Assembly: GCA_011050235.1 (NCBI GenBank) | Contig: DRGC01000017.1 | Location: 62,001 to 126,000, forward strand | Direction of reading: 5' to 3' | DNA: 64,000 nucleotides | Origin: Phycisphaerae bacterium | GTDB lineage: Bacteria > Planctomycetota > Phycisphaerae > SM23-33 | Shown here: one piece after another, positions 1 through 64,000 of the stretch | How the letters are laid out: every line of letters begins with the position of its first letter | How positions within the stretch are numbered: the stretch's first letter is position 1 | Position numbers and translations under genes: made by a program | The notes under the pieces: generated by a model | Database searches by the model: none | What the model was told of the DNA's origin: nothing | Seen by the model: only the letters and a program-made list of their open reading frames with translations

Positions 1-1
1 C

Positions 2-160
2 GCCGGCCAAGACGGGCTGACTGTTGTCTACTATGCCAGGGAAGACGTCGACACCACGATCGAGGTCGAGATGGGTCTTCTGGGACTTCCGGATCGAACC
101 GATAGGTTCTCCGTCAGCCTCAAGAAGGATGAGGCCGATTACAGGATTATCGGGGCCTGA
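2..160 (+). CDS. C-terminal fragment of an unknown protein
   Basis: The frame is open from the window edge to a TGA at 158-160 and gives 52 residues ending DYRIIGA. Composition is protein-like, with alternating hydrophobic and charged residues (ADLTVVYYARED-type beta pattern, then a Lys/Asp-rich stretch). The start lies outside the window, so no family can be assigned. Its last codons overlap the 3' end of the opposite-strand remnant that follows. Confidence 0.4.
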   Translation, partial: AGQDGLTVVYYAREDVDTTIEVEMGLLGLPDRTDRFSVSLKKDEADYRIIGA

Positions 161-800
161 GGTAGTCGACTCCTTATACAAGGACTAGCTCTGCTTTCCT
201 CAGCCGCCTTGTTCATCTCGTCCTCCAACAAGAATGAACGCCGATCCCATACGCGCATCCTTCTGCTCCTATCGTATCCAGATTCCTCAATCCAACCCTT
301 GAGACGTTCTATCCGGCTAGCCAGTTCGTCGTGCGTCCCGGGGGTCCCCCAAACATACGTGACCTCGCTAGGGTGAAAATCTGGTGCTGCCGCTGTAACT
401 TCCAGCGCCAGCCAGAGAGGCAAAGAAGGGGATGAGCGCAAACTAAAGGGCTCTGGAATCTTCTCCAGAGCCCAATAGCGGGGGTCCGATTCGCTACCCG
501 TCTCATCAGGAGAGCGTTCTGGAAACGGTTCCGTCGCGCAGCATGATCACCTGGTTCTCCGTCCCGATCCTATGCTTCTCAATCCCTTAGCGATCGGATG
601 AGCCTTGGAACCATACGATCTGGCCCATGATCCAGGACCCAGTTCCGGCCCGGATGGGGTCTTCGGGAGGGACAGGTGTTCCATGAACGAGTTGATGAAC
701 GAAAGGCAAAAGGATGGTATTCTCCCAGGAGACCAGTTGCTCAATCCGGCTCCGGACGATAGGCCGAGACGAGCGTGGCCACTCATTGTGCCGAAGACCT
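139..800 (-). pseudogene. decayed gene of unknown family (stop plus frameshift)
   Basis: Read on the minus strand, two frames join into one protein-like product. From about 800 to 602 the frame reads RHNEWPRSSRPIVRSRIEQ and continues through a Trp-rich stretch to an in-frame TAA near 602-604. The same frame continues past it with ENQVIMLRDGTVSRTLS. Near 510-545 the sensible reading moves to another frame (FPERSPDETGSESDPRYWAL), which stays open to TAA at 139-141 and includes WGTPGTHDELASRIERLKGW. The second part has no ATG or GTG start. I read this as one gene with a premature stop and a frameshift. The family is not recognised. Sequencing error could explain the shift but would also have to explain the stop. 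Confidence 0.4.
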
Positions 801-816
801 GTTAGGAGTGGACAAC

Positions 817-1767
817 ATGGGATTCTGGGAGCGTCTGCTGGTGGGTATGTACGACGAACTGGCGCGCCGGTGGCGGGCTAACAGTGCCCGACGCGACGCC
901 GAGCGGGGATATCACTGGTCGGCCGCGTGTCAGTATAAGGATATTGGGCTCAAACGGGAGGCCTGTGAATGCTATCTGAAGGCCATCGAGAGCAGTTCGG
1001 ACTGGCCCTACGCGGCTGACGCAATCCGGCTTTTCGACGAACTTGGCGACGGCGTAGGCATCGGGCGCGCTGTGACCGCGTATCTGTCGAGATGCTCGTG
1101 CGCGCCTACGCTCCCGTCGAATGGCATACTCGCGCTCAGGAAATACGGCAAACTCCGGCAGTTTGTTGACGAGTTGAACGGGCCCCGTTTCGACGCGGCA
1201 TTTCCTGAGGTGTTCTCGGTCGTTGCTGACGAGTTGAGGAGGTCCGGCGAGCTTCGACTCGCAGTCCAGGTCTACATTCTAGCTAGTTCGCGTGCGTCAG
1301 GATTGCGGGACGACTCGTTTCGAAAGGTGCCGCTATGGCATGCGCTGGACTGTTGCTATGAGGACCGTGACCGGGTCAAGGCGCTGGAGATCGCCATAGA
1401 ACTGTTCCGGCTGGACGGTCTGTTTATCATTCACCTCGAAATGCTTCGGAGGCTTGGGATCCTAGAGCCGCTCGCAGAACATACCTGTGACGTGAACCCC
1501 GACCTCCTTCAGGACCTGCTTGGTCGCTTGCTCGAGTGGGTCGACCCATGCTATGAATTTGGTGGCTTCGACGCTGAAGCGCTGACAAGGCTCGGAGGCC
1601 CAACTGATCCGTTTGAGCAGTATGAAGATGTCATGGACCTCGCACTCCGTACCTACGAGAAGTCTCACGACCGGCCAGTGTACCTACTGGAGCAACTTCT
1701 ACACTGGTATGGGCGAATAGACAAGAAGGAGAAGATGGCCGAGATCGAGAAGATGCTCGACAATTGA
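817..1767 (+). CDS. hypothetical helical repeat-like protein
   Basis: The product is 316 aa. An upstream GTG at 775 is possible, but ATG 817 is preferred because TAGGAG lies 8 bases before it. The sequence is rich in Leu, Arg, Glu and Tyr and looks all-helical. Segments such as YHWSAACQYKDIGLKREACE and LRRSGELRLAVQVYILAS (about residues 40-60 and 145-165) have the A/G-x-x-x-A-x-x-Y rhythm of TPR-like helical hairpins, although no full TPR consensus is present. There is no signal peptide, membrane segment or catalytic motif. It stands alone between the remnant upstream and the convergent Liv operon. A scaffold or accessory role is only a guess. Confidence 0.65.
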   Translation: MGFWERLLVGMYDELARRWRANSARRDAERGYHWSAACQYKDIGLKREACECYLKAIESSSDWPYAADAIRLFDELGDGVGIGRAVTAYLSRCSCAPTLPSNGILALRKYGKLRQFVDELNGPRFDAAFPEVFSVVADELRRSGELRLAVQVYILASSRASGLRDDSFRKVPLWHALDCCYEDRDRVKALEIAIELFRLDGLFIIHLEMLRRLGILEPLAEHTCDVNPDLLQDLLGRLLEWVDPCYEFGGFDAEALTRLGGPTDPFEQYEDVMDLALRTYEKSHDRPVYLLEQLLHWYGRIDKKEKMAEIEKMLDN

Positions 1768-1892
1768 CAGTGGTGACGACCGTCGATGTCAGTTGAGGCA
1801 CTGGCCCGTCAACCTGGAGCAGGTCTAGGGGAGCAGGTCAAGAACTGAGATCACAGGTTGTTTGAACTTGGTGATGGATGGAAATCATTGGC

Positions 1893-2594
1893 TCACAGGA
1901 AGAGGTCTTTGAGTTTCGCCTTGTCCTCCTTCAGTTCCTCTGGCTGGCCCTCGAACGCGATCTTGCCGAGCTTCATCGAGTAGACCCGGTGGCAGATATC
2001 CAAGACCTGCCGCACCTTCTGCTCGACGATCAGGATGGCCACACCCGCATCGCGGCTGATGTCCGCGATTCGTTTGAAGACCGTCGCCACGAGATTCGGA
2101 GCAAGCCCCAGGGAAGGCTCGTCCAACATCAGGAGCTTGGGCTTGGGAACAAGAGCACGGGCCAACGCCAGCATTTGCTGTTCTCCCCCCGACAGCCTGC
2201 CAGCATCTTGCCGAGCACGCTCCTTCAGCACGGGAAAGAGCTCCAGCATGTGGGCAATCCGTTCCTTGGCTTCCCTTCGCGGGAGCGGATAGCCGCCGAT
2301 CTCCAGATTCTCCATGACCGTAAGATCGGCGAAGACGCGGTTGCCCTGGGGAGCGAAGGTAATCCCGCGCGCCACGTTTTGGGCAGGCGTCGAGCCATTC
2401 GTGGGCGTGCCGTTGAGGCGAATCTGTCCCTTCCATACCGGGATCAAGCCGCAGACGGCCTTGAGCACCGTGGACTTACCCGCCCCGTTCGGCCCGATGA
2501 GTGTGACGATTTCACCCTCCCGGACGTCCAAGGACAGGCCGAAGACCACCTGCTTCTTGCCGTACCCGGTTTCCAGTTCCTTGATCGCCAGCAT
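1893..2594 (-). CDS. livF: LivF-type branched-chain amino acid ABC transporter ATPase
   Basis: This 233-aa ATPase of the Liv/HAAT importer class couples ATP hydrolysis to import through the LivH-LivM channel. Visible motifs are Walker A GPNGAGKST at residues 34-42, signature LSGGEQQ at 134-140 and Walker B LLMLDEP at 154-160. The length and the short helical domain fit LivF rather than the longer LivG. It is the last gene of the minus-strand operon, 8 bases after livG. The substrate may be an amino acid or another small amide or carboxylate, because the Liv family includes urea and aromatic-compound importers. Confidence 0.93.
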   Translation of the reverse strand: MLAIKELETGYGKKQVVFGLSLDVREGEIVTLIGPNGAGKSTVLKAVCGLIPVWKGQIRLNGTPTNGSTPAQNVARGITFAPQGNRVFADLTVMENLEIGGYPLPRREAKERIAHMLELFPVLKERARQDAGRLSGGEQQMLALARALVPKPKLLMLDEPSLGLAPNLVATVFKRIADISRDAGVAILIVEQKVRQVLDICHRVYSMKLGKIAFEGQPEELKEDKAKLKDLFL

Positions 2595-2602
2595 CTTCGC
2601 TC

Positions 2603-3361
2603 TCAGTCTATGTAAGCTTCGATGACCTTGGGGTCGTTCCGCACCTCCTGCGGCGTCCCCTCGCTCACCTTGGCTCCCGCGTCCATGAAGACGACCCGGT
2701 CACAGGTCTGCATCACGGCATCGAGGTCGTGCTCGATCAGGACCACAGACTTCCCGTTGTCGCGCAGATCGCGGATCATGCCCAGTATCTTCTCTTTCAT
2801 CTCCGGGGCGATGCCGGCCACCGGCTCGTCCAGAAGAACCACCTCCGCCCTCGCTGCAAGGCAGCAGACGAGACTCAAGAGCTTCTGCTGACCGTACGAA
2901 AGGTCCTCGGCCGGATCGTCGGCCTTCTCGGCGATCCCAGCATCTTCGAGCAGGCGAATTGCCTCTTGACGGTTTTGTCTCTCATGCTCCCGGCCCCTCC
3001 TCGCGCGAAAGAACACGTTCCCGAGTCTTTCGCCGGGCTGATCCCGGAAGGACAGAAGCGCGTTGTCCAAGGCGCTCAATTGGCGAATCAGGCGGAGGTC
3101 TTGAAATGTCCGGGCGATGCCGCGGTTGGCCAGCCTGTGGGGGGCAAGGCCGGTGATATCGGTGCTCTTCAGAGACACCTTGCCGCCTTCCGGGGCGATG
3201 AATCCCGTGACCACGTTGAAGAGCGTGGTCTTCCCGGCCCCATTCGGCCCGATCAGGCCGAGAATCTCCCCCCGGCACAGGTCGCACGAGAGGTCTGAGA
3301 GGGCGCGGACGCCGTCGAAGCTCTTGGACAGGCCGGTGACTTTCAATATCGCTTCGCTCAC
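2603..3361 (-). CDS. livG: LivG-type branched-chain amino acid ABC transporter ATPase
   Basis: This is the second ATPase of the importer, 252 aa from the chosen start. GTG 3361 is preferred over the upstream ATG at 3418 because AAGGAGG precedes it by about 7 bases and it overlaps the livM stop in a GTGA junction, typical of translational coupling. Motifs are Walker A GPNGAGKTT (residues 38-46), signature LSYGQQK and Walker B VVLLDEP. The C-terminal tail, with VLIEHDLDAVMQTCDRVVFM and a terminal EAYID, is characteristic of LivG. Confidence 0.93.
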   Translation of the reverse strand: MSEAILKVTGLSKSFDGVRALSDLSCDLCRGEILGLIGPNGAGKTTLFNVVTGFIAPEGGKVSLKSTDITGLAPHRLANRGIARTFQDLRLIRQLSALDNALLSFRDQPGERLGNVFFRARRGREHERQNRQEAIRLLEDAGIAEKADDPAEDLSYGQQKLLSLVCCLAARAEVVLLDEPVAGIAPEMKEKILGMIRDLRDNGKSVVLIEHDLDAVMQTCDRVVFMDAGAKVSEGTPQEVRNDPKVIEAYID

Positions 3362-4245
3362 TCCCGGGCCTCCTTGCCTTGAAACGCATACTCGCCCAGG
3401 AATCCTCGCGGCCGCCACATCATGAACGCAACCAGCAACCCCCCGTAGATGATCTGCCGCACGTTCGCCGCCACGGAGCTCGGCAGGCCGACGAAACGCA
3501 GGAGTTCAGGCAGGACAACAAGCACCACTGCGCCCACGACCGGCCCCCACAAGCTACCGGCCCCGCCGATGATGACGATGGAGAGGATGAATATCGACTC
3601 CATCACCGTGAAGCTCGTGGGATCTATGAAGCTGATGTAGTGGGCGTACATCACTCCGGCCACGGCCGCCATCCCGGCGCCGATGACGAAGACGAGAACC
3701 TTGTATGCAGCCACGTTCTTGCCCGCAGCCTGGGCGAACACCTCGTCCTCTCGGATCGCCTTCAGCACTCGGCCAAAGGGCGACCGCACGATCCTATGTA
3801 TCACCCACAACGTCAACGCGCAGAAGACGCCGACAAGTACCAGGAAGCCAAGCTGAGAGGAGACTTGCAGGCCGAAGATCGTCGGCTGTGGGATGCCGGG
3901 CAGACCCATCGGGCCGCCGGTAAAGGACACCCAATTGTTGAGGACGCTGAAGGCGATGACCTGGAAGGCAAATGTTGCGATGACGAAGTAGTCGTCACGG
4001 ATGCGCAGGGACGGGATTCCCACCAAGGCCCCGAGCAGACCGCTTAGAACAATAGCGCAGACGATGTTGACCAGGAAGGGGCTGTTGAACTTGAGGGCCA
4101 TGAGAGCGGCAACGTAGCCACCCACTCCGTAGAACGCGGCGTGCGCGATGGAGAGCAGGCCGGTGTGGCCCGCAATCAGGTTCAAAGACACTGACAGGAT
4201 TACGTAAATACCTATCAGTATCAGAATGTGCAGTAGATACTCCAT
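3358..4245 (-). CDS. livM: LivM-type branched-chain amino acid ABC transporter permease
   Basis: The 295-aa integral membrane protein has about eight hydrophobic segments beginning at residue 7. It carries LNLIAGHTGLLSIAHAAFYG (residues about 22-41), the conserved N-terminal block of the LivM/BPD_transp_2 family, and the late loop IIGGAGSLWGPVVGA that contacts the ATPase. It pairs with LivH to form the inner-membrane channel. Its stop overlaps the livG start, and livH ends 12 bases upstream. Confidence 0.93.
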   Translation of the reverse strand: MEYLLHILILIGIYVILSVSLNLIAGHTGLLSIAHAAFYGVGGYVAALMALKFNSPFLVNIVCAIVLSGLLGALVGIPSLRIRDDYFVIATFAFQVIAFSVLNNWVSFTGGPMGLPGIPQPTIFGLQVSSQLGFLVLVGVFCALTLWVIHRIVRSPFGRVLKAIREDEVFAQAAGKNVAAYKVLVFVIGAGMAAVAGVMYAHYISFIDPTSFTVMESIFILSIVIIGGAGSLWGPVVGAVVLVVLPELLRFVGLPSSVAANVRQIIYGGLLVAFMMWRPRGFLGEYAFQGKEARE

Positions 4246-4257
4246 CGTCTTCCTTGC

Positions 4258-5133
4258 TCACACCGTCGCTTTCGTGAGTTTCTTGCCCATGACGCCTTCC
4301 GGCCGCACAAATAGAAAGCCGAGAAGAACTACGAAAACGACTGGCTCTCGCCACTGTTGCCCGAGGTACCAGCCACCCACATTCTGCGCACTCGCTATCA
4401 ATATGGCCCCCATCACTAGGCCAAGCACGCGTCCGACTCCTCCTACCAGGACTGCAACAACAGCGGACAGCAAGGGCAGCAACCCCATGGTAGGTCTCAT
4501 ATCAACATCCAACGAGACCAAGATACCGGCGATTCCCGCAAGACCCGATCCAACAGCAAACGCGCCCAAGATGACCCGGTCTGACCTAACGCCCGTGATA
4601 GCAGCCAGTTCCGGATCACTGGCTACTGCGCGGAACTCCCGACCCGCCTTGGTATACCTGAGCGCCCATGCGACCATCGATGCAGCCACAGCAGCACATG
4701 CGATGATCGTTATCTGGATGTCCGTGAGCCTTGCACCTGCCACACTCACCCCCTTCGCTATGGTGGCAGATCGCACTGATTCGGTCTGGTCCCCAAAAGC
4801 TAGCGAGATCAGACTGGTCAACAGAATATACAGCCCGAGCGAGGCCACAAGCTGTACAACCCCAGAGGCAGATCGCTTCCTCAGCGGCCGATAAACTGCC
4901 AGTTCCATAGTGCAGCCAAGTGCGATGCACGTCAGCACCGACAATGTCGCTGACAGAGGTTGCGGCAGGCCGAAGACTCTGAAGAATACCAGGTTCATGT
5001 ATGCGCCAGCCGTGAAAGCTGCACCGTGGGCAAAGTGAAAGAATCGGCCAACACGATAAATGAGTGCGAAGCCAACTCCGACCAAGAGAATGATCGCTGC
5101 TGAGATGGCAGCGTTGGCCACAAGCTGATTCAT
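4258..5133 (-). CDS. livH: LivH-type branched-chain amino acid ABC transporter permease
   Basis: The product is a 291-aa polytopic permease. The open frame extends to 5199, but ATG 5133 is chosen: AGGAGG lies about 9 bases upstream and the product then begins MNQLVANAAISAAIILLVG, a normal LivH start. The family block FALIYRVGRFFHFAHGAAF is visible near residues 23-41, and the coupling loop region VLVGGVGRVLGLVMGA near the C terminus. It lies between the binding protein and livM and completes the importer. Confidence 0.92.
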   Translation of the reverse strand: MNQLVANAAISAAIILLVGVGFALIYRVGRFFHFAHGAAFTAGAYMNLVFFRVFGLPQPLSATLSVLTCIALGCTMELAVYRPLRKRSASGVVQLVASLGLYILLTSLISLAFGDQTESVRSATIAKGVSVAGARLTDIQITIIACAAVAASMVAWALRYTKAGREFRAVASDPELAAITGVRSDRVILGAFAVGSGLAGIAGILVSLDVDMRPTMGLLPLLSAVVAVLVGGVGRVLGLVMGAILIASAQNVGGWYLGQQWREPVVFVVLLGFLFVRPEGVMGKKLTKATV

Positions 5134-5143
5134 CGATGACCTC

Positions 5144-6295
5144 CTACTCAGAGCCCGCCAGACGAGAGAATACGCCGTTCCGAACCGTTTTGAGGACAAC
5201 AGGTTTCACGACATCGCCGTTCTCATCGAATTCTATGACGCCGGCAACACCTTTGTAGGATCCCATCGTATCTAGGGCCTTCTTCAGTGCCTCGCCAGTC
5301 ACATCTTCATCTAGGCGGCTGGCAACATGGCATATGAGCATGAAGGCGTCGTATGCTTGTGCCTCGACCCACCCCGGTTCATGCCCATAGCGAGAGCGGA
5401 ACTTCTTGACGAACTGCTGAACCTGCGCATCACTGGATGCGGGATCAAAGCCCGTCGCGAGGGGGTAGATGACCCCCTCGGCGGCATCCCCGGCCAGTTG
5501 CAGGAACTTGTCGTCTTCCACAGCCGTTGTACCAAGGACTTGTGTCGAGAGGCCAAGCTCACGTAGTTGCCGCACGATCGTCGCCGTATCCGCGAAGTAG
5601 CCGGCAATGTAAAGGGCATCGGGGGCATCCATCTTCATCTTCGCCAGGAAAGACCGGTAGTCTGTCCCCTCGGCTTGGTATGCCTCCATGACCGGTATTG
5701 AGCCGCCACCCGCCTCAAAGGTCTTCTTGAATACCTGTGCGATAGAGGTCCCGTAGTCGTTGTTCATATGAAAGATCGATACTCGCCGGTAATCTCTGCT
5801 GAGAGCCAGTTTGGCGATTGCCCTACCTTCGGCCAGATCACTCGGCCAGATTCGGTAAATGTAATGACCAGCATTGGTTATTGCGGGAGACGAGGAGGTC
5901 GGCGAGAGTAGCACAACGCGATTGTTCTCGGCGATCGGCGCTGCGGCCAATGTAACAGCGCTCACAATGTCGCCGATCACTATTGGAACATGGTCCGCAC
6001 TAATCAGTTTCCGAATGGCGCTCACTCCGGTCTTCGGGTCCGCTCTTGAGTCTTCGTAGATGACGCGCACGGGACGACCACCACAGCCGCCCTCCGCGTT
6101 CACTATAGACACGGCTAGGTCAATTGCCTCCCGCCCCTTTTCACCATAGGATGCAGCATCCCCGGTCAGCGGGAATACGACACCGATCCGCAGTTCATCA
6201 TCATGCCCCTGTCCTATGGCAACGATCATCGCTATGACCACGGCCACCATGACCAACACGCCTCCCACAAGCCAGTATGTTCTTGTTCTATTCAT
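5144..6295 (-). CDS. livK: LivK/AmiC-type ABC transporter substrate-binding protein
   Basis: This 383-aa type I periplasmic binding protein has an N-terminal hydrophobic segment (residues about 8-27, WLVGGVLVMVAVVIAMIVAI) that acts as signal or membrane anchor. No lipobox Cys is seen at its end. The mature part opens with LRIGVVFPLTGDAASYGEKG, the classic LivJ/K/AmiC start, and contains PIVIGDIVSAVTLAAAPIAE and LLSPTSSSPAITNAG, a conserved ligand-contact region. ATG 6295 overlaps the upstream SDR stop (ATGA), and the stop sits inside the livH ribosome-binding region. It sets importer specificity; the ligand cannot be read from sequence. Confidence 0.9.
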   Translation of the reverse strand: MNRTRTYWLVGGVLVMVAVVIAMIVAIGQGHDDELRIGVVFPLTGDAASYGEKGREAIDLAVSIVNAEGGCGGRPVRVIYEDSRADPKTGVSAIRKLISADHVPIVIGDIVSAVTLAAAPIAENNRVVLLSPTSSSPAITNAGHYIYRIWPSDLAEGRAIAKLALSRDYRRVSIFHMNNDYGTSIAQVFKKTFEAGGGSIPVMEAYQAEGTDYRSFLAKMKMDAPDALYIAGYFADTATIVRQLRELGLSTQVLGTTAVEDDKFLQLAGDAAEGVIYPLATGFDPASSDAQVQQFVKKFRSRYGHEPGWVEAQAYDAFMLICHVASRLDEDVTGEALKKALDTMGSYKGVAGVIEFDENGDVVKPVVLKTVRNGVFSRLAGSE

Positions 6296-7071
6296 AATGT
6301 TGTTTCCTCGATGGCCTGCACGCTCGGGCTGAGACCTCCAGCAACGGGCAGTACAGTGCCAGTCATGTAGGACGATGCAGATGATATCATGAACGCCGCG
6401 ACCTCAGCGATCTCGCTTGGCGAAGCGAAGCGTCCCTGTGGTATCTCTCGCCTTTTCTGTTCAAGGTAGCTCTCTGAGAAATCTGCGCACTGATCCGTTT
6501 CGGTCCAGCCAACAGAAAGAGCGTTAACCCGAATGCCCATTTCGCACAATTCCACAGCAAGACATTGGGTGTATTCTTCCAGCGCCGCCTTGGCAATATT
6601 GCGGTGCGCATATCCCCGCTCAGGTAGCCTGACCGTGACAGACGAGATATTCAGAATGCTTGAACAATCCGAAACGGCCAGGTGCGCCAAGGCGGACCTC
6701 ACACAGTTGAAGCTGCTGCGCAACGTGCCGTGCAATTGCTCTTGCATCTGTTCCCAGGTAAGCTCTGAGATGCCAAGCCGTTGGAACGGAGTATGCGCGT
6801 TGTTGACGAGAACGTCCAGACCGCCGAAAGCGCCTGCAGTTGCTTCAACCAATCGATGCGCTTGGTTTGGGTCTCTCACATCCGCCTGAATTAGAATGCC
6901 TTCCCCACCGACTTGTCGAATTCGGTTTAGCGTTCCCTCGGCGGCCACTGTATCCTTGAGGAAATTCACTGCTATTCTCGCCCCTTGCTCCGCACAACGC
7001 ACCGCGATCGCTGAGCCGATGCCACGACCTGCCCCCGTAATGAGCACCACCTTTTCCTTAAGCGTCTTCAC
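6292..7071 (-). CDS. short-chain dehydrogenase, FabL/enoyl-reductase-like
   Basis: This Rossmann NAD(P)-dependent oxidoreductase is 259 aa from GTG 7071, 10 bases after the upstream stop. The open frame continues to 7239, but the added N terminus is not SDR-like. The cofactor motif TGAGRGIG is at residues 12-19 and the central NNAHT near 93. The active site is unusual for a classic SDR: instead of Tyr-x3-Lys it has Y-x6-K (YAHRNIAKAAL), the spacing of enoyl-ACP reductases FabI/FabL. The following AVELCEMGIRVNALSVGWTE and the C-terminal GTVLPVAGG also match FabL-type enzymes. It is embedded in the radical SAM/Liv operon, so a tailoring role on a small acyl or amino compound is plausible but inferred. 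Confidence 0.85.
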   Translation of the reverse strand: MKTLKEKVVLITGAGRGIGSAIAVRCAEQGARIAVNFLKDTVAAEGTLNRIRQVGGEGILIQADVRDPNQAHRLVEATAGAFGGLDVLVNNAHTPFQRLGISELTWEQMQEQLHGTLRSSFNCVRSALAHLAVSDCSSILNISSVTVRLPERGYAHRNIAKAALEEYTQCLAVELCEMGIRVNALSVGWTETDQCADFSESYLEQKRREIPQGRFASPSEIAEVAAFMISSASSYMTGTVLPVAGGLSPSVQAIEETTL

Positions 7072-7081
7072 GATGCTTGCC

Positions 7082-7867
7082 CTACTCTTTCGGACCAAGA
7101 AACGTGCGTCTAACGGCATTCGAGGCTTTGCCAAATATGCCAGGAAGAATGAACAAGCTAACTGTTTGCCAGAGGGCCCATCCAACAGCTCTTGGTATCT
7201 GTTTCGGTGCGATCGGTAGCCAAGGGGGACATAGTGCATTACTCTCGCTATACCAATCCCCCTCTCCGCCCTTCACCGCGGTAATCAGTCGTTTGTGCAA
7301 CTTGTCGTCTGCAAAAATAGACCTTGCTGCAGAATCGCCGAAATCGCGGTTCGTGTCCCATCCGAAAATGCCCATATACAGCATAGTGCCAGGCTGATGC
7401 CGCTCGAAATCGCTGAAGAAAATGATCTTATCATTTCCAGATTCCACATATCCGATATCCAAGCTTCGTATGATTGGGCACCCAAGACGCTGTATGACAT
7501 GGCGCTTCGTCGTATAGAGAAGTGTCCCGTTGTTGGTCGCCCCCTTCTCGAAATCTTCCCTTCGTTGCACTTTGTCTCCGCGTGGCTTGTCGTACTCCTT
7601 GTACTGCGATCGGTTTTTCAGAATGAGCACACGCACCTTCTGCTTGCATGTGAAGGCCGAGAACCAAGAATCTGCCTTCGTGAGGGGATTATCTTGACCG
7701 TCGGATATCGGAGATCCATAACATGTCCAAATTAGAGCATCTGTTGCGTGGCTTGATATGCTCGTAGCGATGTTCTCGTACTCCCCATAGTTAACGTACA
7801 AGACAAGGGGCTTGGTTAAGGCCAACGCCCACAACGGGTCGTAGATGTTGTTGTTGGGGGGAGGCAT
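7082..7867 (-). CDS. hypothetical protein encoded between radical SAM and SDR genes
   Basis: The product is 261 aa and not recognised. The start overlaps the stop of the radical SAM gene by one base (TAATG) and the stop is 10 bases before the SDR start, so the three are very likely translated together. The N-terminal half is alpha/beta-like (KPLVLYVNYGEYENIATSI), the middle is charged (RSQYKEYDKPRGDKVQRRED), and a core reads IGYVESGNDKIIFFSDFERH. The C terminus has a Trp/Phe-rich hydrophobic stretch (AVGWALWQTVSLFILPGIFG, about residues 226-245) that could be one membrane helix or amphipathic anchor. Tight coupling suggests it supplies the substrate, scaffold or second enzyme for the radical SAM protein. 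Confidence 0.75.
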   Translation of the reverse strand: MPPPNNNIYDPLWALALTKPLVLYVNYGEYENIATSISSHATDALIWTCYGSPISDGQDNPLTKADSWFSAFTCKQKVRVLILKNRSQYKEYDKPRGDKVQRREDFEKGATNNGTLLYTTKRHVIQRLGCPIIRSLDIGYVESGNDKIIFFSDFERHQPGTMLYMGIFGWDTNRDFGDSAARSIFADDKLHKRLITAVKGGEGDWYSESNALCPPWLPIAPKQIPRAVGWALWQTVSLFILPGIFGKASNAVRRTFLGPKE

Positions 7868-8676
7868 TATGCGGCTCCGATCAGTTGGAATGCGTCAGTA
7901 ACCTGCAACTTGTCAGAGATGCTAATCGGTCCAGAGCGGAAGACACCATTGGGGCTCACCGTAGCACAGCCAATGCGCAGGGCACAGGCGTCATAATCCG
8001 GCCTATCTGGAACATAATGGAAACTATCATCAACAAGGAGGTCCCTGTAGCTGTTGCGAATTAATAGCAATGATCGTTTGAGCCTGTACGAGAATGACTT
8101 GGTACCGCAGTACGAAGAGGCGCGTCCCGCTACGGTAAGGGGCCTCACCAGAAAGCGGGCGCTCAGGGATTCGCAGAGCTCTGCAATCGCCGGGAGTTCC
8201 GACACGTTGCCATCCGAAACAGCGGTACTGATTTCCACCGGAACACCAAGGGAGAAGAACGTATAGATGGCCTCCATTGCTTGTCGCCATGCCCCGGAGA
8301 TCCCCCGACGTTGGTCGTGGACCTCTGCGGTCATTGCATCCAAGCTGACCTGAGCGACGGAGAGGCACGAAAGAAGCCGTGACTCAGACTTTGCCAATTC
8401 CGGGATATGTGTTCCATTGCTGAGAACACTTGTTGAAAGGCCAAGCGACTGGGCCCCTCGCAGTAGTTCAACCGTGCCGTCCCAGAGAAACGGTTCGCCA
8501 CCAGTAATGTGTACGCTCTGGAGGCCCATGGGAATCATGGCGCGGAGGATCCGAAGCCATGTAGCTGGTGAGAGCTCGGCTCCCTTGCGGAACGGCCCCG
8601 AGTCATTAAAGCAGTAGAAACACCGCTGGTTGCAGCGGTGCGTCACTTCGATGTTCAAATGTCTCATACGAACCAT
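7867..8676 (-). CDS. radical SAM protein with a short SPASM-like C terminus
   Basis: The product is 269 aa. The [4Fe-4S]/SAM motif is C-x3-C-x2-C at Cys15, Cys19 and Cys22 (THRCNQRCFYCFN), followed by the GGEPF motif at 59-63 and SLDAMTAEVHD near 133. The C terminus has two Cys in DYDACALRIGCATVSPNGVF, resembling a cut-down SPASM/twitch region that could hold one auxiliary cluster. It is shorter than classical SPASM maturases (350 aa or more). ATG 8676 is supported by AAGGAGC 6-7 bases upstream. It leads the operon after the small regulator. Related proteins modify peptides or small molecules; no precursor peptide was recognised here. Confidence 0.88.
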   Translation of the reverse strand: MVRMRHLNIEVTHRCNQRCFYCFNDSGPFRKGAELSPATWLRILRAMIPMGLQSVHITGGEPFLWDGTVELLRGAQSLGLSTSVLSNGTHIPELAKSESRLLSCLSVAQVSLDAMTAEVHDQRRGISGAWRQAMEAIYTFFSLGVPVEISTAVSDGNVSELPAIAELCESLSARFLVRPLTVAGRASSYCGTKSFSYRLKRSLLLIRNSYRDLLVDDSFHYVPDRPDYDACALRIGCATVSPNGVFRSGPISISDKLQVTDAFQLIGAA

Positions 8677-8700
8677 CAGTTGCTCCTTGGTTGAAGTCGG

Positions 8701-8901
8701 TCACTTCTTATGAAGCTCTGTCCACATCTCTTCGATGCGGCGCAAAGCCAAGGGAGACGGCTTGCCCCGGCCGTTTTCCCAGCGGTTTACGGTTGACCAC
8801 GTCACGCCGACCTTGGCCGCGAACTGTTCCTGCATCAGCCCAAGCTTGGTGGGCAGATTGCGGATGGTTTCCGCTACTGCGTTGCCCTTCTCTCTTGGCA
8901 T
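8701..8901 (-). CDS. small XRE-family helix-turn-helix regulator
   Basis: The 66-aa protein consists almost wholly of one HTH: LMQEQFAAKVGVTWSTVNRW (residues about 22-41) matches the Cro/CI helix 2-turn-helix 3 pattern and is followed by ENGRGKPSPLALRRIEE. It has no oligomerisation or ligand domain. It lies 24 bases upstream of the radical SAM gene on the same strand and probably heads that transcript, so regulation of the operon is a reasonable inference. Confidence 0.8.
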   Translation of the reverse strand: MPREKGNAVAETIRNLPTKLGLMQEQFAAKVGVTWSTVNRWENGRGKPSPLALRRIEEMWTELHKK

Positions 8902-8968
8902 CCGAATCTTCCCGGATTTCGCCGTGCAGACGATCCCACTTCAGAAGCTATTGCAGATGATATGGCCT

Positions 8969-8996
8969 ATTGTGGGGCAAGCAACTCTCTTGTCAA
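8969..8996 (-). promoter_or_regulatory. candidate sigma70 promoter for the XRE/radical SAM/Liv operon
   Basis: On the minus strand a perfect -35 TTGACA (8991-8996) is followed after 16 bases by CACAAT (8969-8974), a 4/6 match to the -10. It lies about 70 bases upstream of the regulator start codon and is the best match in the 8.9-9.3 kb gap. The -10 is weak, so this remains tentative. Confidence 0.35.
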
Positions 8997-9283
8997 ACGC
9001 ATTTTCGCTCTCGGACCCGTCGGGATGGACTGAGGACCGGGCCCGGTTAGGGCTGCGAAAGGGGGTAGGCTGGTGCGGCCGGACTTGGGCCAGTTGGCGC
9101 ATAAGGCTAACACTGGGTGGAAGCGGTCGGAAGACCGGGCGAAGACGGCTGGCGGCCGTCAGGATGCAGCTTCTTCGCGGATGGCGTCCAGTCTGGGGCG
9201 AATGAGGTCTTCGGAGGAGGCCGGGGGCAAGTATTGACGGAGACGCCAAACCGTGTTTTCTTTTGTGATGAAGGAGACTCGGC
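8997..9283. other. gap with no convincing gene
   Basis: This is the divergent spacer between the XRE operon and the rightward gene at 9284. It is GC-rich, and long open frames on the minus strand read as Pro/Arg/Ser-rich shadows. Apart from the promoter candidate at its left end and the AAGGAG ribosome site for 9284, I see nothing specific. Confidence 0.5.
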
Positions 9284-9631
9284 ATGGATAGAACATCAGA
9301 TAGTAGCGGCACTTGCGGCGATGGTAGGCTCGCGGCGTTCCACCGGACTGTTCGACTGCCCACGGGGCTCTGGAATGCGGCGAAAGCTCGGGGCCAGCAG
9401 GATGGCAAGGCCGTCCGCTGGATCATCGACGACGCCCTCGACGCCGAGTTGATGTCGTTAATCGACTCCCTGCGGGATCTCGGCTTGGACGGCGAAACGA
9501 AGGCCGACAAGCTGGTCCGCATCCCCCTGGATGACAACGTCATCGCCCGGCTCAACTACGGCCGGCGGCAGACGGGCCTGCCTGCGGTGCAGATGTTGAG
9601 GCTGTGCCTGCGACGACACGTTGCCCGGTAA
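9284..9631 (+). CDS. small protein with two ribbon-helix-helix-like units
   Basis: The product is 115 aa; ATG 9284 is supported by AAGGAG 7 bases upstream. It contains two units of similar design: FHRTVRLPTGLWNAAKARGQ (about 19-38), ending AVRWIIDDALDAEL, and DKLVRIPLDDNVIARLNYGR (about 74-93), ending AVQMLRLCLRRH. Each has a short beta segment with alternating residues (xVRLPxx / LVRIPLD) followed by two helices, as in Arc/CopG/MetJ ribbon-helix-helix folds. A tandem RHH monomer could form a complete DNA-binding unit by itself. The fold call is inference. No partner toxin gene is adjacent. Confidence 0.6.
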   Translation: MDRTSDSSGTCGDGRLAAFHRTVRLPTGLWNAAKARGQQDGKAVRWIIDDALDAELMSLIDSLRDLGLDGETKADKLVRIPLDDNVIARLNYGRRQTGLPAVQMLRLCLRRHVAR

Positions 9632-9666
9632 GCTCACCGAGGTGATGGGTAGGCCCGGCTGGGATC

Positions 9667-9678
9667 GCGTAAGCTTAC
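9667..9678. repeat. copy of a GCGTAAG-based palindrome
   Basis: GCGTAAGCTTAC here is nearly the full palindrome GCGTAAGCTTACGC found intact at 11653-11666. Related copies lie at 11708-11717 (half site) and 28990-29003. All lie in the accessory region. Confidence 0.4.
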
Positions 9679-9845
9679 ACGCGTCGTTGCGCCGACGGCC
9701 TTCCCTTGCCCGGGAGCGCCGTGACCATATTCTCGGACCCCTGAGGCCACCAGAGGCCAAGGGAAGTACCTTCCCGGCCGCAGGAGATACACTAGAGGAG
9801 GCGGGCCAGGCCTCTTCGGTGGCTGGCGGGCCGATTGGAGCCCCA

Positions 9846-9966
9846 TCAGCCGGCCCACCGGCTTGCTGTCGTCGGCGAACAGCTCGACGAACGCCAACCA
9901 GCTCGGATGCTTTGGGTGGTAGTCAACTGACCGATCCTTCAGTTGATCGCCGTTCGAGGGCTGCTA
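9846..9966 (-). pseudogene. internal fragment of a lost gene
   Basis: On the minus strand a stretch of about 40 codons reads as good protein (GDQLKDRSVDYHPKHPSWLA then FVELFADDSKPVGRLMG). It is preceded by a TAG in frame and followed by low-complexity Pro/Gly-rich translation. There is no start, and it abuts the opposite-strand gene at 9977. I interpret it as a gene fragment truncated by rearrangement; the family is unknown. The rest of the 9632-9976 spacer shows nothing else I can support. Confidence 0.35.
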
Positions 9967-9976
9967 TGATCAGGCC

Positions 9977-10531
9977 ATGGAACCACTCAGGAAAGCGCTG
10001 AGGGAGGGGTTGCGCCGGTTGGGGAAACACATCGCCTGTGTCGGTCTGCCGAATGTTGATGAATCGACGTTCCGTTCCTTTGTCCTGGCTGCCCTGATCG
10101 AACAATGTCCCACTGCAAAGTGCCAGTTAGAGTGGCATACCTACGACATGCTGACTCAGATTGGCGGGGAGAATGCCCTCATAGAGTTCAAGTTCTATGT
10201 CTTTCGTCGAACGAGACATCTTGATGAGAGCGATGGCCCGTGGAAAGGCAATGCAGGAGTCCAGAACCAACGAGAGACAAGAGCGTGCATCAAGAAGTTG
10301 TCCGTCAGGCAATATCGACCGATCCATCACAAGTACCTCATTCTGGCCTACGAAAACAAACTGCCTGCCCACTCCAAGTTGAAAAACTCCTTCGACGAAG
10401 CGTATGGCGTTGATGGTTTCTTTTTCAAAGAGGAGGATGTCCACAGGTTGATAGGACCTGTTGAGAGCATCCAATGTGAGGGTAAGGGCTTGGACAGGTT
10501 GACCTGCGAGTTCATTCGTATTCACCAGTGA
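9977..10531 (+). CDS. hypothetical protein, possible PD-(D/E)XK nuclease fold
   Basis: The product is 184 aa. Helical N terminus (LRKALREGLRRLGKHIACVG), then LIEQCPTAKCQLEWHTYDML and GGENALIEFKFYVFRR (about residues 62-77). An acidic residue after a beta strand followed by hydrophobic-E-F-K is the layout of PD-(D/E)XK nucleases, where E and K would be E70 and K72. A charged helix and a beta-rich C terminus (YLILAYENKL; CEFIRIH) are compatible with that fold. The ribosome site is weak. It stands alone near the restriction block. Function is inferred from the motif only. Confidence 0.55.
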   Translation: MEPLRKALREGLRRLGKHIACVGLPNVDESTFRSFVLAALIEQCPTAKCQLEWHTYDMLTQIGGENALIEFKFYVFRRTRHLDESDGPWKGNAGVQNQRETRACIKKLSVRQYRPIHHKYLILAYENKLPAHSKLKNSFDEAYGVDGFFFKEEDVHRLIGPVESIQCEGKGLDRLTCEFIRIHQ

Positions 10532-10535
10532 CTGC

Positions 10536-11078
10536 TTATTGATCTAGCTCGCCATGCTTGATCTGCTCGACGGGCCCCGCCGACGGCCGCTTGCCGCCGT
10601 TGACCTCGGCGTAGGAGACAAGGACAAACCGCAGGGCGGCTTGAAGGTCAGACCGTAGGGATTGGCGTTACTGCCTGGGGGTTGCTCTGTGGCCCGCTCG
10701 CCGGAGTGAAGCCAAGGCCACTCGGCAACGTATGGGAGAGTGAGAAGCACGCGGCCGCCGGTGAGGGCGGCGGGACAATTGACAATCCCATAGCGGGCCG
10801 GTTTCGCGCCCGTCTCCCGGCAGGCCAGGTAAAGGCCAGATGACAAAGACGGGGCAAAGGTCCTGGCAGGGCGAACCTGCCTCTCGGATTTCTTGGTATT
10901 GGCCGAGCACGCGTCCAAACAGTCGCGTGAAGGGTGGGGCAACTGAGGACAGACCTTGCCGCAAACCAAATCCGGGCAACTCCCACAGGCGAGACCCGGT
11001 CCCCCAATCGTGGTAAGGGTAGACTCAGGAACCGCTATGCGTTTCCCCGTCATAGACACGGATTACCTTCAATCTCAT
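10536..11078 (-). pseudogene. frameshifted Cys-rich protein gene
   Basis: On the minus strand the frame from about 11053 to 10668 reads as a plausible Cys-rich protein (GPGLACGSCPDLVCGKVCPQ; ARYGIVNCPAALTGGRVLL). From about 10667 the sensible reading shifts to SDLQAALRFVLVSYAEVNGG and ends ...KHGELDQ with TAA at 10536-10538. A third-frame start MRLKVIRVYDGE (ATG 11078) may be the original N terminus, giving one or two frameshifts. No family is recognised; the Cys pairs suggest a metal-binding protein. Real decay and sequencing indels are both possible. Confidence 0.35.
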
Positions 11079-12083
11079 GGTCCTGGAACCGTTAAGGGCG
11101 CCTGTGGGATTGGGGGTAAAGGCCTGCGGTCTGGTCAGGGGGGAAGCGTGAGGTCGAGGGAACGTGTGGGAACGGCACGAATCGAACCAACGCTGCACGA
11201 CGCGGGGACGTAAAACCAAACGAAAGACGACACAGTGAATCGACGAACGGAACGGCCAGCTGTACTTCGATCGTAATCGCCACGTCCGGGGGACCAAGGG
11301 GGTCGGGTGGACCGAGCGATTGGTTTCCGATCCGGCGCACCGACGCCAGTGCTGCACATGTCGTCATTGCCGTCACTGCTGTCATCACTTCCGGTCAGCC
11401 GTTGCCGTGATGTGACGATGATGACGACAGTGACGGCTCCCAAACAGACCGGTGGTGCCGTTCCATCGTTCCGGTGTTCCACGAGTATGAGGGCCCAGGC
11501 TGCCGCCCCGGCCACGAGCAGACGTCGGGATCGCAAGGGAGGGGTGCTCCCGGGCCCTCCGAGGTATCTCCCTTGGCCTCGGAGAACCGAAGGGGTGCCT
11601 GGGCCGTCTGGCGGGCCGGAGGCCAAGGGAGAGCCGCGGAGGAGGCCGAGACGCGTAAGCTTACGCGGCCTGTGAGGGGGCATTCCAAAAGGGCCGGCGC
11701 CCCTGCTGCGTAAGCTCCCGTCGGACCGAGCACCGCCAGGCCAGCCCAGACCTATTCCGGAACGTCCCTTCGCGTAATAGTCCTGTGACAAACAGAGCGC
11801 CCAGCGGGGCAGGCCTGAGAACGAAGGTGGGGTCCTTTCAGGCAACATCGCCGTCTCCAAAGGAATTCGGCTATTCCGCCGCAACTGCCACGTCCTAAAG
11901 CCACTTGGGGACTGCGTCAAGGCGCCGCTGGGCTACGACAAGTTACGCTGGGTGACGGCCAAATGGGGACAGTTTGGGGACAGTCGTAGCTGCGTGCCGA
12001 TCTCTCGGGGATCATCTTCTGGAATTCGGATTTGTCACAGCCCTTGGTGACAACCCGCGACGACCTGGTTGGCAGATGATCGA
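11079..12083. other. 1 kb with no supportable gene; GC-rich imperfect repeats
   Basis: Long frames on both strands here translate to Pro/Ser/Arg-rich sequence and look like GC-driven shadows. The stretch holds repeated GAGGCCAAGGGA-type words (near 11574 and 11619, also at 9759), a perfect GCGTAAGCTTACGC palindrome at 11653-11666, and TGGGGACAGT-type words near 11965-11983. It reads as scar tissue between gene blocks. Confidence 0.4.
11653..11666. repeat. perfect palindrome GCGTAAGCTTACGC
   Basis: This is a 14-base perfect palindrome. Partial or one-mismatch copies occur at 9667-9678, 11708-11717 and 28990-29003 (GCGTAAGGTTACGC). Its purpose is unknown; a protein-binding site or a remnant of a dispersed repeat are both possible. 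Confidence 0.45.
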
Positions 12084-12116
12084 TTGACAGGAGACCGAAA
12101 TGATTGTCAAATCATT
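12084..12116 (+). promoter_or_regulatory. candidate promoter with overlapping inverted repeat
   Basis: TTGACA (12084-12089), 17 bases, then TCAAAT (12107-12112) fits a sigma70 promoter with a perfect -35 and a 4/6 -10. An inverted repeat with arms AATGATT and AATCATT around GTCA (12099-12116) overlaps the -10 and could be an operator. It precedes the decayed excisionase and, 230 bases on, the restriction genes. Confidence 0.4.
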
Positions 12117-12195
12117 GCCTGGGCGAGCGGGGCCCAAGGCCCATCCAGGGAAGGACGCGGCGGCGTGTAACAAGTCTTGCGGCGGGCCGGCCTCG

Positions 12196-12298
12196 AACGA
12201 GGTGGCGGAGTACCTGCGGGCTGGCGCAGGAAGGCAAGATTCCCGGTCAGAATGTCGGGCGGCCCTGGCGGTTCCACAAGGACCCCATCGACCGTTGA
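12196..12298 (+). pseudogene. excisionase-type HTH gene remnant
   Basis: Two frames give the ends of an excisionase-family (MerR-like HTH_17) domain. NEVAEYLR is read at 12196-12219, and from 12221, one frame over, LAQEGKIPGQNVGRPWRFHK continues to DPIDR and TGA (12296-12298). In intact relatives a segment of about eight residues, typically VSRRTVYR, joins the two parts. Here it is missing together with the frame, so the recognition helix has been deleted. The upstream open frame from 12100 does not resemble the family. This is a relic of mobile-element or regulatory DNA. Confidence 0.6.
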
Positions 12299-12343
12299 CT
12301 GGGACTGAAACGCATCAGCAGAAGGGCTGAGGATAGCGCACAA

Positions 12344-15300
12344 ATGGAAAACCAATTCTTCAAACGTCCGATCCTCAACTCCCCCTATGAATGCCCGGCT
12401 CGGCACTGGGAGCTTGATGCCGATGGCCAACCCACACAGAAGATCATCGAGAGCCGCCGCCTCGTGGAGCTCATCACGCCAATTCCCAAGCCCAAGAAGC
12501 GCAAGAAAGAATCATCTGGCCAGAAAGACCTGGTATTTGACGAGGGCAAGGGACTGTCGACCCAGGAGCAGCAGTACGATCCCACCCCGATCATCAATGA
12601 GATCCGTCAACATGTGGCCCGATGGCGGGGCTGGCCGAACCCGAGCGAATGGCAGGTGACCCCGGAGACCGCCCGCCTCCTCCAGCACTGGCGACACCAT
12701 AAGTTCGGCAACTTTCGCCCGTTCTTCTGCCAGATCGAGGCAGCCGAGACCGCCATCTGGCTGACGGAGGTAGCTCCCAAATCAGGTAAGGCGGGCAAGG
12801 GGTTCCTTGAACATTTGGCCAACGCCAATGGCCAGGCTAACCCGGAACTGATGCGGCTGGCGCTCAAGCTGGCCACCGGCGCGGGCAAGACGACCGTCAT
12901 GGCCATGCTCATCGCCTGGCAGACAATCAACGCCGTCCGCCGCCCCAATAGCAAGAAGTTCACCCGAGGCTTCCTGGTGGTCACGCCGGGCATCACGATC
13001 CGCGACCGCCTTCGCGTACTTCAGCCCAATGACCCCGACAGCTATTACCAGAGCCGCGAGCTTGTCCCCAGCGACATGCTGCGTGATCTCGGGCGCGCCG
13101 AAATCGTCATCACGAACTTCCACGCATTCAAGCTCCGCGAGCGCATGGACCTGTCCAAGGGCGGCCGGTCACTCCTTCAGGGACGAGGTGAAGAGCTGAG
13201 TACATTGGAGACTGAAGGCCAGATGCTCCAGCGAGTCATGCCCAACTTGATGGGCATGAAGAACATATTGGCCTTCAATGACGAAGGTCATCACTGCTAC
13301 CGGGAGAAGCCCGGCGAGGGCGACGAAGGCGATCTCAAGGGAGATGAACGGAAGGAAGCCGAGAAGAACACCGAGGCTGCCCGCGTGTGGATTTCCGGCC
13401 TGGAAGCCGTCAACCGCAAGCTTGGCCTTTCGCAGGTGATCGACCTGTCCGCCACGCCGTTCTTCCTGCGAGGTTCAGGCTACGCCGAGGGCACGCTGTT
13501 TCCCTGGACGATGAACGATTTCTCCCTGATGGACGCCATCGAATGCGGAATCGTCAAGCTGCCGCGCGTCCCGGTGGCCGACAACATTCCAGGCGAGGAG
13601 ATGCCGAAGTTCCGCAACCTGTGGGAGCACATCGGCAAGAGAATGCCCAAGAAGGGGCGTGGCAAAGGCCAATTCCTCGACCCACTCAGCATCCCCGTGG
13701 AACTCCAAACTGCCCTGGAGGCCCTCTATGGCCACTATGAGAAGACATACGCCCTTTGGCAGAATGCCGGCATTCGTGTCCCGCCGTGTTTCATTGTCGT
13801 CTGCAACAACACCGCCACGTCGAAGCTCGTGTACGACTACATCTCCGGGTTCCACCGGGAGAATGAGGACGGCTCGACCAAGCTGGTGAACGGCAGACTC
13901 GAACTGTTCCGCAACTTCGACGAGCACGGGAACCCACTCGGCCGGCCCCGGACGCTGCTGATCGACAGTGAGCAGCTCGAATCCGGCGAGGCATTGGACA
14001 AGAGCTTCCGCGACATGGCCTCCGACGAGATCGAGCGATTCCGCCGTGAGATCATCGTGCGCACCGGCGACCGTCGCCAAGCCGAGAACATTTCGGACCA
14101 GGATCTGCTCCGCGAGGTCATGAACACCGTCGGCAAAGAGGACCGGCTCGGCGGGAAGGTCCGTTGCGTCGTCTCCGTCTCCATGCTCACTGAGGGCTGG
14201 GACGCCCAAACGGTCACCCACGTTCTGGGCGTTCGGGCGTTCGGCACGCAATTGCTCTGCGAGCAGGTCATCGGCCGGGCGCTGCGCCGCCAGTCCTACG
14301 ATCTCAACGAGGAAGGCCTCTTCAACGTCGAATACGCCGACGTGCTGGGTATCCCGTTTGATTTCACCGCCAAGCCCGTCGTCGCTCCGCCCCAGCCGCC
14401 TCGTGAGACCATCCAGGTCAAGGCTGTCCGCCCCGAACGCGACCACCTGGAGATCCAGTTCCCTCGCGTTGAGGGCTACCGTGTCGAATTGCCCCAAGAG
14501 CGGTTGACCGCAGACTTCAACGAAGATTCCGTGTTGGAACTCAATCCAGATCTCGTGGGGCCGTCCATAACCCGCAATGAAGGCATTATTGGGGAAGGTG
14601 TGGATCTCAACTTGGTCCACACGGGTGACCTGCGCCGATCAACTCTACTGTTCCACGTCACCAAGCGCTTGCTGTACAAGTGGCGAGACCCAGGAGAGGA
14701 GCCCAAGCTGCACCTGTTCGGCCAGCTCAAGCGGATCACCAAGCAGTGGCTTGACGGCTATCTCAGGTGTACGGGAGGAACATATCCGGCCCAGCTCATG
14801 TACTTGACGCTGGGCGACATGGCTTGCGAACGCATCACGGCCGGCATCACCCGTTCGCTCATCGGCGAGCGGCCCATCAAGGCCGTGCTCGACCCGTATA
14901 ATCCGACCGGCTCGACCGTCCACGTCAATTTCAACACCTCCAAGCAGAACCGCTGGCAGACCGACGCCCGCCGCTGTCACATCAACTGGGTGATCCTTGA
15001 CAGCGACTGGGAAGCTGAGTTCTGCCGCGTCGCCGAGGCCCACCCCCGCGTCAAGGCCTACGTCAAGAACCACAACCTGGGCCTGGAGGTCCCGTACCGC
15101 TACGGCTCGGAGACCCGAAGGTACATCCCGGATTTCATCGTGCTGGTCGACGATGGCCGGGGGGAGGACGACCTGCTGCGCCTGATCGTTGAGATCAAGG
15201 GCTACCGACGCGAGGACGCCAAAGAGAAGAAGTCCACCATGGACACCTACTGGGTGCCTGGTGTGAATGGCCTCGGCAGCTACGGTCGCTGGGCGTTCGC

Positions 15301-15400
15301 GGAGTTCACAGAGGTCTACCAGATCCAGTCCGACTTCGAAGCCCGGGTCGAAGCCGAGTTCAACAGGATGATTGATTCAACTACCGCACAGTCGGTGTAA
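12344..15400 (+). CDS. res: type III-like restriction enzyme, Res helicase-nuclease subunit
   Basis: The product is 1018 aa. An SF2 helicase core with Walker A LATGAGKTTV (about 177-186), motif II DEGHH (about 312-316), motif III SATPFFLRG (about 368-376) and motif VI EQVIGRALRRQSY (about 640-652) is followed by a C-terminal PD-(D/E)XK nuclease: RRYIPDFIVLVDD then LLRLIVEIKGYR (about 925-955), with the D...E-x-K catalytic set. The layout matches type III Res and the related BPTD_3080-type enzymes. It would translocate on DNA and cut when partnered with the methyltransferase that begins 11 bases downstream. All key motifs look intact. Confidence 0.92.
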   Translation: MENQFFKRPILNSPYECPARHWELDADGQPTQKIIESRRLVELITPIPKPKKRKKESSGQKDLVFDEGKGLSTQEQQYDPTPIINEIRQHVARWRGWPNPSEWQVTPETARLLQHWRHHKFGNFRPFFCQIEAAETAIWLTEVAPKSGKAGKGFLEHLANANGQANPELMRLALKLATGAGKTTVMAMLIAWQTINAVRRPNSKKFTRGFLVVTPGITIRDRLRVLQPNDPDSYYQSRELVPSDMLRDLGRAEIVITNFHAFKLRERMDLSKGGRSLLQGRGEELSTLETEGQMLQRVMPNLMGMKNILAFNDEGHHCYREKPGEGDEGDLKGDERKEAEKNTEAARVWISGLEAVNRKLGLSQVIDLSATPFFLRGSGYAEGTLFPWTMNDFSLMDAIECGIVKLPRVPVADNIPGEEMPKFRNLWEHIGKRMPKKGRGKGQFLDPLSIPVELQTALEALYGHYEKTYALWQNAGIRVPPCFIVVCNNTATSKLVYDYISGFHRENEDGSTKLVNGRLELFRNFDEHGNPLGRPRTLLIDSEQLESGEALDKSFRDMASDEIERFRREIIVRTGDRRQAENISDQDLLREVMNTVGKEDRLGGKVRCVVSVSMLTEGWDAQTVTHVLGVRAFGTQLLCEQVIGRALRRQSYDLNEEGLFNVEYADVLGIPFDFTAKPVVAPPQPPRETIQVKAVRPERDHLEIQFPRVEGYRVELPQERLTADFNEDSVLELNPDLVGPSITRNEGIIGEGVDLNLVHTGDLRRSTLLFHVTKRLLYKWRDPGEEPKLHLFGQLKRITKQWLDGYLRCTGGTYPAQLMYLTLGDMACERITAGITRSLIGERPIKAVLDPYNPTGSTVHVNFNTSKQNRWQTDARRCHINWVILDSDWEAEFCRVAEAHPRVKAYVKNHNLGLEVPYRYGSETRRYIPDFIVLVDDGRGEDDLLRLIVEIKGYRREDAKEKKSTMDTYWVPGVNGLGSYGRWAFAEFTEVYQIQSDFEARVEAEFNRMIDSTTAQSV

Positions 15401-15411
15401 GGGATTGCAGC

Positions 15412-18252
15412 ATGGCGAAGAAAGTACGGAAGAAAGCGCGGAAGAAAGCCAAGAAGACGGTCGCCGTTATCAAACACGATGACGCATCACGAAAGAACAT
15501 CCCCACGGCCGAGATGGAATCGGTGATGCATGCCGACGACCAGTCGCCCGTCCGCATCGCCTACGAGCGGCGCAACCGCGATCTGGACCCTCAGCTTGTC
15601 TGGCGTGGTAAAGATGAACAGGACTGGTCGGACCTCGTTGTCCATGCCCCGCCGCTGTACATCCAGGAGAAGGTCAAGCCCAAGGTCCTCATCGACGATC
15701 TGCTGCGACGGACGCAGCAGCAGGAACGTGCCGAGACTGAAAAGGCTGCGCCGTTGCTGTTTGCCGATGCCTTCGCCGACTTCAACGGCCTGCCTGACGA
15801 TGCCCGATCTACCGAGTTCTATCAGCACGACGCCAACTGGACCAACCGCATGATTCTGGGCGACAGCCTCCAGGTCATGGCCTCTCTCGCCGAGCGTGAA
15901 GGCCTGCGCGGCAAGGTCCAGTGCATCTACCTCGACCCGCCATACGGCATCAAGTTCAACTCCAACTTCCAGTGGTCCACCACCAGCCGCGATGTCAAAG
16001 ACGGCAAGGCCGACCACATCACCCGCGAGCCAGAACAGGTCAAGGCCTTCCGCGACACGTGGCGCGACGGGATTCACTCATATCTAACCTATCTCCGCGA
16101 CCGTCTCACCGTCGCAAGAGACCTGCTGCACGAGTCCGGCTCGATTTTCGTGCAGATTGGGGATGAGAATGTCCACCGCATCCGGGATCTTCTCGATGAG
16201 GTGTTTGGCCACGACAATGCCCTTTCGCTCATTCCATTCGCAAAGACAACGAGTAGTTCATCGAGCCTTGAGCTGTCAGCCGTGTGTGACTACCTGATCT
16301 GGTATGCGAAGGACCGCAGCAAGTGCAAGTATAGACAACTTCACTTCGAGAAAGTCGCTGGGGGTGCGGGTGGCACAGGGTATAGTCTGATCGAAGAATC
16401 TCCCGGGGCATTCCGCCGCATGTCCTCTGCTGAGAACAGCGACCCGGAAGCAACAGCTCGGAACGCGAGAATCGCTCAGTTCGACAACCTGACAAGTTCG
16501 AGACCCGCGGGGAAAGGGGATGTCCGTGAGTTCTCATACCACGGGAAGATGTTTGACCCATCAAGGGGGACGTTCAAGACGGATCAACAGGGGCTTGATA
16601 CGCTCGCGATGGCCGGCAGATTGGGTATTGCTGGGAACACTCTTAGATACGTCAGATATCTCGACGACTTCGCAGCGTTTCCGCTGAGCAATCTGTGGAC
16701 GGACACAACCGTCGCAGGCTTTGCCGCCAACAAGCAGTACATTGTTGAGACCACGCCGAAGGTCGTTGAGCGTGCCATCTTGATGGCCACCGACCCCGGC
16801 GACCTTGTGCTTGATCCGACATGTGGTTCGGGGACAACCGCCTACGTGGCGGAACAATGGGGTCGGCGGTGGATTACAGTCGACACGTCACGTGTCTCAC
16901 TGGCGCTTGCCCGAGCGAGAATCATGGGAGCGAGATACCTCTACTATCTTCTGGCTGACAGTTCAGAGGGGAAGCAGAAGGAAGCGGAGATCACACGAAC
17001 GGAGTCATCGGCGGCCGCTACATTTGGCAACATCAAGCATGGCTTCGTCTATGAGCGTGTGCCGCACATCATGCTCAGTTCCATCACTCGTAACGCAGAG
17101 ATCGACGTAATCTGGGAGAAGTTTCAGGAGATGCTTGAGCCACTACGAGGGAAACTCAACAAGGCGCTCGGGAAGGAATGGGAAGAATGGGAAATCCCTC
17201 GCGAAGCCGGGGAGAAATGGTCGGATGAGGCAAAGACACTCCATGCCGACTGGTGGCGGACCCGCATCAACCGCCAGAAAGAGATCGACGCCTCCATCGC
17301 CGCCAAGGCTGACAACGAGTACCTGTACGACAAGCCCTACCAGGACAACAAGAAGGTCCGCGTGGCTGGGCCGTTCACCGTCGAATCCTTAAGCCCTCAC
17401 CGCGTGCTGGCCGTGGATGCGGATGATGAGTTGATCGACCCGCATCAGCCCAAGCCCGAAACCGGCGGCGACGAGGAGAGCTTCGTCGCGATGATCCTGG
17501 AGAACCTCAAGACCGCCGGGGTCCAGCAGGCGCACAAGGAAGACAAGATCGACTTCAGCTCGATCAAAGGCTGGCCGGGCGACTACATCTGCGCCGAGGG
17601 CCTGTATGCCGATGGTGACGGCGCGGGCGATGCCAAGCGTGCGGGCATCTTCATCGGCCCGGAGTTCGGCACGGTCAGTCGGCAGGACTTGGTGGCTGCT
17701 GCACGCGAGGCCGGGGACGCCAATTTCGACGTGTTGATCGCCTGCGCGTTCAACTATGACGCCCATTCCTCGGAGTTCGACAATCTCGGCCGGGTCCGCG
17801 TGCTCAAGGCTCGGATGAACGCCGATCTTCACATGGCCGACGACCTGAAGAATACCGGCAAGGGCAACCTGTTCGTGATCTTCGGCGAACCGGACATCGA
17901 CATCCTGCCGGCCGCCGACGACCAGATTCAGGTGAAGATCAACGGCGTGGACGTATTCCACCCCAACACCGGCGAGGTCCGCAGCGATGGGGCCGAGGGC
18001 ATCGCCTGCTGGTTCATCGACACGGACTACAACGAGGAGAGCTTCTTCGTCCGCCACGCCTACTTCCTCGGCGCAAACGACCCATACAAGAGCCTCAAGA
18101 CCACCCTCAAGGCCGAGATCAACGTCGATGCTTGGGAAACACTGCATAGCGACACCTCCCGCCCGTTCGACAAGCCCGAATCCGGCCGGATAGCAGTGAA
18201 AGTAATCAACCACCTTGGCGATGAGGTGATGAAAGTGTTTCGGGTGGAGTGA
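15412..18252 (+). CDS. mod: type III-like DNA methyltransferase, Mod subunit
   Basis: The product is 946 aa. An extremely Lys/Arg-rich N terminus (KKVRKKARKKAKK) is followed by a beta-class N6-adenine/N4-cytosine methyltransferase: catalytic motif IV YLDPPYGIKFN at about 173-183, a central variable region (about 230-440) that would hold target recognition, and SAM motif DPTCGSGTTAYVAEQ at about 467-481. That motif order (IV before I) is typical of Mod. It is longer than usual Mod proteins because of a roughly 350-residue C-terminal part (GDYICAEGLYADGDGAG; FNYDAHSSEFDNLGRVRVLK) of unclear role. It should methylate the site read by Res and provide specificity. The gene is intact. Confidence 0.92.
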   Translation: MAKKVRKKARKKAKKTVAVIKHDDASRKNIPTAEMESVMHADDQSPVRIAYERRNRDLDPQLVWRGKDEQDWSDLVVHAPPLYIQEKVKPKVLIDDLLRRTQQQERAETEKAAPLLFADAFADFNGLPDDARSTEFYQHDANWTNRMILGDSLQVMASLAEREGLRGKVQCIYLDPPYGIKFNSNFQWSTTSRDVKDGKADHITREPEQVKAFRDTWRDGIHSYLTYLRDRLTVARDLLHESGSIFVQIGDENVHRIRDLLDEVFGHDNALSLIPFAKTTSSSSSLELSAVCDYLIWYAKDRSKCKYRQLHFEKVAGGAGGTGYSLIEESPGAFRRMSSAENSDPEATARNARIAQFDNLTSSRPAGKGDVREFSYHGKMFDPSRGTFKTDQQGLDTLAMAGRLGIAGNTLRYVRYLDDFAAFPLSNLWTDTTVAGFAANKQYIVETTPKVVERAILMATDPGDLVLDPTCGSGTTAYVAEQWGRRWITVDTSRVSLALARARIMGARYLYYLLADSSEGKQKEAEITRTESSAAATFGNIKHGFVYERVPHIMLSSITRNAEIDVIWEKFQEMLEPLRGKLNKALGKEWEEWEIPREAGEKWSDEAKTLHADWWRTRINRQKEIDASIAAKADNEYLYDKPYQDNKKVRVAGPFTVESLSPHRVLAVDADDELIDPHQPKPETGGDEESFVAMILENLKTAGVQQAHKEDKIDFSSIKGWPGDYICAEGLYADGDGAGDAKRAGIFIGPEFGTVSRQDLVAAAREAGDANFDVLIACAFNYDAHSSEFDNLGRVRVLKARMNADLHMADDLKNTGKGNLFVIFGEPDIDILPAADDQIQVKINGVDVFHPNTGEVRSDGAEGIACWFIDTDYNEESFFVRHAYFLGANDPYKSLKTTLKAEINVDAWETLHSDTSRPFDKPESGRIAVKVINHLGDEVMKVFRVE

Positions 18253-18278
18253 AGGAACGTGTAAGAAGGAGCTAGAAG

Positions 18279-19366
18279 ATGGCGGTAATCATTCTTGGAG
18301 CTGGCGCGACGCGAGGGTGTAGCTTCGTGAACAATGCCAAGGACCCGTCGTGCCCTCCTTTGGACGGTGACTTCTTCACTCAGCTCCAGCGAGCGCGGGG
18401 GTCAAAGCATAGGGCGCTCATCGATGACGTTGTGAAAGATACTGTTGAGATGTTCGGGGGAAACTTTGACGTCACGATGGAAACGGTATTCACGACCTTG
18501 GAGCACACAATCCGAATGCTCAAGGCGACCAGGGAAAGTCGCGACTTCAAGCTGTCCGATCTAAGGAAGAAGCGAGGCAGGCTATGGCAGCTGCCTTCGA
18601 GGAGTCGCTCACTGAACGCAACGATCGGGGGGAGTCAACACGTCACCTTCGAAAGTGCGACTATCATGATAAGCTCGTTGCGGAACACGTTAGGTGCAGC
18701 GATGAGATCATCTCCTTCAACTACGATTGCGTAATAGATGACAGTCTTCGCCGGCAAGGCGGCGGCATCTGGAATCCACGCTATGGGTACGGTTTCAACC
18801 TCGGGCCGCGGGGCGCCCGGATGACCGGAGACGCACATTGGATGCCCGGAGAGCCGGGCACCAAGGATCAGACCGTGAAGCTCTACAAACTGCACGGGTC
18901 CTTCCACTTCCAAATATCTGGCATGGATTCTCAAGACGAGTCAGGGGACCAGGCCAAGTCGAAAGAGAAGAAGCCCTATACGGTGATCCTGAAGAGAAGG
19001 CCATACACGAAACAGAAGGGGAGCCTGAGATTCTCGATCATTCCCCCTGAATGGCACAAAGCCTACGACGAGGGAGCCTTCGCTGACTTGTGGGCCAAAG
19101 CTGCCAAGGCGATCCATCGGGCTGATTCGATCGTCTTCATCGGCTACTCTCTTCCGGCAACGGATTTGCATTCCACGGCACTGTTTCGGACGAGCGTGGG
19201 TAAGGCGGGGCTAAAGCATCTTACCGTTGTCAACCCGGATCAAGAGGCCCGGCGTCGCGTCCGCACGGTACTCCAACGCGGATGCACCAAGGGGACCAGA
19301 ATGCTGAGTTTTGATAGCCTTGAGCATTTTGCGGCAGCTGATCGCTCATTATGGGCGAGATCGTAG
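18279..19366 (+). pseudogene. SIR2-family protein, split by a -1 frameshift
   Basis: Frame one (18279 to about 18560, AAGGAG upstream) gives MAVIILGAGATRGCSFVNNA and PPLDGDFFTQLQR, the NAD-binding start of SIR2-like proteins, and reads into DFKLSD. From about 18560 the sense continues one base back as SKEEARQAMAAAFEESLTE, then IISFNYDCVIDDSL, KLYKLHGSFHFQ and DSIVFIGYSLPATDLH, all conserved SIR2-like blocks, ending at 19366. Joined length is about 362 aa. The junction has no slippery heptamer, so mutation or sequencing error is more likely than programmed shifting. SIR2 domains in defence loci act as NADases. It sits 26 bases after mod and 30 before the helicase gene, so it is probably part of the same operon. 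Confidence 0.75.
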
Positions 19367-19396
19367 TGTTGGGATGGCCCGAATCGGAGTCAGGTG

Positions 19397-21469
19397 ATGG
19401 ATTTCCGCATAGCTGACACATTCACTGACAGCTTGGCCAAGCTGACCGACCAGGAGAAGAAGGCCGTCAAGACCACGGCCTTTGACCTACAGGTCAATCC
19501 GGCCAGTCCGGGAATGCAATTCCACAAGCTCGAAAGGGCCAGGGACAAGAACTTCTGCTCGGTCCGCGTCAACAGGGACATCCGGCTGATCGTCCACAGG
19601 ACTGATGCAAGCCTGCTGCTCTGCTACGTCGGCCACCACGATGACGCCTACCGTTGGGCCGAGCGGCGAAAGCTGGAAGCGCACCCCAGGACCGGCGCGG
19701 CCCAGTTGGTGACAGTGCGAGAGACCGTGAAGGATATCATCGTCCCCAGGTATACCGAGGTCGAACAGCCCGCGCCGCCTAAGCCGCTACTGTTTGCAAA
19801 CGTTTCCGATGATGATCTGCTCGCCTACGGTGTTCCGGCCGAATGGCTGGACGATGTCAGGCAGGTGGACGAAGACACGCTGTTGGAGTTGGCCGACCAT
19901 CTGCCGCACGAAGCGGCCGAGGCGCTGCTCGACCTGGCGACCGGCGTGACGCCGAAGATCGTTCAGCCAGTGGCGGCCGGGATGGACCCATTCGATCACC
20001 CCGACGCCCAGCGGCGCTTCCGCGTGATGACGAACGTAGAGGAACTCCAGCGGGCGCTGGACTACCCTTGGGAGAAGTGGACGGTCTTTCTGCACCCGGC
20101 CCAGCGTGACCTGGTCGAGCGGAGCTACAACGGCCCGGCGCGCGTTTCAGGCTCGGCGGGGACGGGCAAGACCGTCGTTGCCCTGCACCGTGTGGTATTC
20201 CTGGCCAGGAAGCACGGAGATGCAAGGCTTCTGCTTACCACCTTCTCGCACACCCTTGCCGATGCGCTGAAAGTCAAGCTTCGACGGCTGGTCGGCAATG
20301 AGCCCCGCGTCTTTGAGCGGATCGAAGTCCATTCAATCGTTGACGTGGGAACGAGACTCTACGCTGCATGTGTGTCTGAGCTTCGGCTCGCAGACGACAC
20401 AGCGGTTCGCACGATGCTGGCGGATGCGTCGGGCAGCGTCGAGGCCCACCGGTTTTCGGACCATTTCCTCTGGACGGAGTGGCGCGAGGTCGTGGATGCC
20501 TGGCAACTGGATAGCTGGGAAGCCTATCGCGACGTGGCCCGCCTGGGGCGTAAGACCCGACTCGGCGAACACCAGCGAAAGCTGCTGTGGAGCATCTTTG
20601 AGCCGGTCCGTCAGGAACTGACCCGTCGCGACCTGCTGACCACGTCCACGATGTTCTCACGCGTTACGGAGCATCTGGCCAGGACTGATGCGAGCCCCTA
20701 CGAATTCGCCGTGGTGGATGAAGCCCAGGACATTGGCGTTCCGCAACTGCGGTTCCTGGCCGCGCTCGGGGCGACGAGGCAAGATGGGTTGTTCTTCGCC
20801 GGCGATCTCGGACAGCGCATCTTTCAGCCGCCGTTCTCGTGGAAGTCGCTCGGCGTGGACGTTCGCGGCCGGTCTCGGACGCTGCGGATCAACTACCGGA
20901 CATCCCACCAGATTCGCCGGCAGGCTGACCACCTGCTGCCGCCTGAGCTCGCCGATGTTGACGGGATCGTTGAGAACCGGCGCGGTACCATATCGGTCTT
21001 CAATGGCCCAGACCCGACGATCAAGGTCTTCGGCGACGAGAAGCTGGAGACTGAGGCCGTTGCGGCGTGGCTGTCGGCACGTCAGGCAGATGGACTCCAG
21101 CCGCACGAGATCGGCGTGTTCGTCCGTTCGGCCGCGCAACTGCCCCGGGCACGAGCGGCCGTCGAGGCGGCCGGCCTGAAGGTGCTGAAATTGCAGGACA
21201 GCTTCGACACCAAGGCGGGCCGCGTATCCATCTGCACGATGCACTTGGCGAAGGGGCTGGAGTTTCGGGCCGTGGTGGTGATGGCCTGCGACGACGAGGT
21301 CATCCCGCTCCAAGAACGCATCGAGGCTGTGGCGGATGATGCGGACCTGGAAGAGGTCTACAACACGGAGCGCCACCTGCTCTACGTTGCCTGCACGCGG
21401 GCACGCGACCACCTGCTCGTCACCAGTGTCGATCCGGCCTCAGAGTTCCTTGACGATCTGCGGATGTAA
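19397..21469 (+). CDS. RelE/ParE-like domain fused to a UvrD-type SF1 helicase
   Basis: The product is 690 aa from ATG 19397 (GGAG 7 bases upstream; GTG 19394 is in frame). Residues 1-90 resemble a RelE/ParE toxin fold: FTDSLAKLTDQEKKAVKTTA, PGMQFHKLERARDKNFCSVR, VNRDIRLIVHRTDASLLLCY, HHDDAYRWAERR. After a linker comes an SF1A helicase: Walker A SGSAGTGKTVVAL (about 249-261), motif II VVDEAQD (about 437-443), GLEFRAVVVMACDDE (about 617-631) and LYVACTRARDHL (about 661-672). The toxin-like part would bind or cut RNA or ribosomes, or have become a sensor; the helicase would act on DNA or RNA. Close relatives are usually annotated only as UvrD/DEAD helicase. Linkage to res-mod-SIR2 suggests defence. 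Confidence 0.85.
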   Translation: MDFRIADTFTDSLAKLTDQEKKAVKTTAFDLQVNPASPGMQFHKLERARDKNFCSVRVNRDIRLIVHRTDASLLLCYVGHHDDAYRWAERRKLEAHPRTGAAQLVTVRETVKDIIVPRYTEVEQPAPPKPLLFANVSDDDLLAYGVPAEWLDDVRQVDEDTLLELADHLPHEAAEALLDLATGVTPKIVQPVAAGMDPFDHPDAQRRFRVMTNVEELQRALDYPWEKWTVFLHPAQRDLVERSYNGPARVSGSAGTGKTVVALHRVVFLARKHGDARLLLTTFSHTLADALKVKLRRLVGNEPRVFERIEVHSIVDVGTRLYAACVSELRLADDTAVRTMLADASGSVEAHRFSDHFLWTEWREVVDAWQLDSWEAYRDVARLGRKTRLGEHQRKLLWSIFEPVRQELTRRDLLTTSTMFSRVTEHLARTDASPYEFAVVDEAQDIGVPQLRFLAALGATRQDGLFFAGDLGQRIFQPPFSWKSLGVDVRGRSRTLRINYRTSHQIRRQADHLLPPELADVDGIVENRRGTISVFNGPDPTIKVFGDEKLETEAVAAWLSARQADGLQPHEIGVFVRSAAQLPRARAAVEAAGLKVLKLQDSFDTKAGRVSICTMHLAKGLEFRAVVVMACDDEVIPLQERIEAVADDADLEEVYNTERHLLYVACTRARDHLLVTSVDPASEFLDDLRM

Positions 21470-21560
21470 GTTCGGTTAGCCGTATTGAGAACACTGAGGG
21501 CGAACAAGGACGGCAAGTGCATCTGCCGTGTCTATGGGTATGGGCCAAGGAGACACGATA

Positions 21561-22592
21561 ATGGGCTTGAAGACTTGCAGCGTAACGGTTCGTGAAGTTG
21601 CTGGCGACGGCAGCGAGTTCCCTGGGCCGATAAGAAATCTGCTCTGCGAAGCTGTCTCGGCCATTTCCGCCCAGGAATTGCACGGGCTCATGGACAAGCA
21701 TGAATCGGACCCCGCCAATTTCGACGGCAGGATAGAAGAGCTCATTCGGTCAATGCAGCCGGACCTGACAGTGCATGCAAATCATCGAGTGTTCGACGGC
21801 GCGAAGTTTAATAACGATCTCATCCTTGAGACGGACAGTGTTTTCGTGTGCCTTGAGATCGAGAAGAGCTCTATGTCTCGCTTTGAGTTCGATATCCTCA
21901 AGATGCAGGCCTTCGCGAGTCAAAGACTGGCTGAGCTGCCTGGGGCAAGAGTGTATGGCGCATTCATCGTGCCAGCCGACAACATCGTCGCCAGACACAT
22001 TTCCGGTAATGCACGAGAGTCATCCTACAAGTATCTGAGCCGGCTGAGCCGCTTGGTTGCTCAGATTGCTCCATCTCTCCTGGACGACGTTCTGATCGTC
22101 GGCTATGGCGTCTCAATGCCGGACGGCCAAGTGACCCAACGGGAGGGCAAGGCAATGAAGAAGAAGCTTGCGAATGTGGACAAGAAGAGCTCGGGGAACG
22201 TTGTGGTCGCCGATGCCGGCCTGCTGCCGGAAGAGCTTCTGTGGGATGTGCTGAGGGACTATCCACAGGAATTGGTAAGTGCACTGCGAAAGTGCCTGGC
22301 GGCCAAGTACCCGGGGCTCCGCGAGAAGATCAATCGCAACAGCAAGTACCTGGGGTACGCCAATGGTGGCAGCGACGCCATGTACGTGTATGTCAGAAAG
22401 AACTATCTTCTTATCGATCTAGGGGTTTCCGCCGACCTGTCCGAGGACTTGAGGCAGCTCGGCTTCGAAGTGAAGCCACGCGATAATTTCCAGGCCAAGA
22501 TCGGATGGTTGACTGGGCTGATCGTGCCGCACGATACGGACAAGTTTGCTGACGTCACGAAGCTGGCGATTGAGGCCCTGGCACGCGTGTAG
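21561..22592 (+). CDS. hypothetical protein with a nuclease-like N-terminal half
   Basis: The product is 343 aa. ATG 21561 is chosen over 21528 because AAGGAG lies 9 bases upstream. The N-terminal half has LILETDSVFVCLEIEKSSMS (about 86-105), an E-x-E-K arrangement after a hydrophobic strand that resembles PD-(D/E)XK restriction nucleases. It is followed by a helix (RFEFDILKMQAFASQRLAEL) and a strand (ARVYGAFIVPADN), also in keeping with that fold. The C-terminal half contains GGSDAMYVYVRKNYLLIDLG, similar to the small domain seen next to predicted endonucleases. It is 91 bases after the helicase gene on the same strand. I infer a nuclease effector; no family name is certain. Confidence 0.6.
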   Translation: MGLKTCSVTVREVAGDGSEFPGPIRNLLCEAVSAISAQELHGLMDKHESDPANFDGRIEELIRSMQPDLTVHANHRVFDGAKFNNDLILETDSVFVCLEIEKSSMSRFEFDILKMQAFASQRLAELPGARVYGAFIVPADNIVARHISGNARESSYKYLSRLSRLVAQIAPSLLDDVLIVGYGVSMPDGQVTQREGKAMKKKLANVDKKSSGNVVVADAGLLPEELLWDVLRDYPQELVSALRKCLAAKYPGLREKINRNSKYLGYANGGSDAMYVYVRKNYLLIDLGVSADLSEDLRQLGFEVKPRDNFQAKIGWLTGLIVPHDTDKFADVTKLAIEALARV

Positions 22593-22722
22593 ACTATGTG
22601 CGGCGGAAGATCTCGGCCAGGCCCACGCGTCGGGGGCCTGGGAGAGCCCACGCCGAGTCGATTCTGGTCCGTTCGTAATGATACCAATGATGGCGCCTCG
22701 TTGGCATACTTGCACGCATTGC

Positions 22723-23322
22723 CTAGCACAACGTATCCCTCAGGCACCTAACCCATGCATTTACCCTCCCCACACCGACGCCGAGTTCTCTGGCGATCCT
22801 GACCTGCCCCCACCCCCTGGCCCGTAATTCTGCTGCCTTCTCCTTGTCGAAGTACTTCGCCCGTCGGCCGATCTGTTTGCCCTTGGCCCGAGCTGCTCGG
22901 AGGCCGGCCTTGGTCCGTTCGCTGATGATCGAGCGCTCGTACTCGGCCATCACCGAGAAGATGCCGGCCAGCATCCGGCCGGAGGCCGTCGCCAGATCGA
23001 TGTTCTCGCGGTAGCTCACCAGCGTGAGGCCGTTCTGGGAGAAGTAGTTGATGATCTTGACTAAGTGCGGCAGACTTCGGCCAATCCGGTCAAGGGCGTG
23101 CACGACCAAGATTCTGACCTTCCGCTTCTGGATCGCGTCCCAGCAGGCGTTCCAGCCAGGCCGGCTGTCCTTCGCGCCCGAGATTCCATGATCGGTGAAT
23201 TCGATCGGGCTGGGCCAGTTACGTCGGTCACAGTACTCCCGCAGGTCACGGATCTGAGGGTCAACAGACTGGTTGTCGGTACTGACGCGGGCGTAAATAG
23301 CAACGTGCGGGTCGGCGGGCAT
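22723..23322 (-). CDS. small serine recombinase (resolvase/invertase family)
   Basis: The product is 199 aa; ATG 22322-type ambiguity is absent because AAGGAG lies 6-7 bases before ATG 23322. The catalytic domain starts VAIYARVSTDNQSVDPQIRD with nucleophile Ser14, then GISGAKDSRPGW, ILVVHALDRIGRSLPHLVKI and AEYERSIISERTKAGL. The end is a resolvase HTH (AAELRARGWGQVRIARELGV GVGRVNAWV, about 165-195). It could resolve cointegrates or invert DNA. It faces the restriction block and is separate from the large serine recombinase at the tRNA. Confidence 0.9.
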   Translation of the reverse strand: MPADPHVAIYARVSTDNQSVDPQIRDLREYCDRRNWPSPIEFTDHGISGAKDSRPGWNACWDAIQKRKVRILVVHALDRIGRSLPHLVKIINYFSQNGLTLVSYRENIDLATASGRMLAGIFSVMAEYERSIISERTKAGLRAARAKGKQIGRRAKYFDKEKAAELRARGWGQVRIARELGVGVGRVNAWVRCLRDTLC

Positions 23323-23701
23323 CGGCGTCTCCTTTGTGCGAACAGGCGCAGACGTTCGCCAACATCAAAGCAGGCCTGTCATCCAGGGGCAATTTTCTGC
23401 CGAGAAGTACTCGTGGCGGTTAGTCACTATCGCCTCGGCCGAACCGGGTTGGCAGATGGCACCGACCGTGCTAGACTCACACCCGTGCCACAGGCATGAT
23501 GTGACAACTTAGACGACGCGCGAGCGTCAAGTTGCTGTCTCCCAAGAAACGCTACCTGGGCAATTCATGCCCGGAACACGAAGACAGCGCTTGGACCGCG
23601 CTCCCGATAAGGGAGCGTCGGCCATGTGCTGTTTCGTGTGCCCTGTAGCGGGGCCTTGGGAGCGGCCTTGGTTCGGCGCTCCTTGTCATTTCGGGATATC
23701 C
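23323..23701. other. divergent spacer, no gene seen
   Basis: This lies between the leftward recombinase and the rightward DUF429 gene. The frame open from 23567 extends the DUF429 protein upstream, but that extension is Arg/Cys/Pro-rich and lacks family character. No clear promoter or repeat stood out. Confidence 0.45.
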
Positions 23702-24379
23702 ATGGCCAAGACATACATCGGCGTTGACCTTGGCTGCTCTGCAATGAGCGGCGGTGGGCCGAAGTCTGCCGTGGCGATCCTCGATGCCGACGGACAGCTC
23801 TGTCGGGAAGTGAAGCACTTCCGACAGGCAAAGGTGTTGGTCGAGGCTGTGTCAGGTCTCGACCGCAAGAGCATGATTATGGCCGTTGATGCGCCACGGT
23901 CCGTGCCCGACCACGCCGCCGAGAACTATGCCTACCGGAGCTGCGAGAAGGCCATCAAGGAGATCGACCCCCACGCTGGAACGTTCTCGGGCGCCGCCGC
24001 CCTGTTCATCCGGTGGTATGAGATTGAGGAACGGTACTTCCGAACCGTCAGAGTCATTGAGACCTACCCACGCGTAATTTGGGCGCATCTCAAGCTGCCC
24101 GGTAAGGCCAAGGACTTCACCAAGCACAAGGCCGCGGTATATCGAGCCATCAAGAGGATTACCGGCGCCCCTTGTCATGGCTTCGATCATCATCAGATTG
24201 ACGCCCTGCTCTGCGCATACACCGCCCTCTGCTACGATCGCGGCGAGGTCGCATGGTTCGGCCAAGCGGGTGAGGGCCTGATCATCATCCCTGCGCCGGG
24301 CACGCACAATCCGCTGTCATCGCATGCGGAACGGATTGCACAGAAGTACCGGCGCTTCACTTCTATGGTTGCCCGTTGA
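23702..24379 (+). CDS. DUF429-family protein (predicted RNase H-like fold)
   Basis: The product is 225 aa from ATG 23702, where the family begins (MAKTYIGVDLGCSAMSGGGP). Conserved features are GVDLG at 6-10, an acidic pair in MIMAVDAPRS near 59, VIETYPRVIWAHLKL in the middle, and the C-terminal HHQIDALLCAYTALCYDRG, which carries the Asp/Ala/Tyr block of DUF429. The family is predicted to be nuclease- or kinase-like with an RNase H/actin-type fold; no activity is established to my knowledge. The ribosome site is weak. It stands alone among accessory genes. Confidence 0.75.
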   Translation: MAKTYIGVDLGCSAMSGGGPKSAVAILDADGQLCREVKHFRQAKVLVEAVSGLDRKSMIMAVDAPRSVPDHAAENYAYRSCEKAIKEIDPHAGTFSGAAALFIRWYEIEERYFRTVRVIETYPRVIWAHLKLPGKAKDFTKHKAAVYRAIKRITGAPCHGFDHHQIDALLCAYTALCYDRGEVAWFGQAGEGLIIIPAPGTHNPLSSHAERIAQKYRRFTSMVAR

Positions 24380-24530
24380 TGGGCTGACGGGTGCCGGCGC
24401 CATATGAACGACACTATCAGGCAGCTAACACCCGACCGAGTTGGTGCATTACGATGTTGGCTTGACCCAACTAGACCTTCAAGGCCATAATGATGCAACA
24501 CTTCGGTCCAAGGGATCTGGGAGATCGGAC

Positions 24531-25229
24531 ATGGCCAAGAGGAATGCGCAATTGGTTAGCCAGCACCTGGAGGGGATTTCGCGGCGGATGCTGGAGGAAC
24601 GCCCCGAGATCATCAGGGGTTTTGTGCGTCGTCGACACGGCGTGTATGCCCTCTACCGCGGCAACAAGCTCTATTACGCTGGCCTGACGGGCGGCCTCCT
24701 CGGTCGCCTGCGGTCGCATCTCAAAGATCGTCACGGACACACTTGGGACAAGTTCAGCGTCTACTTGACGGTCAATGCCGATTACATGAAGGAGATCGAG
24801 TCTGTCCTGATCCGTATTGCTGACCCACCAGGCAATAAGCAGCGCGGCAAGTTCATCCGTTCGGAGAATCTTCTCAATAAGGTGCGTGCCGAATTCCGTC
24901 GTCGAAGGAAGGAGGACGAGGAGGCCATGGGTTTGCGCCCTGGCTCCGGGGGACGCGCCCCGAAGGCCAAGGCCGCTCGACCCAAGAAGCGGAACGCCAA
25001 GACAACGCTCGTCGATGAGAACATCAAGAGGCTCCGGGCTAGGTATAAGAGGAAGACCTACTGGGCTCGGGTCCTGAAGGACGGAAAGATTAGCCACGGC
25101 GGCAAGCGGTACAATTCCCTGTCAGCAGCGGCTACAGCAATAACAAAACAGCCGACGAATGGATGGTTGTTCTGGAATTATGAGCGCGCACCGGGTGAAT
25201 GGCTGCGGCTCAAGGCGCTGCGCCGCTAG
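24531..25229 (+). CDS. GIY-YIG nuclease domain fused to a RAMA-like domain
   Basis: The product is 232 aa from ATG 24531 (GGGAG about 8 bases upstream). Residues 36-105 form a GIY-YIG domain: HGVYALYRGNKLYYAGLTGG gives the GVY and YYA strands, followed by L-x-x-R-L-x-x-H-L (R59, H63) and the conserved Glu in MKEIESVLIRIADPP. A basic, Ala/Lys-rich linker follows (about 115-170). Residues 175-232 (TYWARVLKDGKISHGGKRYN; SLSAAATAITKQPTNGWLFW) look like a RAMA domain, which is found in restriction-related proteins and is proposed to recognise modified DNA. The combination suggests a modification-sensing nuclease. Confidence 0.75.
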   Translation: MAKRNAQLVSQHLEGISRRMLEERPEIIRGFVRRRHGVYALYRGNKLYYAGLTGGLLGRLRSHLKDRHGHTWDKFSVYLTVNADYMKEIESVLIRIADPPGNKQRGKFIRSENLLNKVRAEFRRRRKEDEEAMGLRPGSGGRAPKAKAARPKKRNAKTTLVDENIKRLRARYKRKTYWARVLKDGKISHGGKRYNSLSAAATAITKQPTNGWLFWNYERAPGEWLRLKALRR

Positions 25230-25250
25230 TCTCTACTCAACGAGCCAACA

Positions 25251-26027
25251 ATGTCGAAGCAGAAGAGGACCCCGGCCTACGAGAAGCTCTTGGAGGAGAT
25301 CCAACAGCTGCCTCTTGGTCACGAACGAACTGCTAAGCTGGGGAAGCTGGCAGCAGAACATGATCGTCTCTGGCAGGAAGTTGCAAACTCAACAACTGAG
25401 GAAGGTGCACAACAGAAACTGGCCGAAGCGTTATCGCTCAACGAGAGGGCAGCCCCCCTCTTCACCCAGTCCCGGGATCCTGGCGAGTTCGCCGATTATC
25501 TTCAACAACAACTAACAACTATCGAGATGATCGCGATGGGTGAGGACAAAGGCCCGGTCCAAGTGGCCATGAGATCCGACTTCGCTAGGCAAGTTGCGGC
25601 TGAGGCATATGGACGAGCCGTCGAGTTGCGCGAAAGTGACGATTCTCTCACCGTGCTGCCGGAATGGACGGACGACCCAATTGCGATGCTCCAGCAACTC
25701 CGCGAATGGTGTGTTCGGTCCCGGGCAACTGCAACAAGCCCGAAGGCAGAGCGGCGCCCCGCAACCCATTCACCAACCTATCGGTCAGTTAACTGGTACG
25801 GGGAGACATACACCTTCACGGGGAATCAAGCTGCCTGCGTGAAGACCCTGTGGGAAGCGTGGGGAAATGGCACGCCGGATATTGCCGACGATCACATGTT
25901 AGACAAAGCGGGCATAGAAACCAAGCGGCTCCGCGACGTATTTCGCAATCATCCCGCCTGGGGGACCATGATTGTTCAAGGCAAGACAAAAGGGACGCAC
26001 CGTTTGAATCTGCCGGAAAAAATCTGA
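25251..26027 (+). CDS. hypothetical protein with a C-terminal wHTH-like domain
   Basis: The product is 258 aa. Residues 1-150 are highly helical and charged (EKLLEEIQQLPLGHERTAKL; LNERAAPLFTQSRDPGEFAD). After a Pro/Ser-rich linker, residues 177-258 form a compact domain: SVNWYGETYTFTGNQAACVK, TLWEAWGNGTPDIADDHMLD, TKRLRDVFRNHPAWGTMIV and a terminal GTHRLNLP. The fold looks like a winged helix with a final beta hairpin. It lies 21 bases after the GIY-YIG gene and 65 before the primase gene. A DNA-binding accessory role in element control or replication is inferred. Confidence 0.65.
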   Translation: MSKQKRTPAYEKLLEEIQQLPLGHERTAKLGKLAAEHDRLWQEVANSTTEEGAQQKLAEALSLNERAAPLFTQSRDPGEFADYLQQQLTTIEMIAMGEDKGPVQVAMRSDFARQVAAEAYGRAVELRESDDSLTVLPEWTDDPIAMLQQLREWCVRSRATATSPKAERRPATHSPTYRSVNWYGETYTFTGNQAACVKTLWEAWGNGTPDIADDHMLDKAGIETKRLRDVFRNHPAWGTMIVQGKTKGTHRLNLPEKI

Positions 26028-26092
26028 CGCTCGCTCAAAATTGCCCCTCTATCCACCCACGAGGCGCGCATGCCCTATGCAAGAATTAGGGC

Positions 26093-28459
26093 ATGAACAA
26101 TCATGCTTCTATCAATGATCGGCTTGTCGCCGCCCTATGCTACGCCGCACGTGGATGGCCTGTACTGCCGCTTCACGGCATTCGCGCCGGCCGATGCACG
26201 TGCGGGCGGCCAAATTGCTCCAGCGCGGGCAAGCATCCCCTGACGGCCCACGGTCTGAAGGACGCCACGACCGAGACCGCCACAATCCGCGAGTGGTGGC
26301 GACGATGGCCTGATGCGAACGTCGGCATTGTCACCGGCGCAATCAGCGGCTTGGCCGTGTTGGACGTCGACCCGCGCAACGGTGGTGAGTACTCCCTAGA
26401 TTGGCGCCAAGGCGAACACGGGCCGCTCCCCGGGACCGTCGAATCGTTGACGGGCGGGGGAGGTCGACACCTGTTCTTCCGCCACCCCGGTGGCCACATC
26501 ACCAGCCGGGCCGGCGCGCTTGGCGAGGGGTTGGACATCAAGGCCGACGGCGGGTATGTCGTCGCGCCGCCAAGCCTACACGTCAGCGGCAAACGGTATA
26601 CCTGGGAACCTTCCGGCGCTCCCGGTATGGCGGAAGTCGCTGATCCACCACGGTGGCTGTTGGATGGTTACACGGCAGAACAAGCTCGTAAAACGCATCC
26701 GCCCGGGCACCCCATACCGGAGGGGTATCGGAATAGCGCATTGGCTTCACGAGCCGGCTCTATGCGCCGACAAGGAATGGGAGAGGCGGGGATTAGAGAA
26801 AGCCTGCTGAAACTCAACCAGCAATTCTGCCAACCCCCACTGCCGGAAGACGAAGTAGGGAGGATTGCGGCGAATATATCTAGGTATGAGCCACAGGCAC
26901 CACCGCCATTACCAAGACCCGACTGTGCAGGCAGATCAGGCCGGCGAGGCAACAACCCACTAGCTCTGGCCAGGTTGTTCCTCAAGGAAAACTACACCGC
27001 AGGAGACCTGCTGACTCTGCGATGCCAAGCCCAGGTGTTTTTGGAGTGGCGGGGCAACGCGTACTGCCAGAAGGAGGGAGCAGAGGTGAGGGCAGAGATC
27101 TACCGATTCCTGGAAGACACAACTCGCTCCCCTCGTAGCGGGCCAGACGGCCCCCTAATCTCCCGGCCGTCGACCAAGAGGGACGTCGATCTTGTGATTG
27201 ATGCGCTTCGCGCCGAGGCCTTCCTGTCCGCTTCCGTGACCCCGCCGGCCTGGCTTATCGAGGACGCTTCTCTGCCCCCGGCCCTCGAACTGCTGCCCTG
27301 CAAGTCCTGTTCACTGCATCTGCCGGTCATGAGGAGACTCTCGCCCACGCCGGCTCTCTTCGCCACATGCGCGTCGGATGTCGACTATGACCCCGCCGCG
27401 CCGGAGCCGCTGCGGTGGCTGGCTTTCCTCAACGAGCTTTGGGGAGATGACAAGGAAAGTATCGCCACGTTACAGCAATGGTTCGGTTACTGCCTGACCT
27501 CTGACACGCGGCAGCAGAAGATGCTTCTCCTGGTCGGGCCAAGACGCTCTGGCAAGGGGACCGTTGCCCGTGTCCTGACTACACTGCTCGGTCAAGCTAA
27601 CGTCGTTGCCCCAACAACTTCGGGCCTGGCCACTCAGTTTGGCCTACAGCCGCTGATCGGGAAGAACCTAGCTATCGTCTCGGACGCCAGGTTCCGAGGA
27701 CAGCGAGAACAGGCTGCGATCATCGAACGCCTGCTGTGCATCAGCGGCGAAGACGCAATCAGCATCTCCCGGAAGTATCTCGAAGCCGTGACTCTTAAGC
27801 TGCCGACCCGGTTCATGTTCTTGACGAACGAGCTACCTCGGCTGACGGACATCAGCGCAGCCCTTGCCGGTAGATTCATCATTCTGGTCCTGAAGAGGAG
27901 CTTCTTTGGGAAAGAAGATCTAGGGCTGGTCGACAAGCTGCTCAACGAACTTCCGGCCGTCCTGAACTGGGCGGTCAAGGGATGGCAGGACTTGCGACAG
28001 CAAGGCCGGTTCGAACAGCCCCCGTCATCTCTTGATGTCGCCAGCGAACTTGAGGATCTGAGCAGCCCCGTCAAGGCCTTTGTCCGTGATTGCTGTTCGA
28101 TCGGGGCAATGTACTCAGTTAGTACGAAACGCCTCTATAGAGCCTGGCGCGATTGGTGCAAGGATTACGGCAGGGAGCACGCCGGCACAGCTGCCTCTTT
28201 CGGCCGCGATTTGCGCGCTGCTTGCCCGCATATCGCCAGATCGCGACCACGAGGCACCAAGGGCGAGCGCTTTCGACTCTATACCGGAGTGGGTCTGACA
28301 AGCAGTCCTGGTCCGGATTGGTCCCTGGACTTGCCTAATGAATCGCGTACGGGCGCCTCAAAGGGCTCGGGGGGTGCGACTGGAGGGGAAGTGTACCCAG
28401 GCGGTCCTAGGACCGATGCAGACCTGCCACTGGTCGAGGACGGGGAGGTGGAGATATGA
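26093..28459 (+). CDS. bifunctional primase-polymerase with SF3 helicase (phage/plasmid type)
   Basis: The product is 788 aa. The N terminus is a prim-pol domain (about 8-200): RGWPVLPLHGI, a Cys/His zinc-like stretch CTCGRPNCSSAGKHPL, and catalytic LAVLDVDPRNGG near 88-99. A primase C-terminal linker follows (about 205-270), then a D5-like region and an SF3/P4-type helicase with Walker A LLVGPRRSGKGTVARVL (about 478-494), RFMFLTNELPRLTDISAALA and GRFIILVLKRSF. This is the standard initiator-helicase of integrated phages, satellites and plasmids. It overlaps the next gene by four bases (ATGA). It is intact and suggests the element can replicate after excision. Confidence 0.9.
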   Translation: MNNHASINDRLVAALCYAARGWPVLPLHGIRAGRCTCGRPNCSSAGKHPLTAHGLKDATTETATIREWWRRWPDANVGIVTGAISGLAVLDVDPRNGGEYSLDWRQGEHGPLPGTVESLTGGGGRHLFFRHPGGHITSRAGALGEGLDIKADGGYVVAPPSLHVSGKRYTWEPSGAPGMAEVADPPRWLLDGYTAEQARKTHPPGHPIPEGYRNSALASRAGSMRRQGMGEAGIRESLLKLNQQFCQPPLPEDEVGRIAANISRYEPQAPPPLPRPDCAGRSGRRGNNPLALARLFLKENYTAGDLLTLRCQAQVFLEWRGNAYCQKEGAEVRAEIYRFLEDTTRSPRSGPDGPLISRPSTKRDVDLVIDALRAEAFLSASVTPPAWLIEDASLPPALELLPCKSCSLHLPVMRRLSPTPALFATCASDVDYDPAAPEPLRWLAFLNELWGDDKESIATLQQWFGYCLTSDTRQQKMLLLVGPRRSGKGTVARVLTTLLGQANVVAPTTSGLATQFGLQPLIGKNLAIVSDARFRGQREQAAIIERLLCISGEDAISISRKYLEAVTLKLPTRFMFLTNELPRLTDISAALAGRFIILVLKRSFFGKEDLGLVDKLLNELPAVLNWAVKGWQDLRQQGRFEQPPSSLDVASELEDLSSPVKAFVRDCCSIGAMYSVSTKRLYRAWRDWCKDYGREHAGTAASFGRDLRAACPHIARSRPRGTKGERFRLYTGVGLTSSPGPDWSLDLPNESRTGASKGSGGATGGEVYPGGPRTDADLPLVEDGEVEI

Positions 28460-28869
28460 AGCCCTCGTCCCAACAGGCCCTCGCGCTCCTGGCTGACCTA
28501 GCGACCGTCGGCATTTCTGTGCGGGTCGACGGCAAGATGCTGCGGGTCGGGCCGCGAGCTAAGGTAACACCGACAGTAGCGCAGCGGGTAAGAGACCTGA
28601 AGTCCGAGGTGTTGGCTGTCTTGCGCAGCCGACCCTCCGAGGTCACAGGGATCGCAGCTCGCGCTGTTGGTGGACAGACCCATTATCGGTTCGCGGTCAC
28701 CCAGACAGAGCTTCGGAGGCGGGGGTTTCATGTCTTGGCCGATAAGCCGGAATTTGTCCTGGCGGTACTTGCGGCGGTCAATGCCCTCTTGCCGAAGTTG
28801 GCGACATGCAGCAACAACGACGGTATTAACGTTCGGCGGACATCATTACCTGGGGACGAGGAGTCATAA
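28456..28869 (+). CDS. small protein with a TubC-N docking-like domain
   Basis: The product is 137 aa. The start overlaps the primase stop, with GGAGG upstream. Residues 7-56 (LALLADLATVGISVRVDGKM; LRVGPRAKVTPTVAQRVRDL; KSEVLAVL) match the helix-strand-strand-helix plan of the TubC N-terminal docking domain, which is also common in small proteins after element primases. The remainder (TELRRRGFHVLADKPEF) has no recognised family. Position suggests it docks to the primase. Confidence 0.65.
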   Translation: MKPSSQQALALLADLATVGISVRVDGKMLRVGPRAKVTPTVAQRVRDLKSEVLAVLRSRPSEVTGIAARAVGGQTHYRFAVTQTELRRRGFHVLADKPEFVLAVLAAVNALLPKLATCSNNDGINVRRTSLPGDEES

Positions 28870-28870
28870 T

Positions 28871-29121
28871 ATGCCACCTGTATTGTCCACAGATCACGCC
28901 GCTGGCCCCAGGTACCCCAGGACGACGCCGGGACGAGATCAGGGGAGACGGGGGAAGTCCGGACGAGATTCTTCGTCTCCGAAAATTACGCGTAAGGTTA
29001 CGCAGTTGTCTAATGGCCAGGGCCCGCGGGTGACCACGAATGGTAGCAGTTGGGCCCGCCGCTGGTTGGTCCAGCGGCTGGCGGAGCGGGCGGTGGAGAT
29101 ACTGCAGGACGACGACGCGAT

Positions 29122-29125
<4 letters not shown>
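28871..29125 (+). CDS. small basic protein preceding the recombinase
   Basis: The product is 84 aa from ATG 28871, with GAGGAG about 9 bases upstream. It is very rich in Arg, Gly, Ser and Pro up to residue 60, then has an amphipathic C-terminal helix (WARRWLVQRLAERAVEILQD). The stop overlaps the recombinase start in an ATGA, which argues for real translation. A copy of the GCGTAAG palindrome lies inside it (28990-29003). Function unknown; a recombination directionality or accessory role would fit the position. Confidence 0.5.
28990..29003. repeat. GCGTAAGGTTACGC near-palindrome
   Basis: This differs from the perfect palindrome at 11653-11666 by one base. It lies just upstream of the integrase gene, so an integrase-linked binding site is possible but unproven. 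Confidence 0.35.
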
Positions 29126-30714
<1,589 letters not shown>

Positions 30715-30838
30715 GTCGTTATGTTGAATGGTAGCGTTCAGGCAAGGCGGTGTCAACCCGCGCAGAAAAGAAAACACCTCGCCGTGGCGGGCGGTGCAGC
30801 CGTGTCAGATCGGGTAGCCCCGGCGGCTGACGGCGGGG

Positions 30839-31696
30839 TCAGGGGGTGACGACCTGGATCGGTCGGGCGGAGTCGATCACGCCGGCGGTCTTTGCCAGGT
30901 CGAAGAACTCCTGCAGGCCTTCCAAATGCTCATCCGTCAGCTCGTAGCTGAGGTGCTGCGTCAGTTCGCGCCGCGCCAGGTCCACCGGCCAGCCGTAGGC
31001 TGGACCATACCGCTGGGCGATCTCGCCCAATCGTTTCCGGCCCAACTCCCGAGCGTCGAGCAGCAGCTCGTTGAGCAGTTCGGCGTGCGCCAACTCGGTC
31101 GCTGCCCACACGGCAAAGACGAACGGCAGCCCCGTCAGCCGCTGCCACATCGCTCCCAGATCGATCTGATAGTCAAAACCAAGCGGCGGATCGGCCACAA
31201 CACAGTCCCCGGTGAGCAGAATCGCTTCGGCGTCGGCTGGCAGGTCGGAAAGATGCGTCGCCAAGGGAACCGTCCGCAAATGGCGGTGATACTTCATAGA
31301 CCACAGCACCTCCGCCAGCCCCATTGTCGAGTGCGACGCGGGGTCGGTCCAGACGGCCTGGATATCCTCCGGAGGCACGCGAGAGAACAGCCGCACCAGC
31401 ATGGTGGGCCCGTCAGAGGCAATGCAGCCGGCCGGCAGGATCACTAGCGGCCGGGCAAACCGCTGCAGGTCCACCGGGCTCAGCATCGCCAGCTCGGCGG
31501 TGTCGCTGGCCAGCCAACGCGGCATATCCGCCGACGATGAGCGAATCAACTCCACCTCCGCCGAGGCGTCCAGCCCCTCAATCAGAGGCCTGGCCGCCAG
31601 ATACGGCAGTACGGCCAATCGGTGACGGTGATTCTCCGGGGGTCGGCCATCCTCTGAGCGGCCGGCCCGAATTTCTTCATTCGCGGCCATCAACAT
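30839..31696 (-). CDS. mqnA: chorismate dehydratase MqnA (futalosine menaquinone pathway)
   Basis: The product is 285 aa. The family start LAVLPYLAARPLIEGLD is at about 27-43, followed by WLASDTAELAMLSPVDLQRF and CIASDGPTMLVRLFSRVPPE. Later blocks are ILLTGDCVVADPPLGFDYQI and LGAMWQRLTGLPFVFAVWAA, the last highly typical of MqnA/MqnD-type solute-binding-like folds. The enzyme converts chorismate to 3-[(1-carboxyvinyl)oxy]benzoate at the head of the futalosine route. The first 25 residues look non-conserved, so a later start is possible. No other mqn genes are nearby. Confidence 0.88.
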   Translation of the reverse strand: MLMAANEEIRAGRSEDGRPPENHRHRLAVLPYLAARPLIEGLDASAEVELIRSSSADMPRWLASDTAELAMLSPVDLQRFARPLVILPAGCIASDGPTMLVRLFSRVPPEDIQAVWTDPASHSTMGLAEVLWSMKYHRHLRTVPLATHLSDLPADAEAILLTGDCVVADPPLGFDYQIDLGAMWQRLTGLPFVFAVWAATELAHAELLNELLLDARELGRKRLGEIAQRYGPAYGWPVDLARRELTQHLSYELTDEHLEGLQEFFDLAKTAGVIDSARPIQVVTP

Positions 31697-31876
31697 GTAA
31701 CTCCAGTGCTAGTCATTACGTAGGCTCTTTCTGAGCCCTACCACTCCATTATAGGCACCCTATCGGCCAGATGGCCGAACAGGTCCTACACTTCCCGATG
31801 GCCCCCCGCCGGCGATGGTGTTAGAATGGCCCGCGATAAGACACGGCCAGCGATGCATATGGGGAGTTCGATCACC

Positions 31877-33250
31877 ATGGACCACACTGCTCATCTTTCT
31901 ACATTAGGTCTCATCCTTCTGGCTGCGACGGTCTGCATCGCCCAGGACGCCGCCCCCAGCCACCCGCCGGCCGACCTCGACCCGGAGACGGCCGAGATCG
32001 TCGATGCGTTGATCCTCGATCTGGCCTCGTTCGATTCAGGGACGCGCGGCCAGGCGGCCCGCGGGCTGAAGACGCTCGGCCCCAAGGCCGCTGGCGCCGT
32101 CGGTGCCCTGGCCGTCCTGCTGACCGATGATGTGCGGGAGAACCGCTGGGTTGCGTTCGATGCCCTGGCGGCGATCGGCCCGCCGGCCATGGGCGCCCTG
32201 ACCGGCGCCCTCAATAGCAGCAACGATCGGACCCGCAAGATGGCGGTCAGCCACTTGCGGCTGCTCGCGCGGCGATTCGAGTTGCCGGCTGAGCAGTTCC
32301 TGCCCCTCTTTGTCTCCGCGATGCAGGATCGCTCGGCTATGGTCCGCAGCATGGCGGCGGCCGCGGTCGGCGACTTCAAGGCCGATGGCAAGGGCGCCCT
32401 GGAGGCGCTGGCGAAGTTGCTGGATGACCAGGATCAAAGCGTGCGCCACAACGCTCTCGTGAGCATCTGTCGAATGGGTCCGGCGGCCGAGGGCGCCGTC
32501 GACGCGGTCATCAGGCTGCTGGACGACAGGGACCGTTTCCTGCGAATGCACGCGTGCGTCGTGCTGGGCAAGATTGGCCCGCCGGCCCGGGCGGCGACGC
32601 TGAAGCTCGTCGAGATGTACCGGACTCCGAGCGTCAACGGGCGCGAGGAAATCCTGACGGCCCTGGCCAGAATCGGCCCAACCGACAACCCGCTGGCTAT
32701 GGGCCTGCTGCTGGACGTGATGACAAATGGCGACACGACCGCGCGGTGGCGGGTCGCGTGGGAACTGGGCCGAATGAACGCTTGGGACGAACGGTCGATC
32801 TCGGCGCTGAAGGCGGCCTTACGCGACCGACACCAGGCCGTCCGCATTGCAGCCGCCAACGCGCTCAGCAAGATCCATCCCGATCGCACCGATGGCAGCG
32901 ACCTGCCGGCCTCGGCCGATGCCGTCGACGCGCTGACCAGGATGCTCAAAGACCCCGAGACCCGTGTTCGCTGGTCAGCTATCTGGGCCCTGGGTGAGGC
33001 CCGCGGCGCTGCCTTGAGCGCAGTGACCGATCTGCTGGATGTCCTGGAAAACAATCAGTCGCCACAACTGCTTCGGGCGGCGGCCGTCAACGCTCTGGGC
33101 AAGATCGGATTAGCCGACGGCCGCATCGTCGGCGCGCTGGAGAAGGCAGCCAAGGACAGAGACGAAAAGGTCCGCGCCGTCGCCAAAGAACGCCTCGGCG
33201 ACCTCCAAGGCAGCGGCCCAGGGGAACAGGTCTCCGCCGCCAGCCGGTAG
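31877..33250 (+). CDS. exported HEAT-repeat protein
   Basis: The product is 457 aa from ATG 31877, selected because GGGGAG lies about 11 bases upstream and the product then begins with a signal peptide (HLSTLGLILLAATVCIAQ, cleavage probably after the Ala near 18-20). In-frame starts exist at 31826 and 31859. The body is a run of about ten HEAT/PBS-lyase-like repeats of about 36 residues, for example RENRWVAFDALAAIGPPAMG, QSVRHNALVSICRMGPAAEG and TRVRWSAIWALGEARGAALS. No catalytic motif is seen. Such proteins act as protein-binding scaffolds in the periplasm or on the surface. Confidence 0.85.
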   Translation: MDHTAHLSTLGLILLAATVCIAQDAAPSHPPADLDPETAEIVDALILDLASFDSGTRGQAARGLKTLGPKAAGAVGALAVLLTDDVRENRWVAFDALAAIGPPAMGALTGALNSSNDRTRKMAVSHLRLLARRFELPAEQFLPLFVSAMQDRSAMVRSMAAAAVGDFKADGKGALEALAKLLDDQDQSVRHNALVSICRMGPAAEGAVDAVIRLLDDRDRFLRMHACVVLGKIGPPARAATLKLVEMYRTPSVNGREEILTALARIGPTDNPLAMGLLLDVMTNGDTTARWRVAWELGRMNAWDERSISALKAALRDRHQAVRIAAANALSKIHPDRTDGSDLPASADAVDALTRMLKDPETRVRWSAIWALGEARGAALSAVTDLLDVLENNQSPQLLRAAAVNALGKIGLADGRIVGALEKAAKDRDEKVRAVAKERLGDLQGSGPGEQVSAASR

Positions 33251-33265
33251 CTCCGATCGCACAGC

Positions 33266-34306
33266 CTAGCTGTTGCTGATTTCGACGAGTTTGTCGAGGG
33301 CGGCCTGGGCGGCGCCGGAGTCGATGGCGCCAGCGGCCAGGGGGATTGCGGCGGCGATGGTATCCGCCTTGTCGGCGACGGTCAGGGCGGCGGCGGCGTT
33401 GAGCAGGACGATGTTGCGAGCGGCGGCCTGATCGCCGGCGCCGGTGTCGCCCTTGCCGGCCAAGATGCCGCCGATGATGGCGGCTGATTCTTCCGGCGAT
33501 TCCACCAGCAGGTCGTCGATGGCCGCGCGTCGCAGGCCGAAATCTTCCGGCTGGACGACGCGGGTGACGACCTTGCCGTCTTTGAGCTCGGAGATCTTCG
33601 TCGGCGACGTGATGGAGACTTCGTCCAGGCCGTCTTCGGCGTGGAGGATCATGGCCCGTTGGCTGCCGAGGGAGGCGTGGACGTGGGCGATGGTCTCGGT
33701 CAACTCGGCGTCGAAGACGCCCATCACCTGCCGCTTGGCCCCGGCGGGATTGGTCAGGGGTCCCAGCACGTTGAAGATCGTCCGGACGGCCAGGGCCTTG
33801 CGGACGCCTGCGGCGTACTTCATGGCCGGGTGACAGCGGACGGCAAAGCAGAAGCACACGTTCGCCTCGGCCAGGCAGCGGGCGACGGCCTCGGGGGCCG
33901 CGTCGAGGTTCACGCCCAGGGCGGCCAGCACGTCGGCCGACCCGGACGCCCGCGTGGTCGTGCGATTGCCGTGCTTGGCGACCTTCGCGCCGGCCCCGGC
34001 GCAGACCAACGCGGCGGCGGTGGAGATATTGAAGGTGCGCAGGCCTGTCCCGCCCGTGCCGCACGTATCGACAACGTCGGCCCCGCCGGTGTCGATCCGC
34101 ACCATGTGGTCGCGCATCGCCATCGCGGCGCCGGTGATCTCATCGACGGATTCCCCCTTGGCCGCCAGCGCCACCAGCAGGCCGGCGATCTGCGGCTCGC
34201 CGAGCTGCCCGTCCATGAGCCGGCCGAACAGGTCGTGCGTCTGCTCGCGAGTCAGGTCGTTGCCGTCGATGACATGTTTAAGCAGTGCGTTGAAAGCGTC
34301 AGCCAT
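33266..34306 (-). CDS. trpD: anthranilate phosphoribosyltransferase
   Basis: The product is 346 aa, normal for TrpD; ATG 34306 has GGAG 5 bases upstream. The PRPP-binding glycine loop DTCGTGGTGLRTFNISTAAA (about 80-99), KHGNRTTTRASGSADVLAAL (about 109-128), CHPAMKYAAGVRKALAVRT and FNVLGPLTNPAGAKRQVMGV are all present, as is the catalytic acidic DGLDEVSI near 221. It transfers phosphoribose to anthranilate in tryptophan synthesis. It stands alone rather than in a trp operon. Confidence 0.96.
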   Translation of the reverse strand: MADAFNALLKHVIDGNDLTREQTHDLFGRLMDGQLGEPQIAGLLVALAAKGESVDEITGAAMAMRDHMVRIDTGGADVVDTCGTGGTGLRTFNISTAAALVCAGAGAKVAKHGNRTTTRASGSADVLAALGVNLDAAPEAVARCLAEANVCFCFAVRCHPAMKYAAGVRKALAVRTIFNVLGPLTNPAGAKRQVMGVFDAELTETIAHVHASLGSQRAMILHAEDGLDEVSITSPTKISELKDGKVVTRVVQPEDFGLRRAAIDDLLVESPEESAAIIGGILAGKGDTGAGDQAAARNIVLLNAAAALTVADKADTIAAAIPLAAGAIDSGAAQAALDKLVEISNS

Positions 34307-34434
34307 GATTGCTCCCTGTCGGGCTGAAAATGGGTACAGGCTCGTTCTGTCGGGAGGATTATAGTCGGCCTTCGCAGCCCTGGAAAGCGGCCCGTCCGAT
34401 CGCTCTTGGACCCGCCGCAGACCAGGTGTAGCAT

Positions 34435-34713
34435 ATGACCATGGCTGAGCAGCGAATCGTCATCTTTTTGGGGAACGTGCAGGGCGTGGGGTTTCGGTTC
34501 ACCGCCTGCCGGGTGGCCGGCAACTATAACGTAACGGGCACCGCCCGCAACTGCGCTGACGGGACGGTGGAGTGCGTGGTCGAGGGCGAGGCGAGCGAGA
34601 TTGACGCGTTCGTGGCCGAGCTGAGCGATTCGATGGCGGGTTGCATCCGCCGCAAGACCGAGCAGACCGCGCCGGCGTCGGGACGGTTCAATTCCTTCGG
34701 CGTGACTTATTGA
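34435..34713 (+). CDS. acyP: acylphosphatase
   Basis: The product is 92 aa. The active-site loop FLGNVQGVGFRFTACRVAG carries the conserved VQGVGFR with catalytic Arg near residue 21, and the catalytic Asn lies in TGTARNCADGTVECVVEG near 39. The C terminus NSFGVTY matches the usual -F-x-Y end. It hydrolyses carboxyl-phosphate bonds. It is divergent from trpD. Confidence 0.9.
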   Translation: MTMAEQRIVIFLGNVQGVGFRFTACRVAGNYNVTGTARNCADGTVECVVEGEASEIDAFVAELSDSMAGCIRRKTEQTAPASGRFNSFGVTY

Positions 34714-34836
34714 ACCGCGTGTTACAAAGAAACGCGGTGGATCAGGTCGAAGATCCGCCGGGGCGGAAGACCCACCGCGCTTTCGCCTTCTTCCGCGGGC
34801 AATCCGCCTCGGGCGGACCCGCCCTACGCAAATCGC

Positions 34837-35751
34837 CTACTTGGGGTTCGGGATGTAGTCGCCGCCGCGGCAGGCCTTCAGGTAGTTCAGGCCGGCAACC
34901 TGGCCGGTCATTTCCAGATCGCCCTGGTAGACCGGGTCGTGCCAGCCTTCGATGTCGATCGACCCCTTGTAGCCATTCTCGCGCAGGATCGAAATAATGT
35001 CCGACCAATTCGAATCGCCAAAGCCCGGCGTGCGATGCTGGACGAACGTCTTGCCGCTGCGGATGCCGTACTTTTCGATGACATCCCACAGCACGGTGGC
35101 ATCCTTGCCGTGGACGTTGAAGATGCGCGGCGCCCACTCGCGAAGCTGAGCGATCGGGTCGACGAGGCTGTACATCTGGTGGCAGGGCTCCCAGCAGAAG
35201 CCCATGTTCTTGCGGGGGACGGCGTCGAACATCATCTCCCACGCGTTGGGCGAGTGGGCGATGTTGGTCGTGCAGTTATCGAACGTGCCGCCCATGTCGC
35301 AGTTCTCGAACGCCAGACGCACGCCCTTGTCGGCGGCGCGCTTGGTCAGAGGGCCGAAGACCTTCTTGAACTGCTTCATGGCGTCGGTGACGCTCTTGCC
35401 CGCCAGCGCGCCGGCGAAGCCGACCACAATGTCGCAGCCGAACAGGTGGGCGTTGTCGATGCACTTTTCCCATGCCTTGCGGTTGGCGGGATCTTGCAGC
35501 GGGTTACCAAAGATACCCAGCGAACTGATCACGGGCCGTTCGTCGCAGCAGCAGTCGCACCTGTCGAACAGCGCGTTGACGTTCTTGGCGAACGTCTTGA
35601 GGTTGATGCCGCCCAGCGTTCGCCAGAAGGTCAGTTGAAAGCTCTCGAAGCCGTGCGGGAGGATCTGCTCGAGGTAGCCGACACCGGACGATGCCGAAGC
35701 CAGCGTGCCGATGCGGATGTCCTTGTGATTCTTGTGCGATACTTTCGCCAT
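34837..35751 (-). CDS. sugar phosphate isomerase/epimerase-like TIM barrel protein
   Basis: The product is 304 aa; ATG 35751 has AAGGAG upstream. It is an AP_endonuc_2-type xylose isomerase-like barrel: LVGFAGALAGKSVTDAMKQF, KGVRLAFENCDMGGTFDNCT with the metal-ligand Glu, MGFCWEPCHQMYSLVDPIAQ, IFNVHGKDAT and GSIDIEGWHDPVY at barrel strand ends. It is followed by a Gfo/Idh gene on the same strand, a pairing common in polyol and inositol catabolism. The exact substrate is unknown. Confidence 0.85.
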   Translation of the reverse strand: MAKVSHKNHKDIRIGTLASASSGVGYLEQILPHGFESFQLTFWRTLGGINLKTFAKNVNALFDRCDCCCDERPVISSLGIFGNPLQDPANRKAWEKCIDNAHLFGCDIVVGFAGALAGKSVTDAMKQFKKVFGPLTKRAADKGVRLAFENCDMGGTFDNCTTNIAHSPNAWEMMFDAVPRKNMGFCWEPCHQMYSLVDPIAQLREWAPRIFNVHGKDATVLWDVIEKYGIRSGKTFVQHRTPGFGDSNWSDIISILRENGYKGSIDIEGWHDPVYQGDLEMTGQVAGLNYLKACRGGDYIPNPK

Positions 35752-35802
35752 GGGTGTCTCCTTGTCAGGGGCCCTGCGGCGGAGCAGGGCGTCGTATGAG
35801 CG

Positions 35803-36822
35803 TTACAGCGCCCGCACCGGGACGCGGCGGCCTTTGTTTGAACTTTCGATCGCGGCGAACACCATCGCCAGCGATTTGATATTGTCGTGGCACTGACACT
35901 GGGGCTTCTTGCGCGTGCGGAGGAAGGTCAGCATTTCGCGCAGGGCCCCGTGCATGCCGGTGATTTTCATGGCGCTGTTGGCGATCTTGGCCGGCTTGAG
36001 ATTCGCGCCAAAGCCGCTGACCTTGCCTTTGACAACCTGGCCGTTCGGGTCGCCGTCACGCTCGTAGATCAGTGTGCCCTTGTCGCCGATGAGGCGCCAA
36101 TCGCCGTGCCAACTCGTCGCACAGCCTTCGGCGCACCAACTGCCGCGATAGGTGAAGATCACGCCCTTGGTCATCTCGAAGATGCAACTGGCGGCCACCT
36201 CGTTCTTGTACCACGAGCCCTTGGGGTTGAACTCCTTGGCGTACACAGCCACCGGGTCCGTGCCCGTCATGTAGCGGACGAGGTCGAAGTGGTGGATCGA
36301 CATATCCAGGATCAGCGGGCTGGGCATCACATCGCGAAAGCCGCCGAAGTGCGCCCCGAGGAAAAAGTCGCAGTTGGCGGTCGTCATTCTGCCGAGCTCG
36401 CCTTTGGCGACGGTGCGCTGGATGGCGTCGTGCTTGGGCTCCCAGCGGCGCGACTGGCTGACCATGTAGAGCTTCTTGGCCTTGGCGGCGGCGCGGACCA
36501 TGCGGCGGGCCTCAGCCATCGAGTTGGCCATCGGCTTTTCGCCGATGACATGATAGCCCGCCGCCAGGGCCGTGCACGTCACCGTGCAGTGGGCCTGGGG
36601 GACGGTGAGGTCCACGACGAAGTCGGGCTTGGTCTTCTTGAGCGTCGCCTTCAGATCGCTGGAGGCGATCGCGTCGATCCCGTACTCCTTGATGCGGGCC
36701 TTGGCCGTCTTGACGTTGAGGTCCACGACGCCGGCGACCTCGACTTTTTCGGCTATCAGGGGCGGGAACCATGCGCCGGAAATTCCTCCAGCCCCAACGA
36801 CAACTGCTCGTTCTTTCGCCAC
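35803..36822 (-). CDS. Gfo/Idh/MocA-family oxidoreductase
   Basis: The product is 339 aa from GTG 36822, with AGGAGA about 8 bases upstream. The N-terminal Rossmann fold has RAVVVGAGGISGAWFPPLIA and the family VIGEKPMANSMAEARRM with the EKP nicotinamide-site motif near 94. The substrate domain contains PSPLILDMSIHHFDLVRYMT, including the DMSIHHFD motif with His and Asp. It lies upstream of the isomerase-like gene by 51 bases, same strand, so the two are probably cotranscribed and act on one carbohydrate. Confidence 0.9.
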   Translation of the reverse strand: MAKERAVVVGAGGISGAWFPPLIAEKVEVAGVVDLNVKTAKARIKEYGIDAIASSDLKATLKKTKPDFVVDLTVPQAHCTVTCTALAAGYHVIGEKPMANSMAEARRMVRAAAKAKKLYMVSQSRRWEPKHDAIQRTVAKGELGRMTTANCDFFLGAHFGGFRDVMPSPLILDMSIHHFDLVRYMTGTDPVAVYAKEFNPKGSWYKNEVAASCIFEMTKGVIFTYRGSWCAEGCATSWHGDWRLIGDKGTLIYERDGDPNGQVVKGKVSGFGANLKPAKIANSAMKITGMHGALREMLTFLRTRKKPQCQCHDNIKSLAMVFAAIESSNKGRRVPVRAL

Positions 36823-37253
36823 GGTGGGTCTCCTCTTTTGCCTCAGACAGACATTCGCGCGTCACAACAACAAGGTCCGTGGAGTCTATCGAGGGCCCTT
36901 GAGAATACAAGGCAAAAACGCCCTCATGGCCCCAGCTTGACCCAATGAAGAACGGCGGCCAAAGGCCCGCCGCGGGAGGATTCTCAGGTGCGGCCGTCTC
37001 TATGCGCGGCGCCGCTTCAACAGCGCGCGGCGAGCTTCATAGCGTCGGCCGATTGGCCCAGAGGAGACCGACGTCATCAACGCCAGGCGCCGCAGGAGAA
37101 CAGATAGCATCGATGCATCACCCGGGTCCGTCGGATTGAGAGCCCGCCGACACTTCGTATAGTCGGCCGCCGACCGATAGTCGGGCATTGGAGAGATATG
37201 ATCAATGGGGCCGCGATCCCCCGCCGCTGCACTGGCAAGTGCGCGATTGCTGC
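36823..37253. other. spacer without a convincing gene
   Basis: Short open frames here are Arg/Ala-rich and have no ribosome site or conserved look. A pair of related GTATAGTCGGCCGCCGACCG-type words occurs near 37158. No terminator or promoter was recognised. Confidence 0.4.
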
Positions 37254-37517
37254 TCAGGCGGCCTCACGATGATTGATGGAACGGCCGCCCTTGGCTGTCG
37301 GTGTGATCGACAGGCGAGCCGGTTGCTTGACGGCCGGTCCGGCCTTGGCCGCGATCAGATCTACAGCCAACCGGACGTCGACGCCCACCAGACCCGCCCA
37401 GCGTAGGAAACGCGCGTCGGCGTCGGCCTGCGAGGAATGCGTCGCCGGGGCGACGATCGGATTGTGGCTCTTACCGCAACGACCATCGTTCTTATTGGAT
37501 TTCTTGCGTATCGACAT
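37254..37517 (-). CDS. small hypothetical basic protein
   Basis: The product is 87 aa from ATG 37517, with GGAG 6-7 bases upstream. The sequence is balanced: SIRKKSNKNDGRCGKSHNPI, then RFLRWAGLVGVDVRLAVDLI as a likely helix, and a basic tail. There is no recognised family. Support comes only from the ribosome site and composition; it could be a shadow. Confidence 0.4.
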   Translation of the reverse strand: MSIRKKSNKNDGRCGKSHNPIVAPATHSSQADADARFLRWAGLVGVDVRLAVDLIAAKAGPAVKQPARLSITPTAKGGRSINHREAA

Positions 37518-37780
37518 CAACAACTCCAATCCGCGTCCTGCTGCGACCATCACCCGCCGCGAGCACAGACCGGCAGCGCCAGGTCGCTTCCTCTATATAG
37601 TCGGCCGGGCGGCCCGCGATGTTTCCGGAAATATTCTCTGGGGCTCTTACTCTCGGTGTAGATTACTCTATGGGCGTCATCAGGGGGATGTGTGCGCAGG
37701 AGTGCTTTGCACGTCGGCGGCTGGTTGGCGGATGTGGCGCCAACGCCCTCGGGCACGAAATCCTTACGAAGGATGTTGCG

Positions 37781-38758
37781 ATGAACGACAGATTTGTTGG
37801 CGACGTGGTGCAACGCTGTCCCGGCAATCCGCTGGTGTCTCTGCACGATCTGCCGTTCCGCGCCAGCGATATCTGGAACGCCGGTGTAACGGAGTTCGAC
37901 GGTGACGTGCTGCTGCTGTTGACCGTGGAGACGCTGCAGGGCCATCACCAGATATACCGGGCCGTTGGCGCCGACGGCAGGAACTTCGTCGTCGACGCCG
38001 AGCCGTTCATGGCCCCGCTGAGTGGCGGTCGAGCCGGCATGTACGAGGGCCTCGGCATCCGCGGGCCGCGAATCACCGTCCTGGACGGCGTGTATTACCT
38101 GACCTACGTGGCCGAGGGAGACCACGGCCTGCGGCTGGGGCTGGCCAAGACGTCGGACTTCCGATCCGTCGAGCGGCTGGGGTACATCTCGCAGGTGGAC
38201 GTCAAAGGCGGGGCGCTCTTTCCGGCCAAGATCAACGGGCGATACGCCGTGCTGAAGCGCCCGCGGCCCGGCGCGAGCATCTGGGTGAGCTATTCGGACG
38301 ACCTGGAGTTCTGGGGCGACGACGACGCCGTGATCACCCCGCGAGGCGGCTATTGGGATTCAACGCGGGTCGGCGTAGGCATGGCCCCGGTGTTGATCGA
38401 CGAGGGCTGGCTCATCATCTACTACGGCGAGAAGGTCACCTCCGCCGGGCCGCTCGTTCGGCTGGGGGCGGCCGTGCTGGACCGCGACGACCCGTCCCGC
38501 GTGCTGGCCAGATCGAACATCCCGATCCTCTCGCCGCGCGAGAAATACGAACGCATCGGCAACGTGCCGAACGTCGTGTTCTCCTGCGGGGGCTTGTTGC
38601 AGGACGGGCAAGTGCACATCTACTACGGCGCGTCGGACAGTTGCGTGTGCCTGGGCACAGCCGATGTCCGTGACATCATCGACGTCTGCCATGAGGCCGA
38701 CCCGCAAGAGGCCGACACCGAAGCCCCAGCACCCACGTCAGGCCAAAGCCGCAGCTGA
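37781..38758 (+). CDS. GH130-family beta-mannoside phosphorylase-like enzyme, copy 1
   Basis: The product is 325 aa. ATG 37781 is used, with AAGGA about 8 bases upstream and homology to the next gene starting here. It is a five-bladed beta-propeller family: NPLVSLHDLPFRASDIWNAG (about 14-33), GIRGPRITVLDGVYYLTYVA, GALFPAKINGRYAVLKRPRP and SPREKYERIGNVPNVVFSCG. The last block is the GH130 hallmark near the phosphate/metal region. Family members phosphorolyse or hydrolyse beta-1,2/1,4-mannosides. It is followed by a paralogue 13 bases on, so a tandem duplication is clear. Exact linkage specificity cannot be assigned. Confidence 0.85.
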   Translation: MNDRFVGDVVQRCPGNPLVSLHDLPFRASDIWNAGVTEFDGDVLLLLTVETLQGHHQIYRAVGADGRNFVVDAEPFMAPLSGGRAGMYEGLGIRGPRITVLDGVYYLTYVAEGDHGLRLGLAKTSDFRSVERLGYISQVDVKGGALFPAKINGRYAVLKRPRPGASIWVSYSDDLEFWGDDDAVITPRGGYWDSTRVGVGMAPVLIDEGWLIIYYGEKVTSAGPLVRLGAAVLDRDDPSRVLARSNIPILSPREKYERIGNVPNVVFSCGGLLQDGQVHIYYGASDSCVCLGTADVRDIIDVCHEADPQEADTEAPAPTSGQSRS

Positions 38759-38771
38759 CAGGAGCCGCCCC

Positions 38772-39701
38772 ATGCCCTATATGATCGGCAGAGACCTGAT
38801 GCACCGCTGGGAGCGAAACCCCATCATCACGCGGCAGGATATTCCCTTCCCCTGCAACACGGTGTTCAACGGCACGCCGGTCAAGGTCGACGGGCAATAC
38901 TACATGATCCTGCGCGTGGAGGGCTTGGAGGGGAGGTCGTTCTTCGCACTGGCCGACAGTGGCGACGGACTGCACTTCCAGGTTGACCCCCACCCGTGCA
39001 TGATGCCCGCCGCCTCCGGGCCGTTCGAATCGTGGGAGTCCAACGGCATCGAGGACCCTCGCCTGACGGTGCTGGAAGGCAAGACCTACATCATGTACAC
39101 AGCCGTCGGGCCGCGCGGGCACGTGATCGCCCTGGCCGAGACGAAGGACCTACGCCACTACGAGCGGATCGCCACGGTGTCCGAGCCCGGCAACAAGGAC
39201 GGCGTGCTGTTCCCCGAGAGAATCGGCGGATTGTATGCCAGACTCGACAGGCCCATCGGCGGCGACGTCGGCAGTGTGTGGGTCTCTTACTCACCGGACC
39301 TGGTCAACTGGGGGCGTAGCGAGTTTGTGTTCGGCCCGCGGGCGCGGTACTGGGACTGTTTCCGGGTCGGCGCCTCCGCCCCGCCGATCCTGACCGACGC
39401 CGGCTGGCTGGAGGTGTACCACGGGGTGAAGATGACCTCCGCCGGGCCAATCTATCGCATCGGCACGATCATGCTGGACCGGGACGACCCGTCGCAGGTG
39501 ATCGGGCGGTGCGTCGAGCCCAGCCTGTCGCCGCGAGAGGACTACGAGCGGGTGGGCGATGTCGGCAACGTCGTGTTCGCCTGCGGGGCGATCGTCGAAG
39601 ACGACGGGCAGATGAAGGTCTACTACGGTGCAGCCGACACGTCGATATGCGTGGCGACGGGGGACCTGGACGAAATCATCGCCTCCTGCCTGGATCCCTA
39701 A
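38772..39701 (+). CDS. GH130-family beta-mannoside phosphorylase-like enzyme, copy 2
   Basis: The product is 309 aa from ATG 38772, with AGGAG 8-9 bases upstream (the open frame from 38664 overlaps copy 1). It shows the same blocks as copy 1: NPIITRQDIPFPCNTVFNGT, GIEDPRLTVLEGKTYIMYTA with the conserved ED-x-R, GVLFPERIGGLYARLDRPIG and SPREDYERVGDVGNVVFACG. Copy 1 has GPRIT where copy 2 has DPRLT, so only copy 2 keeps the Asp of this motif. They may differ in activity. The two are probably cotranscribed. Confidence 0.87.
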   Translation: MPYMIGRDLMHRWERNPIITRQDIPFPCNTVFNGTPVKVDGQYYMILRVEGLEGRSFFALADSGDGLHFQVDPHPCMMPAASGPFESWESNGIEDPRLTVLEGKTYIMYTAVGPRGHVIALAETKDLRHYERIATVSEPGNKDGVLFPERIGGLYARLDRPIGGDVGSVWVSYSPDLVNWGRSEFVFGPRARYWDCFRVGASAPPILTDAGWLEVYHGVKMTSAGPIYRIGTIMLDRDDPSQVIGRCVEPSLSPREDYERVGDVGNVVFACGAIVEDDGQMKVYYGAADTSICVATGDLDEIIASCLDP

Positions 39702-39716
39702 GCCTTGAGCTGTAGG

Positions 39717-39737
39717 GTGCGTAGCTTTGCTACGCAC
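39717..39737. repeat. perfect 9-bp hairpin after the GH130 pair
   Basis: GTGCGTAGC, loop TTT, GCTACGCAC gives a perfect 9-bp stem. There is no following T-run, so a dispersed REP-like repeat is more likely than a factor-independent terminator, though it may limit transcription past copy 2. The UroD fragment begins 6 bases further on. Confidence 0.55.
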
Positions 39738-39742
39738 GCCGG

Positions 39743-40099
39743 GCAGAGGCGACAGACATCGCCGCGTGCGTCCCGATGATCGGGCACTTCATCGACGCCG
39801 GCGTCGACATGCTCAACCCCATCCAGATCGGCGCCGACAACATGGACCCGGCCGCATTGAAGAAGGAGTTCGGCAAGGACATCGTCTTTTGGGGCGGCGG
39901 GTGCGATACCGTCAACGAGTTGACCGAGGGGACGCCTCAGCAGGTCAAGGACAAGGTCAGGCAGCGGATCGACATCTTCGGCCCCGGCGGCGGCTTTGTA
40001 TTCGTGCACACCCACAACATCCAGCCCGGCGTCCCCCCGGCCAACGTCGTCGCCATGCTCGAAGCCGTCAACGAACACGGCGCCTGCCCCCTCACCTGA
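39743..40099 (+). pseudogene. C-terminal remnant of a UroD-family gene
   Basis: The frame 39743-40099 reads AEATDIAACVPMIGHFIDAG, VDMLNPIQIGADNMDPAALK and THNIQPGVPPANVVAMLEAV, the C-terminal third of uroporphyrinogen decarboxylase-like proteins (compare the intact gene at 57273-58343, which has VDAGLDVLNPIQPECLDIDE). About two-thirds of the protein and the start are missing; the break falls next to the hairpin at 39717-39737. This is a truncated gene, not a functional small protein. Confidence 0.75.
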
Positions 40100-40470
40100 G
40101 ACGGACAAGAGCGGCCCACAGAACGAAAACGCCGGCACATCCAGCAGGCCCGCCCAGGAAGGCGGCCCGGCCAGCGGGGTAGATGGAACGATACGGTGAT
40201 GGAGCCCTACTGGCAGTACCAATCAGACCAGCGCAAGAAAACAGATGGCAGCCTTCTGTGCAAGAGACCGCCGCCCGCTCAGGGATTTAGTTGCAGGGCC
40301 TACCCGCCGCGGCGGGTCCACGACCCCTTGGGGATCTTCGACCCCTTGGGGATCTACGACCTTCGTCGCTTCAGCAAGCGTCTCCGCCTAACGACTTTCC
40401 GCCACGGCGGATCTTCGACCCAGCACGGCGGATCTACGACGTCGTCTCAAGAGCGCCATGGCGCCAATGG
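40100..40470. other. spacer with short palindromic words
   Basis: No gene is seen. The region holds stacked short repeats, including ACCCGCCGCGGCGGGT (near 40309), two copies of GACCCCTTGGGGATCT (near 40321 and 40340) and two CGGCGGATCT words near 40407-40432. It looks like decayed repeat DNA. Confidence 0.4.
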
Positions 40471-40621
40471 CCAGCCGCTCGACTGGACTTGCGATAAACC
40501 GCTCGACTCGATTCGATTTCCAGGCAGGAGTACCTTCGGACACTTCAGTCACCTTGCACGTCTTCGTCTCAATAGCCACGCACCGCTCGCGATGAACAGG
40601 CCCATCGTGGCCGGCTCGGGA
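40471..40621. repeat. PEP-CTERM tail/3' flank repeat, copy 1
   Basis: This roughly 150-bp stretch is nearly identical to 41840-41986. It covers the last 24 codons of the 40549 gene and about 80 bases of 3' flank. Differences are scattered substitutions and a small indel near 40520. Confidence 0.8.
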
Positions 40622-41676
40622 ACACCGGTGAGTCGCACGTCGTCGATACCGACCCAGCCCGTGCCGCCGCTCTCGGCATCGAGCAACTCGACATACACGT
40701 CCTGCCCGAGCCACGCAGTCACGTCCCCCGACTGCGAGACCCAGTTGTCGTCACCGAGGATTTCGTCATCGCCCCAGGTCAGCAGAACCGAATCGTCACC
40801 GGCGTCTTTCAGGAAGATGCGCTGGGGATTGGCGCCGCGATCCATCAGGCCGAAGCCGGCGGACCAAAACTCAATCGTGTCGCGGACGATGGTGAAGTCC
40901 GGGGATCGGGCTGTCCCCGTGCCGCTATCGGCGCCGCGAATGAACTCCCCGCCTTCGGGGGGCGCGTGTCCGTCATCCGGGAACTGGCTGATATTCACGG
41001 CATCGAAATGGAACGTGCTACCGGTCAGGGCCCAGAGAGGCTGATCATCGCCGATTTCGAGCGTGAGAACACTGGTGGCGTCGCGTCCGACCGTGCGAAT
41101 GTTGTCGATGGCCATCCATCCAAAGGCACCGGCGCTGTCGTCTGTCAGCAGCAGTTCGACCTCCACGCCGAGATAATCGCCGGTATCGACCCGGTAGGAC
41201 TGGAAGCCGGCCGTGAAAGGAGCCGTGCCCTGGACGAGCACCTTGCTATCGCTGGTCCTCCGCAGGATCCAGGTGTTATTCATGTCGGCGAACTGATTGG
41301 TGTCGTTGGCGTAGGAATAGATGTTACCGTCTTGGGGGTTGCTGCTGCCCGTGCCGCCGTAACCGGCCATGACGAACTCCAACGTGTTCTCGTCGATTGT
41401 GAAGGCCGGCGACAGGGCCGTGCCGCGAGGCGTGTTTGCATTGATCGTGTCGTAGGAGACCAGTTGTCGCCCCCCTTGCCCGGCCGTGCCGGCCGGATTG
41501 GTCGTATGGTTGTTCCAAGAGGGTGTCGGGCCGGCGATGTCGGTAATCGTCCAGCCGGCCAAGTCACCGTCTTCGAAGTTGTCCACGATCATCCCCGCCT
41601 GCGCGGCGGCGCCCAGCAGAGCTAGCATGGCCACGCCGGTCAACAGTATCAGGGCCGTTTTCGTCTTCATCGACAT
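40549..41676 (-). CDS. PEP-CTERM sorted exported protein
   Basis: The product is 375 aa. The signal peptide is TALILLTGVAMLALLGAAAQ (about 6-25). The body has two beta-rich modules (NFEDGDLAGWTITDIAGPTP; LLLTDDSAGAFGWMAIDNIR; VELLDAESGGTGWVGIDDVR), which resemble carbohydrate-binding/discoidin-like jelly rolls. The tail VPEPATMGLFIASGAWLLRR RRAR is a PEP-CTERM signal: VPEP, one hydrophobic helix, basic cluster. This directs exosortase-dependent processing at the envelope. No exosortase is in the window. The tail and 3' flank are shared with the next gene. Confidence 0.9.
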   Translation of the reverse strand: MSMKTKTALILLTGVAMLALLGAAAQAGMIVDNFEDGDLAGWTITDIAGPTPSWNNHTTNPAGTAGQGGRQLVSYDTINANTPRGTALSPAFTIDENTLEFVMAGYGGTGSSNPQDGNIYSYANDTNQFADMNNTWILRRTSDSKVLVQGTAPFTAGFQSYRVDTGDYLGVEVELLLTDDSAGAFGWMAIDNIRTVGRDATSVLTLEIGDDQPLWALTGSTFHFDAVNISQFPDDGHAPPEGGEFIRGADSGTGTARSPDFTIVRDTIEFWSAGFGLMDRGANPQRIFLKDAGDDSVLLTWGDDEILGDDNWVSQSGDVTAWLGQDVYVELLDAESGGTGWVGIDDVRLTGVPEPATMGLFIASGAWLLRRRRAR

Positions 41677-41839
41677 ATCTCATTCGGGCGCCATTGTCCC
41701 GATTGGTGAAATGCTGCGGGCCGCGGATGCGTCTAAACGGATGCTGCCGGAGTTACTGTTTCATATCATTGCATCTTGTCAGGCCGCGTTGATGTGCGCG
41801 TTCTTCGCGGATACACCAGTGTCGCCAATCCACCGACGA

Positions 41840-41986
41840 CCAGCCGCTCGACTGGACTCGCGATAAACCGCTCGACTCGAGTCGCCAGGCAGGAGTATCT
41901 TCGAACACTTCAGTCACCTTGCACGTCTTCGTCTCAACAGCCACGCACCGCTCGCGACAAACAGGCCCAGCGTGGCCGGCTCGGGG
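41840..41986. repeat. PEP-CTERM tail/3' flank repeat, copy 2
   Basis: This is the second copy of the repeat at 40471-40621, same orientation. It spans the 3' flank and the tail codons of the 41914 gene. The palindrome CGACTCGAGTCG in the flank is intact here and degraded in copy 1. Confidence 0.8.
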
Positions 41987-42618
41987 ATGGTTCCATCGGC
42001 ATGGGTTAGCAGGTCGGCCGGATCGAACGGCCCGTTGATCGTCGAAACTCGGACACGGTCGATGGAACCGTTGAAGAATTCTACGCCTCCGTCTCTGGCG
42101 CCAATGGTCAGCACCGTACCGGCAGGCAGACCGGGCACAACGCCGACGTCCGCGCTATCCGGCACACCGTCGAGGTAGAACGTCGCAACGCCGCCGGTAC
42201 AGACGAACGCCACAGCGACCTTCGTGTCCGTCGTGCCGGCGAGATGACCAATGAAGTCCCATCCTGCGACCTTGCTCCCCCAACGGCCCCCGTTCTTGGC
42301 GCTCAACTGAATAGCCCACAGGCCGTTGCCGTTGGAGACGAAGTCGTCATCGCCGAATGCACGGGCGCTGATGATCGCCTCGACCACGAACTCGTCAGCG
42401 GCCCACAGTGGCGTTGTCAAAAGATTGATCGCGTCGTTGCCGTCAACGACGAGTTGACCGCCGGAGTAGGTTGGGTTGCCGACTTCCGTGAAGCCGGCGG
42501 GTGTCTGGTTGTCGGCGAAATCCCAGTCTCCCACCGTAATAAGACCTGCCTGCGCCGCACCACAGAGGGTCAGAATCAGGCACGCAATCGCCGCAATTGT
42601 GAAGGTCCTCATACGCAT
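41914..42618 (-). CDS. PEP-CTERM protein with a LamG-like domain
   Basis: The product is 234 aa from ATG 42618 (AAGGATCG upstream); the frame is open to 42687. Signal peptide TFTIAAIACLILTLCGAAQA. The body (GDWDFADNQTPAGFTEVGNP; EFVVEAIISARAFGDDDFVS; VAFVCTGGVATFYLDGVPDS; IGARDGGVEFFNGSIDRVRV) is a concanavalin-like LamG/laminin-G fold. Tail IPEPATLGLFVASGAWLLRR RRAR is almost identical to that of the preceding protein although the bodies are unrelated. Confidence 0.87.
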   Translation of the reverse strand: MRMRTFTIAAIACLILTLCGAAQAGLITVGDWDFADNQTPAGFTEVGNPTYSGGQLVVDGNDAINLLTTPLWAADEFVVEAIISARAFGDDDFVSNGNGLWAIQLSAKNGGRWGSKVAGWDFIGHLAGTTDTKVAVAFVCTGGVATFYLDGVPDSADVGVVPGLPAGTVLTIGARDGGVEFFNGSIDRVRVSTINGPFDPADLLTHADGTIPEPATLGLFVASGAWLLRRRRAR

Positions 42619-42716
42619 GCGATCCTTCGTGCTGACCCGTGATGTCCCCGTAGCGACGTGTCGCGTGGTTCTTGTCATAGACCGCACCTTCCCGCTCGGT
42701 GATCAGGCTGCATGAC

Positions 42717-43409
42717 TTACGTCCTCCGCCTCAGCAGCGCCAGGCCGCCGCCCAAGACCAGCAAGCTCATCGTCATCGGCTCGGGCACGATGGCTGGCAC
42801 GACGACATCGTCGAAGACGACCCACCCCCAACCGTTACTGGTGGAGTCGAACACATCCACCGTGACCGTCCTGCCGGCCAGCGGCGCCAGTTGGGCCTGT
42901 GAGAAGCTGATGATAAACGGGCTGTTGTGGCCACCGGACGCGGCGGTCAGTAGGTAGTTGTCGGCGCCGACCTCGCGCAGACCCATGCCCAGCGCGTGGA
43001 CGCCATCGCCCGCGCTAGTGCTCGAGGCCAGGTCGCTAACGGAGGTCGGTAAGTTATCGCCGTCCACGCCGCCATAGGTCCGCATCGACAGGTCGCCGTC
43101 GGCGCCGCTGAGCACGAACTCCGGAGAACGGACCAAGAGCGTGTCGTGGGGGCTGGCGCCGCGATTGCTGAAGTTCACCTCAGACATATAGTAATCATCG
43201 CTGCCGCCCCAGGGCTCGGTGTTGCCGTGCTCGCCTTGCTTGCTGGCCAAGAACGTCAGGCTGGCGTCGGACTTCACCACAGTCCAGCCCTGCATCGTGC
43301 CATCGGCGAAGTCATAGGTGATGACGTCGCCCGAGGCGACGGTCGGCATCGCCAGTAGCCCCGAGGCCACCAAGGCCCCAAGCAGGTAGAAACGCATTTC
43401 TGTCTTCAT
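42717..43409 (-). CDS. PEP-CTERM exported protein
   Basis: The product is 230 aa from ATG 43409, where a signal peptide starts (EMRFYLLGALVASGLLAMPT). The frame is open to 43619 but the added N terminus is Arg/Cys-rich. Body: ITYDFADGTMQGWTVVKSDA, SPHDTLLVRSPEFVLSGADG, TVDVFDSTSNGWGWVVFDDV, a beta-sandwich like the second module of the 40549 protein. Tail VPEPMTMSLLVLGGGLALLR RRT is a PEP-CTERM signal of a different subtype. It heads the three-gene PEP-CTERM group. Confidence 0.85.
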   Translation of the reverse strand: MKTEMRFYLLGALVASGLLAMPTVASGDVITYDFADGTMQGWTVVKSDASLTFLASKQGEHGNTEPWGGSDDYYMSEVNFSNRGASPHDTLLVRSPEFVLSGADGDLSMRTYGGVDGDNLPTSVSDLASSTSAGDGVHALGMGLREVGADNYLLTAASGGHNSPFIISFSQAQLAPLAGRTVTVDVFDSTSNGWGWVVFDDVVVPAIVPEPMTMSLLVLGGGLALLRRRT

Positions 43410-43463
43410 CGTGCGTATCCCCGCCGGCTTGTCCCCATGCACTGGACAGGTCCCGCCCTGACA

Positions 43464-43484
43464 CCTGCCTGACCGGTAGGCAGG
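43464..43484. repeat. CCTGCCT/AGGCAGG hairpin, copy 1
   Basis: A 7-bp stem CCTGCCT...AGGCAGG encloses GACCGGT. The same stem sits inside the tRNA-Val fragment at 44009-44027. Confidence 0.5.
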
Positions 43485-43682
43485 AAAGGTGAAACCGCCT
43501 GCATGGGTAACGTTCGCTGCCGTTGCCGGGCGAGCACCGTCTCGGCAACAACAGCCCTCGCGGCGCCGGACCATCCGCCGCCGCTGGTCAGAAAAGGCAC
43601 GCCGGACGAACATATCCACAGAACTGGAAGTGCCTGCGACATACTAGGGGCGTACCGGGTATTTCCCAAATTCTCGCCAAGG

Positions 43683-43710
43683 AAAAACCGCCGGCGCCCC
43701 CCCCCGGCGG
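43683..43710 (-). terminator. candidate factor-independent terminator (minus strand)
   Basis: Read on the minus strand, CCGCCGG (43704-43710), a C/G-rich loop, CCGGCGG (43688-43694) and then TTTTT (43683-43687). It is placed to stop leftward transcription from the BlaI/BlaR1 side before the PEP-CTERM genes. Confidence 0.5.
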
Positions 43711-43730
43711 CTCCAGAATTGAAGGAGGGC

Positions 43731-43760
43731 GGCTTTCTTTTCTTGCGGCGAAAGAAAGCC
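43731..43760. repeat. perfect 10-bp inverted repeat
   Basis: GGCTTTCTTT (43731-43740) and AAAGAAAGCC (43751-43760) flank a 10-base loop. It lies 20 bases from the terminator candidate and could serve as a bidirectional stop or a dispersed repeat. Confidence 0.5.
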
Positions 43761-43994
43761 ATCAACACCTGGCCAGCGTTCTACGAGGCCCGTAGCCGCT
43801 AGTTGAGACGACCGAACATTCCAACAGAGCTTCGATCGCAATAACGGTCAGGCGCCGATCCCCGAGAAAAGCAGGGCGCCTCGCCTCTGGAAACGAGTCA
43901 CCCTCCTTCGCCAAGGCTTCGGAGGACAGGCATCGTTTTTCCGCCCAAGTAAAGACAAAGCCACAACCTGTTGCCGGGTTGTGGCTTGCCGTAC
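43761..43994. other. spacer, no gene seen
   Basis: Contains a CCTCC...GGAGG hairpin around TTCGCCAAGGCTTC (43910-43933) of the kind scattered in many environmental genomes, and no supported coding frame. Confidence 0.4.
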
Positions 43995-44058
43995 TGGGCG
44001 TTACAGGACCTGCCTACCGCAGGCAGGCTCGAACCTGTGACTTCTTCCTTGTAAGGGA
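43995..44058 (-). repeat. partial copy of tRNA-Val with a hairpin insertion
   Basis: 43995-44008 and 44028-44058 together reproduce the 3' half of the tRNA-Val at 48978-49051 (acceptor 3' strand, T arm, variable loop and the 3' side and loop of the anticodon arm). Between them sits a 19-base insertion, CCTGCCT-ACCGC-AGGCAGG (44009-44027), exactly in the T arm. Similarity stops after the anticodon arm. The copy cannot be a functional tRNA. It is in direct orientation with the intact gene 5 kb away. Confidence 0.75.
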
Positions 44059-44248
44059 CTTCAGGAAAATGCAGCGTTTCCGTAAGTTACGTTAATTACA
44101 AGCGTTTGAAAAAGGTATCATCGCAACAGAACCGCTTAAATGCCCTTAAACGCAACCACAAAAGTGTAGCGTGTGGCCCGCCACGTCGCAAGACGGTCGT
44201 TCATTGGCCGGATGGCACTTGTCGCGCCTTCGGGCTCTTGGCGGAAGG

Positions 44249-47200
44249 CTAGTCTGGCAGGCGTCTGCGCCAGACGTCGCGACCGTCACTGTAGATGACG
44301 TGTCGGCCGTCCGGCGAGAAGTCGATGCTCCTGACCTTGTGAACGATTTCGTCGAAGCGCGGGAATGACGCCTCCCGGCCCGTTTGGAGGTCGTAGAGCC
44401 TCAGCGACTTGGTTCTGTCGGCAAATACCGCGTATCGACAATCTGGGCTGATGGCCGCGTGCCCGATTCTCTTCTGGTCATCTTGCACGGTACTGATCAG
44501 CTGGCCCGTAGCCGTCGACCAGATTCGCAACGTGCCGTCAGCCCCTCCCGAGATGAGTCGATCACCATCTGGGGAAAACCTTAAGGGCCAAGCGCGATGG
44601 TCGTGGCCTGACAAGACGATCGGGTCTTCGTCTGTGCCGACGCGCCATATTCGAATCTTGCCCGACTCATCACCAAGAGCAAGCCACTCCCCGTCGGCAG
44701 ATGCCGCTGCACTTTTCGGAGCCCACGGTGGGCAGCCGACAAACCGACGAATCTCTTCGCCCGTTCGGGTGTCGAACATGACAAATCCATCGTCGGTCCC
44801 GGCCTGACCTGCAATCAGCCAGCTCGCGTCACGGGCGACGCAGTGTACCCGCCATCTGCCGTCAACTTGCCACTCTGTCTTGATGAAGTTGTCGGTGTCT
44901 TGAGATACGCCAGCGGCTTCATCGGGAAGGGCCATCGGCAATGACCGGACGCGCAGGGGTTCACGGCGCGAGTTGGCCAGGATGACGTGACCATCGTTGG
45001 GCGTGATAGCGATCGGCGTCATCGGCGGGTCCTGTTTGCCGAGTTCTCGGACATGTTGCCAAGTCCGTGAGTCCCATAGGTGAAACGTGTTGAAGGGATG
45101 GCCCCTGAACATGTAGTAGCTATGACCAACCGTGCGCATGGTCCCACGTCCTTTACCGTCCGGTCCGACGACTCTTACGGGGATCATCTCGGTCGAGACC
45201 GGTCGAGGGGCGATGGCTTCCTCGGGGAGTTTCCACACAAGGGCTGTGCCGTCAGTGCTCCCCGTCACCAGACAACGTCCATCAGGCGAGAACGCCAGAG
45301 CAGTGACCCATCCGCCATGGCGGCGTTTCTCTTCGTGAATGATCTCGCCAGTGGCTACGTCATAGATGCAGAACTCGGTGCGGTAATTCCGGCTGGATTC
45401 AACCGCCAAGGTCAGGCCGTCCGGCGAGAATGCCATGGCTTGGGGCACATCGCGAGCCAAGAAGGTCCGAATGACCTCCCCCGAAGCCATGTCCCGCAAG
45501 CTGATCCAGCCCGACTCACACACGGCTATGATCTGATCATCGGGCGAAAGAGTGTAGGCATTCACGGGGGCGGGAGCCGTCCAGACCGGCTCGCCGGTCG
45601 TGCTGGACCACACTGTCAAGGGCTTGTCTATTCCACGCGTGCTGTGACCGACGAGTAGCTCGCCATCACCGGAGAACTCGCAGGTGTCGACCAGGACCAG
45701 ATCAGGAATGCGTAGTAGCTCCCGGCCCGTGTCAGTCTCTCGCACCGTTATGGTGTTATAGTGGAAAAGCATGCCTCCCCCCACATCGATTGCCTCCCGA
45801 TTGATGCTCAGGCATGCCAGTCGCTGGCCATCCGGGGAGAATGCCAGGGATTTTATCCACGTGCCTTGGCTGGCGTATCCGCCAGTCTTGACACCTGTCG
45901 CCTGATCGCGAAACACGATCTGATTCCCCTCCGCCATGGCCAGATTTGTCCCGTCGGGCGACACGGCCAGAACTGGCCGGACCTCTCCGAGGCGTTCGGG
46001 GACAGGAACACGTATCTCTCTGAGTAGTTCGCCCGTCTTGACCTGCCACATCCTGACGGGGTTCCTGCCGATCAACGTAAACAGTCTCTCTCCATCGGCG
46101 GAGAATTGCATATCCCGGATGGGCGTCTCATGGTTTTGGAAGGTATGAACAGGCTGGTCGTCGGCCATGTTGTGAATCAAGGCAGTTCCGTCGTACTTCG
46201 TGTTCGTAGCAAACACACCGATTCGGCCATCGGAGGTGAAGGCCATGTCGCGCACGTGTCGGCCGATATTGATCTCTCGCAGCTTCTGTCTCGATGCGAT
46301 ATCCCAGATGTCAACAAACTCCCCTCCTCTGGAATGGGCGAGATGACCATCGGGCGTGAAGGCCAAGCTGAGTGTCTGATAGCTCAGGTCTGTAGGCAAG
46401 GGCTCAAGCTCTTCGCGCGTCTGGAGTGACCACAGGCGGATAGTGATCAGCCCCTCTGGTGAGCGGCCGCTGACGGCCAGCGTGTTGTCATCACGTGAGA
46501 ATGCCATGGATAGCCATGACTGTGACGCGAGGTCTGCCAGTGCGAACTTCTTGCCAGTGATCATGTTGAACAGCCGCAGTTCCGTGCCATTTACTACGGC
46601 CAACCACTTGCCCGTATCGCTGCAGAAAAAGAAGGTCTTCTTGCGTTCGTCCAGGCGCCACTCCGCCCACGGCGTCTGCGTGGCCGTGTTCACAAGATGC
46701 ATCTTGTCCCCCTTGGCGATCACAGCGTAGCCCCCAGCTGTTGTGATGCGGGGAGAATAGTCGCGGGCGAGGTACTTCGAACAGTCCACCAGCGTCACCA
46801 GAACATTCGTGTCCCGCCACTGCCACGAGTAGACGCATTTGCCCCGCACGATGATGACTCGATTGCCATCGTCAGAGAAACGAGCGTCCTTGGCCCCTCT
46901 CGGCATCCTGGCGAGCGTCTTGCCAGTCTGCACGTCTGCTATCTTGATTCCGCCAGTCCCGACCAGCATCAGCGCGCTCTCGTCGGGAGATAGCCTCACT
47001 TGCCTGAGTCCGTGCTCCTTCAATCGCCGCGTTCCCATGCGAGCGATGGTGCCTTGCGGCAACGGATCACCATAGAAATCGGTGTGAATGTCAGGAGTGG
47101 CGGCCTCAGCTTGAGTTTCAGATGTCTCAGGGTTGCGGCATCCAATGATCGCCAGGGGGACCGTGACGCAGACGGCCAGAATTGCGGCGATGAGGATGCC

Positions 47201-48394
47201 TCGGCGTTTCAATGCGCGGCGGATTCGGGCTGGATTCAGGATATCTCGGACACGGCCCTCCAGCCTGGCTGGGCGGACCATGGCGATGGAGCTGTGCACA
47301 GCCAGGCCACTGGCCTGCAGGCCGGAGGAGACGTTGACGAGATGCTCCGCATAGGCGGAAGGCCGATTGCCCGCGGCAAGGACCAGGTCATCGCAAGCAC
47401 GTTCGCCTTCGCTGGTGACGCGTCGCCCAGCCAACCAGACCAACGGATTGAACCAGTAGACCCCGCATGCCAACTGCGTGATGATTCGGGTCAGGCAATC
47501 CCGTCGCTTGACATGGGCCAGCTCGTGCAGCAATACCACCTGACAACGATCAGCTGACCAATCAGCAGTCTTGCCAGGCAGCATCAACCTTGCACGGAAC
47601 ACGCCCCACACCATGGGCATCGTGCAGCGATCGCTTCGGAGGAGATCAACACGTCGGCCGACGCCCAGTTGCTCAGCGGCCTGCCTCAGCGAGGCCAGCC
47701 ATGATTCATCGGTGATCGTGTGAGCTCGTCGTCTCAGTCGCCACAGGCTGGCTCGGCCCAACACCATTGGGGCCAGGCACACAATGACGCCAACTGCCCA
47801 TATAAGCAGCACGCAGATCATGATGGTCTCAGACGATATTGGTGCGTCCTGCACGGCCATAGCTTTCGATGAGGAAGGGGGCGGAGGAACCACCGACGCC
47901 GTGGGGGCCGGAACGGTAGGTGTCGTGTGTGCGATAACTGGTACATCCTCCGCGGCGGAAGCCGGTACATCGTGCGCGGAGGGAAGCTGTGGCTCTGAGG
48001 GGGCCTGCAGGGATGGCTTGGGAGCAGCCTGAGATGCCGATGCGGCCGCCAATGGCACGTCGGAAGTACGCTCAACCGGCGGCTGCATGAATACGTCGGA
48101 GACAGGCTCAGGCCGTGATGATTGTGACATCGTCGCCGCGCTCTCAGCCTGACGCCAGTTCGGCAGGACCTGCCAGCGTGGCAGTGCGATAGACACAATC
48201 GGCAGGACCAATATCCCCGCCAGTGCAACCACCCATACTAATTGCCGCTCGGCTGCGGATGCCTTCCGCATCAACAGCGTCACCGCGCCTGCTATCGCCA
48301 GAATGGCCAGCCCCTTGACCGATGCGTCCAACAGCATCAACAGCCAATCGCCCGTCACGCCCGTCGGTACTACGAAACCGAGAATCCCCGTCAT
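44249..48394 (-). CDS. M56/BlaR1-type membrane metallopeptidase fused to WD40 repeats
   Basis: The product is 1381 aa. N-terminal membrane helices (about 15-40 and 47-70), a Pro/Ala/Ser-rich loop (about 80-185), further helices near 195-215, then the zinc site VLLHELAHVKRRD (HELAH near 288) and GERACDDLVLAAG near 332, as in BlaR1/MecR1. A last helix near 395-415 (GILIAAILAVCVTVPLAIIG) is followed by more than 900 residues of WD40-type repeats, for example DDGNRVIIVRGKCVYSWQWR, LAFSPDGRCLVTGSTDGTAL and LRFSPDGDRLISGGADGTLR. Classical BlaR1 has a penicillin-binding sensor there instead. Signal binding by the propellers would trigger cleavage of the BlaI partner encoded 2 bases upstream. The ligand is unknown. 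Confidence 0.9.
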   Translation of the reverse strand: MTGILGFVVPTGVTGDWLLMLLDASVKGLAILAIAGAVTLLMRKASAAERQLVWVVALAGILVLPIVSIALPRWQVLPNWRQAESAATMSQSSRPEPVSDVFMQPPVERTSDVPLAAASASQAAPKPSLQAPSEPQLPSAHDVPASAAEDVPVIAHTTPTVPAPTASVVPPPPSSSKAMAVQDAPISSETIMICVLLIWAVGVIVCLAPMVLGRASLWRLRRRAHTITDESWLASLRQAAEQLGVGRRVDLLRSDRCTMPMVWGVFRARLMLPGKTADWSADRCQVVLLHELAHVKRRDCLTRIITQLACGVYWFNPLVWLAGRRVTSEGERACDDLVLAAGNRPSAYAEHLVNVSSGLQASGLAVHSSIAMVRPARLEGRVRDILNPARIRRALKRRGILIAAILAVCVTVPLAIIGCRNPETSETQAEAATPDIHTDFYGDPLPQGTIARMGTRRLKEHGLRQVRLSPDESALMLVGTGGIKIADVQTGKTLARMPRGAKDARFSDDGNRVIIVRGKCVYSWQWRDTNVLVTLVDCSKYLARDYSPRITTAGGYAVIAKGDKMHLVNTATQTPWAEWRLDERKKTFFFCSDTGKWLAVVNGTELRLFNMITGKKFALADLASQSWLSMAFSRDDNTLAVSGRSPEGLITIRLWSLQTREELEPLPTDLSYQTLSLAFTPDGHLAHSRGGEFVDIWDIASRQKLREINIGRHVRDMAFTSDGRIGVFATNTKYDGTALIHNMADDQPVHTFQNHETPIRDMQFSADGERLFTLIGRNPVRMWQVKTGELLREIRVPVPERLGEVRPVLAVSPDGTNLAMAEGNQIVFRDQATGVKTGGYASQGTWIKSLAFSPDGQRLACLSINREAIDVGGGMLFHYNTITVRETDTGRELLRIPDLVLVDTCEFSGDGELLVGHSTRGIDKPLTVWSSTTGEPVWTAPAPVNAYTLSPDDQIIAVCESGWISLRDMASGEVIRTFLARDVPQAMAFSPDGLTLAVESSRNYRTEFCIYDVATGEIIHEEKRRHGGWVTALAFSPDGRCLVTGSTDGTALVWKLPEEAIAPRPVSTEMIPVRVVGPDGKGRGTMRTVGHSYYMFRGHPFNTFHLWDSRTWQHVRELGKQDPPMTPIAITPNDGHVILANSRREPLRVRSLPMALPDEAAGVSQDTDNFIKTEWQVDGRWRVHCVARDASWLIAGQAGTDDGFVMFDTRTGEEIRRFVGCPPWAPKSAAASADGEWLALGDESGKIRIWRVGTDEDPIVLSGHDHRAWPLRFSPDGDRLISGGADGTLRIWSTATGQLISTVQDDQKRIGHAAISPDCRYAVFADRTKSLRLYDLQTGREASFPRFDEIVHKVRSIDFSPDGRHVIYSDGRDVWRRRLPD

Positions 48395-48396
48395 GG

Positions 48397-48780
48397 CTAT
48401 TTCTCCTGCTGTTTCGCTTCGTTAATGAGGTCGGTAAGGCGTCGTCGCTGCTGGTTGGTGAGCTTCGCGTTGGGATCGGACAGATGAGCTGCCACCGCCT
48501 GATCGAACGAGTCATCGAAGAACGTGCTGATCACACGCTGCAGAGCAGACCTGCCGACCTGCTTGCGCCCCGCCGTGGGCCTATAGATGTACTCCTGGCC
48601 ATTCTTGCGATGCTTGAGGTGGCCCTTCTCTTCCAGTATCCGTATCAGCGTGCGGACCGACGAGCGGTCCGGAGGATCAGTCATGGCGTTGAGTACTTCC
48701 GTAACCGTTGCCTTACCCATCCGGAAAATGATGTCCATGATCTGCCGTTCACGTCGAGAGAGACTTGTTTGCTTGCCCAT
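48397..48780 (-). CDS. BlaI/MecI/CopY-family transcriptional repressor
   Basis: The product is 127 aa. The winged helix has LSRRERQIMDIIFRMGKATV, TEVLNAMTDPPDRSSVRTLI (recognition helix) and RILEEKGHLKHRKNGQEYIY (wing), residues 7-67; the C-terminal dimerisation helices include STFFDDSFDQAVAAHLSDPN. It ends 2 bases before the M56-WD40 start. In this system the peptidase inactivates the repressor by cleavage. Its own promoter carries an overlapping palindrome, in keeping with autoregulation. Confidence 0.92.
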   Translation of the reverse strand: MGKQTSLSRRERQIMDIIFRMGKATVTEVLNAMTDPPDRSSVRTLIRILEEKGHLKHRKNGQEYIYRPTAGRKQVGRSALQRVISTFFDDSFDQAVAAHLSDPNAKLTNQQRRRLTDLINEAKQQEK

Positions 48781-48820
48781 CGTAATCCTTTCGGCTCAGC
48801 GGGAGTATTCTGGCCACTGC

Positions 48821-48857
48821 CCGGGTAAATTATTACCCGGCAGTCGAGGCGAGTCAA
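48821..48857 (-). promoter_or_regulatory. sigma70 promoter with palindromic operator for blaI-M56
   Basis: On the minus strand -35 TTGACT (48852-48857) and -10 AATAAT (48829-48834) are 17 bases apart, each 5/6 to consensus. A palindrome with perfect 8-bp arms CCGGGTAA / TTACCCGG around 4 bases (48821-48840) covers the -10. This is where a BlaI-type dimer would block transcription. It is about 45 bases upstream of the repressor start codon. Confidence 0.7.
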
Positions 48858-48977
48858 TCGCGATCTGAGAAGATATCGACCTACTGCTGACCTGCCCCTC
48901 GCAAGTTGACCCGAGCTGCGCGTGCATCCGGGACCCCTGTGTTCACCGTGTCGGCCGGCTTGGTACTGTGAGCCGAA

Positions 48978-49051
48978 TGGGCGTTACAGGACTCGAACCT
49001 GTGACTTCTTCCTTGTAAGGGAAGCGCTCTAGCCAACTGAGCTAAACGCCC
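48978..49051 (-). tRNA. tRNA-Val(TAC)
   Basis: This is a 74-base cloverleaf: acceptor GGGCGTT/AACGCCC with discriminator A, D arm TAGCTCAGTTGGCTAGAGC, anticodon arm CTTCC-CTTACAA-GGAAG with anticodon TAC, and T arm ACAGGTTCGAGTCCTGT. CCA is not encoded. A damaged partial copy lies at 43995-44058. Confidence 0.95.
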
Positions 49052-49124
49052 GCACTAGCCACTATAGCTCTATCGGCAAGGTCTGCAAGCCGTCGCCTCC
49101 CGCGAAGGCTTGAGCAAAACTCAT

Positions 49125-49153
49125 TTGACTTACCGGAGACAGCCTCTGATAAA
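49125..49153 (+). promoter_or_regulatory. candidate promoter for the phn-type operon
   Basis: TTGACT (49125-49130), 17 bases, GATAAA (49148-49153), about 95 bases before the ATPase gene. The -35 is 5/6 and the -10 is 4/6. It is the only reasonable match in the gap after tRNA-Val. Confidence 0.35.
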
Positions 49154-49244
49154 TGGCCCTTCGACCCACGTCGCTGGATGCGAACCAACCGCAGGGCCGC
49201 TCTACGGATAGCAGCAGGAGGCCAGGGAGGCCTCAGGTGTCTTT

Positions 49245-50108
49245 GTGAAAGCGATCGAACTGAACAACATCCGCAAGACCTTCGGCGCTCGGCTGGCGCT
49301 GGACGTAGAGACCCTCGCCATCGATGGCGGGCGGATGGTCGCCGTCATCGGGCCTTCGGGCGCGGGCAAGTCGACGTTGATGCGCCACATCTCCGGCCTG
49401 GTGACAAGCGACCGGGGGACCCGCGGGTCCATCCGCGTCCATGATGAACTGATCCAAAGCAACGGGCGACTGTCCCGGTCGATCCGCCGGTTGCGGGCCG
49501 AGATCGGCGTCGTCTTCCAACAGTTCAACCTGGTTGGCCGATTGACGCTGCTTCAGAACGTGCTGATCGGCACGCTGTCACGGACGCCGTTCTACCGACG
49601 GTGGTCTCGCAGCTTCACCCACGCCGAGAAGTGCGAGGCCATGCGCGCCCTGGACTTTGTGGGCATGAGTGAGTTCGCCGCCCAGCGGGCCAGCACACTC
49701 TCGGGCGGGCAGCAGCAGCGAGGGGCCGTCGCCCGGGCCATCGTCCAGCGGGCCCGGGTGGTCCTGGCGGATGAGCCCATCGCTTCACTCGATCCCGAGT
49801 CGGCCCGAGTGGTCATGCAGCGGCTGCGCGACATGAACCAATCCGACGGCGTGACGGTCTTGGTGAGCGTTCACCAGATCGATTACGCCAGCCGCTACTG
49901 CGACGACGTGGTGGCGATGAGGGACGGGCGCATCCTGGATGTCTGCCCGGCCGACCGGTTGGATCTGGACAAGTTGAAGGCGATCTACGGCGAACGTTTC
50001 GAGGCGATGCAGGCCGAGTACCTTGCCCCAGCGCCGGTCCGAGCCGACGAGGCCGCCTCTGCGGACGAGCTGAAACACCTCGATATCGAGGCCCGCCTGA
50101 ACGACTGA
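49245..50108 (+). CDS. phnC: PhnC-type phosphonate/phosphate ABC transporter ATPase
   Basis: The product is 287 aa from GTG 49245. Walker A GPSGAGKST at 36-44, the family stretch IGVVFQQFNLVGRLTLLQNV near 87-106, signature TLSGGQQQRGAVARAIVQRA, Walker B VVLADEPIASLDPES and H-loop VLVSVHQIDYASRYC. It is slightly longer than typical PhnC (about 250-260) with an acidic tail. It is first in a three-gene import operon. Confidence 0.9.
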   Translation: MKAIELNNIRKTFGARLALDVETLAIDGGRMVAVIGPSGAGKSTLMRHISGLVTSDRGTRGSIRVHDELIQSNGRLSRSIRRLRAEIGVVFQQFNLVGRLTLLQNVLIGTLSRTPFYRRWSRSFTHAEKCEAMRALDFVGMSEFAAQRASTLSGGQQQRGAVARAIVQRARVVLADEPIASLDPESARVVMQRLRDMNQSDGVTVLVSVHQIDYASRYCDDVVAMRDGRILDVCPADRLDLDKLKAIYGERFEAMQAEYLAPAPVRADEAASADELKHLDIEARLND

Positions 50109-50139
50109 CCGCTGCGCCCAACGCGAAAGGAACCCATCG

Positions 50140-51195
50140 ATGCACTGGCCCAAGACCGCGACCATAATGACGGTAGCGCTATCGTGCCTGATAGTGATCG
50201 GATGTAAGGACACCGACCGGGGCGAAGGATCTGACAGCGTCACCGAACTGACCTTCGGCGTGATCTCCACCGAGTCGGCCAAGGGGCTGAAGAAAGGCTT
50301 TAAGCCGCTGCTGGCGGATATGTCCAAGGCGCTGGGTGTGCCGGTGACCGGCCGCTACGTCACCGAGTACTCCAGCGTCATTACGGGCATGACCTACAAG
50401 CAGGTGGACATCGCGTGGCTGGGCAACAAGTCTGCCGTCGAAGCGCTGGACCGCGCCGGCGGCGAGGTCTTCGCCCGCACTGTCGCCGCCGACGGCTCGC
50501 CCGGCTACTGGGCGGTGATCATCGTTCATACCGATAGCCCCTACCATTCCATCGACGAGATCATCGCCGACGGCGGCAAGTTGATGTTCGGCAACGGCGA
50601 TCCCAACAGCACCTCGGGCTATCTGATCCCGTCGTATTATCTCTGGGGAGAGCGAGGCATTCGCCCGGTTAAGCACTTCAAGCGGGTGGTCAACGCCAAT
50701 CATGAAGCCAATGCGCTGGCCATAGCAGCCGGGCGTATCGACTTTGCGACCAACAACACCGAGAACCTGGTCCTGCTGCGGGCCAAACGCCCGGCCATCG
50801 CCGCCAAGATTCGCGTCATCTGGAAAAGCCCCCTGATCCCGAACGACCCGTTGGTCTGGCGGAAAGACCTTCCCGACGAGACGAAGCGCGCCATCCGGAA
50901 GTTCTTCCTCTCCTACGGGCGCGGCGACGGCCCCGAAGCCGAGCGCCAGCGGAAAATCCTCGCGGATATTTCGGGCGGCTGGGCCCCATTCAAGGCATCC
51001 AACGATGATCATTTGCTGCCGATTCGGGAGATGATGGTCGCCAGAGAGGTCATGGAGATCGAACAGAACGAGTCGCTCAGCGACGGTGACAAACAGGCCA
51101 AGCTGGCGCCGCTCAAGCAGCGACTGGCGGAACTCCATGAACGTCGCCAGGCCCTGAAGGAATCAGCCGCCGAGAACGCCGGGCAAGAGGACTGA
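50140..51195 (+). CDS. phnD: PhnD-type phosphonate-binding lipoprotein
   Basis: The product is 351 aa. Signal with lipobox ALSCLIVIGCKD (Cys22 would be lipidated). The mature region starts LTFGVISTESAKGLKKGFKP, and contains YSSVITGMTYKQVDIAWLGN (about 82-101), the PhnD/PtxB ligand core, and GNGDPNSTSGYLIPSYYLWG, the phosphonate-contact loop. A charged helical C-terminal tail (about 300-345) is extra compared with many PhnD proteins. Ligands could be phosphonate, phosphite or phosphate. Confidence 0.9.
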   Translation: MHWPKTATIMTVALSCLIVIGCKDTDRGEGSDSVTELTFGVISTESAKGLKKGFKPLLADMSKALGVPVTGRYVTEYSSVITGMTYKQVDIAWLGNKSAVEALDRAGGEVFARTVAADGSPGYWAVIIVHTDSPYHSIDEIIADGGKLMFGNGDPNSTSGYLIPSYYLWGERGIRPVKHFKRVVNANHEANALAIAAGRIDFATNNTENLVLLRAKRPAIAAKIRVIWKSPLIPNDPLVWRKDLPDETKRAIRKFFLSYGRGDGPEAERQRKILADISGGWAPFKASNDDHLLPIREMMVAREVMEIEQNESLSDGDKQAKLAPLKQRLAELHERRQALKESAAENAGQED

Positions 51196-51198
51196 ACC

Positions 51199-52026
51199 GT
51201 GACCGACCCCCAGCCGACCACCGCCGCCCCACCGGGCCCTCAGCCCGTCCGCCCGCCACCGAAGGATTCGTGGGTGAAGGTGGTGGGAAAGCTGGTGGTC
51301 GTGCTGGCCGTGATGGCGGTGCTAGGCTGGGCCTACGGCGGGGCCGAGATCGATCCGGGGGAATTACTACGCAATCGCGAGAACATCGCCGATTTCGCCA
51401 AGGAGTTCGCCGTCCCGAACTTCTCCGACTGGCGAGACTACGTCCGCGAGATGATCGTGACGGTCCAGATGGCCATCTGGGGAACGTTCCTGGCGATGGT
51501 GCTGGCCGTGCCGTTGGGCTTGTTATCGTCGGCGAATCTCGCGCCGTGGTACATCCGCTGGCCTGTGCGGCGCTTGATGGATGCGTTTCGGGCGATCAAC
51601 GAGATGGTGTTCGCTCTGGTGTTCATCGCAGCCGTCGGGCTCGGGCCGTTCGCCGGAATGCTCGCGCTGTTCGTTCACACCCTCGGCACGCTGGCCAAGC
51701 TGTTCTCCGAGGCCGTCGAAGCCATCGATCCCCACCCCGTCGAAGGCATTCGCGCCACGGGAGCGTCGGGCATTGACGAGGTCGTCTACGGCGTGATCCC
51801 CCAGGTCATGCCCTTGTGGATCAGCTACACGCTGTATCGCTTCGAATCCAACGTCCGTTCAGCCAGCGTGGTGGGGATGGTCGGCGCCGGCGGGATCGGG
51901 TACCTGCTCCATGACGCCATGGGCTCCTACGATTATGGCGACGCGTCGGCCATGCTGCTCATTATCCTGGCCACCGTGGTCTTGCTGGACGTCGTCTCCA
52001 CCCGGGTCCGCAAGCGATTCATCTGA
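51199..52026 (+). CDS. phnE: PhnE-type phosphonate ABC transporter permease
   Basis: The product is 275 aa; the gene starts 3 bases after phnD. It begins with a Pro-rich cytoplasmic tail, then a helix ([17 protein letters not shown]), and the BPD permease core: [40 protein letters not shown] (the PhnE hallmark), and the EAA loop [20 protein letters not shown] near 172-191. No C-P lyase or phosphonatase genes follow, so the imported compound is unlikely to be degraded by enzymes encoded here. Confidence 0.92.
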
Positions 52027-52079
52027 TTCAACCGCCCATGTCATGTCGGCCCCGGCGCGGCTCGTTGCGGATCTCGATG

Positions 52080-52880
52080 TTAGCGGCGCGCCCAGCGGCG
52101 GCACAGGGCGAGCAGGCCGCCGGCGGCCAGCAGCGACAGCGAGGCCGGTTCGGGAATGGCCGCGTCCAGAACCACTACATCTCCCAACAGGAGTTCAGCG
52201 GACGCGGAGGAGGTGTTATCCCCGAGAAAAACGAAGTCCGGCTGATGGTAGGCATGATGGGCCAGGTCGTTTGGAACCTGCGCTGCGTAGTTCCGCAGCA
52301 GGTCGCTCAGCAGAGGCACGCCGTCAGCATAAAGTGTGTATCCGGTGTTGTGAATCGCCAGATCGTATTGGACAACATTGCTTGTGGTGTCGAACGAAGT
52401 CGACTCGTCGCGGACGAATGCGGCCGGCTCGTCGTCCTGGGCCCAGATCGAATCGTCCCAGAATCCCAGCTCAATGCCCCACAGATCATCACTCAGAGCA
52501 ATTACACTGAACCCGGCGCGATCGCTACTGCCGGAGTGATCCTCAGAAACAACTTGCGCAAAGAAACGCAGCGTATAGCCGTCCCCGGTCCGATCCAGCG
52601 CGATTGGCACCTTCGCCGGCTGCGACAGAAGAGCGTCGTAGTTGTAGTAACCGGCGGCCTCAGAGATATCGCCGGTCGTGTCCAACGTGGTCAGGCCCGC
52701 CCCCCAGCTCTGCGTCGCTTGGATAGGGCCGAATACAGGATCGAACGCGAAGTAGTAGAGGTCCTGGTCGTCGGGCGTCTGGCTGCTGACCGAAGAGTCA
52801 TAGAGGGTCACGTCCCCATAGGACGGGGACACGATGGTGAGGGCAACAATGCCGACGAGAAGGAACACGAGCCTGCGCAT
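52080..52880 (-). CDS. PEP-CTERM exported protein
   Basis: The product is 266 aa from ATG 52880, which gives a signal peptide (MRRLVFLLVGIVALTIVSPS YG). The body is beta-rich (LYYFAFDPVFGPIQATQSWG; GDGYTLRFFAQVVSEDHSGS; VQYDLAIHNTGYTLYADGVP) and looks like a lectin-like sandwich. Tail IPEPASLSLLAAGGLLALCR RWARR is the PEP-CTERM signal. It converges with the phn operon and is unrelated in body to the 40-43 kb group. Confidence 0.85.
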   Translation of the reverse strand: MRRLVFLLVGIVALTIVSPSYGDVTLYDSSVSSQTPDDQDLYYFAFDPVFGPIQATQSWGAGLTTLDTTGDISEAAGYYNYDALLSQPAKVPIALDRTGDGYTLRFFAQVVSEDHSGSSDRAGFSVIALSDDLWGIELGFWDDSIWAQDDEPAAFVRDESTSFDTTSNVVQYDLAIHNTGYTLYADGVPLLSDLLRNYAAQVPNDLAHHAYHQPDFVFLGDNTSSASAELLLGDVVVLDAAIPEPASLSLLAAGGLLALCRRWARR

Positions 52881-53096
52881 GTCTAGACCTCCCGCAAAAC
52901 GGATCTTCTTTAAGCCAATTGCAAACAATTGGTTATGCTCGTACAAGGCGATGTGCGCCTCAAGCCCAGCACGGAGACCTGTGCTAAGAACATCATAGGC
53001 ATCGTCTCAGCCGAAAAGCGGACATCAGGGGAAAGAGCGGGGAGGAGGGGCGCTTATGCAATGCGGGGCCGCCTGCCGGCGCGGTATGCTGGGGCT

Positions 53097-54251
53097 ATGG
53101 GCCAGCGGATTATTCATGTGGATATGGATGAGTTCTTCGCGGCGGTTGAGAAGCTGGACAACCCCGAATTGGTCGGCAAGTGCGTCCTCGTCGGCGGTGA
53201 CCCCAAGGGGCGCGGCGTGGTGTCGACGGCCAGCTACGAGGCGCGGCAGTTCGGGTGTCACTCGGCCATGCCGATGGCGACGGCGGTGCGGCTTTGCCCG
53301 CATGCGATCGTGCTGCCGGTCCGGGGTGATCGCTACGGCCAGGTCAGCCGAGAGGTGTTCGAGATCTTCGAACGCTTCTCGCCGATGATTGAGCCGCTCA
53401 GCATCGACGAGGCCTTCATCGACGTCACCGGCTGCGAGCGCCTGCACGGCCCGGCCGAACGGATCGCCCGCGACATCCAGGCCGCCATCACCGACGAGTT
53501 GCATCTGTCGGCCAGCATCGGCGTGGCGCCCAACAAGTTCCTGGCCAAGCTCGCCAGCGACCTGGACAAGCCCGCCGGGCTGGTTGTGATCTCCGAGCAG
53601 ACCATCCACGACATCCTCGACCCCCTGCCGGTCACCAAGCTCTGGGGCGTGGGCAAGCGGGCGGCCGGGGAGTTGGCCCGGCTGAACATCCAGACGATCG
53701 GCCAACTCCGCTGCACCGATCCGGCCATCCTGGCCGACCGATTCGGCCAGGCGGGCGAGCACTTCGCCAACCTCGCCAACGGCGTCGACGATCGGCCCGT
53801 CACTCCTGACGGCCAGGCCAAGAGCATCGGCGCCGAGACGACCTTCGCACAGGACATCGCTGAACTCGACGAGCTTCGCCGCATCCTGAGCCAGCAGGTC
53901 GAACAGGTCGCCCGCCGTCTGCGCCGCGCCGGCCTCAAGGCCCGGACCATCACGCTGAAGCTGCGAACGGGCGATTTCACGACGATGACCCGGTCGCGGA
54001 CCTTCGGCGAGGCGACGGATCTGACCGACACGCTCCGGCAGGCGGCCAAGGGTCTGCTGGCCCAGTGGTCGAGCCAACGGTTCGCGCCGCTTCGGCTGAT
54101 CGGCATAACGGCCAGCCAGCTAGCCGGCGGAGGAGGGCAACTGTCGCTGTTCGACAACGGCGAGGACCGCGCCAGAGAACGCCGAATCGACCAGACCGTC
54201 GACCGGATCGTCGAGCGGTTCGGGCCCGAATCCGTCCAGCGCGGCGGTTAG
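53097..54251 (+). CDS. dinB: DNA polymerase IV (Y family)
   Basis: The product is 384 aa from ATG 53097; the frame is open to 52929 but the family starts MGQRIIHVDMDEFFAAVEKL. Catalytic acids are Asp8 in HVDMDEFF and the Asp/Glu of LSIDEAFIDVTG near 103. The finger/thumb block SASIGVAPNKFLAKLASDLD and HhH VTKLWGVGKRAAGELARL follow, and the end has QLSLFDNGE, a clamp-binding motif. It performs translesion synthesis. Confidence 0.95.
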   Translation: MGQRIIHVDMDEFFAAVEKLDNPELVGKCVLVGGDPKGRGVVSTASYEARQFGCHSAMPMATAVRLCPHAIVLPVRGDRYGQVSREVFEIFERFSPMIEPLSIDEAFIDVTGCERLHGPAERIARDIQAAITDELHLSASIGVAPNKFLAKLASDLDKPAGLVVISEQTIHDILDPLPVTKLWGVGKRAAGELARLNIQTIGQLRCTDPAILADRFGQAGEHFANLANGVDDRPVTPDGQAKSIGAETTFAQDIAELDELRRILSQQVEQVARRLRRAGLKARTITLKLRTGDFTTMTRSRTFGEATDLTDTLRQAAKGLLAQWSSQRFAPLRLIGITASQLAGGGGQLSLFDNGEDRARERRIDQTVDRIVERFGPESVQRGG

Positions 54252-54353
54252 CCCGAGCTGCAAGACCCCGGGAAAGGTGGGGAATCCGGCCAGGCTCTGT
54301 GGTAACCTTACGGTTTTCCGAATTGCCCAATGGACAGGTATCAGGAGACCGTG

Positions 54354-55952
54354 ATGCACAAACGATCTGTGACCCCCCTGCTGGTTCTCGCAGCCGCGTT
54401 GCTGGCCGCGCCGCTTGCATGCACCCAGGCCCCCGCCGATCCGCTGAAAGGCGCAACATCCCAGCCCCCCCCCGTCGATCTGCTGGAAGGCGCGACATGG
54501 AGCTACAGCACCGACGACGGCAAGACGTTCTCCGCCGAAGGGCCCACCGTCGATCCGGGCGAGAAGGTCGTGATCGTGGCGGCCGCCAAGTTCGATGTGG
54601 CCGACCCGGCCCCGATCGCCGGGCTGACGCTGACGACGGGCCTCTCGCCGCAGGTGGCAACGGACCTGTCCCTCAACGGCAAGCCCTTCGCCCCGCCGCT
54701 GAAGGAAATGACCTACCGCGAGATCCCGGGGGTCGATCCGGCCTTGCTGGTCAGCGGGCCGAACGTGCTGACGATGACGTTCGGCATCATGAACGGCCAT
54801 GACGAGGCCAGGCCCCTGCCGCCGATGACCACCACCCTGATCGCGCTGAAGGGCGAGAACGTGGCCTTTCAGACGGGCCCGGCCCTGGGGTACTTCGACG
54901 CCGAGCACTTCACCGTCACCTGCCGGACCAACGTCCCGATCGCCGTGACGCTGCGAGCCAGGCCCATCGACGCCAAGGGCGCCGCCGAGATCCTGGTGGC
55001 CTCGGACAAGGCCCTGATGCATCGGGTTAAGGTCAAGCGGGCCCAAGGCGTCGATGCCTACGAGTTCCGCCTGGAAGCGGCTTTTGGCAAGGCGGTGACC
55101 ACGACCGACTGGCTGATGGCCCCGCGCTGGTCCGATGTCACCGACGGGACGATGCGGTTCGCCGCCGCCGCCGACAGCCGGACCATCCCGCACCAGTGGC
55201 GGGCGGTCTCTCTGGCCATCGCCGCCGCCAAGCCCCAACTGCTGGTCTTTGCCGGCGACATGGTCACGGCCGGGCGGTCGGACTGGGAGTGGGACGAGCA
55301 GTATTTCGGCCCGGCCAAGGAGATGCTGGCGACGGTGCCCACCTACGCCGTCATCGGCAACCACGAGGAGGAGGCCCCGGTCTATCCGGAGCTGTTCTAC
55401 ACGCCCACCCCCGACGGGCGCGGGAAGAACTGGAGCCAGCAAGTCGGCGACGTTCTGCTGATCGGCATCGTGGGCCACACGTCGTTCGCCCCGGGTACCG
55501 ACAACCACAAATGGCTCGAGCGCACGCTGGCGGAATCGAAGGCGAAGTTTATCTTCCTGTTCAACCACTACCCGGGCTGGTCATCCCGCGGCACGACCGC
55601 CCTGAACGAGCAGGGCGTCCCCCGCGACAAGATCACCCACCAGTCCCGAACCATCCTCATGCCGCTGTTGGAGAAATACAACGCGACGGCCTACGTGGCC
55701 GGGCACCATCACTACTACGAGCGCAGCGAACCCGCCGCCGGCGTGACATCGATCATCACCGGCGGGGCCGGCGCGCCGATGTCCAGCCGGTCGCAACCGG
55801 ACCTCACGAACAATCCGCATTCGAAGGGCGTCGTGTCGCGATTGCACTTTTGCCTGTTCGAAGTCTCCGGCGACACGTGCACCATGAAGGTCATCACCCC
55901 CGACGGCGAGGTCTTCGACACGCGCACCTGGCAGGCGCGAGAGGTCAAGTAA
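54354..55952 (+). CDS. metallophosphoesterase lipoprotein (purple acid phosphatase-like)
   Basis: The product is 532 aa from ATG 54354, giving a lipoprotein signal (LAAALLAAPLACTQA, Cys near 23). The N-terminal part (40-250) is beta-rich. The calcineurin-like domain begins FAAAADSRTIPHQWRAVSLA, with VFAGDMVTAG, YAVIGNHEEEAPVYPELFY, FIFLFNHYPGW and YVAGHHHYYERSEPA as the successive metal-binding blocks. The usual first motif D-x-H is AADSR here, so the first metal site is altered. It precedes the sugar oxidoreductase operon. Confidence 0.85.
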   Translation: MHKRSVTPLLVLAAALLAAPLACTQAPADPLKGATSQPPPVDLLEGATWSYSTDDGKTFSAEGPTVDPGEKVVIVAAAKFDVADPAPIAGLTLTTGLSPQVATDLSLNGKPFAPPLKEMTYREIPGVDPALLVSGPNVLTMTFGIMNGHDEARPLPPMTTTLIALKGENVAFQTGPALGYFDAEHFTVTCRTNVPIAVTLRARPIDAKGAAEILVASDKALMHRVKVKRAQGVDAYEFRLEAAFGKAVTTTDWLMAPRWSDVTDGTMRFAAAADSRTIPHQWRAVSLAIAAAKPQLLVFAGDMVTAGRSDWEWDEQYFGPAKEMLATVPTYAVIGNHEEEAPVYPELFYTPTPDGRGKNWSQQVGDVLLIGIVGHTSFAPGTDNHKWLERTLAESKAKFIFLFNHYPGWSSRGTTALNEQGVPRDKITHQSRTILMPLLEKYNATAYVAGHHHYYERSEPAAGVTSIITGGAGAPMSSRSQPDLTNNPHSKGVVSRLHFCLFEVSGDTCTMKVITPDGEVFDTRTWQAREVK

Positions 55953-55986
55953 CCCCGCCCACACGAGGCGCCAAGGAGTCGCCCCA

Positions 55987-57168
55987 ATGGCAGAGGCATT
56001 GGAACTGAGAATCGGCGTCATCGGCGCCGGCGGACGCGGCGGGCTGAGCTTCGCCGCCCACAAGCCCGACGAAGGCTGCCGCATCGTTGCGATTTGTGAC
56101 ATCAGGAAGGACGTAGCCGACTTCTACGAGCAACACCTCGGCAACAAGCCCGACTTCCACGAAGACTATCACGATCTGCTCGCCCGCGACGATGTCAACG
56201 CCGTGTTCGTGACGCTGCCGGACCCCTTCCACGAAGAGGTGGCTGTCGCGTCGCTGGAAGCCGGCAAGGCCGTCTATCTCGAAAAGCCGATGGCCATCAC
56301 CATCGAAGGCTGCGACCGCATTCTCGAAACCGCCCGGCGGACCGGCAGCAAACTGTACCTCGGCCACAACATGCGACACTTCCCCGTCGTGCTGAAGATG
56401 AAGGAAGTCATCGACAGCGGCGCGATCGGCGAGGTCAAGGCTGGCTGGTGCCGCCACTTCGTTAGCTACGGCGGCGATGCGTTCTTCAAGGACTGGCACG
56501 CCGAGCGGAAGACCCAAACGGGCCTGCTGCTGCAAAAGGGCGCCCATGACATCGACGTGCTGCACTGGCTGTGCGGCGGGTACTCGAAGCGCGTGGTGGC
56601 CATGGGCGAACTCGGCGTCTACAACCGCGTCGAAGACAAGCGTGACCCGGACGCCTACGGCTCGGCTGCGTTCCTGAGCGACGAGCACTGGCCTTGGTAC
56701 AACCAGACCGGCGTCAACCCCTTCGCCGATGTCGAAGACCTGTCGATGATGCTGATGCAGTTGGATAACGGGGTGCTGGCCAGTTACCAGCAGTGTCACT
56801 ACACCCCCGACTGCTGGCGGAACTACACCGTCATCGGCACCGAGGGTCGGGTGGAGAACTTCAACGACTCCGGCCAGGCAACCGTCCGCGTGTGGAACCA
56901 TCGCGAGGATTGCTACAGGGAACACGGCGATATCGAGCATCAGTTGGATCCTTCCAGCGGCACCCACGGCGGGTCGGACCCGGCCATCGTCAATGAGTTC
57001 CTCGACTACGTGCGCAAGGACATCCCCACCAACACCTCGCCCGTCGCCGCCCGCTACAGCGTCGCCGCCGGCTACCAGGCCACCATGAGCCTGCGAAACG
57101 GCTGCATGCCCATGGATGTGCCGATGCTGGACAGCGAACTGGAAGACTATTTCGGTAGAGGACTCTAG
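55987..57168 (+). CDS. Gfo/Idh/MocA-family oxidoreductase
   Basis: The product is 393 aa. Rossmann start LRIGVIGAGGRGGLSFAAHK, cofactor/substrate motif VYLEKPMAITIEGCDRIL (EKP near 100), and QKGAHDIDVLHWLCGGYSKR with the catalytic H-x-x-D arrangement. The C-terminal HGGSDPAIVNEFLDYVRKDI is usual for carbohydrate-active members. It starts 34 bases after the phosphoesterase and precedes the UroD-like gene. Confidence 0.9.
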   Translation: MAEALELRIGVIGAGGRGGLSFAAHKPDEGCRIVAICDIRKDVADFYEQHLGNKPDFHEDYHDLLARDDVNAVFVTLPDPFHEEVAVASLEAGKAVYLEKPMAITIEGCDRILETARRTGSKLYLGHNMRHFPVVLKMKEVIDSGAIGEVKAGWCRHFVSYGGDAFFKDWHAERKTQTGLLLQKGAHDIDVLHWLCGGYSKRVVAMGELGVYNRVEDKRDPDAYGSAAFLSDEHWPWYNQTGVNPFADVEDLSMMLMQLDNGVLASYQQCHYTPDCWRNYTVIGTEGRVENFNDSGQATVRVWNHREDCYREHGDIEHQLDPSSGTHGGSDPAIVNEFLDYVRKDIPTNTSPVAARYSVAAGYQATMSLRNGCMPMDVPMLDSELEDYFGRGL

Positions 57169-57177
57169 AGAAGAGAA

Positions 57178-57260
57178 GTTCCAAGTTCCAAACAACAAGC
57201 TCCAAAGAGCCGAGACTGGAGCGTCGTCGCTTGGAACTTGTAGGTTGGAACTTGGAGCTT
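57178..57260. repeat. imperfect inverted repeat (TTGGAACTT type)
   Basis: Arms near 57178-57213 and 57231-57260 are built from TTCCAAGTTCCAA and TTGGAACTTGG words and can pair. The repeat fills the gap just before the UroD-like gene. Confidence 0.55.
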
Positions 57261-57272
57261 AGGCCTTTGATT

Positions 57273-58343
57273 ATGTCAACCGACCTTGAGAACTTCGTCG
57301 CCACCACCAACCACAAGCGGCCGGGCCGGATTCTTTACGGCGCGAACTTTGTGGGCGATCTGGCCAACCGCGTTTGCGAGCACATCGGCGGTGACGACAT
57401 CGCTGCGCATTACGGGTTCTTCCAGCCGGTCGAGGTCGGCCTTCGGTCACCGGCCGACTACGAGCCCATCGACTACTCGTCGTATTGGGAAGGCGAGGAG
57501 TTGCCCGAGGGGACGGCGATTGATGGCAACGGTGTGGCGATGGTGCCCAGCGGGTTCTATCACTTCTGGGGCTACATCTCGCCGCTTCGCAACGCCGAAA
57601 ACCTGTCGGAGATCGAGAACTACCCGCTTATCGACATGACCGTCTGGGACGATTCGAAGATGGGTGCCGAGGTCACCGACGCCCATGCGGCCGGGAAGGT
57701 CTCGACGATGTTCGTCGGCCACATGTACGAGTCAGCCTGGCAGATCCGCGGCTACGAGCAATTCCTGATGGACACCATCGATCGGCCCGCGTGGGCGGAG
57801 TGTCTGCTGGAGCGCCTCTTCCAGGCGAACATGGTCCGCGCCGAGGCGGCGGGCAAGGCCGGCGTGATGTACGTCAAGTGCGGCGACGACGTCGCCAACC
57901 AGAACGCCCTGATGTTCAACAAGGCCACCTGGGCCGACCTCATACACAGCCGCTGGGCCAAGATCTGGCAGCGCATCCGCCAGCTCAACGCCGACGCCAA
58001 GATCTGGTATCACACCGACGGCAACTGCATCGATGTCGTCGACGAGTTTGTCGACGCCGGGCTCGACGTGCTCAACCCCATCCAGCCGGAGTGCCTGGAT
58101 ATCGACGAGATCCACCGCCGCTACAAAGGGCGTCTCAGTTTCGACGGCGGCATGGGCACGCAGTCCACCATGCCCTGGGGCACGCCCGACGACGTCCGCG
58201 CCCGCGTGAAGGAACTGATCGACAACTACGGCCGCGACGGCGGGCTGATGATCTCGCCCACGCACGTGCTCGAACCGGAAGTGCCGCTGGAGAACATCGA
58301 TGCCTTCGCCGAAGCATGCCGGGAGTATGGAACGTTTGAGTAA
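57273..58343 (+). CDS. uroporphyrinogen decarboxylase-family protein
   Basis: The product is 356 aa from ATG 57273. It has the UroD/MtaA barrel features AGKAGVMYVKCGDDVANQNA, KIWYHTDGNCIDVVDEFVDA and GLDVLNPIQPECLDIDEIHR, GRLSFDGGMGTQSTMPWGTP. It lacks the N-terminal RQAGR-type motif of haem UroD, so it belongs to the broad family that includes corrinoid-dependent methyltransferases, often found with sugar genes in planctomycetes. Substrate unknown. A damaged relative is at 39743. Confidence 0.85.
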   Translation: MSTDLENFVATTNHKRPGRILYGANFVGDLANRVCEHIGGDDIAAHYGFFQPVEVGLRSPADYEPIDYSSYWEGEELPEGTAIDGNGVAMVPSGFYHFWGYISPLRNAENLSEIENYPLIDMTVWDDSKMGAEVTDAHAAGKVSTMFVGHMYESAWQIRGYEQFLMDTIDRPAWAECLLERLFQANMVRAEAAGKAGVMYVKCGDDVANQNALMFNKATWADLIHSRWAKIWQRIRQLNADAKIWYHTDGNCIDVVDEFVDAGLDVLNPIQPECLDIDEIHRRYKGRLSFDGGMGTQSTMPWGTPDDVRARVKELIDNYGRDGGLMISPTHVLEPEVPLENIDAFAEACREYGTFE

Positions 58344-58359
58344 GAGCCCGAGGGGGGGG

Positions 58360-58510
58360 AAATTCGAAATCTTAAATACGAAATACGAAACAAATTCGAA
58401 GCACGAAATCCTAAACAACTTCCATGTACCCCGGTGACCCCACGGACCTCGTTTCGAATTTCGAATTTCGTGCTTGTTTCGAATTTCGGTTTTCGGATTT
58501 CGGGTTTCGA
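58360..58510. repeat. AT-rich imperfect inverted repeat (TTCGAA/TTTCGTA type)
   Basis: The left arm (58360-58417) is built from AAATTCGAAAT and ATACGAAA words, and the right arm (58448-58510) from TTTCGAATTTCG words; the two pair imperfectly around about 30 GC-rich bases. It is markedly more AT-rich than its neighbours and sits between the UroD-like gene and the glycosidase-like gene. Confidence 0.65.
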
Positions 58511-58532
58511 CATAGTAGATATTGGACGCAAC

Positions 58533-60890
58533 ATGACTGACAAGCCCCCCCCCACCGCCACCGCCATCATCTCGCTGCTGGGCGAGACGGACAATCTCCT
58601 GGCCGCCGATGCCTGGGAGCCGATCGAGCCCCAGGTGACCACCAGCCAGGACGGCGATGTGTTGACCTGCCAGGCCGCCCCGCCGGAGGTGGCCGACATC
58701 GACGAAAACCCAAAGGCCTCCGCCGGTTTCCAGCAAACCGTCGAGTTGAACCAGCGCGTGCCGCGGGTCGTCGTCGCCAGCGTCCAAAGCCGATGCGAAG
58801 ACCTGACTTCCCGCAGGACGTTCGACTACTCGCTGACCCTCACGCTACTGGACGACAACGGCAAGACCATCGACCAGCCTTTCACGGCGTTTTCCCTGCC
58901 GGACGGCGAGTGGCACGCCGCGGAGGTCCGCATCGTGCCGACACGGCCGGCCAAGACGGTCGTCGTTCGCCTTGTCTGCCTGGCCATCGCCGGCCAGGCC
59001 CAGTTCCGCAGCCCCCGGCTGGCCCAACTGCCGGACGATGGCCAGATCAGCCTGGACGGACTGGCCCTGCCAGCCGGCGCCGCCCTCACTGAAGGCTGGT
59101 ACGTGGCCGAAGCGGCCGAGCCCACACAGCTCGTGCCCGCCGACAAGGCCGACTGCCTGAACCTGACCGTCGCGCAGACAACGCAGCCGCGCGATGCGGA
59201 TATCCACACCGAGGCGACCCTCACCGATACCACCGGCGACGACCGGGCGCTGACGGTTATCTACGTGCACCCACTGGCCGACGGCGATTGGCGGTGGCTT
59301 GGTGATTTCCGCAGCGACACCGCAACGGCGTCGCCCGGTGAATACCTGCTGACCGCCAACATCCAGGCCGGTCGCGGGCGTCTGAGCCGCTGGCCGCTGG
59401 CGGCGGTGGCGACTGGCGACAACGGCCGGGCCGTCTCGCTGGACTTCACACAGCCGGCGGTCTATCGCGTCGGCTACAGCGCGGGCCTCAACGCGCTCTA
59501 CATTGCCTTTGACATCGCCCTGACGCCCGAAAGCCCGTCGGCGACGCTGGCGGCCGACGTGTTCGGCTTCGACGGCACGTGGGGATTTCGCGGCGCGATC
59601 CAGCGGATGTACGAACTCCAGCCCGACGCCTTCGCCGACCGCACCGGCGGGCACGGCCTGTGGGTGCCGTTCTTCGAGAGCACGTCGATCCCGGACTTCG
59701 AGGACTTCGGCTTCCGCTTCAAGGAAGGCATCGGCGGCGATCTGCGATGGGGCAACGAAACCGGCAAGCTGCTGACATTCCACTACATCGAGCCGCTGAC
59801 GTTTTGGGTTGCGATGGATAAGGACACCCCTCGCGACATGGACAATGCGATGGCGGCCATCGACAAGCTCAAGGCCGACGGCAACCACGAGGCCCACTGC
59901 TTCGAGACCAGTGTCTACCACCGCGCGTCGGGCCGAATTGCGGGCATCGCCGTGGACGCCGCCTGGTGCGACGGGATCGTCTGGAGCATGAACTCCGCGC
60001 CGGGCATCGAACAGCCCAACCACTACAACACGATCATCAACGATGAGAAGATCGCCAACTGGGTCGAGAACGAAGACCCCCTCCAGAACGTCTCCGGCTG
60101 GTACATCGATTCGATCGAAGGCTATATCACCGAGGACCTCGACCACACTCGAGCGCACTTCGCTGCGATGAAAACGCCGCTGAGCTACGACACCCAGACG
60201 CGCCGCCCGGTCGTGTTCACCGGGCTGGTGGTCTATGAGTTCACGCGACAATTGGCCGAGGATCTTCGCAGCCGCGGCTGCATGACGATGGCCAACACCG
60301 TCCCCGGCCGCTACTGCTGGCTGGCCCCCTACCTCGACGTGCTGGGCACGGAGACCAACTGGAACCACAAGGGCACGTGGACGCCGCTCACCGATGCTGA
60401 AATGCTCTATCGCCGCGCCCTCACCGGCGACAAGCCCTACTGCTTCCTGATGAACTCGGATTTCAAGACATTCACCTACGACATGACCGAGCGGTACATG
60501 AAGCGGTGCGTGGCCTACGGGATGTACCCGGGCTACTTCAGCCCCAACGCCTTCAGCGACTCGTACTTCGGCAACCCCGACTGGTACGAGCGCGACCGCG
60601 AGCTGTTCAAAAAATACGTCCCCCTCTGCAAGCGCGTCGGCGAGGCCGGCTGGCAGCCCATCACCAACGCCCACAGCAGCGACGAGAAAGTCTACGTCGA
60701 GCGCTGGGGCGGCGACCAGTTGACCGTCTTCAACGACGCCGGCGAAACGCGCCAGGTCACCATCGCGCTCGACGGCGCTTGGCCGGGCGCCTGCACAAAC
60801 GTCGTCACCGGCGAACCGGTTGCGGTCGAGGATGGCGAGCTGACACTGACGCTGGACAGCGAAGACGTCGCCGTGCTGGCGTTCGTGTAG
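58533..60890 (+). CDS. large glycosidase-like protein of unknown family
   Basis: The product is 785 aa from ATG 58533; upstream frame is repeat DNA. Residues 1-330 are beta-rich jelly-roll-like (FQQTVELNQRVPRVVVASVQ; PDGEWHAAEVRIVPTRPAKT). Residues 340-720 look like a TIM barrel: FEDFGFRFKEGIGGDLRWGN, NVSGWYIDSIEGYITEDLDH with acidic D-S-x-E at a strand end, CMTMANTVPGRYCWLAPYLD and GTETNWNHKGTWTP. The last 70 residues form a small beta domain (YVERWGGDQLTVFNDAGETR), as in many glycoside hydrolases. No signal peptide, so cytoplasmic. It probably acts with the adjacent oxidoreductase and UroD-like protein on a carbohydrate. Confidence 0.75.
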   Translation: MTDKPPPTATAIISLLGETDNLLAADAWEPIEPQVTTSQDGDVLTCQAAPPEVADIDENPKASAGFQQTVELNQRVPRVVVASVQSRCEDLTSRRTFDYSLTLTLLDDNGKTIDQPFTAFSLPDGEWHAAEVRIVPTRPAKTVVVRLVCLAIAGQAQFRSPRLAQLPDDGQISLDGLALPAGAALTEGWYVAEAAEPTQLVPADKADCLNLTVAQTTQPRDADIHTEATLTDTTGDDRALTVIYVHPLADGDWRWLGDFRSDTATASPGEYLLTANIQAGRGRLSRWPLAAVATGDNGRAVSLDFTQPAVYRVGYSAGLNALYIAFDIALTPESPSATLAADVFGFDGTWGFRGAIQRMYELQPDAFADRTGGHGLWVPFFESTSIPDFEDFGFRFKEGIGGDLRWGNETGKLLTFHYIEPLTFWVAMDKDTPRDMDNAMAAIDKLKADGNHEAHCFETSVYHRASGRIAGIAVDAAWCDGIVWSMNSAPGIEQPNHYNTIINDEKIANWVENEDPLQNVSGWYIDSIEGYITEDLDHTRAHFAAMKTPLSYDTQTRRPVVFTGLVVYEFTRQLAEDLRSRGCMTMANTVPGRYCWLAPYLDVLGTETNWNHKGTWTPLTDAEMLYRRALTGDKPYCFLMNSDFKTFTYDMTERYMKRCVAYGMYPGYFSPNAFSDSYFGNPDWYERDRELFKKYVPLCKRVGEAGWQPITNAHSSDEKVYVERWGGDQLTVFNDAGETRQVTIALDGAWPGACTNVVTGEPVAVEDGELTLTLDSEDVAVLAFV

Positions 60891-60958
60891 GGGGATAGTA
60901 TAATCGAGTGAGAAGAGATGAGTACGGTGTCCCTCGGTCTTGAAGAAGGGGCGATGCG

Positions 60959-61507
60959 ATGTTTGCGACGACGGACAGGGCCTTTGCCCGTGGGCTTCGT
61001 TGGGGGCTATGCACAGTCACCTTGCTGGCGTGTTCGCTGGCTTCCTGTCAACACCGATCGTCACAGGGGCAAGCCCCTCGTGATGAAGTGGCGGCGAGCG
61101 TACACATCACGGCGCTGAAAGAGGGCAATTTCGATACGACCCTCCCGACGAGGCCATCCGATCCGGCCACGTCAGCCGATTATCTTTACATCTGGAAGAA
61201 CGCTGGCACTCCCTATCATCTGTCGAAACTCATCGAGATTGGTCCCTCAGCCGGCGCCGCTCTTCTCGATCTGCTGGCCGACGATACGTCGACGCCGTTC
61301 GAATACCGTGGAGTCTTGTCTTTCCAGGGAGGCCTGTCTCACGACTTAACCAAAAGGACTGCCACCCTCGGGGACATGGCCGACTACGCCTTGAGGTGCA
61401 TTTACTCCGATGACGTAGGGTATCGTTCGTATCTGCTGCAAGCCGAGCGAGAAGCGACCATAGAACAGTGGCGCAAGATCGTGGCCGATTCAGAAAAGGT
61501 AAGATGA
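60959..61507 (+). CDS. hypothetical lipoprotein
   Basis: The product is 182 aa. Lipoprotein signal LCTVTLLACSLASCQHRSS (lipobox LASC, Cys near 30). The mature part (YLYIWKNAGTPYHLSKLIEI; GPSAGAALLDLLADDTSTPF; DMADYALRCIYSDDVGYRSY) is helical with a HEAT-like flavour. No family is recognised. The stop coincides with the start of the AATCGGGACGG repeat. Confidence 0.65.
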   Translation: MFATTDRAFARGLRWGLCTVTLLACSLASCQHRSSQGQAPRDEVAASVHITALKEGNFDTTLPTRPSDPATSADYLYIWKNAGTPYHLSKLIEIGPSAGAALLDLLADDTSTPFEYRGVLSFQGGLSHDLTKRTATLGDMADYALRCIYSDDVGYRSYLLQAEREATIEQWRKIVADSEKVR

Positions 61508-61549
61508 ATCGGGACGGCTACTGTCTTTCGTGCCTGTCCCTGCTTTCCC
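61507..61549. repeat. AATCGGGACGG repeat, copy 1
   Basis: AATCGGGACGG followed by CTACTGTCTTTCG and TGTCCCTGCTTTCCC; a shortened version of 63021-63079. The two copies flank the MFS transporter gene in direct orientation. Confidence 0.55.
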
Positions 61550-61562
61550 GCGTATCTCCTGC

Positions 61563-62936
61563 TCATGACGCTTCGCCGTTGATCGGTTTGATGCGGGCCT
61601 CGACGATCAGCAGGGCTGCCAGGATCAACTGCAGCGCGGGGACCATCAGGAAGGTCATTCGCAGGCTACCGACCACACTGGCGATGATGCCCATTGTCGC
61701 GGTCATTACGCCACAGCCGGCAATGCCCGCACACGAGAGCAAAATGAAGAACATCGTGCTATCCTTGTGTGGCAGGCAGTGATCGGCATGGCTCTGAATG
61801 CTCGGCCAGAACGGCGCGACCGCGATGCCCGTGACAAACAACATGCCAAAGAGCGCCCAGAGAGAGTTGAGAAACGGCAGGAAGCTGGTCACGACCGCGC
61901 CCGCCAGGGCGGACACAACCACCAATCGGCCCAATTGGTGTTGCTTGATGAGATACCCCCATCCCAGCCGACCGACGATCATCCCGGCGGCCAGGCAGCC
62001 CAGCCCCACGCCGCCGGCCAACTCCGAGCCGCCATGAACCGTTTGAACGAAGCTGGATATCCAGAAGGTCGGGCCAAACTCGGCGGCACCGGCGATGAAC
62101 ATCGACAGGAAGAACAGCCACGCGCGCGGCGTCCGCAGAACACTCACCACATGGCCCCAGACCACGCTGGAGGGAATGATCTCCGGGTGTTCGGGATACT
62201 CATGGCCCCTGCGCTCCGGCAACAGCAGCACCAATGACGCCAGAATCGTCATCCCACCGATCCCCCCCAGCACGTATCGCCACGAGACGCCCAGGTAGAG
62301 CAACAGGCCCGTGCCGAGCGCCGTCACCAGCGATCCGATCGGCCAAAAGCCATGGGCGATGTTCAGGTACCGGCCGGGCTCATCCGGGTGGAGGTCGTTG
62401 ACAAAAGGCGTGGCCAGACCTTCAAGAATGCCTTCGCCCAGGCCGGCAATCACCAGCCCGGCCACGAGCGCGATATAGGCCGGCGCAAAAGCGCCCACAA
62501 CGATGCCGATTCCGATCATCGCAACGGAAATCCCCAACGTGCGGCGTTTGCCCCAACGCCCGGCCCAGAATCCGCACAACACCAGGGTGATCGCCGTGGC
62601 CGCGGTCCGGCCGAACTGCATGATCCCGCCCTTCAGCGTGCCCCCTTCGTCCAGAGAGAAGCCCAGATCACTGGCGATGGTCGGCAAGGCTGCCGCGATC
62701 ACCAGTGATGCACACGCATAGGAGAAGAAGCTGAGGAACGCGCCGTAGTCGTAGCGACCAAACCGCAACCGGTGAGAAGATGTCGGGCTCTGACTGACGG
62801 GACTATCCTGCACTATCTCTACTGACGGTTCACGGGATAGGCCGCCGCGGCCCAACCGGTCCGAGAACGTATGCTCTTTCGCCCGCCGATTCAAGCGATG
62901 GCTGACTCCGCAGTCCACATCGCGGCGATGGGACAC
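61563..62936 (-). CDS. MFS transporter
   Basis: The product is 457 aa, with about 12 hydrophobic segments from residue 66 on (FLSFFSYACASLVIAAALPT; MIGIGIVVGAFAPAYIALVA; FLSMFIAGAAEFGPTFWISS; LLSCAGIAGCGVMTATMGII). The intracellular loop 2-3 motif FWAGRWGKRRTLGISVAMIG corresponds to the MFS signature. About 60 hydrophilic residues precede the first helix, so the true start may be downstream. Substrate unknown; neighbours suggest sugars or their derivatives. Confidence 0.87.
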   Translation of the reverse strand: MSHRRDVDCGVSHRLNRRAKEHTFSDRLGRGGLSREPSVEIVQDSPVSQSPTSSHRLRFGRYDYGAFLSFFSYACASLVIAAALPTIASDLGFSLDEGGTLKGGIMQFGRTAATAITLVLCGFWAGRWGKRRTLGISVAMIGIGIVVGAFAPAYIALVAGLVIAGLGEGILEGLATPFVNDLHPDEPGRYLNIAHGFWPIGSLVTALGTGLLLYLGVSWRYVLGGIGGMTILASLVLLLPERRGHEYPEHPEIIPSSVVWGHVVSVLRTPRAWLFFLSMFIAGAAEFGPTFWISSFVQTVHGGSELAGGVGLGCLAAGMIVGRLGWGYLIKQHQLGRLVVVSALAGAVVTSFLPFLNSLWALFGMLFVTGIAVAPFWPSIQSHADHCLPHKDSTMFFILLSCAGIAGCGVMTATMGIIASVVGSLRMTFLMVPALQLILAALLIVEARIKPINGEAS

Positions 62937-63020
62937 GGGGACGCGCCAAGAGCCGCCAAGGCTCTGGCGGGCGTCATGAAGCAGGCGAAAGAATTCAGGC
63001 TCTCAACATTCAGGTTGGTC

Positions 63021-63079
63021 AATCGGGACGGTTGCTGTCTTCCGCAAATGGTAACCGTCCTGCTTTCCCTGCTTTCCCC
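63021..63079. repeat. AATCGGGACGG repeat, copy 2
   Basis: AATCGGGACGGTTGCTGTCTTCC and GGTAACCGTCC form partly complementary ends, followed by TGCTTTCCCTGCTTTCC. It is a fuller version of 61507-61549. Confidence 0.55.
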
Positions 63080-63115
63080 CCGCCCCTGCCGTGCGAAAAG
63101 ATTAATAAAATACAC

Positions 63116-63146
63116 TTGACGATCAATAATGTTCGACATATTATTG
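63116..63146 (+). promoter_or_regulatory. sigma70 promoter with inverted repeat for the DUF2089 gene
   Basis: TTGACG (63116-63121), 17 bases, TATTAT (63139-63144) is a strong match. An inverted repeat CAATAAT (63124-63130) / ATTATTG (63140-63146) overlaps the -10 and is a plausible operator. The region is AT-rich against a GC-rich background. Confidence 0.65.
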
Positions 63147-63179
63147 AAGTATAGTTTAATATAAATGAAGGTTGATATC

Positions 63180-63482
63180 ATGTCAGAAAACGATAAGAAG
63201 CAATGGTACAATGAGTTAGGATCGGAGTACATGTCGTTTATCAAGCGATTTGTCCTGGCGTCTGGGTCGCTCAAGGCGCTCGCCAAAGTGTACGCCGTGT
63301 CGTACCCGACGATTCGCTTGCGGCTTGACCGGGTGATCGAGAGGGTCAAGATTCTTGATGAGCAGCGGGACAGCTCCCCTTTTGAGCGTGAGCTGAGCCT
63401 GCTGTACGCCGAGGGCAAGATGGACGAGTCCACATTCACGACCATTTTGGCTGCCCACCGCCGCCAAGGGGAGGACGCATAA
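63180..63482 (+). CDS. DUF2089-family putative regulator
   Basis: The product is 100 aa from ATG 63180 (AAGG about 9 bases upstream; ATG 63165 is in frame). Residues 15-60 (EYMSFIKRFVLASGSLKALA; KVYAVSYPTIRLRLDRVIER) form an HTH like that of DUF2089 proteins. The C terminus carries ELSLLYAEGKMDESTFTTIL, also typical of the family. It is one-base overlapped by the membrane-protein gene. Likely represses its own transcript through the palindrome in the promoter. Confidence 0.8.
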   Translation: MSENDKKQWYNELGSEYMSFIKRFVLASGSLKALAKVYAVSYPTIRLRLDRVIERVKILDEQRDSSPFERELSLLYAEGKMDESTFTTILAAHRRQGEDA

Positions 63483-64000
63483 TGTCGATGCTCATGAATA
63501 TTCTGATGCTTGGTGTGATGGGGCTGACGGCTCGCGAAGTGACGCACGAGGCTGCGCGCGTGGAAGCTCGGCCTGTCACGGTAGCTGTCGCGGAGTCCGA
63601 GGGGGATTCTGTGGCGGAGGCCAATGAGGATAGCCCATTGCGCACATTGTGGTCAGGCCCGCGGGGGGAGAGCCTGCCCGACAGGATCGGGCGCTACTAC
63701 TGCTGGGTGCTATTGGTGATCATCGTGTTTTTCGAGCCGTTTGTGAGACTGGGCGCTCGGGTGGCCAAGCGCGGCAAGGGCCGTCAGATCATCATGGCGG
63801 GCCTGTGGTTTGTGATCGTCAATGGCGCGTTCCTCCTGCTTGCCGGCGCAGTGGGTGGCGTAGCAGCGGCGATCGATCAGGCCTACATTGCCGGTGCGAT
63901 GATGTTCGTGAGTTTTGTGCTCGGGTCCTTCATGTGCCGTCATGGGCTAAGGGCGGCCCGCCGCATACGTGCTCTCTATGCGCAGTATGAAATCCGAAAG
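63482..64000 (+). CDS. membrane protein, C-terminally cut by the window edge
   Basis: Frame open from ATG 63482 to the window end (173 codons, no stop). An N-terminal hydrophobic segment (MLMNILMLGVMGLTA) looks like a signal, then an acidic stretch, then helices YYCWVLLVIIVFFEPFVRLG, IIMAGLWFVIVNGAFLLLAG and AYIAGAMMFVSFVLGSFMCR. The end is basic (RHGLRAARRIRALYAQYEIR). Coupled to the DUF2089 gene by a TAATG overlap. Function unknown. Confidence 0.75.
   Translation, partial: MSMLMNILMLGVMGLTAREVTHEAARVEARPVTVAVAESEGDSVAEANEDSPLRTLWSGPRGESLPDRIGRYYCWVLLVIIVFFEPFVRLGARVAKRGKGRQIIMAGLWFVIVNGAFLLLAGAVGGVAAAIDQAYIAGAMMFVSFVLGSFMCRHGLRAARRIRALYAQYEIRK

Follow-up and report, generated by a model that had tools for sequence, protein, structure and literature searches.

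The nine genes that run from position 8901 down to 1893 of the DNA analysed here constitute, judging from their content and from their relatives in other genomes, a member of a modular and rare class of operons in which a Liv-type importer is combined with exchangeable cargo genes. The DNA, referred to as the window, is a stretch of 64,000 nucleotides from contig C17 of a genome of 4.0 Mb, and all nine genes lie on its minus strand. Within the class the window operon is atypical: livK and livH are adjacent and the cargo is located upstream. Gene content and order, transporter relatedness, cargo recurrence, the coupling between LivK and cargo, composition boundaries and linkage to defence genes were read directly from the sequence.

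The first gene (8701..8901) encodes an XRE/HTH_3 protein of 66 aa (HTH_3, E=3.7e-10). It is followed by the genes for a radical SAM enzyme of 269 aa (7867..8676; Radical_SAM, E=6.7e-22), an orphan protein of 261 aa without family match (7082..7867) and an SDR with a GTG start at 7071 (6292..7071; adh_short_C2, E=9.5e-53). The importer consists of a LivK-type substrate-binding protein (5144..6295; Peripla_BP_6, E=2.5e-65), the permeases LivH (4258..5133; BPD_transp_2, E=2.7e-35) and LivM (3358..4245; BPD_transp_2, E=3.3e-49), and the ATPases LivG (about 2603..3361; ABC_tran, E=3.1e-29, BCA_ABC_TP_C, Walker A GPNGAGKT) and LivF (1893..2594; ABC_tran, E=7.7e-33; GPNGAGKS, LSGGEQ and LMLDEP intact). 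From the XRE gene to livF the genes are spaced by 24 bp, an overlap of 1, 10 bp, an overlap of 4, 10 bp, 12 bp, an overlap of about 4 and 8 bp. Short gaps and overlaps, at most 24 bp across all nine genes, point to an operon-like arrangement. Coordinates and family searches thus agree with the preliminary description, which had listed an XRE protein, a radical SAM enzyme, an unknown protein, an SDR and a full Liv importer in one direction with overlaps. A promoter-like TTGACA-N16-CACAAT site lies upstream of the XRE gene (8969..8996, minus strand); with one such site found against 3.0 expected, the promoter scan was not above chance, and matches in the terminator scan were no more frequent than chance. 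The third-position GC content (GC3) lies at 0.58-0.62 for the five genes that begin with the radical SAM gene and end with livH, at 0.78-0.79 for livM, livG and livF, and at 0.73 for the XRE gene.

All parts of a HAAT importer are present, i.e. a Peripla_BP_6 receptor, two BPD_transp_2 permeases and two ABC ATPases, one of them with BCA_ABC_TP_C. Since the motifs of LivG and LivF are intact, transport is plausible. LivK has an N-terminal hydrophobic anchor, in which a lipobox was not seen, and scores below the cut-off of the leucine-binding protein model (173 vs 477 bits). The SDR contains the cofactor motif TGAGRGIG and carries Y-x6-K (as GYAHRNIAK), not Y-x3-K. The former is the arrangement of FabI/FabL-type enoyl reductases, so that the earlier label "enoyl-reductase-like" is apt; the protein stays below the FabL family cut-off (152 vs 328 bits). 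The XRE protein is probably the regulator of the operon. Over 53 aa it is 49% identical to the XRE segment of an HmaA-like helicase that adjoins the operon of locus L070.

The radical SAM enzyme displays the CxxxCxxC motif as C15-x3-C19-x2-C22 (CNQRCFYC) together with TGGEPF. A full SPASM domain comprises seven cysteines and two auxiliary clusters. After residue 200 the window protein keeps only two cysteines (231 and 237), such that its tail cannot be a full domain and is read as a SPASM remnant; a Pfam search gave no SPASM match to the protein. The compact enzyme with a cut-down SPASM-like tail that had been proposed is hereby borne out. The best NCBIfam matches were ScmE (88 bits) and PqqE (83 bits), all far under their cut-offs, and the best PDB match was PqqE (6c8v, E=4e-21). 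By these comparisons the protein is a PqqE/ScmE-like core with a SPASM remnant. A structure model from three aligned rows resolved the core only (mean pLDDT 49) and left the tail unresolved. The viperin models of PADLOC (pVip) also match the core (E=1.5e-18) and the size is similar. We rejected an identity as viperin: the NCBIfam viperin model scored 54.8 bits against a cut-off of 180, with the PqqE, ScmE and MoaA models scoring higher, the viperin-like PDB match was at E=4e-6 compared to 4e-21 for PqqE, and the tail is a SPASM remnant.

For the orphan protein no match was obtained in Pfam, NCBIfam, PADLOC or PDB, and no homologue was found in 392 genomes of the phylum, in the genome_contigs collection (searched with 8-mer seeds) or among viral contigs, plasmids and phages. 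It has a C-terminal hydrophobic helix (residues 227-245), whose maximum Kyte-Doolittle value over 19 residues, 1.52, is just below the usual 1.6, and no N-terminal transmembrane segment. Folding of the single sequence reached a pLDDT of 33. We regard it as a candidate for the membrane-partner slot that is occupied in other members of the class (see below). A PLD-like fold of the orphan protein and the membrane partners, suggested by inspection of the sequences, was not supported by any search. Close relatives were found neither for the radical SAM protein nor for the orphan protein, so that the exact gene set of the window is unreplicated.

Relatives of the operon were found by LivK and LivM searches of the host phylum, the class and one second phylum, after which the gene neighbourhoods were read. 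Gene content and the anammox-type genomes among the relatives suggest that the host phylum is probably Planctomycetota. In 13 loci (L027, L028, L031, L048, L066, L068-L073, L076 and L078) cargo of 1.75-5.0 kb is located between livK and livH. The window, with a livK-livH gap of 10 bp, has no cargo at this position. In 17 canonical Liv cassettes for which both genes were called (L030, L086-L091 and L124-L133, with L123 left out) the gap measures 19-444 bp. The cargo of the 13 loci consists of enzymes and, nearly always, of a protein with one to four predicted transmembrane helices plus a soluble domain. Cargo upstream of livK is found in the window, in L123 and in L029, where it is a phosphoesterase-methyltransferase fusion, while L049 and L067 carry a methyltransferase downstream of livK and L120, from another phylum, has a truncated methyltransferase reading frame upstream of livH. 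The class is rare: LivM matches at E<=1e-60 occurred in 11 of the 392 phylum genomes and 14 of the 377 class genomes, and in the plasmid and viral collections no close LivM was found at the thresholds used.

The enzymes recur in different combinations, some of the B12-type and methyltransferase assignments being made by motif inspection and others by Pfam. B12-type radical SAM proteins occur in L028, L068, L071 and L078, SPASM or other radical SAM proteins in L031, L068, L070 and L071, methyltransferases in L031, L071 and L076 as well as upstream of livK in L078, and AlaRS-like proteins in L048, L072 and L073. Polyprenyl synthases are found in L027 and L069, each with both DDxxD motifs, and in L066, which lacks both. 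Not every cargo enzyme need therefore be active; the L066 protein (13170-14267) might be a non-catalytic isoprenoid binder. L068 and L071 have in common a protein of 451 and 387 aa, respectively, between livH and livM, and the radical SAM proteins of L068 and L070 are 77% identical. Radical SAM genes make up 9 of the 48 listed cargo genes, compared to 13 matches in the entire 4.0-Mb genome of the window. Radical SAM genes of several subfamilies lie between livK and livH in L028, L031, L068, L070, L071 and L078, i.e. in at least six other genomes, contrary to the possibility raised beforehand that such genes are never found beside Liv genes elsewhere. The pairing noted in the preliminary description is indeed unusual, but the idea of a single odd operon has to be given up: the operon belongs to a modular class, and radical SAM enzymes are only one of the interchangeable types of cargo found there. 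We rejected the idea that orthologous radical SAM proteins occur throughout the class: the window enzyme reaches at most 27% identity and 54 bits with the others, and paralogues of its own genome score higher.

Several further arrangements occur in other loci. In L131 (6374-9850) a livKHMGF set that is canonical in all other respects is followed directly by two methyltransferase genes and a B12-radical SAM gene, mutually overlapping. L067 (8684-12000) has, downstream of livK, a gene for a protein of 1105 aa or more with an N-terminal methyltransferase; its C-terminal part (IPKADLHVHVGS) has an adenosine-deaminase-type look by eye only, without Pfam confirmation. L049 (1-14000) contains two tandem Liv gene sets, then livK, the methyltransferase, proteins of 208, 631 and 275 aa and a receiver-like protein, the latter four being of signalling type and without database matches. 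In L046 (4522-5729) cas2- and cas1-like genes stand directly past a livHMGF set, and L046, L047 and L066 have short four-helix-bundle-like genes (112-144 aa) between livH and livM.

The modular character becomes apparent when the transporter subunits are compared. The window LivM shares 85% identity with those of L027 and L074 and 72% with that of L120 from the other phylum, whereas its LivK is only 43% identical to the L027 protein. The LivK of L027 is in turn closest to that of L069 (62%), a locus that shares both cargo genes with L027, although the LivM proteins of the two loci are only 56% identical. Despite LivM identities of 68-85%, the cargo is wholly different among the window, L027 and L028. 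In permutation tests over 15 loci, shared cargo was predicted by LivK similarity once LivM had been taken into account (p=0.011), but not by LivM similarity once LivK had been (p=0.12). With L123 counted in the class, the GC3 of the cargo was below that of LivMGF in 15 of 16 loci (Wilcoxon p=3e-5), and the GC3 difference between LivK and LivMGF was larger in the class than in canonical cassettes (p=2e-4). The coupling of LivK with cargo and the composition boundaries argue for receptor plus cargo as a replaceable module on a conserved LivM-G-F core. In the LivM tree the window belongs to a starred set of five rows with L027, L028, L074 and L120, and a set of six rows adds L029. The starred set spans several families and two phyla, which indicates horizontal transfer. 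The cargo-bearing loci do not form one clade; with L123 entered as cargo-free, the label requires 6 changes on the tree.

One member ties the importer to a known defence effector. The order in L123 (5394-15669 of G1029) is an ATPase gene, a gene for a 955-aa protein, a gene for a three-TM protein and livKHMGF, with livK starting 25 bp after the three-TM protein gene and preceded by an AGGAGG site. The 955-aa protein matches RdrB of RADAR (PADLOC E=1e-29; PDB 8fnw E=4e-20). By gene order and these matches, L123 is a RADAR-Liv operon. To our knowledge, published RADAR systems are without an ABC importer.

Defence genes also lie close to the window operon. A type III restriction-modification pair (Res 12344-15400 and Mod 15412-18252, plus strand; PADLOC MTase_III 1417.7 bits, ResIII E=2e-5) is located 3.4 kb upstream on the opposite strand, which makes it context outside the operon, and is joined by SIR2-like and UvrD/GajB-like genes at 3-12 kb from the operon. 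The region beside it (18584-28459) contains the SIR2-like gene, the UvrD-like helicase, a RAMA/DUF2924 protein and a prim-pol replication protein. Near other loci of the class we found BovA of Borvo (L029, 695 bits), HmaA (L070, 535 bits), a type I REase (L076, REase_I, 277 bits), PDC-M68B (L031, 208 bits), an AriA-like protein (L120, 92 bits) and E1-E2/JAB (L074). These neighbours were chosen by eye, which is not a proper enrichment test. When ten further neighbours of class loci were compared with PADLOC, two matches were obtained, one of them marginal; ten neighbours of canonical cassettes gave mostly no or weak matches and one strong RtcR-like match (382 bits). For neighbours picked in this way, we find the trend of defence-gene proximity across the class convincing.

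Recombinase genes were present in 7 of 20 class loci and in none of 19 canonical loci (p about 0.005) when only matches to queries from another locus were counted and L123 was labelled canonical; with any class-locus query the count was 8 of 20. At 29050..30714 of the window the 3' end of a large serine recombinase gene (plus strand; Resolvase, Recombinase, Zn_ribbon_recom) overlaps the 3' end of a tRNA-Met on the minus strand (30641-30714, ARAGORN). The pair marks the edge of an integrative element, inside which the operon may or may not lie; a second attachment site of the element and its left boundary were not found. A related element sits elsewhere in the same genome: at G000:C62:49841-49919 the end of the recombinase gene, together with some 40 bases of the tRNA, recurs at 90% identity. 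The window further contains an intergenic dispersed repeat (439-674) that is 89% identical over 236 bp to positions 2120-2352 of L010, within which shorter repeats occur at 1815, 12115, 14914 and 17846, and a direct repeat of 150 bp (40471-40620 and 41840-41985, 92% identical) amid secreted-protein genes. The surroundings of the class are defence islands and mobile elements, not catabolic genes.

The genetic organization suggests small-molecule immunity or signalling in this class. Function, ligand and defence role are what we infer for the class as a whole. The explanation that we tentatively prefer, giving it somewhat less than an even chance, is that a Liv importer and its cognate receptor work together with enzymes for a system-specific small molecule in a mobile, defence-island-associated unit, whose likeliest purpose would be defence against phage or competitors. 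The enzymes of the cassette (in the window the radical SAM enzyme and the enoyl-reductase-type SDR) would make, modify or act on this molecule. LivK, tuned to the molecule or its precursor, would capture it outside the cytoplasm, and LivHMGF would import it, be it as alarm signal, as antiviral metabolite or as substrate. In other members a membrane-anchored partner would respond to the molecule; in the window the orphan protein would perhaps fill this position, and the XRE protein would control expression of the operon. The role could lie in signalling an alarm, in taking up an antiviral metabolite, in salvage around a toxic effector, which RADAR might need, or in a competitive natural product. 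A more specific form of this explanation, which we consider rather improbable as it stands, is a chemical immunity at population level: each cassette would make its own alarm or antiviral molecule, and a matching LivK with the Liv importer would collect it from neighbouring cells or from kin that have lysed. The response would be executed by the membrane partner or by the enzymes, and receptor and synthase would be swapped together as a specificity module, in a pherotype-like manner, on the fixed LivMGF core.

The cargo could also be that of natural-product cassettes, which would produce a signalling or competitive metabolite and employ the Liv importer for reuptake or kin-specific uptake, with defence genes being merely co-cargo of the islands. 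We consider this unlikely but worth serious attention. The enzymes encoded in the cargo are those of biosynthesis (radical SAM and B12-radical SAM proteins, methyltransferases, AlaRS-like proteins and the polyprenyl synthases of L027 and L069 with both DDxxD motifs), LivK follows the cargo, and the methyltransferase and B12-radical SAM genes directly past livF in L131 fit as well. Nearly every locus, however, encodes a membrane-anchored protein that does not look biosynthetic, the RADAR-livK operon L123 connects the importer with an effector of proven defence function, and in a casual, not systematic, reading of these operons no exporter, carrier domain or precursor peptide was noticed. The earlier proposals, import with subsequent unusual chemistry or a pathway for a small molecule that is taken up again, are still among the best readings; nothing supports a peptide as substrate.

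Liv-family importers commonly adjoin metabolic genes, as seen for the canonical cassettes L125, L129 and L130. Ordinary metabolism, i.e. an importer for a scarce nutrient with processing enzymes as in catabolic Liv operons, would agree with the intact LivG and LivF motifs that make transport plausible. It is hard to reconcile with a complete change of a biosynthetic and compositionally distinct cargo at 68-85% LivM identity, or with operons that are rare and patchy and whose cargo often lies beside recombinases, so that we hold it to be improbable. Least probable, and in our judgement quite doubtful, is a chance juxtaposition of an XRE-radical SAM-orphan unit and an independent SDR-livKHMGF importer operon. 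It would agree with the position of the window cargo upstream of livK, with the singleton status of both the radical SAM protein and the orphan protein, and with the scarcity of genes in the stretch towards the type III restriction-modification genes, which adjoins a mobile element. The radical SAM gene, orphan gene, SDR gene and livK are, however, joined by overlaps or gaps of at most 10 bp, a single GC3 level extends from the radical SAM gene through livH and shifts only at livM (0.58-0.62 to 0.79), and upstream cargo recurs in L029 and L123.

If the preferred explanation of a receptor and enzymes dedicated to one small molecule is true, exchangeable receptor-plus-enzyme cassettes, one of them with the RADAR deaminase, would link uptake or sensing of small molecules to defence, and the class would lead to a series of metabolites not yet explored, with one for each cassette. 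As receptor and enzymes change together, the ligand of a given LivK should show which compound its cassette produces or acts upon. We know of no solute importers that are standing parts of bacterial immune systems. The open-access full text, to which our survey was confined, yielded no description of this operon class or of RADAR with transporters. We therefore provisionally take the rare operon class and its architecture as new and apparently undescribed. An eLife 2020 paper on conflict systems (PMC7159879) mentions a radical SAM effector as well as a periplasmic-binding domain, both in architectures different from this one and without a Liv importer.

Compared to known systems, the core sequence of the window enzyme is closest to the SPASM/twitch maturases (PqqE, ScmE, MftC, SkfB), from which it differs by lacking the set of auxiliary-cluster cysteines and by having an importer as partner, with no precursor peptide gene seen. 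Canonical LivKHMGF importers (HAAT) for branched-chain amino acids have the same five subunits, the same Pfam domains and intact ATPase motifs. In contrast to these, the class has a built-in enzyme cassette, usually a membrane partner and a mobile defence-island setting, and its LivK and LivH diverge while LivMGF is conserved. RADAR, in which RdrA/RdrB occur with SLATT or another membrane accessory, shares RdrB, the upstream ATPase gene and the three-TM protein with L123, whereas the window operon is without the deaminase. CBASS, Pycsar and Thoeris resemble the class only in how they might work: they too combine a small-molecule enzyme with a membrane protein bearing a soluble domain, are modular and reside in defence islands. 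Where these systems use a nucleotide cyclase or TIR domain, neither of which was found in the class, the operons described here have a periplasmic receptor and an importer.

Follow-up and report, generated by a model that had tools for sequence, protein, structure and literature searches.

How did a two-gene repressor–sensor pair come to lie between an intact tRNA-Val gene and a second, partial copy of that gene? The locus lies within our window, the whole stretch of 64,000 nt of DNA that was analysed, and a reading made from the sequence only had taken it for the footprint of an insertion at a tRNA 3′ end. The features on which our analysis draws are the following:

43958..43987, minus strand: terminator-like hairpin adjoining the displaced copy (11 pairs, T-rich tail; folding z −4.2)
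43995..44058, minus strand: displaced 3′ part of tRNA-Val, attR side (45 tRNA nt interrupted by a 19-nt palindrome)
44009..44027, no strand: 19-nt palindrome CCTGCCTACCGCAGGCAGG, inserted in the T-loop of the displaced copy
44059..44170, no strand: distal element end, homologous to contig C125 of the relative G022, with an arm-like repeat AAAAGTGTAG at 44160–44169
44249..48394, minus strand: BlaR1-type sensor of 1381 aa, Peptidase_M56 followed by WD40 repeats (PF05569, 6.2e-35)
48397..48780, minus strand: BlaI-type repressor of 127 aa, Penicillinase_R (PF03965, 4.7e-26)
48821..48840, no strand: perfect dyad CCGGGTAATAATTTACCCGG, presumed BlaI operator overlapping the −10 element
48829..48857, minus strand: sigma-70-like promoter of blaI, TTGACT-17-AATAAT (10/12; 1 found vs 1.5 expected)
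48858..48977, no strand: tRNA-proximal stretch, the expected place of the integrase side of the clade described below, with neither arm repeats nor similarity to that side
48978..49051, minus strand: intact tRNA-Val(TAC), attL side (ARAGORN; Rfam RF00005, 75 bits)

All 45 tRNA nucleotides of the displaced copy match the intact gene, and the orientation is the same; the sequence-only reading, which had the 3′ half of tRNA-Val repeated directly about 5 kb to the left, was accurate here, also as to position. A repeat search found 44028–44058 identical to 48992–49022 (31 nt, exact). The second block is a 15-nt match to the tRNA 3′ end at 43995–44009, of which one base overlaps the palindrome ambiguously, so that its length is 14–15 nt. 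When the palindrome was removed by script and the tRNA 5′ part added, the displaced copy gave the 74-nt tRNA letter for letter. It begins in the 5′ strand of the anticodon stem and ends with the discriminator base, and so covers a little over the 3′ half of the tRNA. A correctly oriented, exact 31-nt repeat of part of a tRNA is not a product of chance. Between the two copies, over 4.9 kb, we found blaI and the M56-WD40 gene alone, as had been described. Directly outside the displaced copy lie three consecutive minus-strand genes (40549–43619), the ends of which resemble PEP-CTERM sorting signals by eye.

The genome is a metagenome assembly in 98 contigs and may be incomplete, which leaves some room for a wrong join. 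Yet the locus is inside a 134.6-kb contig, the repeated stretch is short (31 and 14–15 nt) and a homologous element end is present in another genome, and we regard an assembly error as barely credible.

When an element integrates at a tRNA gene, the host 3′ end is displaced outward and the element provides a replacement. The 3′ part of the intact tRNA-Val was presumably supplied in this way, and the hairpin at 43958..43987 is presumably the original tRNA terminator. The intact gene has no evident terminator: 142 nt comprising the tRNA and its present downstream DNA fold like shuffled sequence (z −0.13). Some relatives do have an evident terminator downstream of tRNA-Val (by eye: G001, G010). 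That such a hairpin stands at the displaced copy and not at the intact gene fits the displaced copy being the original host 3′ end. Neither this hairpin nor the palindrome had been remarked upon in the sequence-only reading.

We then compared the element end with those of relatives. With the displaced copy and adjoining element DNA as query, a search of 60 relatives returned a single longer match, on G022 contig C125 (76% identity, query positions 25–170); the remaining matches were to tRNA genes or, in four short cases (G010, G045), to the palindrome. Contig C125 holds a 45-nt tRNA-Val part, 95.6% identical, followed by DNA that resembles the element end in the window. Beyond the tRNA part, the alignment of the two ends scores 70, a value reached by 0 of 1000 shuffles (mean 21.1, sd 3.7). 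The core boundary is identical in both, and AAAAGTGTAG occurs at an offset of 101 nt in both. Five other comparisons of ends or flanks gave scores at shuffle level (reached by 504, 738, 98, 514 and 614 of 1000 shuffles), and the right end in the window resembled neither the integrase side nor the distal end of G022 better than shuffles did. Of the attP-type ends, the window therefore has in common with the related element the distal one only, the integrase-side end being absent. On another G022 contig, an intact tRNA-Val is accompanied by the same repeats and by a tyrosine-recombinase gene that is truncated (172 aa). In G048, part of AKR1, tRNA-Val and AKR2 (so named from their translations) follow one another uninterrupted on one contig, and in G022 AKR1 is on the side of the displaced copy and AKR2 on that of the intact tRNA. 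G022 is thus the occupied form and G048 the empty form of that tRNA-Val locus. The occupied locus is split over two contigs, and G022 is the sole relative that shares the element end in the window.

These comparisons also bear on a duplication of the tRNA tail with no integrase involved, whether through local miscopying or through a satellite element. It would suit a genome in which no clade integrase was found, but the copy ends exactly where the displaced copy of G022 ends, the homology continues beyond it into the element, and the terminator is on the outer side. We consider such a duplication very improbable; its satellite version, raised in the sequence-only reading, drew no specific support.

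Full-length relatives of the integrase are encoded in G044 and G048 (384 and 385 codons of open frame); that of G044 matches PF00589 (9.6e-11). In a scan of the class, 12 of 397 genomes had matches to this clade at 1e-40. A scan of named genomes yielded 14 integrase loci. Twelve of these match at 55% identity or more over >160 residues, and in every one of the twelve the integrase gene starts 105–120 bp from a tRNA 3′ end: Val(GAC) at 3, Val(TAC) at 2, Pro at 5 and Ala at 2. No tRNA was found at the other two, a 63-residue match in a Desulfobacterales bin and a match of 29% identity in a Clostridia bin. Since most loci are on the same contigs in both sets, the two scans are not independent. 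In one further genome a clade integrase lies near tRNA-Gly. Among the genes close to element ends or integrases in relatives are AbiEii (G044), McrBC-family and PRiA4_ORF3-like genes (G022) and an ArdC-N gene (G546). Displaced tRNA copies were not found in 10 fetched loci of other integrases.

The genome of the window gave no match to the clade integrase and none at 1e-40 in the class scan, and there is no integrase gene between the two tRNA copies, in line with the earlier remark that the integrase is gone. From this absence, and because the tRNA-proximal stretch lacks both arms and similarity, we judge that the integrase end was probably lost. Comparable decay is seen in G022, with its truncated integrase gene, and in G008. 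In G008 (L092:2211–2379, contig C61), an integrase start accompanies 21 nt of the tRNA-Val 3′ end, with an intact tRNA-Val 7.4 kb away; we count this remnant as another relic of the family. Short N-terminal integrase pieces of 31 and 38 residues, with arm-like repeats and with no tRNA found nearby, occur in L157 (G022 contig C338, near 8568–8721) and L156 (G010 contig C29, near 1512–1665), respectively.

The homologous end and integrase remnant of G022, the empty locus of G048 and the position of the clade's integrases beside tRNAs support the island footprint, and on this point the sequence-only reading was borne out. We conclude that the 4.9-kb interval is very probably what remains of an element that integrated at the tRNA and then decayed, keeping the genes for BlaI and the BlaR1-WD40 sensor. 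For the recombination step and the order of events we infer the following. A tyrosine recombinase of the G022/G044/G048 clade would have joined attP to tRNA-Val in the anticodon-stem/loop region, rebuilding the tRNA with the 3′ part of the element and pushing the host 3′ part and its terminator to the far end (43995–44058). The tRNA-proximal end, with integrase and arm sites, would later have been lost and with it autonomous movement, and the BlaI and M56-WD40 sensor genes would be what the element still carries.

We also asked what occupies tRNA-Val loci in relatives, none of those compared being of the same genus. BlaI was present at 0 of 20 such loci (16 typed as TAC, 4 untyped; several cut by contig ends); the sequence-only reading had named a module kept at tRNA-Val in relatives without the partial copy as speaking against insertion, and no such case was seen. 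Nor did the right flank, phnCDE, have counterparts at the 20 loci, apart from one weak match to phnC (37.8% identity, L106). G023 has two GH130-like genes (named from their translations), 60% and 67–69% identical to the pair at 37619–39701 in the window. An uninterrupted tRNA-Val lies ~1.9 kb from them, and their side and orientation relative to it agree with those in the window, where the pair is 4.3 kb from the displaced copy. The fetched G023 contig holds no displaced copy, and in G023 the best match to the sensor, at 32% identity, is not a close relative. The synteny is no more than suggestive, as it involves just two neighbouring genes that none of the other tRNA-Val loci has. The search for an empty locus that had been proposed earlier showed one for the sister element (G022 occupied, G048 empty) and, for the locus in the window, only partial synteny with G023. 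Beside the GH130-like pair of the window, a short open frame (39776–40099) resembles by eye the C-terminal part of a uroporphyrinogen-decarboxylase-like protein and may be a gene fragment.

In the pair itself, the Penicillinase_R repressor adjoins the M56 sensor, which is the BlaI/BlaR1 arrangement. The M56-WD40 protein had no relative in the named genomes. A look at codon use, also proposed earlier, set the pair apart: GC3 of its two genes (0.69 and 0.70) is the lowest of 14 genes in the window. The same genome has a second BlaI/BlaR1 pair at L074:6777–11815 (G000 contig C76), between fusA and clpC (names from the translations), neighbours that were not found beside 12 BlaI loci of relatives. 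The two BlaI proteins are 73% identical and the M56 domains 67% over 302 residues or 61% over 428, and the C76 sensor has LRR-like repeats where that of the window has WD40.

The second pair opens another account, in which the footprint is real and the pair was never cargo: the element would have shrunk to its ends and the pair later been copied in from the chromosomal one on C76. The two pairs are indeed sisters in both trees (support 99/98 and 100/100), and no other element of the integrase clade was seen with BlaI/BlaR1. However, they are only 61–73% identical, their sensor domains differ, and the pair fills the space between the two element boundaries with no other gene. A later copy is thus possible though the less likely course, and we lean, short of proof, towards the pair being original cargo. 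Of the earlier claim that the module arrived on a small element that lost its recombinase, the tRNA element and the loss stand; an origin outside this genome, which has a sister pair of its own, is not shown.

To judge from its sequence, the pair appears to work and to regulate itself. Taken by itself, the promoter is weak evidence, being no more frequent than expected by chance. The dyad before the C76 pair is GGCTAATAATTTAGCC, which departs from CCGGGTAATAATTTACCCGG symmetrically, in the two half-sites alike, and the BlaI proteins differ, among other positions, at residues 38 and 40, which we take to be near the presumed recognition helix. Several relatives have dyads of the GCTAAT..ATTAGC type before blaI, and others have none or different ones. 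Sites without mismatch occur in the genome only before the two blaI genes. A wider regulon was considered and rejected: with up to 3 mismatches allowed, the backwards control gave 13 and 5 matches and the pattern 6 and 2, and we therefore claim no sites beyond these two. We infer an autoregulated switch in which BlaI would sit on the operator over its own −10 element and the M56 domain would presumably inactivate BlaI upon a signal read by WD40; this switch is possibly insulated from that of the sister pair. With two BlaI/BlaR1 systems that have unlike sensors and symmetrically changed operators, this genome offers a natural test of whether such repressors are insulated from each other.

Of all parts of the locus, the 19-nt palindrome is the one least accounted for. 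Eight exact copies (A or G at position 8) are present in the genome of the window, as opposed to 0 for the backwards control. Hairpins of the form GCTTCTGC..GCAGAAGC occur at 10 places in this genome, 8 with a loop of 2–3 nt and 2 that have exactly this 19-nt palindrome inserted in the loop. Four of the eight copies (loci L023, L026, L027 and L028) are at the tip of a stem scoring 11–14, where scores of at least 8 were reached by 0.5% and 0.6% of controls. The T-loop copy, with a stem score of 5, is not among them. Three of the four tip copies belong to one hairpin family and may stem from a single event. The hairpin-tip position was also tried as a general rule, but only 4 of 31 distinct copies, and 0 of 23 in relatives, had a stem score of at least 8; given the relatives, we claim no rule. 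The palindrome is rare (10 of 392 genomes across the phylum, 5 of 60 relatives) and is also present in viral contigs (11 stretches), where no shared setting was evident by eye. As the displaced copy of G022 is without it, the palindrome here probably arrived after integration. We put forward only tentatively, as the less likely case, that CCTGCCTRCCGCAGGCAGG is a tiny mobile unit that inserts precisely at hairpin tips, including the T-loop, without clear target duplication; palindromes at hairpin tips would matter more were this mobility true. Literature searches on palindromes within hairpin loops or tRNA genes brought up only papers on other repeats.

How does the locus compare with known systems? 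In BlaI/BlaR1 (MecI/MecR1), a Penicillinase_R repressor and an M56 sensor are encoded together, with a dyad operator at the promoter. The window likewise has repressor and M56 sensor together and a dyad at the promoter. Unlike BlaR1, its sensor has WD40 repeats and, among the best 25 of 35 Pfam families for this protein, no penicillin-binding domain; nor was a beta-lactamase gene noticed in the interval that the tRNA copies bound. Papers retrieved for BlaI, WD40 and Planctomycetes were, by their titles, on other subjects only. Another known class is that of REP/REPIN-type palindromes (PMC3116915). Like these, the palindrome in the window is short and dispersed, in near-identical copies; it differs in being only 19 nt long, in having several copies at the tip of another hairpin and in having one in a tRNA T-loop. 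Islander (PMC4383910) defines tRNA-integrated genomic islands by the same signature, a regenerated tRNA and a displaced 3′ fragment in the same orientation marking the two ends of the element, and requires an integrase gene inside. As in its anticodon-loop class of sites, the repeat in the window reaches back to the anticodon stem. Unlike those islands, the element in the window has no integrase and two genes left, and we therefore file it as a decayed relic and not as an intact island. It shares with the G022/G044/G048 elements the same tRNA-Val and, as in G022, the core boundary, a homologous distal end and the arm-like repeat; it differs from them in lacking integrase and integrase-side arms and in carrying BlaI/BlaR1-WD40 instead of the AbiEii or McrBC-family genes near the ends of its relatives. 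A decayed tRNA-Val element is a known kind, and the family evidence for it is good. The clade itself targets Val, Pro and Ala tRNAs in Planctomycetota, as judged by the named-genome scan, and the locus illustrates how a small insertion without integrase can be recognised as a decayed island by its displaced tRNA end and by homologous ends in relatives.
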